Of a DNA stretch of 64,000 nucleotides, positions 1 to 64,000 are shown piece after piece. Source of the DNA: Protonemura montana (taxonomy: Eukaryota; Arthropoda; Insecta; Plecoptera; Nemouridae); NCBI GenBank assembly GCA_947568835.1, contig OX387607.1:3968001-4032000 (forward strand), in the 5' to 3' direction. The number at the start of each line of letters is the position of its first letter. The stretch's first letter is position 1. The notes under the pieces were generated by a model. The model worked only from the letters and a program-made list of their open reading frames with translations. It was not told the DNA's origin and ran no database searches. The translations under genes and the position numbers were made by a program.

Positions 1-968
1 ACAAAAATACCAAACTGGCAACCGTTTTTCCCGCACCAAATTCATTCGTCGCCAAATTAAATCGCGTCCGCTTCATTCAAAATTTTTAGCCGTCATATCT
101 ATCTTTATTGCCTAGCTACTCACATATGCTAAAGCTGCTAAAGTTGACACAGAAAATAGCCGTGCGCGTAATTTGCAAAATAGTCACGTTTTTTATTGCT
201 ATCATGAATATTAATCGATGTTGACTCACATGTGAAAGAGCACCGAAGATAAAAGCGTCAAATATTTTTACTTCGTTATACAAATTTTAATTTGTGTCAA
301 CAGCGAGCGATAGCAAATAAAATTCTGTTTGCCTAACATCGACCGGTCCCATGATTGCTCCTGTATTAGCATTCAGTTTATAATTCTATCAAAAGTGGAA
401 AATCGAGCAAGTCGAAGCATCGGCTCTCTATCATGAAACTTTTCCAACCAACTAGGGTTAGTTGTAACATAAGAAAATTCCCTGCATTTTCCAGCTCTAT
501 TCGATAATGGTGCAATGCGATTGTCTTGTTTACGGCGCAGCAATTTTATTAAATTACCGCCAGTGCAGTTTACGCGACACATGAAGTACCGAGTGGTTAA
601 TTATTTCATATACACCCTGAATGCAGCTGCATTTCCATAACACAACTCCACTTGCATTGATGGCACGTAACCACCTAATTACCTCGTTAGCCATTTACTA
701 TTGATCCTTGACAAGCAAATTAATTATAATTGGACAAATATTTCCGAATAAAACCCATATATTCGTTTCCATTTTGAACTTGATTGCATTATTAAAATTC
801 CTATTGACGCTAGTTGAAAAACCTGATGGTCGTTTTTCACGTTCAATATTTTGTTTCAATTAAAAATCAGAGTTGAAACTAAAGAATTACAGAGCGTTGG
901 GTGTGCAGATAATTTTGCCGCATTGCGTGTGCGCCCGAGAGCGCGCTGGTGGTCGTAAAGCAGTGGCG

Positions 969-984
969 CCCCCCCCCCCCCCCC
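969..984 (+). repeat. Poly-C tract
   Basis: A run of 16 C, followed about 35 bp later by a second run (1020-1028) and a (GC)n stretch. A 19-C run lies at 3028-3046 and a 13-G run at 8213-8225. These are simple sequence and their lengths may be unreliable in the assembly. Confidence 0.9.
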
Positions 985-3027
985 TTTTTCGTGCAGGGGT
1001 GTCGAAATTTCGACCACCACCCCCCCCCTCGCGCGCGCCATCTATTCGGCGGGCGCTGAAAGTCTCGATTGCTACTTGATAGTCACTGCATTCACATGGC
1101 CTTTACGTGAACGGCGATTTTTTTTCCTTCTTGTATTTCAAGTTTTGGGATCAAAGAGAAAGTCAGATGACTTCTTGTACTTTGAAAGAAATTCAAATAT
1201 AGATCATTTACAAGAACAAGGATGCCGGTCGAATGTGAATGTCGAACTAGAGAAGTTTCTTGATGTTTCTTGATGTTTCAAAGGCATTCTTACTTAGAAA
1301 ACGTTTGTTACATGGCTTGGTAAAACTGACTGGCCTTTGTGAAAATATCTAGAGCTAGTGGCAAACGATGAGCGCTCACCGTTAATACAGTTTGTGAAAA
1401 AGCTACAACAGAACAACATTTAATACCCACTTTAATTTTGCATTACAAAAAATCAGTACTGACCAACTTTCATGATATGTCAGACGTTGAGGTTAACATA
1501 CTTCAAGCCACGTGAACGTCTCCACTCCAATAATTTAATATTCTTGTATCACAACAACCACAAAAAAATCTGTCGTTTTCCCCTAACTTTCCCAAGCTGA
1601 AATCACAAACGAATTCCAGATTTCCCGCAATTTTCCGCACATCGACGTGGACATACCCCTGTTTCCCAACGTCCTGCAACCACTGGGTCATAAAGCCCTC
1701 TCTGACCCCACGCAGTGTGATGCATGGCGGTCGTTCACTTCCGGTTGGCAGGAGGGGAGGCGTTTTCCACTCGTCCCGGCTGCGAGTTACGATTTCAATT
1801 CACTGGCTTCTGAATCCTGTTGAGTAAATCATCGAGACTGTCAAACCTATATGACCCGAAATGACGGCTTTTCGAGGCGTTGTTGGCCTTGCGGGGTTTG
1901 GGGTGAATTCAGAAGTAAAGATTAGTCTTCAGAAATTTCCCTTCTACCATCGCAAAGAAGTTCAACTAAATTTGGTTTGACTGCATATGAACGCCATTTT
2001 TACAAAGGTATCCTTTTCACATATTCAGAAATGCCTATACGGGGGTTTTTCTAAAACTAGTACGTAGTTTCATCTCACCAGTAAATTAAATTCCTAGTAA
2101 TATTCTAAATTTCCTGAACGTATGTGAGCTGTTTTTTTATATAACCACAAAAAAAAATGGAATAGATGGAATGCGTCCTGGTAAAGCCACAATGAGCAGG
2201 GACAGAGTCCTGGTTGAGTCAGCTGACCATACGTATATCCGGCGAGCTTGCCGTTATTTCGAATCCCACACATCCGACAGACATTCTGTTGGCGGTAAAG
2301 TACACGAGAACTCTTCTAAAAACCATCGCACAGCTTGCTAAATGATAAAAAGTTATGTTCGGCTCACAAGAGAATTAAAACTTACAGACTTTGTTGGCAG
2401 CAACAAAGTATACAAGCGTTTTTAATTTCTTATATTAAAAAACTTTTCCAGCACGTACAAGGCGCGTACTCTGTCATAATTACTCGACATCGGGCGTAAC
2501 GCCAAGGTACCGCACACCTGTGCTCGCCGTGTAAACACCTGGCCGAACAAATGAACTCGTCAGTTAATTAGAAAATTGCATTAGTAAGCTCTTTAACTTT
2601 CCTCGGCGAACGAAAACCGTGAAGTGCTGAGACAGTCCTTAGTTCAAGCCCCGCGTTGTCGGTGAAACCGCATCATTTGAGCGCTGTTTGTGCTCCCCGT
2701 GTCTCTTTGCTCATCTTTGTCTATTTTCACAATACAATTAATTACACTTGAGCAGAGGCGAAGACATTGACAAAGTCATGTCAGCTCCTTTGGCTTCATA
2801 TCTCTTATCTCGCGCGAAGACTTTGATAAAAGACAAATTCACGCTGAACGTTTTGTCCCCTTCCGAGGCGAGCCAGCAAGTTCTAGAAACTTTAGGGGCC
2901 TACTAATTGGGCCTAATTTCCTCAAGGAAAATGGTCAAAAGACATACCGTCATTATAGCCTTCGTTAATTGTGCTATACCAGAGTAAATTCACCCTGTGA
3001 AAGCCCGGCATCCGCCTCCTTTCTCTA

Positions 3028-3046
3028 CCCCCCCCCCCCCCCCCCC
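3028..3046 (+). repeat. Poly-C tract
   Basis: Run of 19 C followed by CAACCC-type sequence. Simple repeat with no coding meaning. Confidence 0.9.
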
Positions 3047-5925
3047 AACCCAACCCCCACACTCTTGACTATACTTGCTTAAACTAATTAGTCATTAGTT
3101 AGCGAGGTATTTATCTTTCGATGATTGAAGATGAGTGGATGATATTACAGGATGTTAGAACTCGACTGGAGAATATTGATTTTGATTGATTTAAAATTAA
3201 TTGCAGACGAGAGCTTGGTAAACTCTCTGTGAAGAAACCCGTCCGGTTTTTCGACCCGTATTGAAAAAATTCCCCATCTGACGATTGCTGCGCCATCGAA
3301 TTCACCTGTGTTCACGGGGAGTGAAAGACCGCATTCAAAGACCGAAACAATGCTCGAAACAAAACTATCGCCTGCGCAAGAAAACTGCAATGGCATGCTG
3401 CATTCATTTCCGATCCAGGTCGAGGGTCTGCGGTTCGATACCAAGGAAGGCCAGTGCTGTGACGTCGCCGCCAGTCACGTGATCTGATTGGCAGCGTGCC
3501 ATCAAAACCCCCTCTGACTTTTTCTTGGCACGGACCCTGTTGTCTTAATCCTACACCCCTCTGTGCTCCCCTCATGCCCGGGATATGATGTCCCCAGCCT
3601 TGATTCCACGAGAGAATCTCATCGATTTTAGTTCGATTTGTTTTGCAATAAAAACACATTGATCTTGTATTTAGAATCTTCATTTAAATTATAAATATTC
3701 CAACGTTAACACTGCCGCTTTCTCGCAAAGTTAGTGCATAAAAATACTGTATTGGAATTGAGCGTATTTTTTGTATAAAAGATCAAAAAGAAGGCGCTGC
3801 ATATTGCATGGGTCTCAATCTTCCCGATCTTCCGGCTTACCACTAAAAAAACTTGGAAAGTAATTCTTCGCACGCTCTCATTTGAAATGATAATAACACT
3901 AGCACAATGTTATCTCGTATCTCTCCAGTAACAAATCAGTCTGGCGTACCGCCTCATTTTTCAACCACCCTTGTATCTCGGCTACCTTGAGAGAATAGAT
4001 CAAAAGGATGACTTCTTTCAGCTGATCCCGCTTCGTGCTTTACCAAAGAGCTTGTGAACTCAAAACTCAAAGCATTAATGACCACGCGATCATAAAATAT
4101 GTTTGGCTAGAGAGGCTCGCTTTTCCTGGAGGAATTTTCACAAAGTCTCTTGATTGCTTCATCTCTATGGCACGATGAAAATATGTCTTGTATTTTGCTT
4201 CTCTGTGATAGAAATCATTCCGCTTCGAGGCTATAGTGGCTTGGACGAAGTAGAATTTAACTAGATCTCGGGGGAGTCTTCGAGGCAGTGACTTTCTTTC
4301 CGAAAGCATCTTTCGTCTGATAGAAAAGAAACGTGATCCCCAATTTAGAGTGACGGGAGGCTAAGACTGGGGCGGAAGTAGGCACATTGACGCAAAGAAT
4401 GTACACCAGCGACCGAGCGGCGTTCATTAGCGAGTAACCCTATTTATTTTTGCGACTTGCCTCGCGATACCATAAACCGTAATACGCCAGTAATTTTCTT
4501 CTTCCACAAATTGACGTGTGCGGTTTCCACTGGATTTTTTTTCTCCAGTGCGCTTAAGTCCTCGCGAGGTTTAAGCGTTGAAGTGAAATGCATGACGAGG
4601 GCTTGTGTTTTTCACCAAAGCTCTTAAGTGCGACGTACACTTCGGGGGCAGAGTGCATCAGACGCAGAGTTAGATGCAGTACAGTCATTACTATGAGTGA
4701 TTACCGTCTGCTAGATGACATCATAATTTGTCTAAAAGCATTTTTGCATACTAGAGCAAGTCTCTTGAAGATTTTCTGTAAATCCATATTGCAATTTTTT
4801 TTAATGATAGTTCCTAATGGATTGGTGAAGAATTCACTCATAAATCTTGCGGTAATCCTTTAAAGTTCTCAATTGTCCTTATAAAAAAAAAAAAAAAATT
4901 GTTCAAATCTGTAAACAAAATATAACTCAACCTAATGCAAAAACTCTGGTGCGTTTTTCAAACCACCAAGCTGGTCGCAGAGGGGACAAATTACCCTGCC
5001 CACTTTCCCCCGGGTGAAAGCGAGGCAGCCCCGGCGATGAGAAAAACATTATGCCCTGCCCCCATCTACTCTATCACAAGCCACAAAATCGCCAACGGGA
5101 AATTCCTTTTCGCCTCCCCGTCCACCCTCCAACCCGTGGAGCGAACAATTCGAAAAACTTTTACAGTCGCGAAATGTTAATGACCAGTGCTTCTTCGGGC
5201 ACCAGAATTTTCCGGTTTTTTCCGGCCGCGTGACTGTTTTTTTTTTCTGTCGTGGGTGGGCTGGGGTGGCGTTGAAACCGTTGTGCGTGTTGATACAGGT
5301 TCATCCGAGCGGTACGTGTTTTTGTGCCCCTACTCTAGTGGCTGCACGGGTTACATTTTATGTTATCCATGTTCGTTGTTTTTCTTCATGACGACCCGTT
5401 GGGCTCTGATTTGTCCAAAAAGCTCAGGATGATTTCGGCGTCTAGAGTTTCAAATCATAAATTTCATGGTCTTGAATACGCCGTTAATTCAAACCGTCGT
5501 CTGTGCCTGTTTTTCATTCCAGTATAGTCATTTTCCTCCCTATATATTAACCATTTTGCTGTACGATCTGCGACGAGGAAATCTTTCCCGGATTCTGTAA
5601 TTTTACAACATGTTCACAGACAATATAAAGTTCTAAACGCGAGGAAACTGCATCTATGAATTTTCATGGCGTTTTCCAACATATAAAATGAAAGCGACAA
5701 CATAAATTTTCCAGCACCTCTACATTTTCTTAGCCGCTTCACGAGTATACAACGTGCTTACACAAACGTTATTCAGAGTCTACCGCTTTGACGACACATT
5801 CTCTTCACCTTTCTCATCTCACTCTGGACCAGCCACCACATCGTCTCTCGTTTTCTCAGTGCGAAAAACAAAACACGCACACACACAGAAGCTTCTATGT
5901 AGGTATAGCCCCGCATTCGCGACCT

Positions 5926-6282
5926 CTATGAATTATTCATGCCAGGTATGTTCACCAAGTGCGCCTTGCCCCAGAAGGTCATGTGGTCCATGACCCCTGG
6001 TACCCCACGTGGGATGCCGTCAGGGCGCAATAAATGCAGTGCCCCTCGGGCCCCATAAAGATCTTGCCCCAGTAGCTTTTCCTTGAGGCGAGTCCCGGCT
6101 TTATGATAGTACCGGCTCATCCAGAACAAAGTCCAGGCGTTGGCTTTTTTCCCTGGCACCACACAGTTCAATTCGGTGTTTATGTGACGTCTTGCCTTCC
6201 AGTTCTTGGGCTTAAGATCAAGCCGTTGACGTTCTTTTCGTTCTGCGCAAGCGTATTTCTTGTAAAGCAATTTTTTTGCCAT
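5926..6282 (-). other. Unrecognised 118-codon open frame
   Basis: The frame starts at an ATG at 6282 and ends at a TAG at 5926-5928. The product is basic and of mixed composition, rich in Lys/Arg in its first third, then with a Gly/Pro-rich stretch near residues 85-105. The DNA is more GC-rich than its flanks and the peptide is not low-complexity, so chance alone is not an easy explanation. I recognise no family, catalytic motif, signal peptide or membrane segment. It could be an exon, a remnant of a mobile element or a chance frame. I make no functional claim. Confidence 0.2.
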
Positions 6283-6739
6283 GCATTTTGTATTGTTAAT
6301 TCGTCTTTTTTAAACATCAGAAATATTTTTGCATACATTTGATGCTATCAGGCGTACGTACATACAAACAAGATTTTTATTTTTATTGTAATTACCTACT
6401 AGCGTGCATATAATGTTGCAATATTACACCTTTTTGATGGCTCGTTAAAATTATTAACGGTTCGTATAATATCACGGTAGGAAATTCTTTCTATATAGCG
6501 TAAAGCTATATTTTTTTTCATTTCGTCAATTTCCAATTTATGGATAATCATATCAAATTGCTTTCACAAAAGCGAAAGACATGAATACAAATTCCCCAAC
6601 CAATTGAGAGACGCTCAGCTAGGCGTTCGAATCGTCTCTCGTAAAAATTCCTCACAGCCCAAATTGAATGAAATAAAAATTCCTAAAAAAAAACGGAAAA
6701 TTCAAAGAAAAACCGGCGCTTTTTATCAGCCAATTGTTT

Positions 6740-6775
6740 TAGGTGAACGATGCCAACCATTTCATCGTTCACCTA
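6740..6775. repeat. Perfect 13-bp hairpin
   Basis: The arm TAGGTGAACGATG (6740-6752) is exactly reverse-complemented by CATCGTTCACCTA (6763-6775) around a 10-nt loop. The surroundings are AT-rich and non-coding. It may be a short foldback or a terminus of an old element. Confidence 0.8.
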
Positions 6776-8419
6776 TTTACGCTTTCGACCACTTCGCTAG
6801 ATGCGTTGTAGTGTCACTTGTTTCGCTCTTTCCCCTGGTCTTCCCCCCCAACGGGATCCCCCTCAGCGACGACGCCACCGTGATGGAGCGAGCCTCACGA
6901 CCGGGCCGACGCGACGCCGTCGCGACGCCGTCTCCAAGGAAATGGATGCTGCAAGCGACGCTAATGGACTCGCGTTTCTCTGCCCTCTGAGATGTAGCTC
7001 GCTGTTATGACTCTAGCTCTCTGACAAATTGGCGCCGGAAGAATGGAAGAGTGTGGCGGCACGCACTTTTCGAATGAAGATGCGTCGGCGTCTTAGACAT
7101 GAACACGTGACCTGTCATAACGATCGAACGTGGTGTGAGAATTTTCGTTTTCCTTTTTCCTCGAATAGTGAATTCTATTTCATCCGAGGAAGTATTTATA
7201 TAATCAACTTTTATAAAAATAAACATAAAAGAGTTTATGTGAAATATATTTAATTCTATGAGGAATTCCAATTGGAAAACTCTGAAACTATTTGAATCCG
7301 ACAAAAGCGTACGATTGAGACAAAACTTTCAACTTTATCAATGACCATGCTACGCTTGAGGATATCGAAGTCTTCTCTAATTTCCTCGACTTATTCATGC
7401 CACGGTCGGATGGGTGCAAGCTATCAAAGACAACTACTCGACTCGAGATAATGGCGTTTCCGTGTCACGAAAATATAATAATGATTAAATGACTTTGAAA
7501 ACATGTTCTAAGCTTCAAAGACTTTTCCGTCCGCGCTGCGGCGTCGAAGAAAACGCAAGTTTTTCACTGCGTTCGGCCTGTCGAATTAGAGTGCCAACCT
7601 TTCGAAATGATTAATCAGACTTATCTAGAATATCCGCATCGTGATAAATAGCTTTGCGGGGATTGCACTATCAAAAACAGAAATACATTTGGGTCATCAC
7701 TCGCGTTTTGCAATTGCTTTTGATAAACGCTTGAAAAGTTCAAAGAAAATCGCTTTTCATCGCGGAACGTATTTGCAATCAAGCCAAGCGATGACAATCC
7801 CATTTGATTTTGCCCGTTTGAAATTTTACCAATCAAATTTTGCTCAAAAATGATTTAACTATAGGAATGCTACGAACACTGTCACGAAATAAATAAATAA
7901 TATTTTTACTGAAACATTTGAATTCAGAGATAAAAGTGTGTATAAGTCCATGTACAGCATTTCTTACAGCATGAGTCCGTCAGTACAGTTTTGAATGTGA
8001 CATTTAAACCAACTGGTATGGAATAGAACCATCAAAACCGCAAATTCTGCAGCTCATCATGATCGCTCTAATCGGATTGCCAGTCGTGGGTCGCGTGTTC
8101 GTGTCCAGCTGTTATCTCATCACTGCTTGGCGCATGTCACCTGAGTGTTAATCGGTTAATAAGATTACGTCATTTTGCCCGTGCAGGTTAGCGAGGGTGG
8201 TTTGGTGAAGAAGGGGGGGGGGGGGAAGGAAGCCTGACATGGGCGAGCTGATACGGTAGCCTTTGCTCTTTGTCTATTGAGAAGTGCTGGTCTGCTGGTT
8301 TGGCTGGGCATTTACAGTGGCGTAATTAGTACGGAAATTGACGCAGTGGCGACCGACAAGCTCTACTTACATATTCGGGAACTATTTATTTATATTTTTT
8401 TTTTATCTATCAAGAAATG

Positions 8420-8670
8420 TAGTGCTAGTGCTAGTGCTAGTGCTAGTGCTAGTGCTGGTGCTAGTGCTAGTGCTGGTGCTAGTGCTAGTGCTGGTGCTAG
8501 TGCTAGTGCTAGTGCTAGTGCTAGTGCTAGTGCTAGTGCTAGTGCTAGAAACTAGTGCTAGTGCTAGAAACTAGTGCTAGTGCTAGTGCTAGTGCTAGTG
8601 CTAGTGCTAGTGCTAGAAACTAGTGCTAGTGCTAGTGCTAGTGCTAGTGCTAGTGCTAGAAAATAGTGCT
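8420..8670. repeat. (TAGTGC)n hexanucleotide satellite
   Basis: About 250 bp of the hexamer TAGTGC (GCACTA on the other strand), with single-base variants (TGGTGC) at first and then a recurrent interruption CTAGAAACTAG. It abuts a 44-bp sequence (8671-8714) that recurs at 49.2 and 52.55 kb. The hexamer therefore looks like the expanded 3' tail of a retroelement. The Ser-Ala and Val-Leu open frames here are translations of the repeat, not genes. Confidence 0.9.
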
Positions 8671-8714
8671 AAGGATAAATCAAGTAGACATGAGTCTAAA
8701 AACCATCATAAATG
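8671..8714 (-). mobile_element. Retroelement 3' end fragment (copy 1)
   Basis: This block shares its core with 49182-49214 and 52552-52587, which lie in the opposite orientation. Read on the minus strand it runs from TTTAGACTCATG to TTTATCCTTAG and continues into the (GCACTA)n satellite. A conserved end followed by a simple repeat is typical of non-LTR or Penelope-like retroelement 3' ends. The class is inferred, since no reverse transcriptase is present. Confidence 0.55.
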
Positions 8715-10822
8715 TATCACTTTTTTTTCGAAAAATTGAGGATTTAAAAAAGAAACGTAATCAATACTACAATTTAAACATGTTTCTTTTTTCACTTTTT
8801 GGTTCTGTTTGAGATGTCTGTCATGAATCTAAACAGAAATTACACAATAAATTGTAAATTTCCGAATACAAATTGCACCACCCTATCATCGCTGGACACA
8901 ACATTCATTTCCATCGGATATCACGTCGAATTTTACTCCCCCAACATGTTATTTTTCTCACGATTCAAATAGATTCAGTAGTCCACAACAGAAATAAGCA
9001 ACGAGTTCATGTGCTTTCCGTGCTGGAAAAGGGCTTTCCCGCACCACCGTCCCATTGTTGTGAGATTCGCTGTAACGGGCCAACGTGAATTACACATGTA
9101 CACAACGCTACTGACAATGATTCCTGCACAACACATATGGACACACAATGGGTAACGATGTCTGTCAGGAGATTTATAGGCACCCAGTACATTATTGTGT
9201 ATATAATACATGTATTGACCGTTTTGCAGCAGGGTATAAAAAAGTATTCTCCACTAATTGGTAAAGATAGAATATCTATGAGATCCAATTAGTGTTGATA
9301 GCCACTGCTCGTAGATATTTCAACTCGACTCGCCGAGTTATGTTGTGATAATGGCTCTGGTCAATCACAGTGGACAATGGCAAGTCTGTTTAAGTCATGT
9401 GTTGGTAATGGATCACCGGGCATCGAACATGCCGAGGCGATGAAACCTAGTGCAGATGGTTCTCATTTGGGATTGACGACAGTTGCATGTAGAGTGACCA
9501 CAGACCAGAAGCTTCTTCTGTCTGTTATCTTATTTGTTTGCTTTGTGGAACTTTTCCTATTCGCGCGACCACCGCATACGAAAATAAATTGAAATTAAAA
9601 AGTTTCGATTGGATTTTGCAACAACTTAACTAGTTTATATTGTTCGCTTTCTTCTTAACCAAAGTGTTTGCGAGCGTGTGGCCAGATCTTGACTGGAAGT
9701 GAACAAAGTTGGAGCTCGAAAACAAACTGAAATTAACGCGGTGCCGGTCGCAGCGTAGTGCTAAATTGCGTATTCGAATTTTTCTTTATTTTCACTGGCA
9801 CAAAAATATGAGTAGGCAAAGTATACACAATCAACTTTCTCCGTGTAGATTCGTGTTATTAAATCAGTAACGCCGACGTTAAACCAGCTACGTTTAATCA
9901 ACTGATTATCATCATGAGTTCCGCTTCAGCCAATCAGAGTGAGTTGTATGGCCGCGCTCTGCTGCATCAAGTTATTTCAATAATGATATCGTGTAGGTTA
10001 GCGGCGTATTAATCCGGATACCGCCTTTCCGATCGACTGATCTGATTCCTGTGTGCCGAACGTGGTTTCGGGAAATTGCGACACCAAACAATTTACGGAA
10101 AAGAGCCAAATGAAAATCAATTTGCGAATTATTGTATCGTGTTTTTAGAGTGCGGTTTTGATGTCCGTATCAGAAGGTTATTTTAAAAGCCCAGAAAATG
10201 CTTTGTGTGCTGTTAGTACTGGATCTCTGTGCAAAGTTTCAAAAAATTACCGTAGGCTCTTGGAAAAGCATGAAAAATATTGGGAAATTCAGGGAAAGAC
10301 GCCAGTCGTCGACTGAGCTTCAAACATGGGTCAATCAGCGCTCATTTTAAATGAATCAACACTTGGAAAAAATCAGCCAGAGCGAAAATTAAATCATGTT
10401 CATGGGCCAACAAAATTGTATCAAATTGTATAAAAAGAGCATTCATTCTGATTCAAATAACTTTACCTTCAGTTTTGCATATTTTTAAGTAACAACAAAT
10501 CTTGGAATCCCTTTCTAAAATGTAGGAAAATGTATTCCTTGCATCTTATTACCATTTGCTGTTCAAGATATTCTTCTTCTTGTGTAAATACAAGAAACCG
10601 CAGTGGATTTTCTCCTTGTCCGCTTCTACTTATCATATTGGCGCTCGCAGATCTGTCGGCAAAGAGAAGGATTGCATTTTTTAAAGATATTAAATCAGTT
10701 CAAGTGGTCGACGATAACGATGACGATGATGCCGATGTGTTTTCCGCCTTTTCTTTAACTGCAACTAAGGGAGTGAAAACTTTGTTATGGTTGCAATTTA
10801 ATTGGCGGCCTCGATTTTGCAG

Positions 10823-10989
10823 GCGCTGTAGGCGGAGACGGCGGAGACGATGGCGACGACAAGGAGAAGGAAGAGGAGGCAGAGAGAGAACGACAAGAGG
10901 CAATCAAAGAAGCCGAGGATAGAAGGAAAGAAAAACACAGAAAAATGGAAGAGGAACGGGAAAAAATGAGACAAGAAATCAGAGACAAG
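10823..10989 (+). CDS. cpx: Complexin exon: accessory and first half of central helix
   Basis: Acceptor TTTTGCAG before 10823, donor GTAAGA at 10990. The exon starts with the last two bases of a Gly codon and encodes 55 further residues, from AVGGDGGDDGDDKEK through to MRQEIRDK. It ends in phase 0. Confidence 0.96.
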
Positions 10990-13900
10990 GTAAGATTTTT
11001 ATTAGACTATGACGAAGTGAAACCACGTGTACAATTGACAGTGTTTGCCACGTGATGGTAGTCCAATTAACTCTAGCTGTACGTGTTCCAAGTACAGTAA
11101 TTACCTCCTGGTGATTATTTATTAAGTTAATTCGGTATATTTGGCTAGATGTGAAGGTAGAAGTAGATTTTGCATTGGACGTGTCTCGTTTCCTGACTGG
11201 CTACACAGGGCATGTCGGAAATAGGAGAAGTTGAAGTCGACTTGGGTTTTAAGGTGTCGTTTATTTTCCGACATAGCGAGAGCTCCATGCAAGGCGAGAG
11301 AAACTAATTGCGAGGGTGCAGATTCACAACAATTTAAAGAGGTTGCGCCATAGATAAGTGGGTTGCTGTAGACGATGCAACAAAGCGAGAATACTGCTGT
11401 CACATACTGCAGTGGTTCTCTTAGCTTATTTCTCTATTTTCCTAGTCGTGATGCAACTACAAAGCAAATTAGCTCGCTACAAATTTGCTATTGCATTTTA
11501 AAATGGACATGTTTAACGGTATGCCACTGGCACAAAGAATATCAGAGACATCTCTACAATCGCAGGCCACTCGTAAACAGATAAGCATCACACACACAGC
11601 CGTTTCATGATATTCTTTTGTAGCTATCGCTCTAGTTTGTTTTTCTACGATTTCTTTTAAACGTTTTACTGTATGCTGCTGTGTCATCGCGAGTTCGCTT
11701 TGAGCTGTTCTCATTTTCCTACATCGTCAGTCATTTGGTAAAAATGGTATGTTTCATTATTGCTTCACAGGCCGATATCGCTCGTAACAAGCTATTGCTA
11801 TCATAGAATTTATGACCATTGCCATTTGATAGCTTTTAGAAATTACCGCGCTGGAATTCAGGGCAAAATTTAATGCCGGCTGTAGGTGCGCGTTAGGCGC
11901 TGTGCAGGGCGTAAGCCGAAAGTGAGCGATATGTGAGTAAATGCTATCAATTTGTGAGTTATTTCCCCCTGACTGGTTGCAATGGCTGAACGTCAAAATT
12001 AATAACTTATGAGATGGGGCGAGGAGGCTTTGCATGCTGAAAACTGAACGGCGCGTCGTCGGCTGTGCCGGGAAATTACTGGCTCGATTTATGATCAAAA
12101 ACATCACGACATGCTTGCATGGACGTGCAACGGGGAAATGTCTGGAGATTTGATGGGCATTTGATGTTACGAGATATACCCAGGGAGTACACGTACCGAT
12201 AACATAAAGGAGCTAAATTAAGAATGGAATTGGAAGGTAAACGAAGCCATTTTAGAGACGACCACGTCATTACAAGGGAAAATAAAATGTATTTTTTGTC
12301 TTAAAAGAGAACTGCTTGGTTTCTTGTTTTCTTTCCAGCTCTTTCTGTGCTGAATAAAACTGACGTTCTGAATTCGACCTCGCTTGGGAAATATTTGCTG
12401 CCGTTTCGTCAATGTGTCCCACAAAAATTTTGATTATATCGTGATTGCTTTTCTCTTTATCGCTTGTGAAAAAATATAACAGTTGGCCTAATTTTCCTGC
12501 ACGGCAAAAATGTTCCATCGACACCCCGAAAATGCAACTGCCATGGAAATATTCTGCCAACGTGGAACGATATGACACATAATAATGTGTTTCACAATCA
12601 AATTTAATGGTGTATTTCACCGGTTCCCGTGCTCTGTACGTACGGCGTACTTGCAGCTAGGGGTTACCTTTGATTTACGATCTCCATGCACAGCGTAGTA
12701 GCAATCATGAAAATAACAGCTTACAGTTTGGATTTACATTTTTTAACACACATGCAATCTAAAAATCAGGCGTTTGCTTTGGCTGGCGACAAGAAAATAT
12801 CTACAGTCATATAGCTTAATAGTTTAAGTACACAAAACTACACCGTGACACGTAACATCGGAAAAACACCGAGAAAAGTTTCAACGACTTTCACAACAGT
12901 TTCCTTCGTCCTGCAATTTGTCAAAACACACTCAAAAGTGTAGTTTTCCTCCTCGACACGATTCCCCTTAGGCGCGAAGTGACGCCTGATTCTGGCGCTA
13001 AATAATGACCATCGCTAGACGTCTCTCAATAATTTACACACATTTTCGCATCTCATTCCACATCTATCGACGTCAACGACTGTTTTTATAAGTGCCCATC
13101 TCACTGCGCTCGTAAAAAAAATCTAAACTATTGATTTTTTTCTCAGCTCGCCACGTCACGTGCTACGCGAGACGACGAATAAATAATTCAGGCGCCGCTT
13201 GATTTCTGTTCGCTAACGAATCCTGCGATATTTTCCTTTTTCCCTCGGACGCGAAATTTACTTTCTCGTGCATATAAAGCTTAGTTTATTTTCGCCTCCC
13301 TGCCCTCCGAACACTGAAATAGCCTTAGCGAGCTGTGAGCGTGATAGCTCTCAATCTGATATCTTTGCCTTAGATAAGGCCGGGCCGACATCGCGTGCAA
13401 TGTCAGCTATGTCGCGTGCCTTGGCTTCCATCATGCAATATGCAGATCTCGACTATACCAGCCATCTTGATGTAAAGCTTTAGTGGTGGGGGAGACTTAG
13501 GGTTAAATGCGCCCTTTGTTAAGTGTCGTATGCACCTGCGAGTGAGTGTGTGTGTGCGTACGTAGTGTTTGAATGCGCTTGACACCTCGTATATAGATCT
13601 TCCAATGGAGTCGTTAGCGAGCTTTGGCTTTTGTTGTAATAGCTTTGAGTGAAATTGTCGGCAATCGGTTTCGTTAGATTTATTACTGGTGGCCATGCGA
13701 TTTTAATTTGAAAATCACTATAATTTCCATTTGACTTGTCATGTTTTTAAATAGCGTGTGGATTTGTTATAAACTGCTCCATTATTGTAGTTTGGTTTTC
13801 TCTGAAAGTTAATTGCTTAACGTTGTGGCAGTTCTGACGTACTGGTCCTCTGGAGAGTTCTTTTAGTATCCTAAAACGTAAGAAACTTTGAAATCAGTTG

Positions 13901-16900
13901 ATTAAAATAAAATGCTAGGCCAACAAAATGCTTGCCGCTATTTTGTAAATAGCTTTGCGTTGGTAAACTTTATGTAACCAATTTTTTATCTTGTTCTTCT
14001 CAGCAAACGCAGTAAAACCAAACAATTCTGCAAAATGTGATGTTCAAGGTGAAAAGTGTTTTAAATTTCAGTGCAAATTTTCTCACACAGTTTTATATTA
14101 CAACCCCATTGATGCACCTGTGCCAAAGCTATAAATTGCTTCAGGTTAGAAATTCTCTATCACTATTATGATTTTAACTAATAAAGTTGACTCTTTCAGT
14201 TCATAGTTAGAAATCCAATGCGGTGTTGCGTCAACTTTTCTACACATGAAAAAATCCACTCACAAATTCAATTTTGCCGGCCAAGCCTAGAAAAGGCGAG
14301 CACTAACTCATGCGAACCATTTGAAAACAGTGCACCGCACGAATTGAAAACGAGCTGATATTGCCGGTAATGATTTCCCGTCCAATTCCACCCCCCTGAC
14401 AAATAATTAAAAGTTTTGAGCAGCAGCCGTCAGGGTGTTTGGTTTCAACTTCACTCGCCAGCTGCGAGCTGGCATCGCGGTTTTCCGCAGTCAGCATTAA
14501 AAAGCCGTGCGCTGCAGTTTTGTAAATGCATTTCGTTGCAGATCTGATTCGTGGATAAAGTGCAGCTGCATTGTTGACGTGAATGTGGGTGAACTGCAAT
14601 GCGGAACAAGTGTCAAGATGTCAGCGACTGTTTTTTCTTTTTGTCATTTCGTGTTTGTCTGCCGACTGACAGAAATGAAATAATGGACGAGTGTCCATTG
14701 ACGTACCCACGCCTTGTTAGAGCTGGATTTTATTCATGCAATCTGTGAGAATCCAGATGGCGTGTCAGTTTGTCATTTGATGTCATTTGAATTTTGACCC
14801 CATTTTGATAAATCCTACAATATCAGAAAATGTGTTTTTTTTTTTTAACTATATGATGGTGCATTAATTGTAAAATATATTTGTGGCAAACGGAACTGCT
14901 GGGTCGTGTACCTCTAGTTATTCAACTACGCGAGTGCTAATTAAAATATCAAATTCAAATGACTGATGAATAATTTGGCAAACATTTTACATAATATGAT
15001 ATGTTGCTCTCACTCAAAAGTGGCCTTGAGACACGAGTCATCGTTCAAAGTTTCCCTGCCGCCCGCACGCTCAGTTAGCAAGGACGTTCAAGGTCAAGGC
15101 CATCTGCACTCAAGGTCATCACCTCGAACGGGAAGCGAAGAAGATGACGCCCAAATGAACACAATCGGGGTCAAATTGACTCTAGTAGGGAGTCCGTTAA
15201 TTCATTATTGTGACTCCCTAACGGAGTCAGATTGACCTCCTTGATGTAAAGACGACGAGTCGCCGACATCCCCGCCGCAACCGCAGCCAACACAACTTCG
15301 GTCCTCTGGGAGAAGACCAACAACAACAAAAAAGACATCCGCAGATATTCGCATTGTTCGTGTTTAGACCAAGTTTTTCGGTGAAATTTTACCGCTTGTC
15401 CCTTCTGGGTACAATTCGAAATCATTTGACTAACTTTTGCGGTCGCGCCACACATTTGAAAAAATAACTTGTTCGTAGTGCCCGACGCGCACTCTAGGGT
15501 CTCTATCGAGAAATAACGCGGCCTCGTTTTGTAATAAAGCTATACATGTTGGCAACGTATTGTTGGCGTTATAGCTACCTCATGACTTATTCATGAGCGC
15601 GTAAAGTTTTAGAGTCAAGGGCATTTTCTATTTTCTCAATATATGGAAATTGTTTTCCCACCAAGCTTGCCTGGAGGCTGCGCGGGGTAGTTTTATCTCT
15701 GGCATAACTTTCTCTCTAGCTTGATAAAGCAATGATGCTTTACAAGTACACATTGCCGGCTGATGGTAGTCATTCAGAAAGGGGTTGCACACAACCCTGA
15801 AGGCGGTCGTCATGCTTTCAGAGCCGAATTTCGTTCAGTAATTTCTAGAACTTGTTTAAAACAATTGCAGTGATTAGTCGTCGTGAAGTGGCGGACCCAG
15901 ACTTCTCAAGGACTTAACGCTGCAAATAAGCGCCGCGAAGGGAAGATGTTGCGCAAGAAAGACGCGATTTTTAACGACAATATTTCCCAACGTTTCCAAC
16001 TGACAAAACTGGGAATTAAATCCAGTCTGCGAACTGAATATTATCATTAAAGCGTATTCGATTTCGTATATTCTTCCCCCTCTCTTTCCGACGTGAAAGT
16101 TTTCCGCTATTCAACGGCTTCTTTGCCTCTCTTGAATTATTCCCGAACCAAGAAAGCCAGCGACTTAATAAATTGATATCGCTCCACTTCGCTACGGCGC
16201 CCAACTTGTGTGATCGAGTTACTGAACTGCAACTTGTACTTCGTTCTAATAACCATGATAATTAATTCCTGTGGTGATGGTCTGAAGCCATGAAGACACC
16301 ACGAACGCCGAAGCCTTGCGACAGAACACACACACACACAATTTATACGCTACGGCACCTAACTCTTGCTGATAATGTTATGTAGATGATATTATAATGA
16401 AATCGCGTGTTATATAACAAAGTTGCCTAAATGCCCGGATTGTTAACCAAGAATCGTACTTGAAAATTATCCTCGCTGAAATATTTGACTCCAGAGCGAC
16501 AATATTACAGCGTAGGGCGACGGGAAAACTTGGAATTTGAATTAATCACAGAGTTTCAAACGAGTTGATGTGACCTCGGCAAGAAGTAGGGATGCCATGT
16601 GCCGCGTTGCGGAGAGGAATAGTAATTTTGTATTCTTGAACGTGTGCCACCGAAACTATTACCAAGAGGGAAATGAAGTTTTATGACTGCAAAAAAATAA
16701 TAAGTTGACTGTCGCGATATGCAGGAACGTAGCGTTTTCCCGTGTGGGAAATGCAAATTTCATATTTCAACAAAGTTGAGATTGTTTTATGGTTGCATTG
16801 GAAACCATCAAACGTTTAAAGCTATTATCAGAATCGTAACGTTGGAATCTCACCAAGGAGCAATTGTAAAATAGTTTTCAACTAAATCTATGATAATAAA

Positions 16901-18630
16901 CAAATCCAACCGCCATTACCACATTGTTAATGCGCTAGATTAACGCACCTGCGACTAACGCTAGTACTAAGTACTGTGTACTTAGTAATATTTACACATT
17001 ACCTTAAACACTGCTCTAGTGTTGAATAATTCAACGTGCACTTAGATAGTAGCCTTTGAAAAGGTCCCCAAACTTTGTAACGCTACAAAACAACCCTTTT
17101 CAACACTGCTACATGTGAACAACGAAATTGTTCTGGCCACGGTAACCTGGACCATGAGAGATCAATCCGATTCCAAGAAATTTTTAACGAACTACATAAC
17201 CCAATTTCCTCATGCTGGCAACGTCACAAGTGTCAAAGAGGGAGAAGAATTTCGAGAACGCTTCCCTGGGAAATCTACGTCGTGTATTATATTTTCATTT
17301 CGACTATGCTATTTCCTCTCCCTGTCTCTCTTTGGTGGCTTGATTGCATGTAAATGTAACGCGCGTGTTGAGATCCTCTCTCTTTCTCTCACTACCCTCC
17401 CTCGTTAGCTCGACGTGGTATCGTGTTTGGCACAAAAGATGCGTTATAATAATGGAGTCCTTCCGCCTCCCGGGAGGCACAATTCGAATTATAAACTTTT
17501 TAATCAATTACTACAACACGTTCGCTTTGCAGGATTATAGTTATCATTATTGAATTCATTGTGAAATGTCACCTTTTGTGCGCGACTACATTCAATTGTG
17601 CTCGCATGAGTAATTACTTTTTGTTAATCGCAAAACATGTTCGTTTGGACTGCGCTACAAAAGGCTTGGCAATTTCAAAAGCAACTGTTTGGTTTCAGAA
17701 AGGCATTAGCATTGGTTTAATTGGATCGAGAGGACGAAATAACGACGATGTTAACACCCAGGGCTTGCCGTTTATTCTAGGGTAGATTTAAGACTAATGA
17801 AACGTGCCAGAGGTTACACATGCTTCTGGGGAACCAAAGTGTGCTATGGCTATCTGCCCTTCGAAGTGACCTAACGAATTCAAAACGATTTTAGGCTTCC
17901 TGATTTCAAATCATATTGGCAATCCCCATGTAATTCAGCAATCTATATCAATCAACAGAGCATATCAACGTAATCTTACACATTTTATCTTTTTCAGTAC
18001 AATATCAAAAAGAAGGAAGAGATCCAGGAAGTGATCCCCGTTGAAGACAACCCTCTGATGCGCAAGAAAAAGACTCCGGAAGAGTTGGCCCGAGAGGCAG
18101 AGGAAGCCGACGAGGATGACTTTACCAGTAAGGCACCCCCAGGTCTCATAAGCGCACAATATCCCTCCTCGCTGGTAGATTGTCACTTCGGCTGTCTGCT
18201 ACTGCCATCGCGTAGCGTAAGAGCTAGACGCGGGGCTCCGAGCAAAGAGGATGCTGCTCAGGAAAGTCTGCATGGCCTTGGCTTGCGTTCCAATTCAGGT
18301 AGTAAGTATACCGAATTGGAACAGACTTTCTTGAGGAAGGTCGCTACTTGGCACGGTTTTTAAGTCAGACTGTTCGAGGTCACACCTCGAGTAAAGATAA
18401 CAGCCCCAAGCGTGATGGCATGGCGCAGTTACTGAATTGTATACGTACCAAATTGCTTCTTCCAGGCTTTCTTCTGCATTGGTGTTGTAATCTGCATGTT
18501 GGCGAGGCCGAACCTTTTTACTAACCACGAGTTTTGTGTTTCTTTTTTGATTACAGAATTGAAAAACTCGATAGAGACACAAGTGAACGAAATAAAATCT
18601 CAGATCGAGAGCAAATGTGTGCTACAGTGA
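10823..18630 (+). CDS. cpx: Complexin (5' exon missing)
   Basis: Complexin is a small cytosolic presynaptic protein that binds assembled SNARE complexes, clamps spontaneous fusion and promotes Ca2+-triggered release. The coding exons are 10823-10989, 17998-18127 and 18557-18630, all with GT-AG borders and matching phases, giving about 123 residues. Visible in order are an acidic Gly/Asp-rich stretch, the Glu/Lys/Arg-rich accessory helix, the central SNARE-binding helix containing MRQEIRDKYNIKKKEE, a linker with NPLMRKKKTPEEL, a C-terminal amphipathic region and a final Cys-Val-Leu-Gln, a CAAX-type farnesylation box as in fly complexin. The first exon in view starts in phase 1, so the start-codon exon is missing; it was not found and is probably upstream of the window. 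The family assignment is secure. Confidence 0.97.
15169..15237. repeat. Imperfect hairpin, 26-bp arms
   Basis: Positions 15169-15194 and 15212-15237 pair at 21 of 26 positions around a 17-nt loop. The lower stem contains TTGACTC/GAGTCAG-type and TAGGGAGTC/GACTCCCTA pairing. Size and shape fit either a short foldback element or a pre-miRNA-like hairpin. Nothing in the sequence decides between them. Confidence 0.7.
16326..16340 (+). repeat. (CA)n microsatellite
   Basis: About seven CA units inside the long complexin intron. Confidence 0.85.
17998..18127 (+). CDS. cpx: Complexin exon: central helix end and linker
   Basis: Acceptor TTTTTCAG, donor GTAAGG at 18128. It encodes YNIKKKEEIQEV, the NPLMRKKKTPEELAREAEEA linker and DEDDFT, then one base of the next Lys codon (phase 1). 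If the donor is ignored the frame stays open for about 78 further codons, to 18363. The canonical product uses the splice to 18557. Confidence 0.97.
18257..18335. repeat. Hairpin in the last complexin intron
   Basis: Two paired segments: 18257-18270 with 18322-18335 (13 of 14 positions) and 18287-18296 with 18313-18322 (GTTCCAATTC / GAATTGGAAC). A 16-nt bulge lies on the 5' side. The hairpin lies entirely within the 429-bp intron before the terminal exon. Confidence 0.75.
18557..18630 (+). CDS. cpx: Complexin terminal coding exon (CAAX end)
   Basis: Acceptor TTGATTACAG. The phase-1 join restores Lys, then LKNSIETQVNEIKSQIESKC and VLQ before the TGA at 18628-18630. The Cys-Val-Leu-Gln end is the membrane-targeting box of farnesylated complexins. 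Confidence 0.96.
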
Positions 18631-21600
18631 ATCCCTGTGGTACTCCTCCCCGTACGTTAGTTGGCAGTTCAATATTAATACCACTAGGTAGCTCGTAGTC
18701 AGACGTGGTCGGCAGAAAATACTATAATATTACATGTACCTATCGATTGTTACTTAGCAAAGAAGTCATGAGAGAAAAAAAAATGCCGACAAACAAAAAA
18801 AAAAATGATGCAGCCTCCTTAAAAGTCAATGTTTTTTTAGAAATTTGTTTATTAAATAACAAGAGACTGCAATGTTGTAGAGACCAACCAACAATAATAA
18901 TTGATAATTAATTTTAAACTTAAATGTTTCATAATATATAAAATTTAAAAAAATGCGAGAAGTGTTAATTAAAAAATTAAAAAGATAACCATTTAAAGTA
19001 ATAGTTAACCGTGCTTGCCGCCGAGCAGTAATCGTGTTGTTGTAGACTGAAGCACTGAAGAAACGATGAAAGAATAAAACTCGAGAGACTTTTTTATAAA
19101 CGACAAACCGACGACGGAAACGCAAGGAAGAAATCGACGACGCAGTGGCAGCCATTTTAAGCGAAGATTCATCGAGTTTTCTTTTGGTTCTGCAAAAATA
19201 ATGGGCGACAAATTAATGAGTTTTTTTTGTGAATTCTTTAATGTGAAAGCTCAAAAATGTTGATGACGCTACGCATTAAGCTGGTGATCGATATAGGTTA
19301 TTAAATGATAGATAAATATATTTATTTTCAATTGTTCTTTTTGTAAAGCTGAGCGAAGAAGATTTGACCCGTTTTGTTGAGGATGGCAGGGCACGAGACC
19401 CGTGTTGCCTTTAGCAACTGATATTCGGAGTTGAATTGACTCGTCGATCATTGGAGGTGAGGAGAGTAAGCCCATGGTATAATGACCCTTATACCACACA
19501 CTCATGTCAAAATAAACACGATCCCCGGTATGAAAGAGCGCATGGAATATGAGGAAAAAAACTTCAGTTCACTCAAAACACGTTTGTCGTTATGTGAAAT
19601 CTGATTTATATTGCAAACGCTTGCAACGCGCGGGGTATTTTATTATTAGGAACACTACTACCCTCTCAGAAATTGATGCCCAAACGGGGACATGAACCCC
19701 GATATCCACCTGTCACGGGTGTTGCTCTCAACCATTGGGCTACTTGGACACATAATTATGGGCATTAATTTCCTAATAATATAATACGTTTGTCGTTTTT
19801 CAAAATATTCAGGTTATCGCAGTAAACTACTGAGAGTTCGAAATTTCTTTTGAGAGATTTGACATTGAATTAGGACGTTATTATGTAAATCTGGTATGCA
19901 CAGTCAGGCTTTGTGAGGGTTGAACATGACATAAAAGAATTTAAAGTACGTGTCATTTGCTTATTAAATTACAGAAAAATATTCTTAGGCGTTTGAAAAT
20001 GGGATAAAGTAAGTGAGACACTGTCTAAAATGGCCGGTATCGGATCATCCAAATTCCTCTTGTGCATCTTTTTGCGCTTTCTATGTGTTCCTCTGTAGTT
20101 CATGTTTTGAACCTCTACCTTTATATAAAGTAAAATTAATATACTTGTACTAGTATATCTGTCATACATATGTGATATTCGTATAATTGTCAGACTCTCA
20201 TCTTTCGCATGAAAAAAAAAACTTGAAATAGTTTGCGAAACGATTTTCTCGATATTTCTGTGAATCCTGCAAAACCGTACGTGTTTTTTCAACTTTATCG
20301 TCATTCTTGCTAACCATCTTGCCATCTTCTTCATTGTTGCTTGATCAGTGTTATAACTTGAACCGTTTCCATGACACCTCGATGTTTCTTTATCTGCTTT
20401 GCTCTGTCATTTTCTCGTGTTTTCTTCTTTAGAATGAATGCTCGTTGTTGTCTCTTCTTCCATCTACTTCTTTCAACATCTATTTTGAGCTTATAAAAAA
20501 GTCCATTGATCTGTTCTTTTGATTGAATTTCTTCTTCTTTTCACTTAACATCTATTTTATTAATAATTAATTTTACTCGAGTAAAAATTATTACCATCCA
20601 TACGAAATTAAACTTCCAAACTAAACTAAACCTGCTACAGCTAAAAATATAATTGGTTTAAATTTAGAATTTATCAACTAGATAATTAACTATCAAACTA
20701 TTCGGTCTCGGTAAGGTCTGTATCCGTACTTAAAATCACCAGAGTCTTGATTATTAAAATGTTGGCATTAAAATTTGAAGTGGGTTGTCCGTGTACTTAA
20801 CTTAACTTCGTGGCTGGTTTCATATTTTTGTTGAAATCTTTAGAGTTGCACCATACGAGCATGTCAATTAATAACCAAAAAGTTTTCGAGACAATGTTGA
20901 TTAAGAGAAAAACTGGATTAAATCTGGAAAGGAATTAAAAGTGAGTGAGAGTTTTTAAAATGTTCTTTGCCAAAAATGCTGAACTCAATGGTGAGTTCAA
21001 TGCACTACAAAATTTAAAATTAATTTCTTTTTGGAAAGACTATACCGTGAGTGGTTGAATATAAGAAAACATAATAATATTATAATATATCTATACAACT
21101 AACGTCAATTTGAACTATAAAATAAATTAGAGTAATGTGGGAATCTAGTTGATTGGATGCTAGTCAATGATAAAATCATGAAAACAGTCTTAAGCTAATT
21201 GGTATTATGAGTCAAATTAAGTTAATGTTGCTCTAGTTTGCTGTGTCGCTTTGTTAATTGTCTAGTTTTCTCTAACACACAGTAATTCACTTGTAAAATC
21301 GGAAAGGCACTATCTGCTACTATACGCTGTCTCATCACTTCACCTCTTGTCTTCTAACGTGTTAGCTAGTCTGTGGTCAATGTAAAACGATAACAATTTT
21401 GAATTAACAAAAATAAAAGTGTGATGCAAGTTTCTCGTTCGCCCTGCATAAGTGTCTAGATTGCATGTTGCGCTCTATAAAAAAAAAAGCTTGGGATTTG
21501 GGTGATTTTGCCGTTGAGCCCGTGAAATGATCGACCACGAAGACGCATAGTTGAGTTTTCTGTCCAGATTTTGGGTCGTAGACCATAAAAGACGATTCGC

Positions 21601-24600
21601 AAAAACACTGAGGATTATAATCATTATAATCATAAGAACCAGACTAAAATTATAACTACACTGAAGCCAGAAAATGTATCGGAACGCAGTGAAATAAAAT
21701 TTCTTGCCCTCTCGTCATGGATTTCCAAACAAACTCTTCGTGTAAATGACCGGTGCATGAGATTCTGAAAACCCCTCCTTCCTTGCACTAATTCTTTGTA
21801 CCTAGAATTAATGATAGGTACACTAAAACTGCACATCCTCTTAGCTTTCTGTCTTGCACGCGCCGTAAGGTCCCTACTTACCTGCACCATTCTCTATGTT
21901 GTGACTGTGAGTAGTCTATCTTGAACTGTAACCCAACTGTGTTCCACACATTCACAAAACCGCACCACTTCGAAATGCTCCTCCATTACCCGGCATCTCC
22001 ATCCGGCACTGGCCGAAAAGTATAAAATGAAAATGTTTTCCCCGATTTCCATAGCAATTCTGTGTTAAACATCTCCAATGTTTCGTGTTTCAATGTAATC
22101 ATGTTAGGAGTTACAAAATCAGGGTGTTATTAATCGTTTTACTAGAAGGAGAGTTGTTAATAGATCTATAGACTTGTACTTTCGATGGCGCTGTTCTAAT
22201 AATGGTTGGGCCCGTGCTGAATCCTTGGCGTGTCCCGGTGTTTTTGTGGGTAGCAAGCCCTCTTTTGAACTGCACTCGAACAAACGTGATCGGTTGATTT
22301 TGATTTTGAAAATCGGTGCTGGATGAAAATCGAGTTTTTTCCTAGATTTGAGTAAAAATTTCGCGAAGAGAATGGAAAATACATTGAAGATTTCGACAGG
22401 TTTAATGGATGGAATTTTAAACAGCTGATGAAAAACTGAAATCGAGTATGAAATTTTTGGCTTGTGAAAGGAAAATTTCGGCAAAGATTTTCATCTTTTT
22501 CGGCTTCGTCGACTTTCGTGGTCTATTTATTTCCGGTGTCGCTGGTGATCTCGCGGAATAACAGCCTTATAGATTTAAAACAATCGATATGATTTGCGAT
22601 TCGTGAAGCGAAGATTTAATAGAAAAAAATCGAGTTCAAAAGTATTGCAATTATTATCCTGACCCACATTGTGGCAATATTGTGATAGAACCGTTCCCTG
22701 AAACCCAATTCTGAAAGTCCTGAAGGTCACTTCCCCCGCAACCCGTTGCCCTCCACCCTTTGGATGTCCCGAACTCATAGATTGACGGAAAGCTCGGCAC
22801 ATTTTAAGTGTTAAATACCTGTATAATCACCTAATTGGGATGCAACAGCGTTTTATAAATTGCATAGGCTGTAATCTAAAAAAAAAATCCGATTACGTTT
22901 TCGCGTAGACGCGCGGCTTTCTCGGTACTAGAAAACCCAGGCAATGCCGCGAGTAGGTTGTGAACATGTAGCATGCCAACGTTAAACATTGCATTAAAAG
23001 AAAAATGAAAATAACACAACGATATATTGTAAAGGATTATATTTGGTGTTTGTACAGTAGCCAAGTGGATGAATGCTTTGTAAAAATAGGCCCTAAAGTT
23101 TTAGATTGTCTTCGATACGCTTGATACAGTTCAGATCAATGATTGCGTTTGAGCTCAGTAAATAAAGCCAACTAAAAATGTCGTTTTCAGAGAGTGTCTG
23201 ACGACGTATTGAGTTCACTGTAAGAAAATCTATTCGCCAAAGACACTTGATGAAAATCGTTGAATGCGTCGAAACTGTTTTCGAGCGATTGAAACGTTTT
23301 AGCTATATATGATGATGTTATTATTATACTTTAGAAGCAGACAAACGCGTGTGCAGACATGCGTGAAATATTACTCGGCAAGACGCTTTAGAATGGATAC
23401 AAAAAAAAAACGTAATGAGTTTTGTTAACAAAACATTCTTTAATGATGATGACGATGATGATTAAGACAAAACGTTTTAAACATATATGGTCCTTGCTAG
23501 ACCCATCTGTTTTTGGAGCAAAGAAATTGTTGTTATTCATATTGTTGTTAGTTGATTATTTATGAGAAAACATCCGCTGTTCTTACATGATATGTCATGC
23601 TGGACCTGTATACCTTTTATTGCTGGCATAACCGATCACCTACCCATGTCATAGTAATCGCCAGGGGCATTACGAACAGGTCGCTTGGTGAACGGTCCAC
23701 GTGATTTCTTTGTTTGATCAAATCGATGGCCAGAATTTTGGGAAGTTGACTGAAGGACTGTGAGAAGATAGTGTTTGGTTCGTAATGCCACTGGCGGTTT
23801 CCATCGTGTGAACATACCCTGTTCGTAAATTATTATTATGCATATCTGTTATTTGGAACCAACCGCCAAACATAAACACATGGACATTATAGTTGAAAAT
23901 ATTATGAAATAAAGTGACTCGTAAAATTTGAATGCTCTTTTCTTACAAATCTTCCTGCTTTGATTTTTCAACATGTAGATCAGTGTCTTAATCTCGGTGC
24001 TCAGGTAATTTTTTTCTTTCTTTAGCATTAACTTAAAAGTAAGCAGTTATTTTTGTAAAATTGCACCCATTCTAATTGAGATAAGTCTATGAAACAAATC
24101 TTTGTTTTTTAAGTAAATACTTGTGCAAATCTGAGCGCAGTTGGGTGCCATAGAGAAAAAAATGCTTATGTCATCTAACTCAATAATCTATCATCTAATA
24201 ATGCCATCTAATTTTGATGTCATCTAAATACATTTTCTAATATCTTCATTATCTTTCTAATTCGCATTCCGTAAATTCTTAGCAGCTGGTCCGTCATTGG
24301 GAGCAGTCGTCTGTGTGTTGCCGTTCTCAGCTCCTGGTTCCCGACATTCCAAGGTCATGTCATCAGCGCGGAATTCGTATTGCTCATGCAATAATGAAGA
24401 TTGCTGATGAAGTTCCTCAGGCATCTTTGGTAAGATCTATAGAAGGGCACGCCGGCTCGGTTCCGTCCTGAAAAGATATTTATTCTACTAATTTTAAATG
24501 GAACTTACCAGCTACTCGTTCTAAGGCCGATTCGTATTATGGTAGATACATGAAAAGAGGTTTTAGATAAATGGCCAAAACAGGAACAAACCATTTTTGT

Positions 24601-25329
24601 TTTTATTAAATGATGAAATTAAAGTTAAATTTTGGGTGACGACAAAGAGGGATTTCATATCAAAACGAATTAATCTAGAAATGGCAAAGAATTGCCCTAA
24701 ACATACTGGAGATGTGAAACTGTGTAACGCCCTGTCAAAATACATCAAAGAAAATGTGGGGCTGACGCTGCGAAGACGCTTAAAATAATTTTCAATTGAG
24801 AGTTGTCTTTATTCTGCAAGTAAATAGTGTAAATTGTAATCATGAATAAAAATGACATGTATAGAAAATAAACAAATTACTTTTCTTGTTGTTATTTTAG
24901 TTGAAGTAATTTTGGATTAGTCAAAGACGTGAGTCCGCAAAGGCGCGAAAAGGAGTCCCCCATTCAACAGCCGAAATCAGCATGTAATGCATCAGAATTG
25001 GACATGTTACCGGTAAATGCATTTTTGAGCAGATGACAGATGAACAGCTAGTGATCTGCTCGAAATGTGAGGCAACGGAGTCAATCCCAGTCGCAGTCAT
25101 TTGGGTGTGTAACTTGTAATCATCTCTACTATTATTAGTCTGGTATATTAGTTTAAAAACTCGTAATAATTACCAGGGTCAAGTAGGTGCAGTAGTGGGG
25201 GGGTTCTGAATCCAAATCCCGCTCAGAAACATTTCATTTCACGTCAGGCGTACGTCCAAGTTTCTAATACGGCAATTGAAAATGCCTTAGGACTGCTTGG
25301 TGTTGGGGTCATGTCCGGCATTCGTTGGC
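18631..25329. other. Spacer downstream of complexin
   Basis: No gene is supported. An AATAAA near 19072 could serve the complexin 3' end, but this is not established. Contents: a tRNA-derived insertion (19592-19785), pyrimidine-rich sequence near 20340-20560, a degenerate CATCTAA cluster near 24160-24240, a short (GAT)n stretch near 23445 and otherwise AT-rich DNA. A 64-codon frame at 24597-24788 is not supported as a gene. Confidence 0.6.
19592..19785 (-). mobile_element. tRNA-derived SINE-like insertion
   Basis: 194 bp flanked by the 12-bp direct repeat ACGTTTGTCGTT (19580-19591 and 19786-19797), the expected target-site duplication. On the minus strand a tRNA-like fold is visible: a 7-bp acceptor stem GTCCAAG/TTTGGGC (with G-U pairs), an A box near TAGCCCAATGGTTGAG, and a 5-bp T stem around TTCATGT. 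The anticodon arm has G at position 33 instead of the invariant U, so a functional tRNA is unlikely. The tail part recurs at 50868-50921. An additional inverted repeat (TTCCTAATAATA type) brackets the tRNA-like part. Confidence 0.7.
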
Positions 25330-25395
25330 ATTTGCGGAGCAGTCGCGCTCCGAAAATTTGCAGATATATACACATAGTTGCAAATATATACGTGA

Positions 25396-26474
25396 ATATA
25401 TGTCATGATAAGCTAAAAACTACCAAAGTAAAATTGAAAAGATATAAAAAATGTACAAATCTAGAGTGTAGTTCCAATTTTTTCCACCAGGTGGCACTCG
25501 CGTCATTTTTTCCCTTAACACTAAGTCCTAGTTCCTCTATACTTGTTGCTAGACTTAGGAGCTGCACACGGGGTATAGGTGGGGTTTGGGGTCGTGGGAA
25601 CGGCCCGCAAAATTGGCGGACGCGACTGGCGCGAAGCGCAAGGAGCGCCCGGCAATTTTGCTACTGTCTAAATCACACGCCCAAAAAAGTGCAAAAGATC
25701 GACCCCTCAAACAGGTCTTGAAGACTCGCATGGAAACGAAGAACGTTTATCCGCATTGTTCTTTCAATTCGTTTATATAATCTACAACTCCGACAGAAGT
25801 TTCTAAAAGAACTTTCACGGGATTCGATCCCGGGACCCCTGGCACATGGATTGCGTTCGCTAACCACACGACCATCCGAGGATGTTCATGTCGCATGTTT
25901 GTTTGATCTATATATTTATAAGAGACACCTGAGACAGTTGCAACCGAAGATGTCTCATATATACCAAATAAACCTCTGACGTGAACATCCTCGGATGGTC
26001 GTGTGGTTAGCGAACGCAATCCATGTGCCAGGGGTCCCGGGATCGAATCCCGTGAAGGTTCTTTTAGAAACTTCTGTCGGAGTTGTAGATTATATAATCG
26101 AATTGAAAGAATAATGCGGATAAACGTTCTTCGTTTCCATGCGAGTCTTCAAGACCTGTCGGAGGGGTCGATCTTTTGCACTTTTTTGGGCGTGTGATTT
26201 AGACAGTAGCAAAATTGCCGGGCGCTCCTGGCGCTTCGCGCCAGTCGCGTCCGCCAATTTTGCGGGCCGTTCCCACGACCCCAAACCCCACCTATACCCC
26301 GTGTGCAGCTCCTAAGTCTAGCAACAAGTATAGAGGAACAGGACTTAGTGTTAAGGGAAAAAATGACGCAAGTGCCACCTGGTGGAAAAAATTGGAACTA
26401 CACTCTAGACTTGTACATTTTTTATATCTTTTCGATTTTACTTTGGTAGTTTTTAACTTATCATGACATATATC
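25396..26474. repeat. Palindrome 1: 492-bp arms, 95-bp linker
   Basis: Arm 25396-25887 is the reverse complement, with scattered differences, of 25983-26474. The linker 25888-25982 lies in the opposite orientation to the linkers of the other three copies. The right arm ends abruptly in the box-B part of a tRNA-like head (26475 on), which marks a rearrangement junction. Confidence 0.9.
25809..26061. other. Divergent tRNA-like pair 1
   Basis: Two 79-bp tRNA-like sequences point away from the 95-bp linker: 25809-25887 on the minus strand and 25983-26061 on the plus strand. Each has an A-box-like TGGTCGTGTGG and a B-box-like GGATCGAATCC at tRNA spacing, and TTTT immediately follows GTTC, as at a Pol III terminator. 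The acceptor stem does not pair properly, so these are tRNA-derived, not tRNAs. Confidence 0.75.
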
Positions 26475-26579
26475 GAATCCCGTCCGCACAACTACTGCAG
26501 TTTCACACCTTTTATTATTTTTTTTAGCGCACAGTGTAGACAGCAGGAAATTTGCGGAGCAGTCGCGCTCCGCAAATTT
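26475..26579 (+). mobile_element. Truncated tRNA-like head with hairpin
   Basis: Begins inside a B box (CGAATCCCGTCCGCAC), runs through a T-rich stretch and ends with a perfect hairpin (26548-26579: AAATTTGCGGAGC, a 6-nt loop, then its reverse complement). The same sequence, inverted and with the whole tRNA-like head, closes the array at 29648-29825. It seems to be the outer end of the same repeat family. Confidence 0.75.
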
Positions 26580-27563
26580 GCAGATATACACACATAGGTG
26601 CAAATATATACGTGGATATTTGTCATGATAAGCTAAAAACTACCAAAGTAAAATCGAAAAGATATAAAAAATGTACAAGTCTAGAGTGTAGTTTCAATTT
26701 TTTCCACCAGGTGGCACTCGCGTCATTTTTTCCCTTAACACTAAGTCCTGTTCCTCTATACTTGTTGCAAGACTTAGGAGCTGCACACGGGGTATAGGTG
26801 GTGTTTGGGGTCGCGGGAACGGCCCGCAAAATTGGCGGACGCGACTGGCGCGAAGCGCCAGGAGCGCCCGGCAATTTTGCTACTGTCTTAATCACACGCC
26901 CGAAAAAAGTGCAAAAGATTGACCCCGCAAACAGGTCTTGAAGACTCTAGTTTCTAAAAGAACCTTCACGAGATTCGATCCCGGGACCCCTGGCACATGG
27001 ATTGCGTTCGCTAACCACACGACCATCCGAGGATGTTCACGTCACAGGTTTATTTGGTATATATGAGACATCTTCGGTTGCAACTGTCTTAGGTGTCTCT
27101 TATAAATATATAGATCAAACAAACATGCGACATGAACATCCTCGGATGGTCGTGTGGTTAGCGAACGCAATCCATGTGCCAGGGGTCCCGGGATCGAATC
27201 CCGTGAAAGTTCTTTTAGAAACTTCTGTCGGAGTTGTAGATTATATAAACGAATTGAAAGAACAATGCGAATAAACGTTCTTCGTTTCCATGCGAGTTTT
27301 CAAGACCTGTTTGAGGGGTCGATCTTTTGCACTTTTTTGGGCGTGTGATTTAGACAGTAGCAAAATTGCCGGGCGCTCCTGGCGCTTCGCGCCAGTCGCG
27401 TCCGCCAATTTTGCGGGCCGTTCCCACGACCCCAAACCCCACCTATACCCCGTGTGCAGCTCCTAAGTCTAGCAACAAGTATAGAGGAACTAGGACTTAG
27501 TGTTAAGGGAAAAAATGACGCGAGTGCCACCTGGTGGAAAAAATTGGAACTACACTCTAGACT
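26580..27563. repeat. Palindrome 2, left arm internally deleted
   Basis: P arm 26580-27038, linker 27039-27133, P' arm 27134-27563. The left arm lacks a segment of roughly 85 bp just after GGTCTTGAAGACTC (near 26947), present in all other copies, so the palindrome is asymmetric there. Confidence 0.85.
26960..27212. other. Divergent tRNA-like pair 2
   Basis: Minus copy 26960-27038 and plus copy 27134-27212 around linker 27039-27133. Box motifs and T-runs are as in pair 1. The B box of the minus copy carries one change (TCTCG for TCCCG). Confidence 0.75.
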
Positions 27564-28133
27564 AGTAAAAACTACCAAAGTGAAATCGAAAAGATATAAA
27601 AAATGTACAAGTCTAGAGTGTAGTTTCAATTTTTTCCACCAGGTGGCACTCGCGTCATTTTTTCCCTTAACACTAAGTCCTGTTCCTCTATACTTGTTGC
27701 TAGACTTAGGAGCTGCACACGGGGTATAGGTGGGGTTTGGGGTCGTGGGAACGGCCCGCAAAATTGGCGGACGCGACTGGCGCGAAGCGCCAGGAGCGCC
27801 CGGCAATTTTGCTACTGTCTAAATCACACGCCCAAAAAAGTGCAAAAGATCGACCCCTCCGACAGGTCTTGAAGACTCGCATGGAAACGAAGAACGTTTA
27901 TCCGCATTATTCTTTCAATTCGATTATATAATCTACAACTCCGACAGAAGTTTCTAAAAGAACCTTCACGGGATTCGATCCCGGGACCCCTGGCACATGG
28001 ATTGCGTTCGCTAACCACACGACCATCCGAGGATGTTCACGTCACAGGTTTATTTGGTATATATGAGACATCTTCGGTTGCAACTGTCTCAGGTGTCTCT
28101 TATAAATATATAGATCAAACAAACATGCGACAT
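27134..28133. repeat. 1000-bp unit A (905-bp palindrome plus linker)
   Basis: Left arm 27134-27563 and right arm 27610-28038 are reverse complements of about 430 bp separated by a 46-nt A-rich loop. Linker 28039-28133 completes exactly 1000 bp. A transcript through it would fold into a very long hairpin. Confidence 0.93.
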
Positions 28134-28212
28134 GAACATCCTCGGATGGTCGTGTGGTTAGCGAACGCAATCCATGTGCCAGGGGTCCCGGGATCGAATC
28201 CCGTGAAAGTTC
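27960..28212. other. Divergent tRNA-like pair 3
   Basis: Minus copy 27960-28038 and plus copy 28134-28212 around linker 28039-28133. The linker is A/T-rich with TATAAATATATAG-type sequence. Confidence 0.75.
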
Positions 28213-29133
28213 TTTTAGAAACTTCTGTCGGAGTTGTAGATTATATAAACGAATTGAAAGAACAATGCGAATAAACTTTCTTCGTTTCCATGCGAGTCTT
28301 CAAGACCTGTTTGAGGGGTCGATCTTTTGCACTTTTTTGGGCGTGTGATTTAGACAGTAGCAAAATTGCCGGGCGCTCCTGGCGCTTCGCGCCAGTCGCG
28401 TCCGCCAATTTTGCGGGCCGTTCCCACGACCCCAAACCCCACCTATACCCCGTGTGCAGCTCCTAAGTCTAGCAACAAGTATAGAGGAACTAGGACTTAG
28501 TGTTAAGGGAAAAAATGACGCGAGTGCCACCTGGTGGAAAAAATTGGAACTACACTCTAGACTAGTAAAAACTACCAAAGTGAAATCGAAAAGATATAAA
28601 AAATGTACAAGTCTAGAGTGTAGTTTCAATTTTTTCCACCAGGTGGCACTCGCGTCATTTTTTCCCTTAACACTAAGTCCTGTTCCTCTATACTTGTTGC
28701 TAGACTTAGGAGCTGCACACGGGGTATAGGTGGGGTTTGGGGTCGTGGGAACGGCCCGCAAAATTGGCGGACGCGACTGGCGCGAAGCGCCAGGAGCGCC
28801 CGGCAATTTTGCTACTGTCTAAATCACACGCCCAAAAAAGTGCAAAAGATCGACCCCTCCGACAGGTCTTGAAGACTCGCATGGAAACGAAGAACGTTTA
28901 TCCGCATTATTCTTTCAATTCGATTATATAATCTACAACTCCGACAGAAGTTTCTAAAAGAACCTTCACGGGATTCGATCCCGGGACCCCTGGCACATGG
29001 ATTGCGTTCGCTAACCACACGACCATCCGAGGATGTTCACGTCACAGGTTTATTTGGTATATATGAGACATCTTCGGTTGCAACTGTCTCAGGTGTCTCT
29101 TATAAATATATAGATCAAACAAACATGCGACAT
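28134..29133. repeat. 1000-bp unit B (near-identical to unit A)
   Basis: A tandem copy of 27134-28133 differing at only a few bases (for example T for G at 28277). This indicates very recent duplication, homogenisation by gene conversion, or an assembly duplication. Confidence 0.93.
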
Positions 29134-29212
29134 GAACATCCTCGGATGGTCGTGTGGTTAGCGAACGCAATCCATGTGCCAGGGGTCCCGGGATCGAATC
29201 CCGTGAAAGTTC
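28960..29212. other. Divergent tRNA-like pair 4
   Basis: Minus copy 28960-29038 and plus copy 29134-29212 around linker 29039-29133. Sequence and spacing are the same as in pair 3. Confidence 0.75.
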
Positions 29213-29635
29213 TTTTAGAAACTTCTGTCGGAGTTGTAGATTATATAAACGAATTGAAAGAACAATGCGGATAAACGTTCTTCGTTTCCATGCGAGTCTT
29301 CAAGACCTGTTTGTGGGGTCGATCTTTTGCACTTTTTTGGGCGTGTGATTTAGAAAGCAGCAAAATTGCCGGGCGCTCCTGGCGCTTCGCGCCAGTCGCG
29401 TCCGCCAATTTTGCGGGCCGTTCCCACGACCCCAAACCCCACCTATACCCCGTGTGCAGCTCCTAAGTCTAGCAACAAGTATAGAGGAACAGGACTTAGT
29501 GTTAAGGGAAAAAATGACGCGAGTGCCACCTGGTGGAAAAAATTGGAACTACACTCTAGACTTGTACATTTTTTATATCTTTTCAATTTTACTTAGGTAG
29601 TTTTTAGTTTATCATGACATATATCCACGTATATA
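29134..29635. repeat. Final P' arm of the array
   Basis: Continues the period from 29134. It diverges from the 1000-bp units after about 29560, running on into the outer A/T-rich end instead of the 46-nt loop, and so restores the same end as palindrome 1. Confidence 0.85.
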
Positions 29636-29647
29636 TTTGCAATCTGC

Positions 29648-29679
29648 AAATTTGCGGAGCGCGACTGCTCCGCAAATTT
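29648..29679. repeat. Perfect 13-bp hairpin in array end
   Basis: AAATTTGCGGAGC and its reverse complement flank a 6-nt loop. The same hairpin is at 26548-26579, with a degraded copy near 25330-25358. Confidence 0.9.
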
Positions 29680-29737
29680 CCTGCTGTCTACACTGTGCGC
29701 TAAAAAAAATAATATAAGGTGTGAATCTGCAGTAGTT

Positions 29738-29825
29738 GTGCGGACGGGATTCGAACCCGGGACCCGGGCAATCTCATGATTATTAACAAGAGGTAGTGCC
29801 TTGTACCGCACGACCACGCGGACAT
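29738..29825 (-). mobile_element. tRNA-like head closing the array
   Basis: On the minus strand it runs from GTCCGCGTGGTCGTGCGGTA (A box) to GGGTTCGAATCCC (B box), followed by GTCCGCACAAC. It is the complete form of the truncated head at 26475. It resembles the A-box region of the neighbouring SINE-like sequences, so the array seems linked to a tRNA-derived element. Confidence 0.65.
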
Positions 29826-29924
29826 CTGGTTGCAAAGTCATTTTTATGGTACATAATTTCTTCAGACTGCAGCTACCATATGTGAATAATTTGAATGTCG
29901 TATTCCAATAGAAAAAATATCCTG

Positions 29925-30006
29925 TCGGTGAGCGGGATCAAACCAGGTCACAATGTAGCTTGATGGTTCCGAAGTAACGACATGTCCATTGTGCTACGCA
30001 GACGGT
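29925..30006 (-). mobile_element. tRNA-derived SINE-like head
   Basis: The minus strand has an A-box-like TAGCACAATGGACA and a B-box-like GGTTTGATCCCG at tRNA spacing; GACCGTCTGCG at the start resembles arginine tRNA heads. It differs from the head at 29738, so a second family is likely. Confidence 0.5.
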
Positions 30007-30466
30007 CGCCCATGCTATGATAAACTTAATATATTTTAATTTCATATCTGATGTCCTTGTTTACCGGGTTCACTATAGGCACATGTCACTGACGGCACTC
30101 AATGTATACTACGGTTCGGAGTCGCATTCTTCTTTGCGTTTCAGTGAACCATCATTTAAGAAATTCAAGATATTATGACCGACTTACGCAGCGAGCAAGA
30201 ACTGGACCTGACCCCCGCACCAAGTAATGCAGGGGCAATCGTCCACTCCAAAGATACGGCCTACCACCAGTTGCCGCGATCTAGCGTAAAAGGGTCAGCT
30301 GATAGCGCCCTCTGCAGGGACGCGAGCCACACCCAGTTGCTGGTTTGCCGTTTTTTTTTTTTGCCTTCTTATCTGACCCCTGCAGCATGGAGATCGCTTC
30401 ACACTACATCGCCTCTGCCATCCACTATCAAAGATTGTGCAAGCTATGTCGTGAAGAACAAAAAGC

Positions 30467-30545
30467 GGTGCGGACAGGACTCGAACGCGGTCACATCCGA
30501 ATTGCTCTTTCGAGGAGCGACTTTTCCAACCGGCCGTCGAGACGA
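30467..30545 (-). mobile_element. tRNA-derived SINE-like head
   Basis: B-box-like GCGTTCGAGTCCTGTCCGCA on the minus strand, followed by TTTTTGTTCTTCA, which is also found after the head at 30711. The A-box region is degenerate. The open frame at 30175-30645 crosses this repeat and is not supported as a gene. Confidence 0.45.
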
Positions 30546-30710
30546 GATGCTTATTGATGGAACAAAGAGATACATGAATAGCAGAAGACGACTACAGTGT
30601 TATAATGAAAAGAGTCAAAAATACTTTGAGAGTTTCGATGGATGAACGAGCGATGCAATATCAGAGCATTTAATGAATACCAGTCGCCACTTGATGAAGA
30701 ACAAAATGAG

Positions 30711-30790
30711 GATCGGGCAGGATTCGAACCCGAGAAATTTAAGCAATGTCCCCATGAAGAAGTGGCCGTACCTCACGGCCACTGAGACGT
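30711..30790 (-). mobile_element. tRNA-derived SINE-like head
   Basis: On the minus strand, CAGTGGCCGTGAGGTACGGC (A box) and GGGTTCGAATCC (B box), then ATTTTGTTCTTCATCAAG. It shares its post-head sequence with the copy at 30467. Confidence 0.6.
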
Positions 30791-30920
30791 GTTGCCATAT
30801 CAAAGGAAATAACATATACTTGAATAGCAGCTGGCGGGGATCACGGTACACCATCGAGAAGAGATGTTAGTTTTCTCTGTAAAGATTAATACATATCCAG
30901 CAGTTTTACACACATGTGAC

Positions 30921-31105
30921 TTACCTGCTTCGAACCAGCGACCCTCTGCACCCTGGCGCTGAGCACGAGAGCGATCTTCACTCGCTGCCGAATGGACGCT
31001 ACGAACACCGGCGAGAGTTGCATATGACAATACTTTAACAATCTTGGTAGGTGATTGATTCTTAGTTAAAAATAGTGCACCAAGCGGGATACGAACCCGG
31101 CCCCG
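30921..31105 (-). mobile_element. Two further B-box-bearing fragments
   Basis: GCTGGTTCGAAGCAGG (minus strand, near 30924-30940) and GGGTTCGTATCCC (minus strand, near 31086-31100) are B-box-like. Their A-box regions are not clear, so they are treated as degraded tRNA-derived fragments. Confidence 0.35.
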
Positions 31106-31180
31106 TTTATCCTCCGTTCCACTTTCATGTACCTTTTGCAGGAAGTAAATAAAACAAGATATAAAGAAATCACGTCTAGC

Positions 31181-31968
31181 CAGTGTCGGACTGGCCAGGG
31201 CAGCCAGGCGGCAAATGCCGCAGGGGCCTCCAGCCGGCCGTGGCCCCTGGGGCCCCGGCCGGCTGGATTTTTTAAATTTGATTTTCGTGCTTAAACCCAC
31301 AAATCATGGTTCCAAACATAATTTTGGGAACATAATTTTGGGAACCAGTATGTTTTTGCCCTAGCACAAGCACTTTTCTGAGAAGTAGATAGACGATTTC
31401 AAAAAGGCTTTATTTTCAGTAATTCCAAAGGCAATTAATATTGTGTTGTAATATCGTGTTAATATCGTGTATCGTGTTACTACGATTTCGTAGAGTCCTG
31501 TAGCCTGGTTGTAAATCGTCTATTCAATTTTATGAATCGTCGACGTGTTGACTCTTGTCGACAAATTTTTTCATTTAATTTTGGCGAGTGAGGTGCTGCC
31601 TGAGTTTTTTTCGGGGCACAAAATTTGGGTTTTGCTTCGGGCGTCCAAACCCTACACTGTGCGTACACGACACAATCGTATCTCAAGTCGATACGTCACA
31701 GGTGTAGAATTTTGGTTTAATTAATTTCAAATTGGCCATTGATCGATCATTGTATCTGTACAATCTCCATTCTCTAACGCCGGACTTGGGCGTTGTTACC
31801 AGTTTATGTGTATACAACCCTTAGTTTACCTATACACCACCTTGCATATACATTCCTTTCCTGCTTGGCAGACCCCCCCCCCCCCCCCCCCCCCCCCCAA
31901 GGTATGGGCTTTGCGGGGCCCCAAAAGTCTCATTACCGCCGGGGCCTTTTGGAGCCAGTCCGACACTG
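31181..31968. mobile_element. Non-autonomous hAT-like TIR element
   Basis: The 15-bp terminal inverted repeat CAGTGTCGGACTGGC is exact at both ends of 788 bp. CAGTG...CACTG ends are typical of hAT transposons. The inside holds GC-rich foldback sequence near both ends, a 16-bp direct duplication near 31318, ATCGTGT repeats near 31450 and a 26-base C run. No transposase is present. Flanking 8-mers (CGTCTAGC and TATGTTAG) do not match, so no target duplication is visible. Confidence 0.7.
31873..31898 (+). repeat. Poly-C tract (26 C)
   Basis: The longest C run in the window, inside the TIR element. Its length is likely variable or unreliable. Confidence 0.9.
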
Positions 31969-32027
31969 TATGTTAGCTTGAGTCAGGTGACTTATATATC
32001 TCAAAAATGCTGATGACTATCTACGTT

Positions 32028-32115
32028 CGCGTGGTCTTGCGGTTAAAGGCAACGAATTCATCGCTCTATTGAGCAAATTAGTGTAGAAGTGCTAGGTTCG
32101 AATCACGTTCGTTCC
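32028..32115 (+). mobile_element. tRNA-derived SINE-like head (plus strand)
   Basis: A-box-like TGGTCTTGCGGTTAAAGGC and B-box-like AGGTTCGAATCAC on the plus strand, with a long variable region between them. It lies just left of a fragment of the palindromic family. Confidence 0.55.
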
Positions 32116-32154
32116 ACGACTCACTTTCACACTCCGAAAGATATTTTTTTTTGC

Positions 32155-32232
32155 GTATAGTTTAGACACTAGCAAAATTGCCGGGCGTGACTGGCGCTTC
32201 GCGCCAGTCACGCCCGCCAGTCACGTGTGCAG
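32155..32232 (+). repeat. Detached fragment of the palindromic family
   Basis: TTTAGACACTAGCAAAATTG followed by CCGGGC matches the P' block (for example 27348 on). Here the central cruciform is a perfect 15-bp stem (32183-32215, GGGCGTGACTGGCGC with a TTC loop), while copies in the array keep only its inner 7 bp. Confidence 0.75.
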
Positions 32233-34664
32233 TCGCAGCAACTTACACGTGTGAATAAATTCCACTCACCTGTTTTCGGTCAGTTCCATGAGCTATTTTT
32301 ACTCTCGGGGCATAAAGTAGATGGGATCTGTGGGTCGATGAATCTTGAAGAAAAGTCCGTCGTATAACTTGGGTCTGCAGAGTGCTAAACCTCGAGTGCA
32401 GAGATAGTATGATATTATTATAGACTTATGCCGGGCTAGGCTAATTTACGGGTTGGTCAATGCTTAGTTGAACACCTTACTTCATAAAGAAAGCACTTTG
32501 CTCCAAATCATCACATTTTATTAATGTCTCTGTTAGTTTTTTTATCCAACAAACATAAAAAGATAGAGTGAAGAGATGTTCCCCTTTTCTAGCCATTACG
32601 GAAGCCCGTTCCAGGGAATAGCGGTTTTTGGGGATAGCAAAATACACCCTCACTTCCTTGAGAGCACTATTTTGGCATTGTGGATCTTACATTGCTTTAC
32701 TGGCATATTTTACTTACAACATTATTTTAACACGATACCTTGAAGCTAACTTTCGCTCAATACTGCCAAAAAGCTTCCTGAATCGCAATCATTAACTTCG
32801 GTTAAAAAGTGCTTTCTTCTTCATTTCAACTTACCTTGTCAACGCAGTTCTCGCCGAACCAGTTCCTATTCATCGAGAAGAATCCAGTTTGCACATAACG
32901 TCAATTGCTTCTACTTCCCTACAATCAGGCTGACAAATGAAGTAGCTTCAATTTTGTTTAATGCATACAACATTGACACATATCACAAGGAATGTCAACT
33001 CATATCAAGCAAATCGTTGGCCTGCAGTGACGATAAAATTACACATGTATTAAAAAATCATAGCAGCGACTTGGCTAAAGTTTTCTTAATGAATGAGTGT
33101 TGCAGTGAATGTTTTGAGTTTGAGTGCAGTCGATGTACCTAAGTGCATGTGTCTCCTGTGAGTATGTGGCGCCCATGAGTTGTAAAAAAGCACGGCGAAC
33201 TTACAAGTTGGCCCTAGACCGTCTTAAAGATTGTTTCAATCAAGTGTCAGCAAGAAGTTTTTAGCAAAAGATCTGTGTCATATGAGAATTGACTAGGATA
33301 GAAAATGTTCATAGATATATCTAGTACATTTTTACTTCGATAGAAAACGGGTAAAATTACGTTTTAAATGGCTCTTTTTTACACCCTGTGTGAGTTTTTA
33401 TTTCACAGTTTCGCAGCAAGTAGGAAATTGAAGTATCTATATCATATATATTTTTTCATCATACGGTAGTAAAATGTCTCTATTTTTTAATGCAGAACTC
33501 CGAGTTAAAAATGCGAAACAGTTTCTTGTATTCAAGATCAAAGTTTTACGTTAGCTTATTCATACTGTGAACCGCACCAGCAGTTAGAACAAATAACCGC
33601 CACGTAAAAAAAAATATATATATCGTCAGCAGGTAATCCCTGAGCGGAAATTTTCACGAGCGTCTGAAATTGTGAATAAGATAATTGGCATTTTGATTGC
33701 AACAGCTTTAGACTCTCACTGATTGCTCGCCTGCGACAGCGAACAGCCACCGCCGAAGGCGCGATGGCAATTTACATAAAACACTAGACACAAAAAATTA
33801 TCAACAAAATACGCTCGCAATTTCGGTCAGAAGGGCTAATTGTCTTGCACTATTACAGTCTCGGCATTTTCCAAACATTTCATAAACACTAAACAGAAAC
33901 ACAATCGCGAAGATATCAAGCGACACACGGAGGCAGCGAGGAGTTCGTCGTGGGGTTCCAGTCGTGAGGACCCCGCCGAGAAGACGTTGGCAAACATTGA
34001 AAAATTTGCGCGAACGGCGAAGCAAGCAGTCAAACGCCTTCCGTGCCAAGGGGCTTTTTGGTGGTTGTACTTTGACACGGCGCTGTGGTGATATTAGTCG
34101 GTCCCTTGGCCACAGCCTATACACCTATAAGCACTGATTTATAAAGATTTTCATTGGATTCTAGAATAATATATAATTTCTTTTTTCTTTCAGCCAATAT
34201 TCAGAATTTTAAAGAGAGTATTGGCAACTGTAATGCAATGCATTCGGTAGTAGTAATATAAGCCAGCTCTTAGCAATATATAACGTTGTCAATTCTATTA
34301 CTAGTGATAACAAGGAGATTAATTTCCTTAATAATCGGTTCGCATTTCCTCATTTAAACCATAGGACTCAGAATAACAAAGTGTCCAGGGCTTAACCTCA
34401 AGTGAGTCTATCTATTCCACGAAACCATCGTGTGCTCATAAAACAACTTAGACAACGCCAAATCCGATCCCGGACGGCAATCTCACTAGCACCACATCCC
34501 CGTGTCAATTCACAGCCCGTCCAAACGCCCCCTGACCACCTACGTCTGACGACGCATCGCTCCCATCACGCGCGCAAAGTGAGCACGACGACGGCCAGAC
34601 CGACGCCGGCTAAGACCGACGCCACGAGCGCCGCGACTACGACGAGACGCCCGCGGCAGCGTTG
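32233..34664. other. Spacer downstream of RhoBTB
   Basis: No gene is supported. Sequence just left of 34665 is GC-rich and probably RhoBTB 3' UTR. Farther left it is AT-rich with a short (TA)n at about 33609-33622. No clear polyadenylation signal could be assigned. Confidence 0.5.
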
Positions 34665-34833
34665 TCATACGGATGATGCGGCGCCGATTAGAGGTGCGTC
34701 GTTCTCGCGGCGCTTGCCGCCGGACGAGAAGCACAGGCAGCCCGAGTTGTGGCGTCCGCGTTTCAGAGATGGCCGGTCCTCTTTCTCGCGCTCCAAGCTG
34801 CACTTCTGGTAGTTGTCGAAGTCTTTCAGATAC
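34665..34833 (-). CDS. RhoBTB: RhoBTB exon 12 (C-terminus, stop)
   Basis: Completes the split Trp codon, then [20 protein letters not shown], ending in SSV and the TGA at 34667-34665. It is rich in Arg/Lys with a Cys pair (GCLCF), as in RhoBTB tails. Confidence 0.95.
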
Positions 34834-37800
34834 CTGTCGGATGGTAACACAATACGTTCGTTTCGAGACCCTGCAGCCGACTTTACCATACATACAGATA
34901 GCATTGCGTTCTGATCTGATAATCTAATACAGATGAAAATCACAAGGAGTCGTCCAGTAAAAAGCAGGAGAGCAGAATAAGTTACAAATTGGGTGACTTG
35001 GCCACTGTTTGCTCTGGAACTGTAACCCTTCTTCACCGTTGGTATCAGGCAATGACTGCTCCCTGAAGAATTTAGTTAATTCTTTAGAAAAGTCAGACGG
35101 AATCATCAAAAGTATTTCCATACCAATAGTTGTCTACCAACCGTTTCCAGAGGGTGGACCCCCTAGTTTTTTTGAACACAAAGTTGGGATATTTTCTCTC
35201 CAAAACGAGCATGACAAGGAACGAAGCTCACCAGACAGGAGGCCAGCGATGTTCGCTGAGGTACTCCTGGTTCTCTGGGTGCAGAGCTCGCAGCAGTTTC
35301 GGCGACATCTTGCACAGTTTGTTGTAGTTAGTGCAGAGGTAATTCATGCACCAGTCGGCCAGTTGGTCCGCGTTGTGTAGCTGTAAAAGAGGCGTGTAGT
35401 GATTAATGATTGATTTTTGGTGTTTAACGACGCACTGTTTGACAACTGGCCCTGCGGCACTGGTCTAATGGCGTCGGTGAATGAACGGATGATTATGAGG
35501 ATGATGATGAAACTAACCTAGCCTAGAAAGGAAGAGGAGGAGAAACTAGGTGCCGACACGTAGCCTACTCCTGTCGATGAGCACCAAGGGGACCACCGGC
35601 TTGAAGTCCCTTCCGACGGTACAACTCAAACAGCAGGATTCCTCCACAAATCCATGCTGTCGAGAGGTTGACAAGCAATGCGAATAAAGTTCCTGTACTA
35701 ACTCTCATCCTTCCAACCTCTCTACCGAACAGAACTGGCCATGTGTATGATGGTCACCCATCCAATACCTGACTCAGCGCAGTGATCTCACAAGAATCAG
35801 TATTTCCAACATGCCAAACCGTTCGGTGAGTTATGTCGTGACTCCCATATATTTTAAGATTATGCAAGACTTAAATGGAAGAAAGGTAAATAATTTCTCT
35901 TTCCAACAAAAGAATGCAATGTTTACCGTGTGGGAAAAGTTTGAATAAATATCGAATGCACACCACAGAGGAGAGCAGGTAACACAGTTACCCAGTCGAC
36001 GCAGAATTCAACAGTAAAGAGTTTGTAACCTTGGCGTCTACTTTCGTGCAGCTATGAAGCTACAAAAAGGATAATACAGTCTAACGTAGTGTTTCTGTTA
36101 CATTTACCTTCTGGTAATTGAGAGTGACTACTAATTATATAAAACTGCAAGAGGTCAGCCAGTTCAATGCGATTTTGAAATCGCAATGGAATTTTCCGAA
36201 CATTGCACACTGATTATGATTGACTTTCAGCAAAACTAAAAATGAAAATAATAAAAAATCATGATATACCTATGTGTCTGTTCTTGGACTCTGCACCCTA
36301 AGACGTGAGATCCTGAAATCTTAGGACTTTTTGAAAAGCGGGAGGAGCTAGAGGAGATATCACAATTCAAGAGTATGCGTCTTACGGTGCTGTAGGAATT
36401 TGGAACCACAGACTATCACCACAAAAACATTTTGACTGGCTTGTTTCATATTATTTCTAGGTTACCTTGCAGGGCTCGAGCAGCCGCAGACAGTGGTCGA
36501 CAACATCGGCAAGCTCGACAGCTGCCAGTCGTGTCATCTCCTCCACTACTCGCCGCTCGACGAGGTTCACAAGTCGCGGCAGACAGAGGCGATTGCCGAG
36601 CTCAAGAAGGTCCAAACAGCGACCCGGGTCCACCGGCGGCACGTCGTCCGTGTAAAGGAATACCAGCAGCTTGTGAAACGTGTCCTCGCGCACGCCCGGG
36701 AACAGAATCTGCGCAGAAAAGGGTTTACGGGTCATTCCATATCAAGTGCCCACACTCAAAACCTTCACTATCTCAAAAGTTGACGAAATTTACAGGTTTA
36801 GAACACTGGAAATGAAAACCCCTTTTAAATTTTTTGCCATACGCCTAGTGATTTGCCCGTGGCAGGGGATGAAAAAACAAAATATTTTACTTTTTGCACC
36901 GCACGGCCCTTCACTTTATTCACTCTAGCGTTTGAACAAATAAACTTAAAAGAATGGCACTCGCTATAAAATGATGATAGTGCTTTAATAAACAGGAAAA
37001 AATACATAAATTGCTTACTCATCAAGTTTAGGGGTAGAAAATATCCACCCTTAAATTTCAACCCTTAATAACTCGATATACCATTTTTTTAAGCATCTCC
37101 TGCTTATTATCTCTCCATAAAAAAAAGAATCATTAACAGCCATATGATCAGAAGTTATGCTTTTTATTGTATAAATGTGTGTGCATTTAATTGTGTTTCT
37201 GCACGTCTGTTAGCATGGTCCGTACAAATCACCTGTAAATTGATAGATTATATAATTTTTCAATTTAAAAATTGTTTGTGCTTCAAAGATATTTTTTACT
37301 CACTCATTTTTTCGTGTCACTCGGACTTATTACTCTAGAAAATCCAAATTTTGAAAATTCTATTTTCCTAAATGAAATGTGTCCTTGAATTAGCTATGAA
37401 GCTATTGGCTATTGTCCTTAAGGTTTGAGAGTACGAGTCTTTTCTATAAGTGCACTCGAGTGCCACTTATAGATACCAAATTTCAGCAAATACTGAATTA
37501 GAAAGGAACGTCTCACGTGGAGATTCTGAAATCTCTAAGAACACAAATATTTCGCCGGCAACTAGCCTACTCCTGCCGTTCAAGTGCCTGTTCATGGGCA
37601 CTCACCACTTTCGCGTTGCTCTCGCGGAAATCTCCGGAGAACATGGCCTTCATCATGTCGCACCGTGCCATCAGGATGGGCCTGTGTGCTGCAAACGACC
37701 CATCGTCCAGCTGGAACAAGATGTCCGAGAAGAGACCCTGGCCCAGGCACAGGTCCTGGAGTCGTAGCCGCACGGCCTAGAACAGGCAGACAGTCGGGGA

Positions 37801-40800
37801 TTTAGGGAACAGTCAGAGGAAGTATTATTGGGTTTATATATAAATCCCCAATAGGGAGTCCTCTTTCTAACAATTCAAAAAATGTCCCAAATACAGTCAG
37901 CCCTGGGGTCAACCACAATCTGGTCAACCACTAGAGTTTTGCGGTTTTTACTTATGCATAAGCCTTTGATATCGCAAACTTAAAATTCCAACTGATAAAT
38001 TATGTGTTACTTATCTATTATTTAATATGTATTTATGTATTGCTAATATTAAGTAAAAATTGCTGTACCATACTTTTCATCGTTTCGTTTATTTTAAAAA
38101 CTAGATTCTGAGTGAGGGGAACCAATGGAACCTCTGGTTTAACTTATTTTCCGAAAGGCAGCACAACTAGAACCTAGAACACCAGGATTCTTCTACTGAA
38201 CCTTTCGTAGAGATTTGTATTAATTTTATTTTGCGTGAGACTCTGCACAACATGTATACTAGCAGAGATTCACGCGGTCTGAGATTTAACCCGTAAAAAT
38301 TAGTCAATATTGAAAAAAATCAAAGAATAAAGTAAGAGCGTGTCTAGGGTTGCTTCTAGTTTTCTTTAAATTTTAGACAAACTGAGAACCGCTGAGTTCT
38401 TGTCGAGAGGGTGAAAGAGTGATAGGTGTTAGGAGGGTACGCGCAGAGTTGTCTGAAGTGGTTCTGTTCGTAAAAAACCCAGACCTATGTTGAGTGCTGC
38501 CTACCTATCAGTGTTCGTCCAATGCTCAAGGCTGTTTGCTTTGCGGAGTGCCTACCTTTCTGTATTTCTGCTTGAGGTCGGTGTTGAGGAACTCTTCGTG
38601 CTCTTGGATGTTGCTGACGTAGAGCAGCAGCTCGGGCAGGTCGAGAAACTCGGCGGCTTGACGGATTTCCTGGAGGTGACAGAATGCAAGATATTGTTAA
38701 CATATCAAACATGAACATTAATTAATTTCTAACTAATTTTTTGTTTGATTAGCATTCTCAAACCAGTTTAAAATAAATCATTTACATCGAGGACAAGGCA
38801 GGGTAATCTGGTTGTCAAAACGTATTTTCTATCTTTTTTTTGCATTGGGTTATTAATTTGCAATGCCTATTAAAAATACTAGTGACTGGTATGTCACTTT
38901 GAGTATTAAACGTAAAAAAAATGGGGAATAGATACTCATTATAAAAAGTTTTTATTTTGAAGGAAGACCTTAAAGAATGGTTTGAAAATATTTTCAAAAA
39001 GTTGCGCTATACTTTTGCACATTTATTTTGAGCTTTAAAGAAGTATGTTTCCACCAAAGTGTAAATTCGAGCAATTTAAATTCAAAATAGCAGGCACATA
39101 CGTCGAGCAAACTTAACACTAAACAGAATTCTCGCAAGCCTGCCGATGCCAACAGTACAAACGCTACCAACACGAAACCATTCGAAATTGGAAATGCATG
39201 ACAACTTGATTAACTCACAGGCATTGGTAACAAAAGACTGAATAATAAATATCTGTCCAACTGGCAAAACGAGCTATTGGTGTCGGGGCAGGTAGAGGCT
39301 GCATAATGCAGAGGATCGCATGCAATTATCGGGCATACAAATCAACACATCAATACGGAACAGGGATATTGTGTCGGACTCATTTACCAGAAGCAATCCC
39401 AGGGGAACAGCCTGAAAAGACAGGAACCGTAGGTGTAGACACATTGACGGATGGTGTGATCCATCGTATTTCCAGCATTGCTTTGGTGAACTTTCTATTG
39501 GGATTAAATTGTGATAATTTTCAATCTGTTATTTGGTAGTTGTGTGGCTCAAATGTAGACTCAACTTTTTAAGGCATTGTTTAGCCATTTGTTTTGTCTC
39601 AAAGACTGTCACCGAAAGAAACACATATGGAGTTTATGAAACTTTTATTGTGTAATCTTATTTATATTCCAAATTCTTACAAAGAGCAGAGTATTTTTTA
39701 CTAAACACACGTATAAAAATATGTGTATGTTTTTTGTTGTATTTTTGTGTATTTTCTGTTTGTTGTTCGTTGTAAATATGTTAAAACGGGTTTAAAACTA
39801 GTTAAAAGGCATTTTAAACTACATTATAATTGTGCAATAAATTGGTAATTTTTCAAGAATTGGTCTGAATTGGAAAACGTGTTTAAACTTTTTGGCAAAA
39901 GTGAAGTCAAAAATCCCAATGAAAATATTCGACGGCCGTGAAGAAATATCTCTTCATATAAAAACAATCTTTCACTGCACGGAATGTTGGTCCAAGATCT
40001 GTTGAATCAGTTGCGAAGTTGTTTAAGAAAAAAAATCTCAAATTTCCATATTGATCTTGATCTTAGTAGATTCATTTCTCTCAAGAAATTACAAAACCTG
40101 AACATAATTAGCAAAACTCCTCTCAAAAACGAGAACTCGTAATAAACCCAAGATTAATCACATTTCATAGTTAATAAAGTGCACCCGCAGTAGACTCCAG
40201 CAAACCCACATCTGACATACCTGCAGCTTGCAGAAGCGAGCATCGATGGTTCCCGTATAGAGGAACTGCAGACACTGCTGCACGGCTTGTGGTGTGACCA
40301 GCTTGGTAAGCGTGATGACCGTCTGCAGAGAGCTACTGGGGCGTCCACGGTGGATGTCCACTCCATCCACCTGCTCGACTCGGATCGTTTGGAACGCAGG
40401 GTGGCTGAGTTCGCGAGACACGCCCAGTCGCTTGGCCGTCGACTCGGAGGACAGAACTTGGCAGCTAGAACGCCGCTTCAGCTGTTCCCACACTCTGCAA
40501 TCGACGAGGAACCAGAGTGGTTTAACAATCACCCAGCGTACAAGCAACATTTAGTTTTTAGAGATAGTTGGAGGACCCGCGTTAATTTTTAACTTTCTAT
40601 CGAGCAAGTAAGCCGGTAACACTTAGTAACGGAAGATACCACCAGATGGTACTTCCGGCCATTAAAAACCTCTACGATCAAATAATTAAGACTCAAAATA
40701 TCGTTACGTGATTATCAAGCGTTAAGGTTAGCATTATAAAAGATTTTTTGGGCGTAAAACAGTCGCAAAAGCTAGTAATCTGTGAGAAATAACGAAATAA

Positions 40801-43800
40801 AGTTTTTAACTCTCGAAACGAGTGTGACATTATCCAAGCATCCTTCATTTTTGTCGGTCAAGTAGTCACATGATGTTCATTTTTCGCAGCCAGTTTAATA
40901 TTAACGCTTCGGTAGTTCGTTAACAACATTAAGTCATAAGAGCTAAAACGTTGACGTTGCAAGAAAGCTGTGTATTGGGCCATTTTTTATTGGTGACTTG
41001 TTATTCTGAGAACACTGTCCGTGCCGCGTACCCATCCTTTTTGACAGGTACGTGCATTTCCTAACGACAGCACCCAAGAATCACTTGGAATCTTGGACAC
41101 AACCTTGTAATACGATCTCCAAAAATTAACACGAATATTCAGTGCAAAAATTCGGCGAGTGATGCCAAAGTAAGAGTGTTTTTGAATTCTTAAAATAGGG
41201 TGCACCTATGTGTTTTGCTTCCCATCATATTTGGTTTGGAGCGCAATACCAAAGATAGGATGCCACCCAAAAAAAGAAGGGAGATTTGTAAATGTGTGAG
41301 TGATGTAAGTGCAAATAGTTAGAATGCGCTTTCAGCAGGCGTAGGTTGTGTTTCTCACCTCGAAGGCTTGAGGTAGTTGTCTGATTGACGTATAAGTAAC
41401 TCCGTGTCGTCGTTGAAGTCTCCCGTGGTGGCCTCTCCAAAGGTGCTCACCTGCGGCAAATAACACCGGACAAAATCAACGACAAAGCTTCGAACATAGC
41501 TGACTCAAGGCTTTATTCCAGGAGACCAGGAGTTTCAATTGGAATGAAGGATTCAATCTGAAATAGCTCAGTTGTCACCATTACAAATAGGATAGCGATA
41601 ATAATTCTTAGCACCTTGATCTAAATTCTGATCATGACATCAGTTATGTTCACTGGGGGTTTCTCTGAAAGACATTTCTCAGAAGTTATTATAAATAGGC
41701 ATACCGATAAGATCAACTCAGTAAATATAAAGTGTCTTGACTCGACGTTTACAGCCAGCGCAATAGATACCAGAGGTAGATATTTGTTTTGCGGGTAGGG
41801 ACGTTGAAGTAGGAAGTGACAGAATTTTTTAACTTCAAGATAAAAATTGCTTGAGATATTAAGACACACAGACATCATTTAAATTTCAAGGAAATTTTGC
41901 CGTTCAAATAATAATGGATGAAAACAGTCTAGAAAAATTGTGTTTCTGCATCCTCTTTACCAGAGGGTGAATTACGAAACGCTTTTCTTGCGTGAAGTCA
42001 CACAACGCATCGTTCTGCAAGTTCCTCGTCTGAATACTGTATTCGCCATCACAGAAACTAGATTGATGCATTGATAAATCCACACAAGAAAAACCTTCTG
42101 CTTTACACAACCATCACCTCCTCTTCTATAGCTTACAACTACAAGGGCGTCTTTGACCGGCGGCTGCTGGAGACAACTGACCATGCTGGACTCGCTGGAA
42201 CTCCGTGCTCCCATCTCTCCGCCGCAGTGGTCGACGACGAGAAGACGATGGAAGGTGGGCGATGCAGCCGCTAGCAGGAACCGATGAGCGGAAAAACCAA
42301 CGCTGCCCGCAACGAGGACCAAGTCGGTGTAAGCCTGCTGTAGCCACAGTGACTGCATGTGCTCGGCGTATGAACTGCCGGCGATGTAGATCTCGGGTAG
42401 CATCGGTTTTGGAGGCTTGAACGGCGCCTGTGAGGGTAAACGAACTCGTTATAGGCGAGGGAATGGTACGTACCGTAAGTTTGGGTAAATTGAGTATTAT
42501 AAAGTTTAAATGAAAATTAGAAGGGTCTTATTTCAATTCGTATTTATCTTGACATGTGTCAATATTTCAACCCGCCTTGACTCGACCATCTAAGCTATGT
42601 GTCCAACTCACAGACCTACCTACTAGGCAAATATATGAATTGCAATGCAAGTCCTCGTTAGATAATACCATGGATTAATACATTCGACATCCCAGCCCAA
42701 TCAGTCAATTCAGACAGCGAACGTGTTTCAGAGAGAAATATTGGCTTCTACAAATGCGTAAACAATGACCCACTGTAAGAACTTGGTTCACATGAGTTTT
42801 TGGGGAGCCTTAAAACTTGCATTTTTTGATAGAGAATCACTAAAGTGCAGAATGAATGCGAAAGCAACGTTTTCAAAGTGCAATTTTATTTTGTGCAAGT
42901 ACAGTTTTGTTGGCAATTAACCTCCTGGCATTTTAACATCTTTAGCTTTCACGACAGCTTTTCTGAGCAAAGCAAGGTAACTGAAATTGGGTGTGAGAAT
43001 TCCATGATTTTGTGCATTGATGCATTGTTGCATTGATTCATTTTGCATTGATACAACAACTCAACGACTTTTCTTACCTCTGTTTTATTTCTTCACATTT
43101 ATCTTCATTTATTAATCTCTGAAGTATGGAACATAATGCCATAAATCTGTACAAAACACCTCGTTTCTCATTTCGAAAAAAAAATGGTGCGGAACGACCT
43201 TAATAACGTTAGACCAACATCCCATCTATCAAAAAAAATCAGCTCAATGTCTTGCCTCGTATCCTTCACCGCCCTTCATCACGTCCCTTCAGCTTCAGCA
43301 CCTACCTGCAACAGAGGGCGCTGCACTTTCTTGAGGTTTGTCATCCAGAAGCGTTGAGCCCTGCGTGCGATCAACGCCGCGCGGATCGCGTTCTCGAAGA
43401 CCTCGTTGACGCCGTGGTAGGTGAGGACGCTGGTCTCGTAGTAGTAGATGCCGAGCTCCTTGGCGATAGCACGCGCTTGGTCTGGCATTACCAGGTCTGT
43501 CTTGCGTGTCGCTCTGTGCAAGGGGAAACAAGGGGCGATGATCAAGTATTGAACACAGGGGAGAATTTTGGGGGCTGGAAATTAATGCTGAAGTGTTTAT
43601 TTAACAAAAAGATTTGTTTATTTAATTCTTGTTGGGAGTTTTTGATGGCCAAAAGAGATTTTTTATTAAGTCTAACGATACATTTATAAACCAAAAGAAT
43701 TATAATTTTAAATTTAAGCTGTGTTCTATTTTTCAAATCTGGAAGAAGTAGCTTAAGATATTTTTGTATGTTAAAATGTGTGTAAACATTTTTACATTTT

Positions 43801-46800
43801 CAAACGACATGGTTTACTGTTTTGCCAAACAAGATGACTAAACGTTAAACCATGTAGTTTCTTTTTTAGAGACCAAAAATACACCTCTTTCGTCGGCTCG
43901 TAGTTATCTACTTTAGGGGGAACTTAGAGGGTGGAACTTTCTACCGGGATCAGCCCACACATTAATTTTGAGTCTTTTCCCCTAGTTGTTGAAAATCAAC
44001 AACGTCGCCATTCTTGCACACTTTATAAAAATCATAACCAAATATTTTTTATCACAAACCATAGTAACTACACCTGCTAAAATTACACCCCCTCGCATAA
44101 CCCAATCCAAAAACCTCTTGCTGATCATACAAGAAGATCCATAAACATGGCAGCATTTCGTGGCATCATCAATATTGTCATGCCCACAATCCGGATGATA
44201 CAAAAATTAAATCGGCACTCGCCCTACACAGTGAATTCCGACACGTCCCCATTAACAGATGTCTTCATTACATATCCCCTGCTCGTCTTTGTAATGCCCT
44301 TATGTGCTGTTGCAGTCTACTTCATTATCACCGTGAGTCGTATAGATGCATTTTTTCAAAAAACTTTTTTTTTCATACAACTTTTCTTTCAGTGATTAAA
44401 TTACGTCTACGGTCTAGTGAAAATTTAGATATATCTAGCTTTAAAGTGGTGCAGAGTCAATTAAACTCACAAAAAAACTATATTCGATATCAAATTTACA
44501 AGCATTGGGTCACGTTAATAAAAGATTCGAGTTGAAATGGAAAAATATTCAGCGTTTGTAAATACTTTTTGCAAGTTTCCTCTCCCTCCTAACTACACTT
44601 ACTCACCGTGCGGTGAGCATTGCTTCATTCTTATTGCTAAGTCACTGGTAACGACAACGTAGAGTTATTCTCATTTTGTCCCGTATACGCGTTGGATGTT
44701 AAGACGTAAATACCCCAACCTATTCCCCGCTGCAGGGCTTTGCATGGTGCCTGGCGAGGCCGGCTACAGGGAGGACCGAGGTGGCACAAAGGAGTGTTCC
44801 AGTTTCCAAAACCGAGGTGAGTCGAACTGCTCGTGTCTAAGCAATCAAATCATTTATGGAAAGCCGGAAAACCCTTTCTCAAAACATATGTACTGTTTAT
44901 TCATATATTTTTTTTAACAAAAAATTGTTAAGCAGCCACCTACGTTGAAAGAATATACCCTCATGCAGACGCACCTGGCGTAAGATTGATTCGGTTTGAT
45001 AATGTTGTCTCTATAGATGAACTTAGAAGAGAAAATACAAATTTACGAGAAATATCTGACTCTGATGAATTCTGAGTTGGGTCCATCTGCTCCTGCAACA
45101 GTGAATAACAAAAGAAAGCCATCGAGAGAAATGCGGCCCCCGCTCCGTAGCGTGCCCGACCCCGCAGACTGGCTTCCAGAACTCGGTGAAGGACGCGAGA
45201 AGCCTTCCAAAGAGTTGAAGAAATCGAGTGTTTCCGACCCCAAAGTGCCCCGCGCCAAGGGCGAGAAAGAAGTGGCGAGATCGGTGGGTGCTAAGAAAGA
45301 TTTGCAATCCTGCAAAAAGAGAGTCCGCTTCAATTTAACCTGCTCTAAAACAAAATTCTCCGGAGACCTCAGGAACGAGTCGGCAGCTGGAAGTCTAGCC
45401 GAAGTTGTCGTCAGGCCGCAAGGTCCGACGCCGACATCTTTGAGCGAATCGCCGCACCTGCGTCCACCAAAAACCGACTTGGAGACTGAGAATGTTTTTC
45501 AGGAAGAAGCCAATTCAACGCCTCTCGGTCGCTCGTCAAGTTCACGTCCCAACGAGCACCCGCGGATAAAAATGGAGTTCCGATCGGGTTACAGACAGAC
45601 AGGGTTGTTTGTCTCATTTCCTCTCCCAGAAGATGCCGAAGAAGAACCAGCTTCGAAGTCTAGGCCTTGTGACTCACTGGCGAGTAGTGAGGTGTCCAGC
45701 AGATGGTCAGATGTATCCAGAAAGCTGATGTCTGGTGAAGGGAAAGACGCTGATAGTAAGCAGCGAAACGAAGAATCACCAGGAGATCGCTCACGTTTAC
45801 AATCTTGGAGAAATGCCTCCAAGGCCATGGAACGCGGTAAGGCACAAAAAGTGGCTGATGGCAAGTCGCAAGCCGAAAAAGAATCGGGATTAAGCACAAG
45901 CTCAGACGATTCGGGGAAGTCCTTTAAATCCACGAAACGCAGAAAAAAAATGGCAAAAAGGCCTGATGGAAAGATGCGATCCGAAGAAGCCTTAGACGAC
46001 CGCGTAAGCTTCGACTTTTGGGGGAATGCCTCCGAGATTACTAAGCGCAGAAAAAGAGCGCCAAAAGAGGCTGATGACAAGATGCAAACCGAAGAAGAAT
46101 CTGAAGAAGTCTGCACAAGCCTGGACGATTCAGAGAAGTCCTCAAAGTTCACGAAAAGCATAAAGAAGGTGGCAAAAGAGGTGGGCAGAAAGGCTATCAG
46201 CATAGCAGAGTATGACGTCCGACCTCAAGCTAAGAAGATATCAAGGTCGTATGAGTATCAGCTCCCCGAGCTTTGCCTCGCTACTGGCAATGGCTCTACA
46301 TCAGCGAAGGAAAGAACAACGAAGCGCGTGTGCCCGCTGATCTCGGGGTCTACGAAGCTGTCGAGAACTAGATTCGAATCTCTGCAGCGCCGCTTGCTCC
46401 ACGCCTCTCTGAGCGCCTCGCTTTCCAGTCCAGAAGACTCTGACGGAAGTATTCCAAGGCTAGACCAACCGCTTGCAGAAGCCAGATCGGTTACATCTCG
46501 TTCCCATTCGAGGCCCACAGCTTCAGTGTGCTCCTCAAAATCGGAAGAAGGCAGCAAAACGCGTTCAAGCTCGGAACAACATCGGCGACGCCGCGCATCA
46601 CCGTCCAATGTGCTGCGGCAAGCGGACAGCGGCGACGACTCAGACTCGCCAGTGGGTCGACCAGCGCCCGAACAGAGGCAAGCGGTCACCATCACGTATT
46701 TAATGAATGCGTCGCCTCCAGAACGACTTCCGTTGGTACCCTTGAGGTCGAAGCAAAGCACGTGCTACACTTCCACCAAGAGACTCGGATCCTCGGAACC

Positions 46801-49800
46801 AGTACGACTGCGTACGTGGCAGGATTCGGGAATCCGGCAGTGCTTAAGACCAAACGATTGGGCAGAAAAAACAGATGTAACAAACCCTAAACACGCTTCG
46901 ACTGAAAGCGATGAACAAGTTATAAAACGGGATGCGACTACTAAAGAAGTGGACGCTCATGGTCAGAATGAGAGGGCAGAAGTCACATCGTCTGAAAATG
47001 ATGTGCAAGTTCTGGAAGTGAATTCGACCTGTAAAGCTGTGATAGCACAGCACCAGCATGACGGGGTAGAGGGCATCTCGACTGGAAGCGAAGTGCAAGA
47101 TCTGGAAAAGAAGACGATCAGCAAGGAAGTTGCGACACAAACCGATACGGCAAATGAAAACTCGAAATCACAATCAAAAGGTCAGGTACTCGCGGTAGAA
47201 CCAGATATGGAGAGAACGGGTTTGTTAATGCCGCTGGATGTTGGGGAGGCTGCTTGTCAACTGATGGACCCTGTCTTTGAGTCCAGTTTAGAGTCACGGT
47301 CGTCCACGCTTGATCCCACCGTTGTGTCGGCCGACAACTCCATGGAATTGGACACCGAGAAACTAGAGAAACTTTCCATCATCCTGAAGGAAACACCACA
47401 AGCCGTTCATGATGAACGATTTAACCTCATAACATCGCTGCCGGACGACGGCATCGTCGCAACGGGGACGACGGGAACGTCATCATGCCCCAATATGGTG
47501 ACTGCGCAAGAGGTCACTGCTAACGGATCACCGGATGTCAACTCGTCGTCTGAGAGTAGTTCAGCTGAAGGCAAGTTGAAATATGACTTGGAACCCTCGG
47601 CTAGACTTCCACCGGCAGTACCGACGAGAGTACCGAGCTTGCATGACGACAGCGTGGTGGAGACGCCCGAAACCTCAGGTAGCAGCAATGATGCTGACGA
47701 AAGGAAGCAGCCAATCGAATTGAGGCATGATGATCTAGGTGAGACACCTAAACGAAGACAAGGTGTTTTTTTAAGCCAGTTAACCTCCATTGAGTCCTTA
47801 GAGAAACCGATAGCAATGAAGTCGCAACAGACACCTGCTATCCTATCAGATGTCACTGTGCCACTGAAAAAACGTCCAGCAAGTTCACTAGGCTCTCCGA
47901 TAAAACATGGCCAATTGGAAGGCAAAAAGGGTGGAAAAATACAATCTTCGGGCGAACAAAAAGCGAAAATCGTTGTGAAGAAACAATGGAAGGCGACGCC
48001 GAAGCTGATGATGAAAAACCCGGCTGGGACCAAGACAGACAAAGAGCATTTACAAGACCTGAAAAACGTATCTAAGCTTAAAGCTTTAAGCAGGTGGAAT
48101 GCGACTCTAAAGCTTAAAAACCCCGTGGATATCAATCATCCAACATCAGCTGTCATTGGCGGGTCTAACCTCAAACATCTTGATGATAATTTGTTATTTA
48201 ATTACTTGCAAGAGAACGATCCACAGTCACAAAAATGTCCAGATGCAGTTTGCGATCAAATTCAGAGTGAACACAACATTATAACTAAGGAATTAATTAA
48301 GAACACTACAAACTTACGACCCCAAGTGATCGAAAGAGACATGGTATTAATGGAGGTCCTCCACAACGCCGGAGACAGCGTGACTTTACAGAAATATGTC
48401 TTCCGATACGCCACGAAACGCAGGGTCTTTATTCGCCTAAAGTCTCAGCCGAAGATTCTTTTGACTGGCAAGAACCTCACAAAGAAAAACAAAGCGGTGG
48501 AAAAAATCAAGGCTGTTGGAAATTTGAGACCTGAAAAGGAAGAATTAAAAACACATCGAAAACGAAAACCGCTGAGCATGTTCTGTGTTAGTAGCGATTG
48601 CCGACAGAAGCAAGAAGCACGAGAAGAGGAAGCACTTTTAAGTACGGAAGACTCCGCCTCGATGGTACTTGAAGCTAGCGAAGAACATCAGCAGGAGAAT
48701 GATGCTAAAGAAGCAGGAGGAGTTTTGACGGAGAGTCCTAGCACAATGCTGAGTAAATCTCAGTTGCGCTGGCTTGAGAGACGGCGCAAGACGCTGGTCA
48801 ACATTGATGGTGCTGCCAGAGAGGCAGCAGCTCGAGGTAAAAGGCGCCGAGGGGACAATTTTTTAGTCACGTGATATAATGCATCGTCTCTTGATTGGAA
48901 TGTTTATTTAAGCCAATAAATTAAATCACTTGTGTAATTCATGGCTTATTATTTCGGTATGATTACATTGCAACGAACAATGTGGAAATACTATCTAAGA
49001 ATGATAGTAGATGCCGCGATGAAACAAGAGCGATTAAACACTTTTTCCATTTTGTTGAGATGTGTTCAACGGTTTTCTCTGTGTTGAAGAGGTTTGCGGC
49101 CCTAAAAAGGGCCTAACGTCTCGACGTTCCGACGAGGCACAGCTCGTTATCTTCAGGAGAATGATCCCCTTTGTTATGATGGTTTTTAGACTCATGTCTA
49201 CTTGATTTATCCTTAGCTGTTTCCCAAACGGCGGGATGCAAAGTGCGATTCTATGATTCCTTTTAATCTAGCAACTGATTTTCAGAGCTAAGTTAGTGTT
49301 ATGTTATGTTATGTTATGATATGATATGTTATGATATGTAGTGCAAGACGATTTTGGAGATTGGTTGTTTCAAGGTTAGTTTCAAGGTTGTATTGGCGGT
49401 TACTTGGAAGACGTTGTCGCTTCCTGTCAATCTCACGTCTTATCTCAGAGCTGGCAAGTTTAAAAACGATCCTGCGTTGGATCGGGAACACACGGTTGCA
49501 TAACGTAGAAGTTATGCTCTTGAGACGAGTGCATCCTGAAAACCTGCTCGATTTCCACGAAACTTCGATTGGAAACTTGCAGGAACTCACTCAACTATAT
49601 TTAAATCAATTTATCTTCAACATTTCTAGACTTAGATTTGACTGACGTAATCGTGAGCTCTGCCATATTTAACTTGAAAGTAATGATTCAGGGAATAAGT
49701 TATGGGCAAACGTCATTGACAAAATTGGATGTAAATTGCTCAGAGACATGCCATTTCAGGATCAACGTCAATGTCAAGTTACCGAAATAGTAAAATGGCA

Positions 49801-51656
49801 GTGAAATTGGGATATCGCGATTTAGGGATCTCATTAACGGTCTAATTTAAAGCCGTAGATGACTCGAAATAGGTTCCAAAAAAGTCTAAAACATCTTGAG
49901 ACACCAGTAATTTTCTTGTAATCTCTTGAGGGTTTATAAAACTTTCTTTGTGAGGGGATGGGAGAAACTACAGAAATTTGACAGGTAAATACGCTGATAA
50001 ATATAAGCACTGCATCATTTATTAACAGCTTATAAGAATAATGCTATTATATCGTTTCCATAATAAAGGTGACCGTGTTCACACTAGTTATCGATAGATC
50101 AAATCCAATGGCAATGAGTTAGCAAACCGTGGATTAGTGAATTAATCAAGTTATTGTTATCAAGTTAATCAAGTCATACACAGTTAGGTAAGTCAGTAAC
50201 ATACCAACATAAAGTAGCCACTGTGAAAACAGCTCGCAAAAGAACAAACAGCCTGACTCACCGCACGAAGGGACTGTGGTCACGAAAGAACCCGAGGTAT
50301 GCCTCGTCGCGGTACATGAATCGCAGGTCGTTCTTGCATCCGACGAGGATGATCGGCGTCTGCGGACAGAAGCGCCGTATCTCGGGGTACCACATCGCCT
50401 TGCAGTTCCGCAGTGACACGGGATTGGTCAGCGAGAAACACAGCAGCACCACGTCAGACCTGCACGGAAAAATAATTTGGTGAAAAAGCCAGGGAGAATT
50501 CGTAGCGGAAACTTATTTTATTTTGGTCCAGGGAAATTACGGGTAAAACTCTGGGTCGGCCGTTCACTAGCAAGCCTGTGGTCGAATGGTGGTAATGCGT
50601 ATACGGTTGAAATCGCCCGCATCAAGAATTCTGGTGCATTGTGCTACTATTTGGCAGCTTGGGAATTATTTTGCACTATTACACAGGCACTCAACATTTT
50701 GCCTCAAAGCGTGTGTGACTTTCCACATTCGGAGCAATCGTTCTTTTCCTACGAATAGTATCTCAATAAGAATACCCTTTTCACAGTCCCCGCTCGATTT
50801 GCCAAGGTTTTGGCAAGTAGTCACAGCAGAAAATATACTTTTTAGGAATATCTCTAACGATTATTTAGATGAAATCTTAATAAAATTGCAAACGCTTGCA
50901 ATGCGCGGGGTATTTTATGATCTCGAACTATGAAACGATCGGATACGGTAGGTCATGTCGCATTTATTTTCCGGATAACACGATGCTGAGAGGTGCAAAC
51001 TTGCAAATCTGTCAAGCCCCCAAGAATTGCTGATAAAGAGTCGACAGATAAGATATCAGTGAACCTGACCTACCGTCCGTAGGCAAAGCGTCGGTCCTTC
51101 TCGTGGTCTCCGAATGTGTCCCAGAGCCGCAGGGAGACGTTGACGCCGTCCACCACCTCCCAAGACCTCTCCAAAACCTGCGAGCAGGGGCAGAGAAATT
51201 TAAAATGTCATAGACAACAGATTACATACTGTATGGTTTGCTGTTATCGGAAGTTTCCTGTTGAAAATAATACAAAACTCGAAACAACCGCTTGTCTCGA
51301 GTCTGTACCGATACTTTTACACCTTCCGAAGAAGGCAGTGGACACGATTACTTCTTTTTTAATTACCAGTTCATTCTGCCCTAAACAACTCAAAAATTAT
51401 TCCGTATATCTCTGGTGTACCATCCTGCACATCCGCTTGGTATAATTCTTTTTAGATCCGACCCTGATATACTCACATCCTTGTAAATGCGATACTGGTC
51501 GATCGCCCACACGGTCGGCACATGCGTGCTGAGCAGCTGACTTAGAGACACGTGCTTGTTGCACGCGCGTGCGCAGATGAGCCGCGTCTTGCCGACGGCG
51601 GTGTCCCCAACGACGACGCATTTCACCAACTCCTGGTGGGGTTGTTCGTTATCCAT
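34665..51656 (-). CDS. RhoBTB: RhoBTB atypical Rho GTPase (complete, 12 coding exons)
   Basis: RhoBTB proteins are atypical Rho-family GTPases with two BTB domains, used as substrate adaptors of Cullin3 ubiquitin ligases. CDS exons in order: 51656-51477, 51177-51074, 50459-50262, 43513-43306, 42427-42137, 41450-41359, 40494-40221, 38669-38556, 37776-37606, 36708-36466, 35380-35232, 34833-34665. All introns are GT-AG and all phases agree, giving 730 residues, close to the family size (about 700-750). Domains: GTPase about 11-225 with P-loop GDTAVGKT (17-24), LWDTFGDH (78-85) and GCKND (135-139); split BTB1 about 240-480 with a long acidic/Ser-rich insert; BTB2 about 495-620; the RhoBTB C-terminus to 730. 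The DTFG in place of DTAG is normal for RhoBTB. Intron 3 hosts an antisense gene. Confidence 0.97.
35232..35380 (-). CDS. RhoBTB: RhoBTB exon 11
   Basis: Encodes [20 protein letters not shown] and [20 protein letters not shown] up to HRWPPV and a split Trp codon. This is the conserved post-BTB2 segment of the family. Confidence 0.96.
35567..35815 (-). mobile_element. 5S-rRNA-like repeat fragment in RhoBTB intron 10
   Basis: GGTCACCCATCCAATACCTG (35753-35772) and the following GTGATC...AGAATC resemble the reverse complement of the 5S rRNA internal promoter region (GGATGGGTGACC box C), with a deletion of about 15 bases. Upstream GGGGACCACCGGCTTGAAG and CCCTTCCGACGG look like other repeat sequence I have seen in arthropod genomes. 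It could be a 5S-derived SINE (SINE3 type) or a 5S pseudogene piece. The call rests on visual similarity. Confidence 0.4.
36466..36708 (-). CDS. RhoBTB: RhoBTB exon 10 (BTB2 C-half)
   Basis: 81 codons, phase 0 on both sides: [60 protein letters not shown] and on. This is the second half of BTB2 plus the following helices. Confidence 0.97.
37606..37776 (-). CDS. RhoBTB: RhoBTB exon 9 (BTB2 N-half)
   Basis: 57 codons: [57 protein letters not shown]. It has the canonical BTB pattern SD-[IV]-x-F, then H-R/K-x-x-L. Confidence 0.97.
38556..38669 (-). CDS. RhoBTB: RhoBTB exon 8 (end of BTB1)
   Basis: 38 codons: [20 protein letters not shown] and [18 protein letters not shown]. This is the last helical part of the first BTB domain, after the insert. 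Confidence 0.96.
40221..40494 (-). CDS. RhoBTB: RhoBTB exon 7 (insert end and BTB1 middle)
   Basis: 91 codons, the first one split with exon 6. It includes [20 protein letters not shown] and [13 protein letters not shown], where the BTB1 fold resumes after the family-specific insertion. Confidence 0.96.
41359..41450 (-). CDS. RhoBTB: RhoBTB exon 6 (BTB1 insert)
   Basis: 30 codons plus two bases: [20 protein letters not shown] and [10 protein letters not shown]. Acidic, low-conservation insert; supported by clean borders (acceptor TGCCGCAG, donor GTGAGA) and phase continuity. Confidence 0.9.
42137..42427 (-). CDS. RhoBTB: RhoBTB exon 5 (BTB1 N-half)
   Basis: 97 codons from [20 protein letters not shown] through [20 protein letters not shown] and [20 protein letters not shown]. 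The donor chosen is GTAAGC at 42136; a weaker GT a few codons earlier would shorten the exon. Phase 0 at both ends. Confidence 0.93.
43306..43513 (-). CDS. RhoBTB: RhoBTB exon 4 (end of GTPase domain)
   Basis: Restores Arg from a split codon, then [40 protein letters not shown] and [20 protein letters not shown] up to [13 protein letters not shown] is the G5-like motif. Confidence 0.97.
44147..44332 (+). CDS. Nested gene exon 1 (membrane segment)
   Basis: 62 codons from [20 protein letters not shown] to YFIIT, with donor GTGAGT at 44333. A short amphipathic/basic N-terminus precedes a strongly hydrophobic stretch. Reading on past the donor gives only 20 codons of low-complexity sequence, so splicing is the better model. 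Confidence 0.65.
44147..48874 (+). CDS. Nested antisense gene: N-terminal membrane segment, long disordered tail
   Basis: I do not recognise this family. Three exons (44147-44332, 44736-44816, 45017-48874) join in phase 0 at both junctions with GT-AG borders, giving about 1374 residues. Exon 1 starts in a good context (ATAAACATGG). Residues about 38-67 form one hydrophobic segment ([19 protein letters not shown] and on), the only membrane candidate. The rest is highly charged, Ser/Lys/Glu-rich and low-complexity, with degenerate internal repeats and a basic C-terminus ([20 protein letters not shown], then [12 protein letters not shown]). An AATAAA at 48915-48920 follows the stop. The large exon alone could be translated from its own ATG at 45017, giving 1285 residues without a membrane segment. 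It lies entirely inside RhoBTB intron 3 on the other strand. Confidence 0.75.
44736..44816 (+). CDS. Nested gene exon 2
   Basis: 27 codons: [20 protein letters not shown] and VPVSKTE. Acceptor CCCCGCTGCAG, donor GTGAGT. It is phase 0 on both sides, so skipping it would keep the frame. Confidence 0.65.
45017..48874 (+). CDS. Nested gene exon 3 (1285-codon main exon)
   Basis: An uninterrupted 3858-bp frame from ATG at 45017 to TGA at 48872-48874. The acceptor TCTCTATAG lies directly before the ATG, and the in-frame TAG within it is removed by splicing. Such a long frame in AT-rich DNA cannot be chance. Repeats visible in the product: [24 protein letters not shown] and [24 protein letters not shown] (about residues 265-390 of this exon), three units of about 30 residues around [18 protein letters not shown] and SEVQDLEKK (about 630-720), and [22 protein letters not shown] (about 990-1040). 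Confidence 0.88.
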   Translation: MNLEEKIQIYEKYLTLMNSELGPSAPATVNNKRKPSREMRPPLRSVPDPADWLPELGEGREKPSKELKKSSVSDPKVPRAKGEKEVARSVGAKKDLQSCKKRVRFNLTCSKTKFSGDLRNESAAGSLAEVVVRPQGPTPTSLSESPHLRPPKTDLETENVFQEEANSTPLGRSSSSRPNEHPRIKMEFRSGYRQTGLFVSFPLPEDAEEEPASKSRPCDSLASSEVSSRWSDVSRKLMSGEGKDADSKQRNEESPGDRSRLQSWRNASKAMERGKAQKVADGKSQAEKESGLSTSSDDSGKSFKSTKRRKKMAKRPDGKMRSEEALDDRVSFDFWGNASEITKRRKRAPKEADDKMQTEEESEEVCTSLDDSEKSSKFTKSIKKVAKEVGRKAISIAEYDVRPQAKKISRSYEYQLPELCLATGNGSTSAKERTTKRVCPLISGSTKLSRTRFESLQRRLLHASLSASLSSPEDSDGSIPRLDQPLAEARSVTSRSHSRPTASVCSSKSEEGSKTRSSSEQHRRRRASPSNVLRQADSGDDSDSPVGRPAPEQRQAVTITYLMNASPPERLPLVPLRSKQSTCYTSTKRLGSSEPVRLRTWQDSGIRQCLRPNDWAEKTDVTNPKHASTESDEQVIKRDATTKEVDAHGQNERAEVTSSENDVQVLEVNSTCKAVIAQHQHDGVEGISTGSEVQDLEKKTISKEVATQTDTANENSKSQSKGQVLAVEPDMERTGLLMPLDVGEAACQLMDPVFESSLESRSSTLDPTVVSADNSMELDTEKLEKLSIILKETPQAVHDERFNLITSLPDDGIVATGTTGTSSCPNMVTAQEVTANGSPDVNSSSESSSAEGKLKYDLEPSARLPPAVPTRVPSLHDDSVVETPETSGSSNDADERKQPIELRHDDLGETPKRRQGVFLSQLTSIESLEKPIAMKSQQTPAILSDVTVPLKKRPASSLGSPIKHGQLEGKKGGKIQSSGEQKAKIVVKKQWKATPKLMMKNPAGTKTDKEHLQDLKNVSKLKALSRWNATLKLKNPVDINHPTSAVIGGSNLKHLDDNLLFNYLQENDPQSQKCPDAVCDQIQSEHNIITKELIKNTTNLRPQVIERDMVLMEVLHNAGDSVTLQKYVFRYATKRRVFIRLKSQPKILLTGKNLTKKNKAVEKIKAVGNLRPEKEELKTHRKRKPLSMFCVSSDCRQKQEAREEEALLSTEDSASMVLEASEEHQQENDAKEAGGVLTESPSTMLSKSQLRWLERRRKTLVNIDGAAREAAARGKRRRGDNFLVT
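48915..48920 (+). terminator. Polyadenylation signal of the nested gene
   Basis: AATAAA 41 bases after the stop codon of the 1285-codon exon, at a usual distance. Confidence 0.65.
49098..49217 (+). mobile_element. Retroelement 3' end (copy 2) with three hairpins
   Basis: Three adjacent perfect hairpins (49098-49113 GGCCCTAAAAAGGGCC, 49115-49128 AACGTCTCGACGTT, 49132-49147 ACGAGGCACAGCTCGT) precede TTATCTTCAGGAGAATGATC and the shared end block TTTAGACTCATG to TTTATCCTTAG (about 49187-49213). The layout resembles the end structure of Penelope-like retroelements. The class is not proven. Confidence 0.5.
49298..49339 (+). repeat. (TATGT)n/(TATGA)n microsatellite
   Basis: About eight pentamer units, first TATGT and then mixed TATGA/TATGT, just downstream of the retroelement end in RhoBTB intron 3. 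Confidence 0.85.
50262..50459 (-). CDS. RhoBTB: RhoBTB exon 3 (GTPase middle)
   Basis: Restores Arg, then [40 protein letters not shown] and [20 protein letters not shown]. Contains the Rho-type WYPEI and the degenerate G4 motif CKND. Confidence 0.97.
50868..50921 (-). mobile_element. SINE-tail fragment
   Basis: TTGCAAACGCTTGCAATGCG followed by CGGGGTATTTTA is nearly identical to 19611-19641. Only the tail of the element is present; no tRNA-like head is visible upstream. Confidence 0.65.
51074..51177 (-). CDS. RhoBTB: RhoBTB exon 2 (switch II region)
   Basis: Encodes [20 protein letters not shown] and [14 protein letters not shown] plus two bases of Arg. Acceptor CTCGCAG, donor GTAGGT. Confidence 0.97.
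51477..51656 (-). CDS. RhoBTB: RhoBTB exon 1 (start and P-loop)
   Basis: 60 codons: [40 protein letters not shown] and [20 protein letters not shown]. The ATG at 51656-51654 is chosen because the family N-terminus is short and conserved; the preceding codon is GTG. The donor is GTGAGT. Confidence 0.96.
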
Positions 51657-51690
51657 CACTGGTAGCCATCATCCCTTACGGAACATGACA
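51649..51690 (-). promoter_or_regulatory. Likely 3' splice site and short upstream frames of RhoBTB
   Basis: CTCTGCTTTGTCCACAG ends at 51691, a good acceptor, so a separate 5'-UTR exon farther upstream is likely. Between it and the start codon are two short upstream frames: ATG TTC CGT AAG GGA TGA, and ATG ATG GCT ACC AGT GAT then GGA TAA (51672-51649). The second overlaps the RhoBTB start and could lower its translation. Inference only. Confidence 0.45.
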
Positions 51691-52540
51691 CTGTGGACAA
51701 AGCAGAGAGGTGTTGAGACGCTATTAGAACCATTGGACTTGTGGAAGCTTAATTTTGGCCGGTAATAACTGCTGCAACTAAGAAAATAGATTTTTTTTCG
51801 TTGCTTTAGATTAGTTTTAAATGGTCTGTCAATTGCATTTACTTGCAACTAAAATAAATTGGCGATTGTGAAACGGGAGTATAAGAAAGCATGTTATAGG
51901 TTTACGCGTACAAGGAAACGAAGATGTAGTTACAGAAAACAGCTGTTTTCCAGGGAAAATATATGTTGCAAATACTGCTGCATTTATAACGATGCTACAA
52001 AGACATAAAAAATCTTATGAAAACAACGCTGGGTTTGTCGTAAAGGGCATTGCAATAGCCGCATCGAGCACTTTGGAAAGTATACCGTGAAAACTTGAGC
52101 TAACTTTTCAATGCGTCATTTGTAACCAGCTATTACCATTTTCCACAACTATGCTTGGGAAAGCAGGAAGAAAATGTGAGGCGGGTTGCATTTCTCTGCG
52201 CTCAATTCCTGCGGCTGGTCATCAAATCACGGAAGTTGGATTGCGGGAAAAAACGTGTGGTGTTATTTGCCAGTCACAACTGCATTCACCATAAACTTGG
52301 AAGGGAGAGAGCGGCGTTGAGAGGGTGCTAGACGCTCGCTTCTGCCTTGCTATAAGTAACTATATGTCGACTTGAGTTTGATGAATACACAAGCCACAGG
52401 TACAGGTGTGTTATGTTGACAAACACTCGCTTTATGTGCTTACATAATTTTAGGTATAAACAGTACTCTGATAATTACCTGTTCATATTAAGGGCCACCT
52501 TACAGAGATCCAGGGAGTTGGGATTTGTGATAATTCATAG

Positions 52541-52590
52541 TGGTTTGTAGAATCATGTCTACTTGATTTATCCTTAGCACTAGTTTTAAC
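52541..52590 (+). mobile_element. Retroelement 3' end fragment (copy 3)
   Basis: CATGTCTACTTGATTTATCC followed by TTAGCACTAG matches the end blocks at 8.7 and 49.2 kb. It retains one GCACTA unit, and this supports GCACTA as the true tail sequence. Confidence 0.6.
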
Positions 52591-52704
52591 AAAAACTATT
52601 CGACATCAGTTTTGAACGCTAAGTAAAGGACAACTAAAATTAAATTCAACTAAAATTTAGTTGTCCTTTATTTAGCATTCAAAACCTCATTTCGAATAGT
52701 TTTT
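52591..52704. repeat. Foldback, about 51-bp arms
   Basis: AAAAACTATTCGACATCAG at the left is mirrored by CGAATAGTTTTT at the right. The inner part AAAGGACAACTAAAATT pairs fully with AATTTTAGTTGTCCTTT. Only a few mismatches occur over about 51 bp, with a loop of under 15 nt. It abuts the retroelement end at 52590. It could be a MITE or a hairpin RNA. Confidence 0.8.
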
Positions 52705-55120
52705 CTTAGACATCAATTCAGTTTTTTAACAATTAATTTAGCATTCGTTAGGACTCCATTTTCATGGCGGAAGCTTCAACAGAAATGATCTTTGATTTGT
52801 TTTGATGATTTATCAGACATCGACCCGTTTTATAAAGAATCAATCAGAAATGACACATTATGAAATGCAGACATGAATGGTTTACCAACTTTCAAATACT
52901 AGTATCTAGAATTTGCAATTCAAACGCACTAAGATCCAACTACTCGGTTTAATGCATCCTGTCGTCGTTTATAAAACGCGCATATTGATAGAGCTGTTAG
53001 CATTCCCAATTACCTCGCGACATTTAAGACCGCCTTTGCCTATTAAAGCATTGCTACGTACACGTTGTTCACATCATTTACAACGTGTCTCGGTGCGTAA
53101 TTTATTCAAATGGATTCGGTGTACTTGAAATCTATGAATTATGGCAAGTGAATCTTGAACGCGCGCGAAGCGGCGCTCAAAAGGTGTCTTTATTTTTAAA
53201 TCCTTGATCAACGGTCGGTCGCGTATTCCCGCTCGACGGTACGTCCTTGAGCAGTCGAACACGGAAGCACAATTTGAATTTGTCACTCATCAAGAACAAT
53301 CGACAACCGTCTTATCTCGAGTCTCTAGAGTGTTCTACACTTTGATTCGACCCTGATTGATTTGTTATCGCGTTGTCCGTTACATGCATGTAAGGAACGC
53401 TTCGTGTCCGCCTACGCATTTTAAAATGTCACCAATGGTCACCAATATCATGGTCGGGTATAGAAATGCTCAACTGAATCTCAACTCCAACAATGTGACG
53501 TGACAAATCGATGGTGTGAAAATAGACGGGTGAAATTACACGGCTTCCCTTATTCAAGGTTGTCGTGGCGTTAGTTTAGTACGTCTCGCGTCTGCCGTGG
53601 AAGTCCGACGTTAATTTGTTTTCACTTGCATCGCAGAGAGTTGCTCGTTCGACCACGTAATCAAATAAATTGCAATATCTATTTGCTTCATCATTGAATT
53701 GTAAAGAAGAGCGACACGCAAGCGAAACATTAGAACGGCAATGAAATTAGCTAATAGTGCGGTGTAGACTCTTGTCGAGTCTCACAAAGTTTGGGGACCG
53801 CTAATTTGCTCAATGTCCGTCCAAAATGAACGAACTACCTGTGTTACCGTAATATTTTTAAATGTATTAAAACTAGTTTATTGAGGCATACTGTTGTATA
53901 GCTATTAATTTAATTGTTAGCGGGATGTTTAGAATATTTGTTTGTTTTAAAATTATCCTCGTAATTATGATAACGAGTAATGTGAGTGCTCGATGAATAA
54001 TTTAAATGCTGCATGTCTCAGTTCTCACTCGAAGCAAGTCAACTTTACAATCGAGAGTGCGTTCATACGAGCACGTATTGTAGTGTAGTGCTTTGGACCG
54101 AACGTAAATATAACCTAGTAATGAATCACATGTTCTAGAAAAACCGTGCCTTGTGCATTTCTTTAATAGCCCTGCGGGGAAATCGAGAAAATTACGCTGA
54201 AAGCTCTTGAAAACGGCAATCGAAACAATTTCCGATCACTTATCAGGCGATGCTTATCTGGAAACTTCAAGTACATCTTCATTATTCAGCATTGATCTGT
54301 AAGCTAGTCACTGTTTAAAGGTCTTCCGACTTTTCTTTATTACAGCAGACACACCTTATCCTGTTGTTCTGCGAAATGAATCCACCCTGTCTACCAAGCC
54401 GCGCCTAAAACTTCTAGAAAGTACCTACTTTACGTTTCCGTGCACATATCAAGTGGCCTAACGGTTAAACAAAGTGCAGAGATGTCAGAAGCAGCTGAAT
54501 CTTTTGTTACCGTGTGAATACATCATTGTCTTAATTCCCAATGAACGCCGATCACAGAGGTATACGTATCGATTGAATCATAACCCACAAGGCTGAACAA
54601 CTGCGTATGCGTGGGCTTAACAGTGTGTCAAAGGTGTGTTAATCGAATTACACATGCGCTAAGCCAATAACATATTTTTAAACTGCGTCACTTCTCTATC
54701 CTCATTTTTAAGGACACACCGCGCTCGCGCCAGTAAACAAGGATTCGCTCGCAGCGAGACATTGACCTTCCCCGCTTACTTGCGAAACTCGCGGAAACGC
54801 GCGCCACAATTTATTAATGCCCTGAGAATGTTCAAAGCGGCATTAATAATTTCGAGCCAACAAAGAGGTGGACCGCGAGAGAATCCCAGATGATTTCTCG
54901 AACGAGACAAGACTAGAGTTACTGGTGCAAGACCAGACGGTGTCTAGACAAAGACAAGATCTTCGTAAGAGGAGACGAGGCTTATTCAACTATTCACGTG
55001 CTCTGATGCACATAAACTTCCGATTTCAGATATCTAACAAGGAACAAAGCAGTAAAAAAGAGACAACGATGAGGATGAGCTAATGGCATTCCAACCCAAT
55101 GGGCTCTACCCCTCCGGCGA

Positions 55121-55140
55121 GACTTCGGTATACCGAAGTC
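55121..55140. repeat. Perfect 20-bp palindrome
   Basis: GACTTCGGTATACCGAAGTC reads the same on both strands. It lies in a locally GC-rich stretch and is the kind of site bound by homodimeric DNA-binding proteins, although no binder can be named. Confidence 0.8.
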
Positions 55141-58100
55141 ATTGCCGCTGACGAGAAACCAGTCGGGATTGTGCAACATTGCGGAAGGTCCAGCGGCAGA
55201 CAACGAAAATAGCTTGTGGGCGACTGCTGGCTTGTACGTGTTGTGATTTCCGCGCGTTCAAATCTCCATGCTAAATTGATGACAGCATAAGCTGTCGTTC
55301 GCACAAGTGTTTATGGATATTGAGGAAGAATATCTTAGGTTTGTGTGAAACCGTTGGGACGCTGATGCAGTTATAATGCGGCATGTCGTAGCCGTATAGC
55401 GGATAAAGAATTAAATGTCTCTAGCCACAATAAATCTGTCACCGGTAGGTTTTTTTTTGTTTTTAATCCTAGAAACTATGCGTTTAAAAGGTGGTTGGAG
55501 GAATTTGAAACACGGGTTCGAAACCTACGCGTCTCTTGACCCCCATGTCGGGGTGAACGCGGTTCAACCCCGGTCGAACCCTCCCGAATCTCTGTAAGGT
55601 GGTCCCGACGCCGACGGCTGCTGACGGACGACGTCAACGCGACTGCGACAGCAACGAGATGTCAGCATCCACGCGGTCTTCACGTCGCGATGCACAGTCA
55701 CTGGCGGCCCGATGATTGGGGTGGAAGTGTACTTTGGACTGGCGCTATGCACCGAGCTTGCGGTTCAAGCTTAGAGAGTTGATTTCCGTCGACAAACTTG
55801 CTCCGAATATCATTCAGTTACGCGGCATTATTGAACGACGACGAAACATTCGAAATTTAGTAGTTACGACCAGAGATTTAAAATTAACAAAGAGAAAAGA
55901 CAGTTTTAATCACGCGTTTTGTATCAAAATAACAAATAAATAGCCTCACTCGAAATTTAAACCGCAACTTTAAATCACTTCCAGTTAAAATCTCCACCCG
56001 AATCGACGAGCAAAATTCGCCTAACTCACGCTATTTAAAACAACGCAAGTAAAACGCTATGCTCGTTCACTGCTGCGCGGTCCCATGAAAGGATCGCGGC
56101 ACTCTCTATGGACGACCGTACAGCACTGACTGGAGATCCCCGTCTCGGATGACAGTCAGAGTCTGGACGGGGTGGGGGGGAGAGCGACCGTCAACACACA
56201 GGGTCTTATCAGTCATAGTCTACGCACCAAGATTACAGCAGATATTTTATTATCACCTGTGCCTTAGGCAACGAATTGCTTCGAAAACCGGAGGCGTGCG
56301 TCAGTGTAATGCTCGGTAGGTTCGTGCCGATGATTTCTTTCATCAATCACGTTGAAGTCATTTCATCTCGTTGGTACAATCGAGCTAGAGAACGCACTGG
56401 CTCGAGCGACAAGTGCATCAATCGCGATCGGTTATGAATCACTTTTTTATGGTCATTCCTAAAATAGTTCCGCCTCCATTGTTTCTAATCTAATCGGTGC
56501 AGACTCATTAGTGCTAATGAGGGCGCTACCCGCAAAACATCTACAAGCAACTTCGAACACGTTTCGCCATTTACTCTCATAGTTTTTAAATATCTTTAAG
56601 AACAATAAGTAAATCTTGTAATTTGCTTGCAGCGTAGTTAAAATTCTCTGAGTCCATTTGCATTTCCTGATTGTCTACAAGAATGCAGCATGGTCGTTGC
56701 CGGTTAGACCCTTATCAATCAAACAATATACCGATGCTCTTTTCAATAACTTATTATCGTAGAGAACAATACATTGTTTTCTCCAATGTCATCAAAGTGT
56801 TTTTCTGTTAGAAAAAAATAATATTTTTTCTTATTTTAAGTGGTTAAAACGTCTTAAGTGGCGCTAAACGACGCTCGCGACGCCCGCAAAACGGCGCCCG
56901 CTAGAGGAGCAATTTTCAAACATGCTTGATTGTGTATCGACATGTTGTTTACCAACATACAAGACTTCTAAGAACTATTATTGTCACAGCGCCTGCAGAT
57001 AAGTGTGGACAAATACAACTTCTATATTTAGAATGTACCAACCGAGATATTTACCCGCGATTAGCATGTGCGCCTGTAAATCGTAGTTAAATTGTTGTAC
57101 ATGAAAGATCGCTAATACATTGAACCTCTGAGATTGTCGTTTGTTCAAACATGCTACCAGTTGCAATGGCATTCGGTATGAACGATCGAAACACAAGGCC
57201 GAGAGGAACACGACGACGAAGCTGGTGAAAAATATTGATTAATAAAGTTTGGGGGGATGGTGATCTTTATCAATGTTCGTTATAACTAACCCTGGATTAG
57301 CACTTATCGTTTCGACTTTCAAAATGATTGTAAAAGTTTGTTGAAAACTTTTGGTCCGTGCCATAAAGTTTGCGCTTGCACCCTGCGTAAGCTTTAAAAT
57401 TTTATAGCGCTAGTAAAAAAATTGTGTCTTCTTTTTGCGAATCATAGCTGGTCAACGCCAAAATTTGAAATTTAAACTAGAATCATTTTTAGCGCATTTG
57501 GAAACATATTTATCCTGATGATCTGTACATTTGTCATGACTACTTGGACGTTGAATTGTTGCTAAAGAAAATACGATATTCTGCAGAGAATTGAGTAATT
57601 TTTTTTGCACGAATCGAATATTTTATTATGTAAAAGCGTTCGTGTATCTAGATTCGCACGCAAACTTTTGTACTAACCACCGAACCGGTCACAGAAAACA
57701 CACAGAAGACATTTTTACCTACATTTTAAGCATTTTCAATAATTCGATGCATTTTTAGGTTAGGTCAGAGTTCCATTAAATAAAATTACATATTCCGACC
57801 AATCTTCCACAAGGCTTAAATGGTCATCCTTGACCAAATAAATTGAATTTCTTAATTCCTCGCCGATTACCTGCATTTTAGACTGTTTTACGCTAAAATA
57901 ATCTTCATTAGTGCCAAATTCAACGATTAATATTCACTTTTATGTATTTGTAATCGTAATTATTCAATTCTAAAGGTTGGTTTTTAAAGAACAGCCACAA
58001 GCGCCATCGTGTGGCAGCTACTATTAGCACGTGTTGCCGGCTCGTTTGCTCAGCAGAACGTTTATCACTGGGACTCTGACTCACGCCCCATTAGATCTCC

Positions 58101-58774
58101 AAATGAACGGTCACTGACCGTTTTCAAGTAGGTACTTGAGAATGGTCACGTTACGGACAAAAACAAGAAGATTCTTCGACCTTCGCGAGGGTAACCATGT
58201 CAACAAAGTGGATGGTGGATGGGCTATGTAAATATTGACATAATAATCGATCAAGCAAACAGCGGAAATGAAGGTATTTCGATGTGCCTAGTTATCAAAT
58301 ATCATGGTATTCGAAATAAACCCGGCGATATCGATTCTAAATTTAGTGCATACTAGTATAAAACGAATTTATAATATCACCGAAATAATTGGTTGATGGA
58401 ATTGAATGTTCCATTATTTAATTGCAATTTTGAAATTAATATTACTGGCATGTTCGTTTCAAACATTCGCCTTTATGCATTTGAATATGACCATTTAAAT
58501 TAGACATGGACTATTTTTGGGCTTAAAATTTGACATGAACTATGTTTGGGTTTAACTTTGATTTAAACGAGGGTTTCGCGAACGGAATTTTAGTAATTGT
58601 GTAGATCAGCGTAGCTTTTCATTTGTGGTAAATAAAATTGAAATGCAAGCCGACGCATTTATCAGAATTATTCAGAAAAAATATATTACCGTAAAAGATA
58701 TTAATCAATTTTACAGCCTTAATACCACAAATGCATTCCGTAGGCGCATTTCTTCCAAATTGTAGTCTTTTGAT

Positions 58775-59100
58775 TGATTACATATTGTGTCGACTCTTCA
58801 AAAGTCAACGACTCTGTATTTAAAGCCAGAGTCGAAAGAGAATTCCCGCATTTCGTTGACTCGTTTTATATATTGACTCTGCATTTTGACAGATCAGAGG
58901 CGACGGATTATGTGCGCAATTTGTCGGCTCTTGAAAAGTCTATCGACTCTGTATAAAAAGCCAGACCCACTGGATTGTTAGCGCATTTTGTTGGCTTTTT
59001 AAAAGTCTATCGACTCTGTATCAAAAGCCAGAGCCACTGGAGTGTGTGCGCATTTCGTTGGCACATTTAATTGATTGACTCTGCTTTTAGCCGAAAACAT
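58775..59100. repeat. Degenerate ~67-bp tandem repeat, about 5 units
   Basis: The anchor GACTCTG recurs at about 58810, 58874, 58945, 59012 and 59077. Around it are AAAAGTCTATC before, AAAGCCAGA-CC after and GCGCATTT-GTTGGC between units. Unit lengths vary from 64 to 71 bp, so this is an old array. Confidence 0.8.
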
Positions 59101-62100
59101 GAGAATGTGCATTTTTGGTAAGCAGAATTTCACTGAATTTTGTCAGAAAAGTGTGAATTTAGAGAGAAAGAAGGTACAGAGCTACCAATCTTGGACACGT
59201 TTCATTTCAGCATGAGCTGTATCTGCAAGTTTAGCCAATTCTGATTGGCTCACAACTTACTTAGCGAATTTGCTGAAAAACGCATTGTATCATAGGTTGG
59301 GAACATTAAATGGTGTCCTCCAAAATCCGTCAAAATCAGAACAGCTGTTCGGTACGAAACAAACACTATTAAACTCCAAAAACACGCTCACACAGACGTA
59401 AAAGACTTGATTTAGGGTTGGGAGAAATTGAATATTTCAGCATTTCCTACTTTTCCCACATTTTCAATAAGTGGTACGTCAAGGGCCAGAACTTAAGTGT
59501 CTATGAAAAATAAATAAAATAAGTTCAATTAAATTATAGTGTATAAAAAAATTGCGTGAATTATTAAGACTGTATCCAGTAGGCTATAGACAGAAGACTA
59601 CAGTTTATGAGAATACCAGTGTTTTTAGAAACCCCCGTCAATTCATAACTATGGATTCAGTACGGCCACCTGCCACCTCCATTAGAAGAGTATCAAAATA
59701 CCCAATCCGTGTAATCCACATTGAAATAAAGTTGACCTTGAAGACCTTTACATTTTACAAATCGAGAAAAACCGAACGAAACTTTTCCCCTGGGATTTCC
59801 CCCAAAACGCACGACGGTTTTCTTGGCTACGTTGCGTGTCGTGCACATTTTCCAGGTGACTCATTTAATGCCAATCGATTTCCCGGACGGCACGACCGGA
59901 AAACCTGTCGCAACTTTTCACGAGGTTTTCTATTGTTGCTATGTTTTATCAAAGAAAATTACAATGCCACCGAACTTTTGATATTTTAATGCGTGCAAGT
60001 TTGCGCGAAGAAAAAAGTAAATACAATTTATCACATCACATTAGAATAATTATTTATTAAATACCAAGAAATTATTTGAGTATATTTGGCCTGACAGTTT
60101 GAAACTAGCCTTCAAGTCTTTGGTCAGGTATAACAGCGATGGATTTAGCTGTAATTTGCTATTTGGCACAGAAAGGCGCGACTATGGCGACTGCGCGATT
60201 CTCCAAATGGGAACAAAAGGTTTGAGAATATTTCGGTGTGGGTGATATAATTTTAATTAAACAGAAGATGTAAATAAATACTAATTTTTCATGTTTGTAA
60301 TGAGAATCAATTAGAGAAACCTCATTAATTGTATCGTCTTAAAAGATCAAATTAACACTTTAATCCAAAAATGCATAATGAGAAAAATCGATGGGCTCTG
60401 ACTTCTTTCATGTAAATTCAGCCGCGCTATGACCCAATTAATGATTGTTTAAAACATTACGAGAATCCTGGACTATAATGCATTAATTTAATGTCTGGGT
60501 AAAGATTTATGAGCGGCGGTGTATGCAAAGTTCAAGATGTGACTTTGTCCGATGGCCTTATCCTTGTTCAAGACACTGAAATTCTGTCAACAAATCCTGT
60601 TTGACATTCGCCAAAGCCAACTGTCGAGAGTTTCCAAATTCACACAATGGGTAATTAAAAAAGCCCTCTGGAGGACCGAGCGATAAGAAGAAACAGAGGT
60701 TGGCACCAATGGAAAAGGTGTAAACACGTCAGAAGGGATCTTGAACGTTGATTGCGATACAATTGAAAAACAGGCTAAAAATAGGCGGCAATCCAAATAT
60801 TGGAATAAATATTGTGTAAACGTTTCTGATTTCAGCTAGATTTGTCAATCTGATTCGAGTCGAGAGCGTTCTAACTTTGATTATACGTTCCATGGGTGGC
60901 CCTCGTAAATGCAACTGATTTTTTTGTTTTGATAACCGTAAGATTTAGTAATAAAAAAGTAATTATAAACTAATAAAGTTTATTTAACCATTAGTCTTAA
61001 TCTAACTAGGTCTTAATCTTTAATCTGAAATCTGAAAGTTGATTAAATCTTCATCAGAGTTATCCTTGGTTTATCTTTCAGTGCAATCCATACATACGAG
61101 ATCGATTGTACTTTATTGAGTAAAACGAGTAAAACAATTAGATCTGAAGCCATAAAAAAGAAAAGCTATTACAATTACAGCAGCGTGATCTCTGCACTCG
61201 CTCAGAGCTGCCAAGATGAGAATCTAACACAAAGAAACCCCAGCAGAGTGAAAGATCGGAGAAGGCATAAAGAGGAACAGAGATCGATCGCATTTCTCTC
61301 AATTACGTTCGGGCAAAGAGAGAAAGAGTCATTAAGTTTTTATATCGCAAGCTGTTTTTATGCCCAATTGCATTTGGTGCCAGACAGACATATTGGACAT
61401 AATGAAAAGCTGTAGAATGGCGCGACAAACAATATCACCCTTGGGAGGGAGAGGGGGGGCACTGGGGTACGTGATAAACTCATCGCATCAGGGTACACAC
61501 CAGAGCAATTGCACAGTTATGAGGTTTGCTGTTCGAAGTGGTATCGATACAGAATGTATCGCCTGAATATGTAGGCTGGTATCTGGGTTATTTTATGGAT
61601 GGGTGGGTTGTGGACCATCTTTATTAGTAAATACACCGCGAAGTCATATAATCATCGTACCTAGTTGAAACCCTCATGGGCTTAACAATGTTTTCCAGGG
61701 AACATGTCCTGTTCTAATTACTTTATTGATTTCTGTTTTAATTTTAGTAATGAAATGGTATTTGTCTTGTTTGTTCAGTGTATCTTTGCTTTCAAACTGT
61801 ATCAAATGTACACATTATTCTTCGCCTTTATGAAGAAACCTCTAAACCACGCTCAATGATTGTCATCGCGGATTCTTCGAAGGAAATTTGAAAATAAATA
61901 ATTAGAAGTAACGGTGCTCTGTGAGAAATCGCGTGAGCGTGTTTGTCGGAGCTGTTTTGATTTTGGGGGGTGGAGGTGAGATTGTAAAACTAGTATACCT
62001 ACATAAAAAACATTACAAACATCGATTATTGAAAAATCTTGAAGAAATATCCTTTGAATTTGACCAAAAATGTCCCCTTTCCAAAATTTAACTTACATTT

Positions 62101-64000
62101 CAAACACTCACTTTAAAACGGGACTAATCTTTGCCATATTCAGCGCTTATTTTGATAATGTCTGTGCCAATTGTAAAAACCTGTAAAATTTTAGGACAGA
62201 TATCATTTCCATTTTTCGTGACAAGATACTTTGGTTGCTCTGTACTAACTTTAACGACATTTTTGAACCAAAACAACAATAAGTATACAGTTGCCATTTT
62301 TTTCAGCACAAATAATCTCCCTTGAAAGCTCCACCTCTTTGCTCTACCGCACACGCTCAGCAAGCATGTATGCAATCTGCTTCTCAGCTACCCCGAGAGG
62401 ACCTCGTCATACATCTGAGCGCCTCGTCTTTCTCAAAGTACGTCGTCATAGAACTATCGCCCGCGAGTCTCGTCAGATCGCAAACTAAACAGATTGAGAT
62501 GGACAGCAGCCTTTATGTATCAATTGGCAAAATATGGTGACCGAACCGATGGGTAGCGTCCATTTCCGAAGCGCAGTTTTATTCGACGTTGGGCACGGCA
62601 ATATCGGGTCTTCAGAATGGGGTCAATGGAAACAGGAAAAAATATTGTGTAGGGTGGTAGATACATGTTTAAAATTTCTCTATCGTCAAGGGACCACTAA
62701 GGCCACTATAGAGCACAGTTAATGGGGGTAGATCAATATTATAGAGTAGAGAAAAAAACTGCCTTGCTTCTCAGTTATCCAGAAAAAAAACTAGGTACTG
62801 TGCAGCTAAGAACGTGTATCGCAATCCGTCAACATCACTGTAACAGCCAGACAGATATTGTGCAACTTTTTTTACGAATGGTGAACGCTTGTATACTTTA
62901 ACGACCCGTTAAGAAGCAGCCCCTTATCAAATATGCAGCAGAAATGAACTGCACTCGACACAACTTTTACTCCCAGATTACTTTCAATCCAATGGCATCT
63001 AAAACTCAGATCAAATCAAACGGATTAACTGCCACACTTTGTAATACAGAACATTGCTCTACGTCTCGAAAGCTTCGCAATGAAGCACCGTATTAGGAAC
63101 AAGTTATGCATTCTATTTCTGTCAGTGGTTGCCTTGCATGCAAACTTGGTTCAGAAGTGAATGACACAGCGGGGTGGCCGTGGCCAGGCGTTGAGGGAGG
63201 GGAAGAGGCGTTGAGCGAGGTCACGAGTAACGTTAGGGGTCAAGGGTGGCAGCGACGGCAGGTCGGAAAAGAGTCTCGACGCAATGCGCTCCGACTCTCG
63301 TCGGATGCTGCTCACAGGTACGTCGCTGACAATTGAGACAGATCTTGTCTTCGTTCGTGCACCCAATTAGAAGCACGAGGTTGAGGAGGGTGTCAAGAGA
63401 TTTCTCCGGGGCATACGACTTGCAAGCTTTGCAAGCTAAATTCAGATGAAATGAAAAGAGACAAAGGAATGGCACTGGTTTTTGCTATCAAAATAGGAGC
63501 TTCCCTCTTCACAATTTACGTCTAAATGATCTTTCTGTTGACACGTACACAGTGAAAGCGTGTAATTGTTTCCTGTGCTTACCTAAAAATCGGCACGAGA
63601 CAATTCCATCCTCCATGTCAAGAGAGTAATCCTGTTGCCGAACAACACGAGGCGCTAAGTTTTCATTTCGCGGCGGTCGGGATCTGTTTATTCATGCAAA
63701 TCTTCGGCTATATTCGCAGTCAGCCGTCAAATTAATACAATTACAAGTAGAGCAATAACATCAAGTGTCAATGTTTATAAAGCTCTATTAAGTGTTTCTC
63801 ACCATAGCTCGCTCTGACTGACACAAAAACTTTGAGTTCAATTTACATTAACTAATTATAAAAATACACTGAAAAAGAGTTAAAAAAAAGTCTTTCTCAA
63901 CACAATCACACAATAGTGTCCCCATGCACGTTCCAACGACAAACACGTCAACGGCGCTCAGACTCGCAACCCACAAACGCCTCTCCCGAAAGTCTCGCCA

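Follow-up and report, generated by a model that had tools for sequence, protein, structure and literature searches.

Tandem palindromes in Protonemura montana as the probable expandable core of a non-coding hAT-like transposon

A palindromic array lying between two convergent genes of Protonemura montana very probably belongs to a large, non-coding DNA transposon of hAT-like type, as its expandable internal core. The window analysed here is a stretch of 64,000 nucleotides (contig OX387607.1, positions 3,968,001 to 4,032,000) that is free of N. Dispersed copies of the element share a common layout: left terminal inverted repeat (TIR), left arm, palindromic core, tRNA-like cluster and right TIR. 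The window copy would represent such an element after loss of its left end, and its features are as follows.

25284..31968, unstranded: hAT-like non-autonomous element in left-truncated form, lacking its first ~1.04 kb on the left and with it the left TIR
25284..25322, unstranded: short module, dispersed according to its genome matches, that borders the palindromic core on the left
25330..25913, minus strand: palindrome 1, left arm (alpha), beginning with hairpin hp1
25957..26474, plus strand: palindrome 1, right arm (beta), from inverted-repeat pair I1
26473..27064, minus strand: palindrome 2, left arm (beta); its tRNA-like head is truncated, and it also holds hp1 and a ~68-bp deletion near 26947
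27108..27567, plus strand: palindrome 2, right arm (alpha)
27566..28567, unstranded: palindrome 3, running from a beta arm through the linker to an alpha arm
28566..29660, unstranded: palindrome 4, with its parts in the same order as in palindrome 3 and its alpha arm extending to hp1
29646..29679, unstranded: intact copy of hairpin hp1, identified from sequence
29744..29826, minus strand: tRNA-like head 1, carrying A and B boxes; a T-run and hp1 come after it on this strand
29744..31100, minus strand: cluster of six tRNA-like heads, with B boxes at 29747, 29935, 30477, 30720, 30927 and 31087 (positions picked by eye; a strict A/B-box scan recovers 2/6)
31181..31256, plus strand: repeat of the element's left end at an internal position, with TIR CAGTGTCGGACTGG
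31344..31968, plus strand: right end of the element, with the terminal inverted repeat at 31955-31968

A palindromic array had been predicted at 25330-29830, and four palindromes are indeed found there, with linker centres near 25935, 27086, 28086 and 29086, although the repeated object reaches further, to 25284 and 31968. The exact 1000-bp period proposed for the array holds for three palindromes but not for the first spacing, which is 1151; direct-repeat families are spaced 1151, 1000 and 1000. Successive 1000-bp units are near-identical, as had been claimed, with 3 differing sites in linker-centre frames, and one and the same junction (query positions E270|E230) recurs at 27566 and 28566. 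Inverted-repeat arms match at 96% over 499 nt with a 43-nt gap (28566-29064/29108-29606) and at 97% over 383 nt (27682-28064/28108-28490), and further pairs are present. Several details of the original prediction require correction: palindrome 1 is inverted relative to palindromes 2-4 and in flipped orientation matches palindrome 3 at 99% over 1002 nt, the left arm of palindrome 2 carries its deletion internally, and each palindrome contains two distinct arm types (alpha and beta) that are ~4-5% apart. The convergent neighbours were correctly anticipated, with complexin on the plus strand (two frames match PF05835 Synaphin) and a Ras+BTB+BTB gene, read as RhoBTB, on the minus strand; no tie between the array and these genes was found in this analysis. 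The gene set, together with mir-929, points to an arthropod source.

Truncation of the window copy is evident at its left edge. Sequence at 24300-25284 matches itself and only three weak partial places, and in another copy (L018) 1036 bp of element separate the left TIR from the equivalent of 25284. Among the matches listed, 36 of 40 fall at query 981-1036 (window 25280-25335), with 40 of 83 candidates scored. The right end is common to other copies, the segment 29836-31180 is matched at no fewer than 40 scored places (window included, some matches being partial-length), and matches of many related copies start or stop at E159, the outer edge of hp1.

A complete copy, L056 (4652 bp, 2576-7227), defines the ends of the family. 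Its inverted ends CAGTGTCGGACTGG/CCAGTCCGACACTG agree at 14/14 bp and are flanked by a target site duplication (TSD), TTGGCAAC, at 8/8. Beyond 14 bp the ends of this one tested copy diverge (15/20, 19/30, 25/60) and its long inverted repeats are internal, so that the long terminal inverted repeats of foldback elements are not seen in it. Its core is without a window-type palindrome, yet rich in smaller inverted repeats. Across 13 left/right end pairs, 10 of which were chosen non-randomly by the analyst from end-match lists and two of which (on C3) share one left flank and are thus partly dependent, the TSD matched at 8/8 in 4, 7/8 in 4 and 6/8 in 1. The 4/13 pairs without a TSD are a counterweight to the transposon reading, as are the long element flanks seen at only 14/38 loci; one of the TSD-less pairs (C1:21.129) uses an internal end copy. 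As the window copy has no left TIR, its own TSD falls outside these counts. With up to 2 mismatches, the left-end 23-mer has 228 matches in the genome and the right-end 27-mer 82, while reversed-pattern controls have 0.

TIRs of hAT elements are short and start with CA(G)NG. As in the hAT superfamily, the family described here combines an 8-bp TSD with a short TIR starting CAGTG, and the TIR start and TSD length point to a putative hAT assignment. No transposase was found in the family copies examined. The genome has 77 matches to PF05699, and none of the 8/77 loci examined for an autonomous partner has a CAGTGTCGGACTGG-type TIR within the stretch read. Another hAT, L087, has an 891-aa frame, TIR CAGTGGCGTCACCA and TSD CCTGTAGG, but its TIR differs from that of the family after CAGTG. 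The string CAGTGTCGGACTGG itself was not found in the literature searched. Finding the TIR and the 8-bp duplications led us to abandon Helitron and Penelope-like interpretations. A phage origin was also rejected, an 801-bp query having no match; in viral contigs, a 16-base hairpin pattern matched 6 stretches (L009-L014) and a 24-base pattern none.

Copy number varies widely within the family. Of 39 loci scored (window included), 12 have at least two palindromes, 26 have one and 1 has none, with a range of 0 to 7; a further copy, C5:921508-938741, has 14. One assembly contains a graded series of 1, 2, 3, 4, 5, 7 and 14 palindromes with several junctions. The largest copy is 17.2 kb long, holds its 14 palindromes between matched ends with TSD ATCAACTC (8/8), and includes a duplicated 4-unit block (units u3-u6 equal u7-u10 with 1 difference). 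Other spacings include 999, 917, 916, 840, 976, 1064 and 1092; periods differ among arrays, and a functional 1000-bp spacing is rejected. In our reading of the alignment, the L036 array is reversed relative to tRNA head 1. Judged from the sequence, duplication of a single palindrome by the assembler is extremely unlikely to explain such arrays. Some units are identical, as this would predict, but others have private differences, periods and junctions vary among loci, and the 14-unit copy retains its matched 8-bp duplication; the window is also free of N.

The original prediction of recent origin or active amplification is upheld for recent, repeated tandem amplification but not for the palindrome itself. 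Identity between units is 98.7-99.7% within arrays versus 91.4-98.2% between them (excluding L041 and units outside 850-1150 bp; L037 yields no unit). Units cluster by array, and copy number and period differ among loci, which supports local expansion of the tandem copies. In contrast, 70/74 classifiable arms cluster by arm type rather than by locus in an arm tree drawn from a total of 127 arms; the other 53 are every arm of loci L019-L024, L026-L031, L041-L046 and L052, where the linkers match neither of the two patterns. The alpha and beta arms are thus two old lineages found across dispersed loci, and the palindrome predates most of the spread of the family. Gene conversion between arms, which had also been proposed, looks occasional, with 4/74 arms placed with the opposite class by tree topology. 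The rule that emerges is an old palindrome in a young array.

A and B boxes at the head are a Pol III feature of tRNA-derived SINEs. Within 25280-32300 we found 11 A/B-box pairs, compared with a mean of 0.2 (maximum 1) in 30 randomised copies, using consensus boxes with analyst-set cut-offs. No tRNA was called in the array by ARAGORN (bacterial mode) or Rfam at E up to 1. At the same threshold, cmscan hits to miRNA, sRNA, antisense and snoRNA models were all below gathering scores and a tmRNA candidate was only a 12-bit fragment, so these named families were rejected. A rival reading takes the palindromes for a separate repeat, tRNA-derived and SINE-like, that builds arrays by itself and came to sit in the transposon through insertion only. 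In its favour, at least 57 matches are listed for a related module of tRNA head plus hairpin (31985-32235), for which 40 of 750 candidates were scored, and this module makes up arrays elsewhere (C12:6687-6691k, C5:16635-16642k). Around 38 fetched loci, other element sequence is short (~40-190 bp) in 16, weak in 2 (L016, L032) and absent within the ~1.3-1.5 kb fetched in 6 (L017, L022, L025, L031, L041, L052, including a 5-palindrome array). However, at least 300 bp of it flanks the remaining 14, and in many of 19 loci compared the arms stop at the same hp1/head positions beside the same element sequence, with no A-tail seen by eye at the edges of those 19. In addition, a run of TTTT or longer lies within 60 nt downstream of 5/6 cluster heads (T-run background 27%), and a Pol III transcript would therefore be expected to end before the hairpin and core. 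We consider an independent repeat unlikely.

The near-perfect 809-nt hairpin of palindrome 1 (25531-26339), which folds as a single DNA strand at -496.7 kcal/mol compared with -107.2 +/- 3.9 for 20 shuffles, also invites the idea of a selected hpRNA (endo-siRNA) locus that silences the transposon family or a gene. Tandem hpRNA clusters with fast-changing copy number are described for Drosophila (PMC10317233). Against this, 26/39 loci hold a single palindrome, and in the conservation test, which covered the tRNA-like cluster, the heads are more variable than the remaining sequence (pairwise difference 0.0665 versus 0.0454, 12 copies, circular-shift P 0.935). The tRNA-like parts thus show no excess conservation over the sequence around them, selection acting on this cluster is rejected, and a selected hpRNA locus is highly improbable. 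Also very unlikely is a mobile palindrome-satellite seed, in which an internal Pol III-type palindrome would time and again turn single insertions into long hairpin arrays whose dsRNA silences or protects the family, with array length selected rather than drifting.

For the hAT-like element that we favour, the best mechanism is that transposition spreads the element and unequal exchange, as we infer it, resizes the core. A hAT transposase supplied in trans would move the element. The unit junction E270|E230 of the 1000-bp unit is common to several loci, which indicates that an element already bearing tandem palindromes moved; each array was subsequently homogenised and resized where it had landed. 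Whole units may be gained or lost by unequal crossing-over or replication slippage between repeats, palindromes may flip by exchange between inverted arms, and the 1000-bp period would reflect ancestral unit length rather than functional spacing.

In the literature searched, the closest known systems are the Drosophila virilis transposon Tetris and, in Atlantic cod, a hAT MITE with tandem repeats. Tetris is a foldback, non-autonomous DNA transposon without conserved ORFs, whose internal tandem repeats are variable in number and expand to satellite-like arrays, with unequal crossing-over considered (PMC4079207). The present family likewise has modular, rearranged copies, variable-number internal tandem repeats and no autonomous partner found among the loci examined. 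However, the Tetris repeats are ~220 bp and lie within long TIRs, its TSD is 8-10 bp (Mutator was suggested by its authors) and no tRNA-like modules appear in the sections consulted (PMC4079207), whereas here ~1-kb palindromes occupy the core, the TIR is 14 bp, the 8-bp TSD is hAT-like and tRNA-like modules are present. The cod element gadMor-hAT-1784 similarly amplifies internal tandem repeats within a hAT element, but with 167-169-bp units, ~600-bp TIRs and a link to inversion breakpoints (PMC12368964), in place of ~1-kb palindromes and tRNA-like heads. No hAT element built of tRNA-like palindromes was found in the portion of the literature searched.

Since this layout is that of a transposon family whose ends are of hAT type, and similar amplification has been published, the array is no stand-alone novelty: its parts are unusual, but its kind is already known. 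The exact 1000-bp period has no special meaning, as other arrays differ. The family offers a natural setting in which to test how satellite arrays are seeded by a DNA transposon and how ~1-kb palindromes persist, invert and increase in number within an animal genome.

As assembled, the array consists of four palindromes, centred at approximately 25935, 27086, 28086 and 29086 (centre-to-centre spacings of 1151, 1000 and 1000), whose arms reach 499 nt in length and are 96–97% identical. Each palindrome has one alpha and one beta arm (~95–96% identity over the common body) around a diverged, near-palindromic linker of ~100 bp, and the arms bear short GC-rich hairpins and tRNA-like heads. Palindromes 2–4 share an orientation, while palindrome 1, inverse to them, is 99% identical to palindrome 3 across 1002 nt. 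When framed on linker centres, the two 1000-bp units differ at three sites. Modelled as single-stranded DNA, palindrome 1 has a fold energy of -496.7 kcal/mol versus -107.2 for shuffles. The sequence CCACCAGGTGGCAC (25484–25497, followed by A or G) occupies the same place in 8/8 aligned arms and bears what we take to be a resemblance to the CTCF core motif. The genome surveyed comprises 34 contigs (258 Mb), with the window at C5:3968001–4032000; genes and element ends around the array are as follows.

Left of the array, + strand: complexin (PF05835 in two frames)
15166–15242: mir-929 precursor, between two complexin exons (84.3 bits); a microRNA indicative of an arthropod
31181: internal copy of the left end, window copy
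31955–31968: right end (TIR) of the window copy
Right of the array, - strand: Ras+BTB+BTB gene

The Ras+BTB+BTB gene is read as RhoBTB. An uninterrupted 1285-codon open frame (45017–48874, +) apparently lies within an intron of this gene, and a Pfam search with it at E up to 0.01 returned no match. An array of 39.5 copies of (TAGTGC)n was also seen at 8420–8659.

An 801-bp query (linker, arm, the hairpin hp1 and tRNA head 1) has a minimum of 183 matches in the genome, with 39 of 516 candidates scored. Across the 39 loci compared (the window and 38 fetched others), 26 have one palindrome, 12 have at least two and one has none, giving 67 palindrome centres. Segments outside the array are also repeated, whereas 24300–25284 essentially is not (itself and three weak, partial places only), indicating that the repeated unit extends beyond the array. 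Specifically, 29836–31180 matches at least 40 places (40 of 506 candidates scored; 91–96% identity outside the window, some partial-length), as does 31344–31968 (40 of 357 scored). In the ~1.3–1.5-kb flanks of the 38 fetched loci, further parts of the element total 300 bp or more at 14, while 16 have only shorter segments, two have weak ones and six, including the five-palindrome array L041, have none.

The ends of the element were examined in L056, an uninterrupted copy of 4652 bp with CAGTGTCGGACTGG inverted at either end and the target duplication TTGGCAAC on both sides. Its ends match over 14 bp and no further, and its longest stop-to-stop frame is 153 codons. The target duplication is 7/8 at L057 and 8/8 (ATCAACTC) at C5:921508–938741. 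Among ten further, hand-picked end pairs, two score 8/8, three 7/8 and one 6/8, while four show no duplication. Over all 13 pairs, the totals are 8/8 in four, 7/8 in four, 6/8 in one and none in four; one pair without duplication, C1:21.129, relies on an internal end copy, and two C3 pairs have one left flank in common. Those four of 13 pairs, together with the flank tallies of the 38 loci (long element segments at 14, none at six), were counted against the transposon reading. In support of a transposon are the transposon-type ends, the target duplications and the dispersed copies that carry the core. Genome counts of the end patterns are 228 (left) and 82 (right), with 0 for reversed controls; they take in ends that are internal or iterated, and do not give the number of elements. 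No outer left end was found for the window copy, where 25284 adjoins unrepeated sequence; L018 has 1036 bp of element ahead of the equivalent point.

At the edge of the 17-kb C5 copy, the left end occurs five times with a 34-bp period (L081:109–277; C5:921508–921676), and the 8-bp target duplication sits outside this block. Similar 34-bp spacing of the left-end pattern is seen at C13:1499920–1500112. No partner transposase was found in the 8 of 77 hAT-domain loci examined. A different, apparently complete hAT on C11 (L087:944–4262) has a 14/14 TIR, CAGTGGCGTCACCA, the TSD CCTGTAGG and, where the hAT domain lies, a frame of 891 aa.

Of 127 arms collected, the linker allowed 74 to be assigned to a type, 37 of them alpha and 37 beta. 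In a midpoint-rooted tree, with clades read by eye and without support values, one clade holds 35/37 alpha arms plus two beta arms (L047, L048), and the rest holds 35 beta arms plus two alpha arms (L016, L025). Mean identities between loci are 95.8 (alpha-alpha), 95.9 (beta-beta) and 94.5 (alpha-beta), with 95.6 for alpha-beta at the same locus. This grouping by type and these identities indicate that the palindrome is older than most of the spread, and that arm-to-arm conversion is occasional at most.

Unlike arms, units group by array. Within-array identity is 99.7% for the window array, 99.3 for C5:921k, 99.4 in L035, 98.7 in L036, 99.1 in L040 and 99.3 in L038, compared with 91.4–98.2 between arrays. 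A junction of query positions E270 and E230 is common to the window, L035, L036, L037, L040 and C5:921k; a second is common to L038 and L039, and a third occurs in L041. There thus seem to have been several tandem starts within one family. At C5:921k, units u3–u6 equal u7–u10 except for one base, as left by duplication of a block of four units. The arrays display common junctions, local homogenisation and, inside one of them, segmental duplication. Flipped palindromes are palindrome 1 in the window and one, the last, at C5:921k, and in L036 we read the whole array as reversed relative to tRNA head 1. The L056 core is without a window-type palindrome yet has many smaller inverted repeats, which points to a palindrome-prone sequence throughout the core.

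A/B-box pairs number 11 versus 0.2 by chance, and neither ARAGORN (bacterial mode) nor Rfam recognised a tRNA at these sites. A T-run lies within 60 nt of 5/6 heads, versus 27% of same-strand 60-mers. In 12 copies the six heads vary more than the rest (0.0665 vs 0.0454; circular-shift P 0.935), with no sign of selection on them. The tRNA-like parts look like passengers of Pol III gene origin. Directly after the element's right end lies a separate tRNA-head-plus-hairpin module (31985–32235; at least 57 matches, 40 of 750 candidates scored), which has its own arrays at C12:6687–6691k (~784 bp) and C5:16635–16642k (~2440 bp).

The nearest published cases found are Tetris (PMC4079207) and a cod hAT MITE (PMC12368964), both non-autonomous DNA transposons whose internal repeats multiply. 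Relative to these, the Protonemura family differs in its unit, a ~1-kb palindrome of tRNA-like heads and hairpins, in having its repeats in the core rather than the TIR, and in enclosing as many as 14 units within matched ends. A hAT transposase acting in trans would move the element, arrays may change size through unequal exchange or slippage, and flips could arise from exchange between inverted arms. Judged from sequence comparison, the palindrome of this family is probably old and its arrays young.
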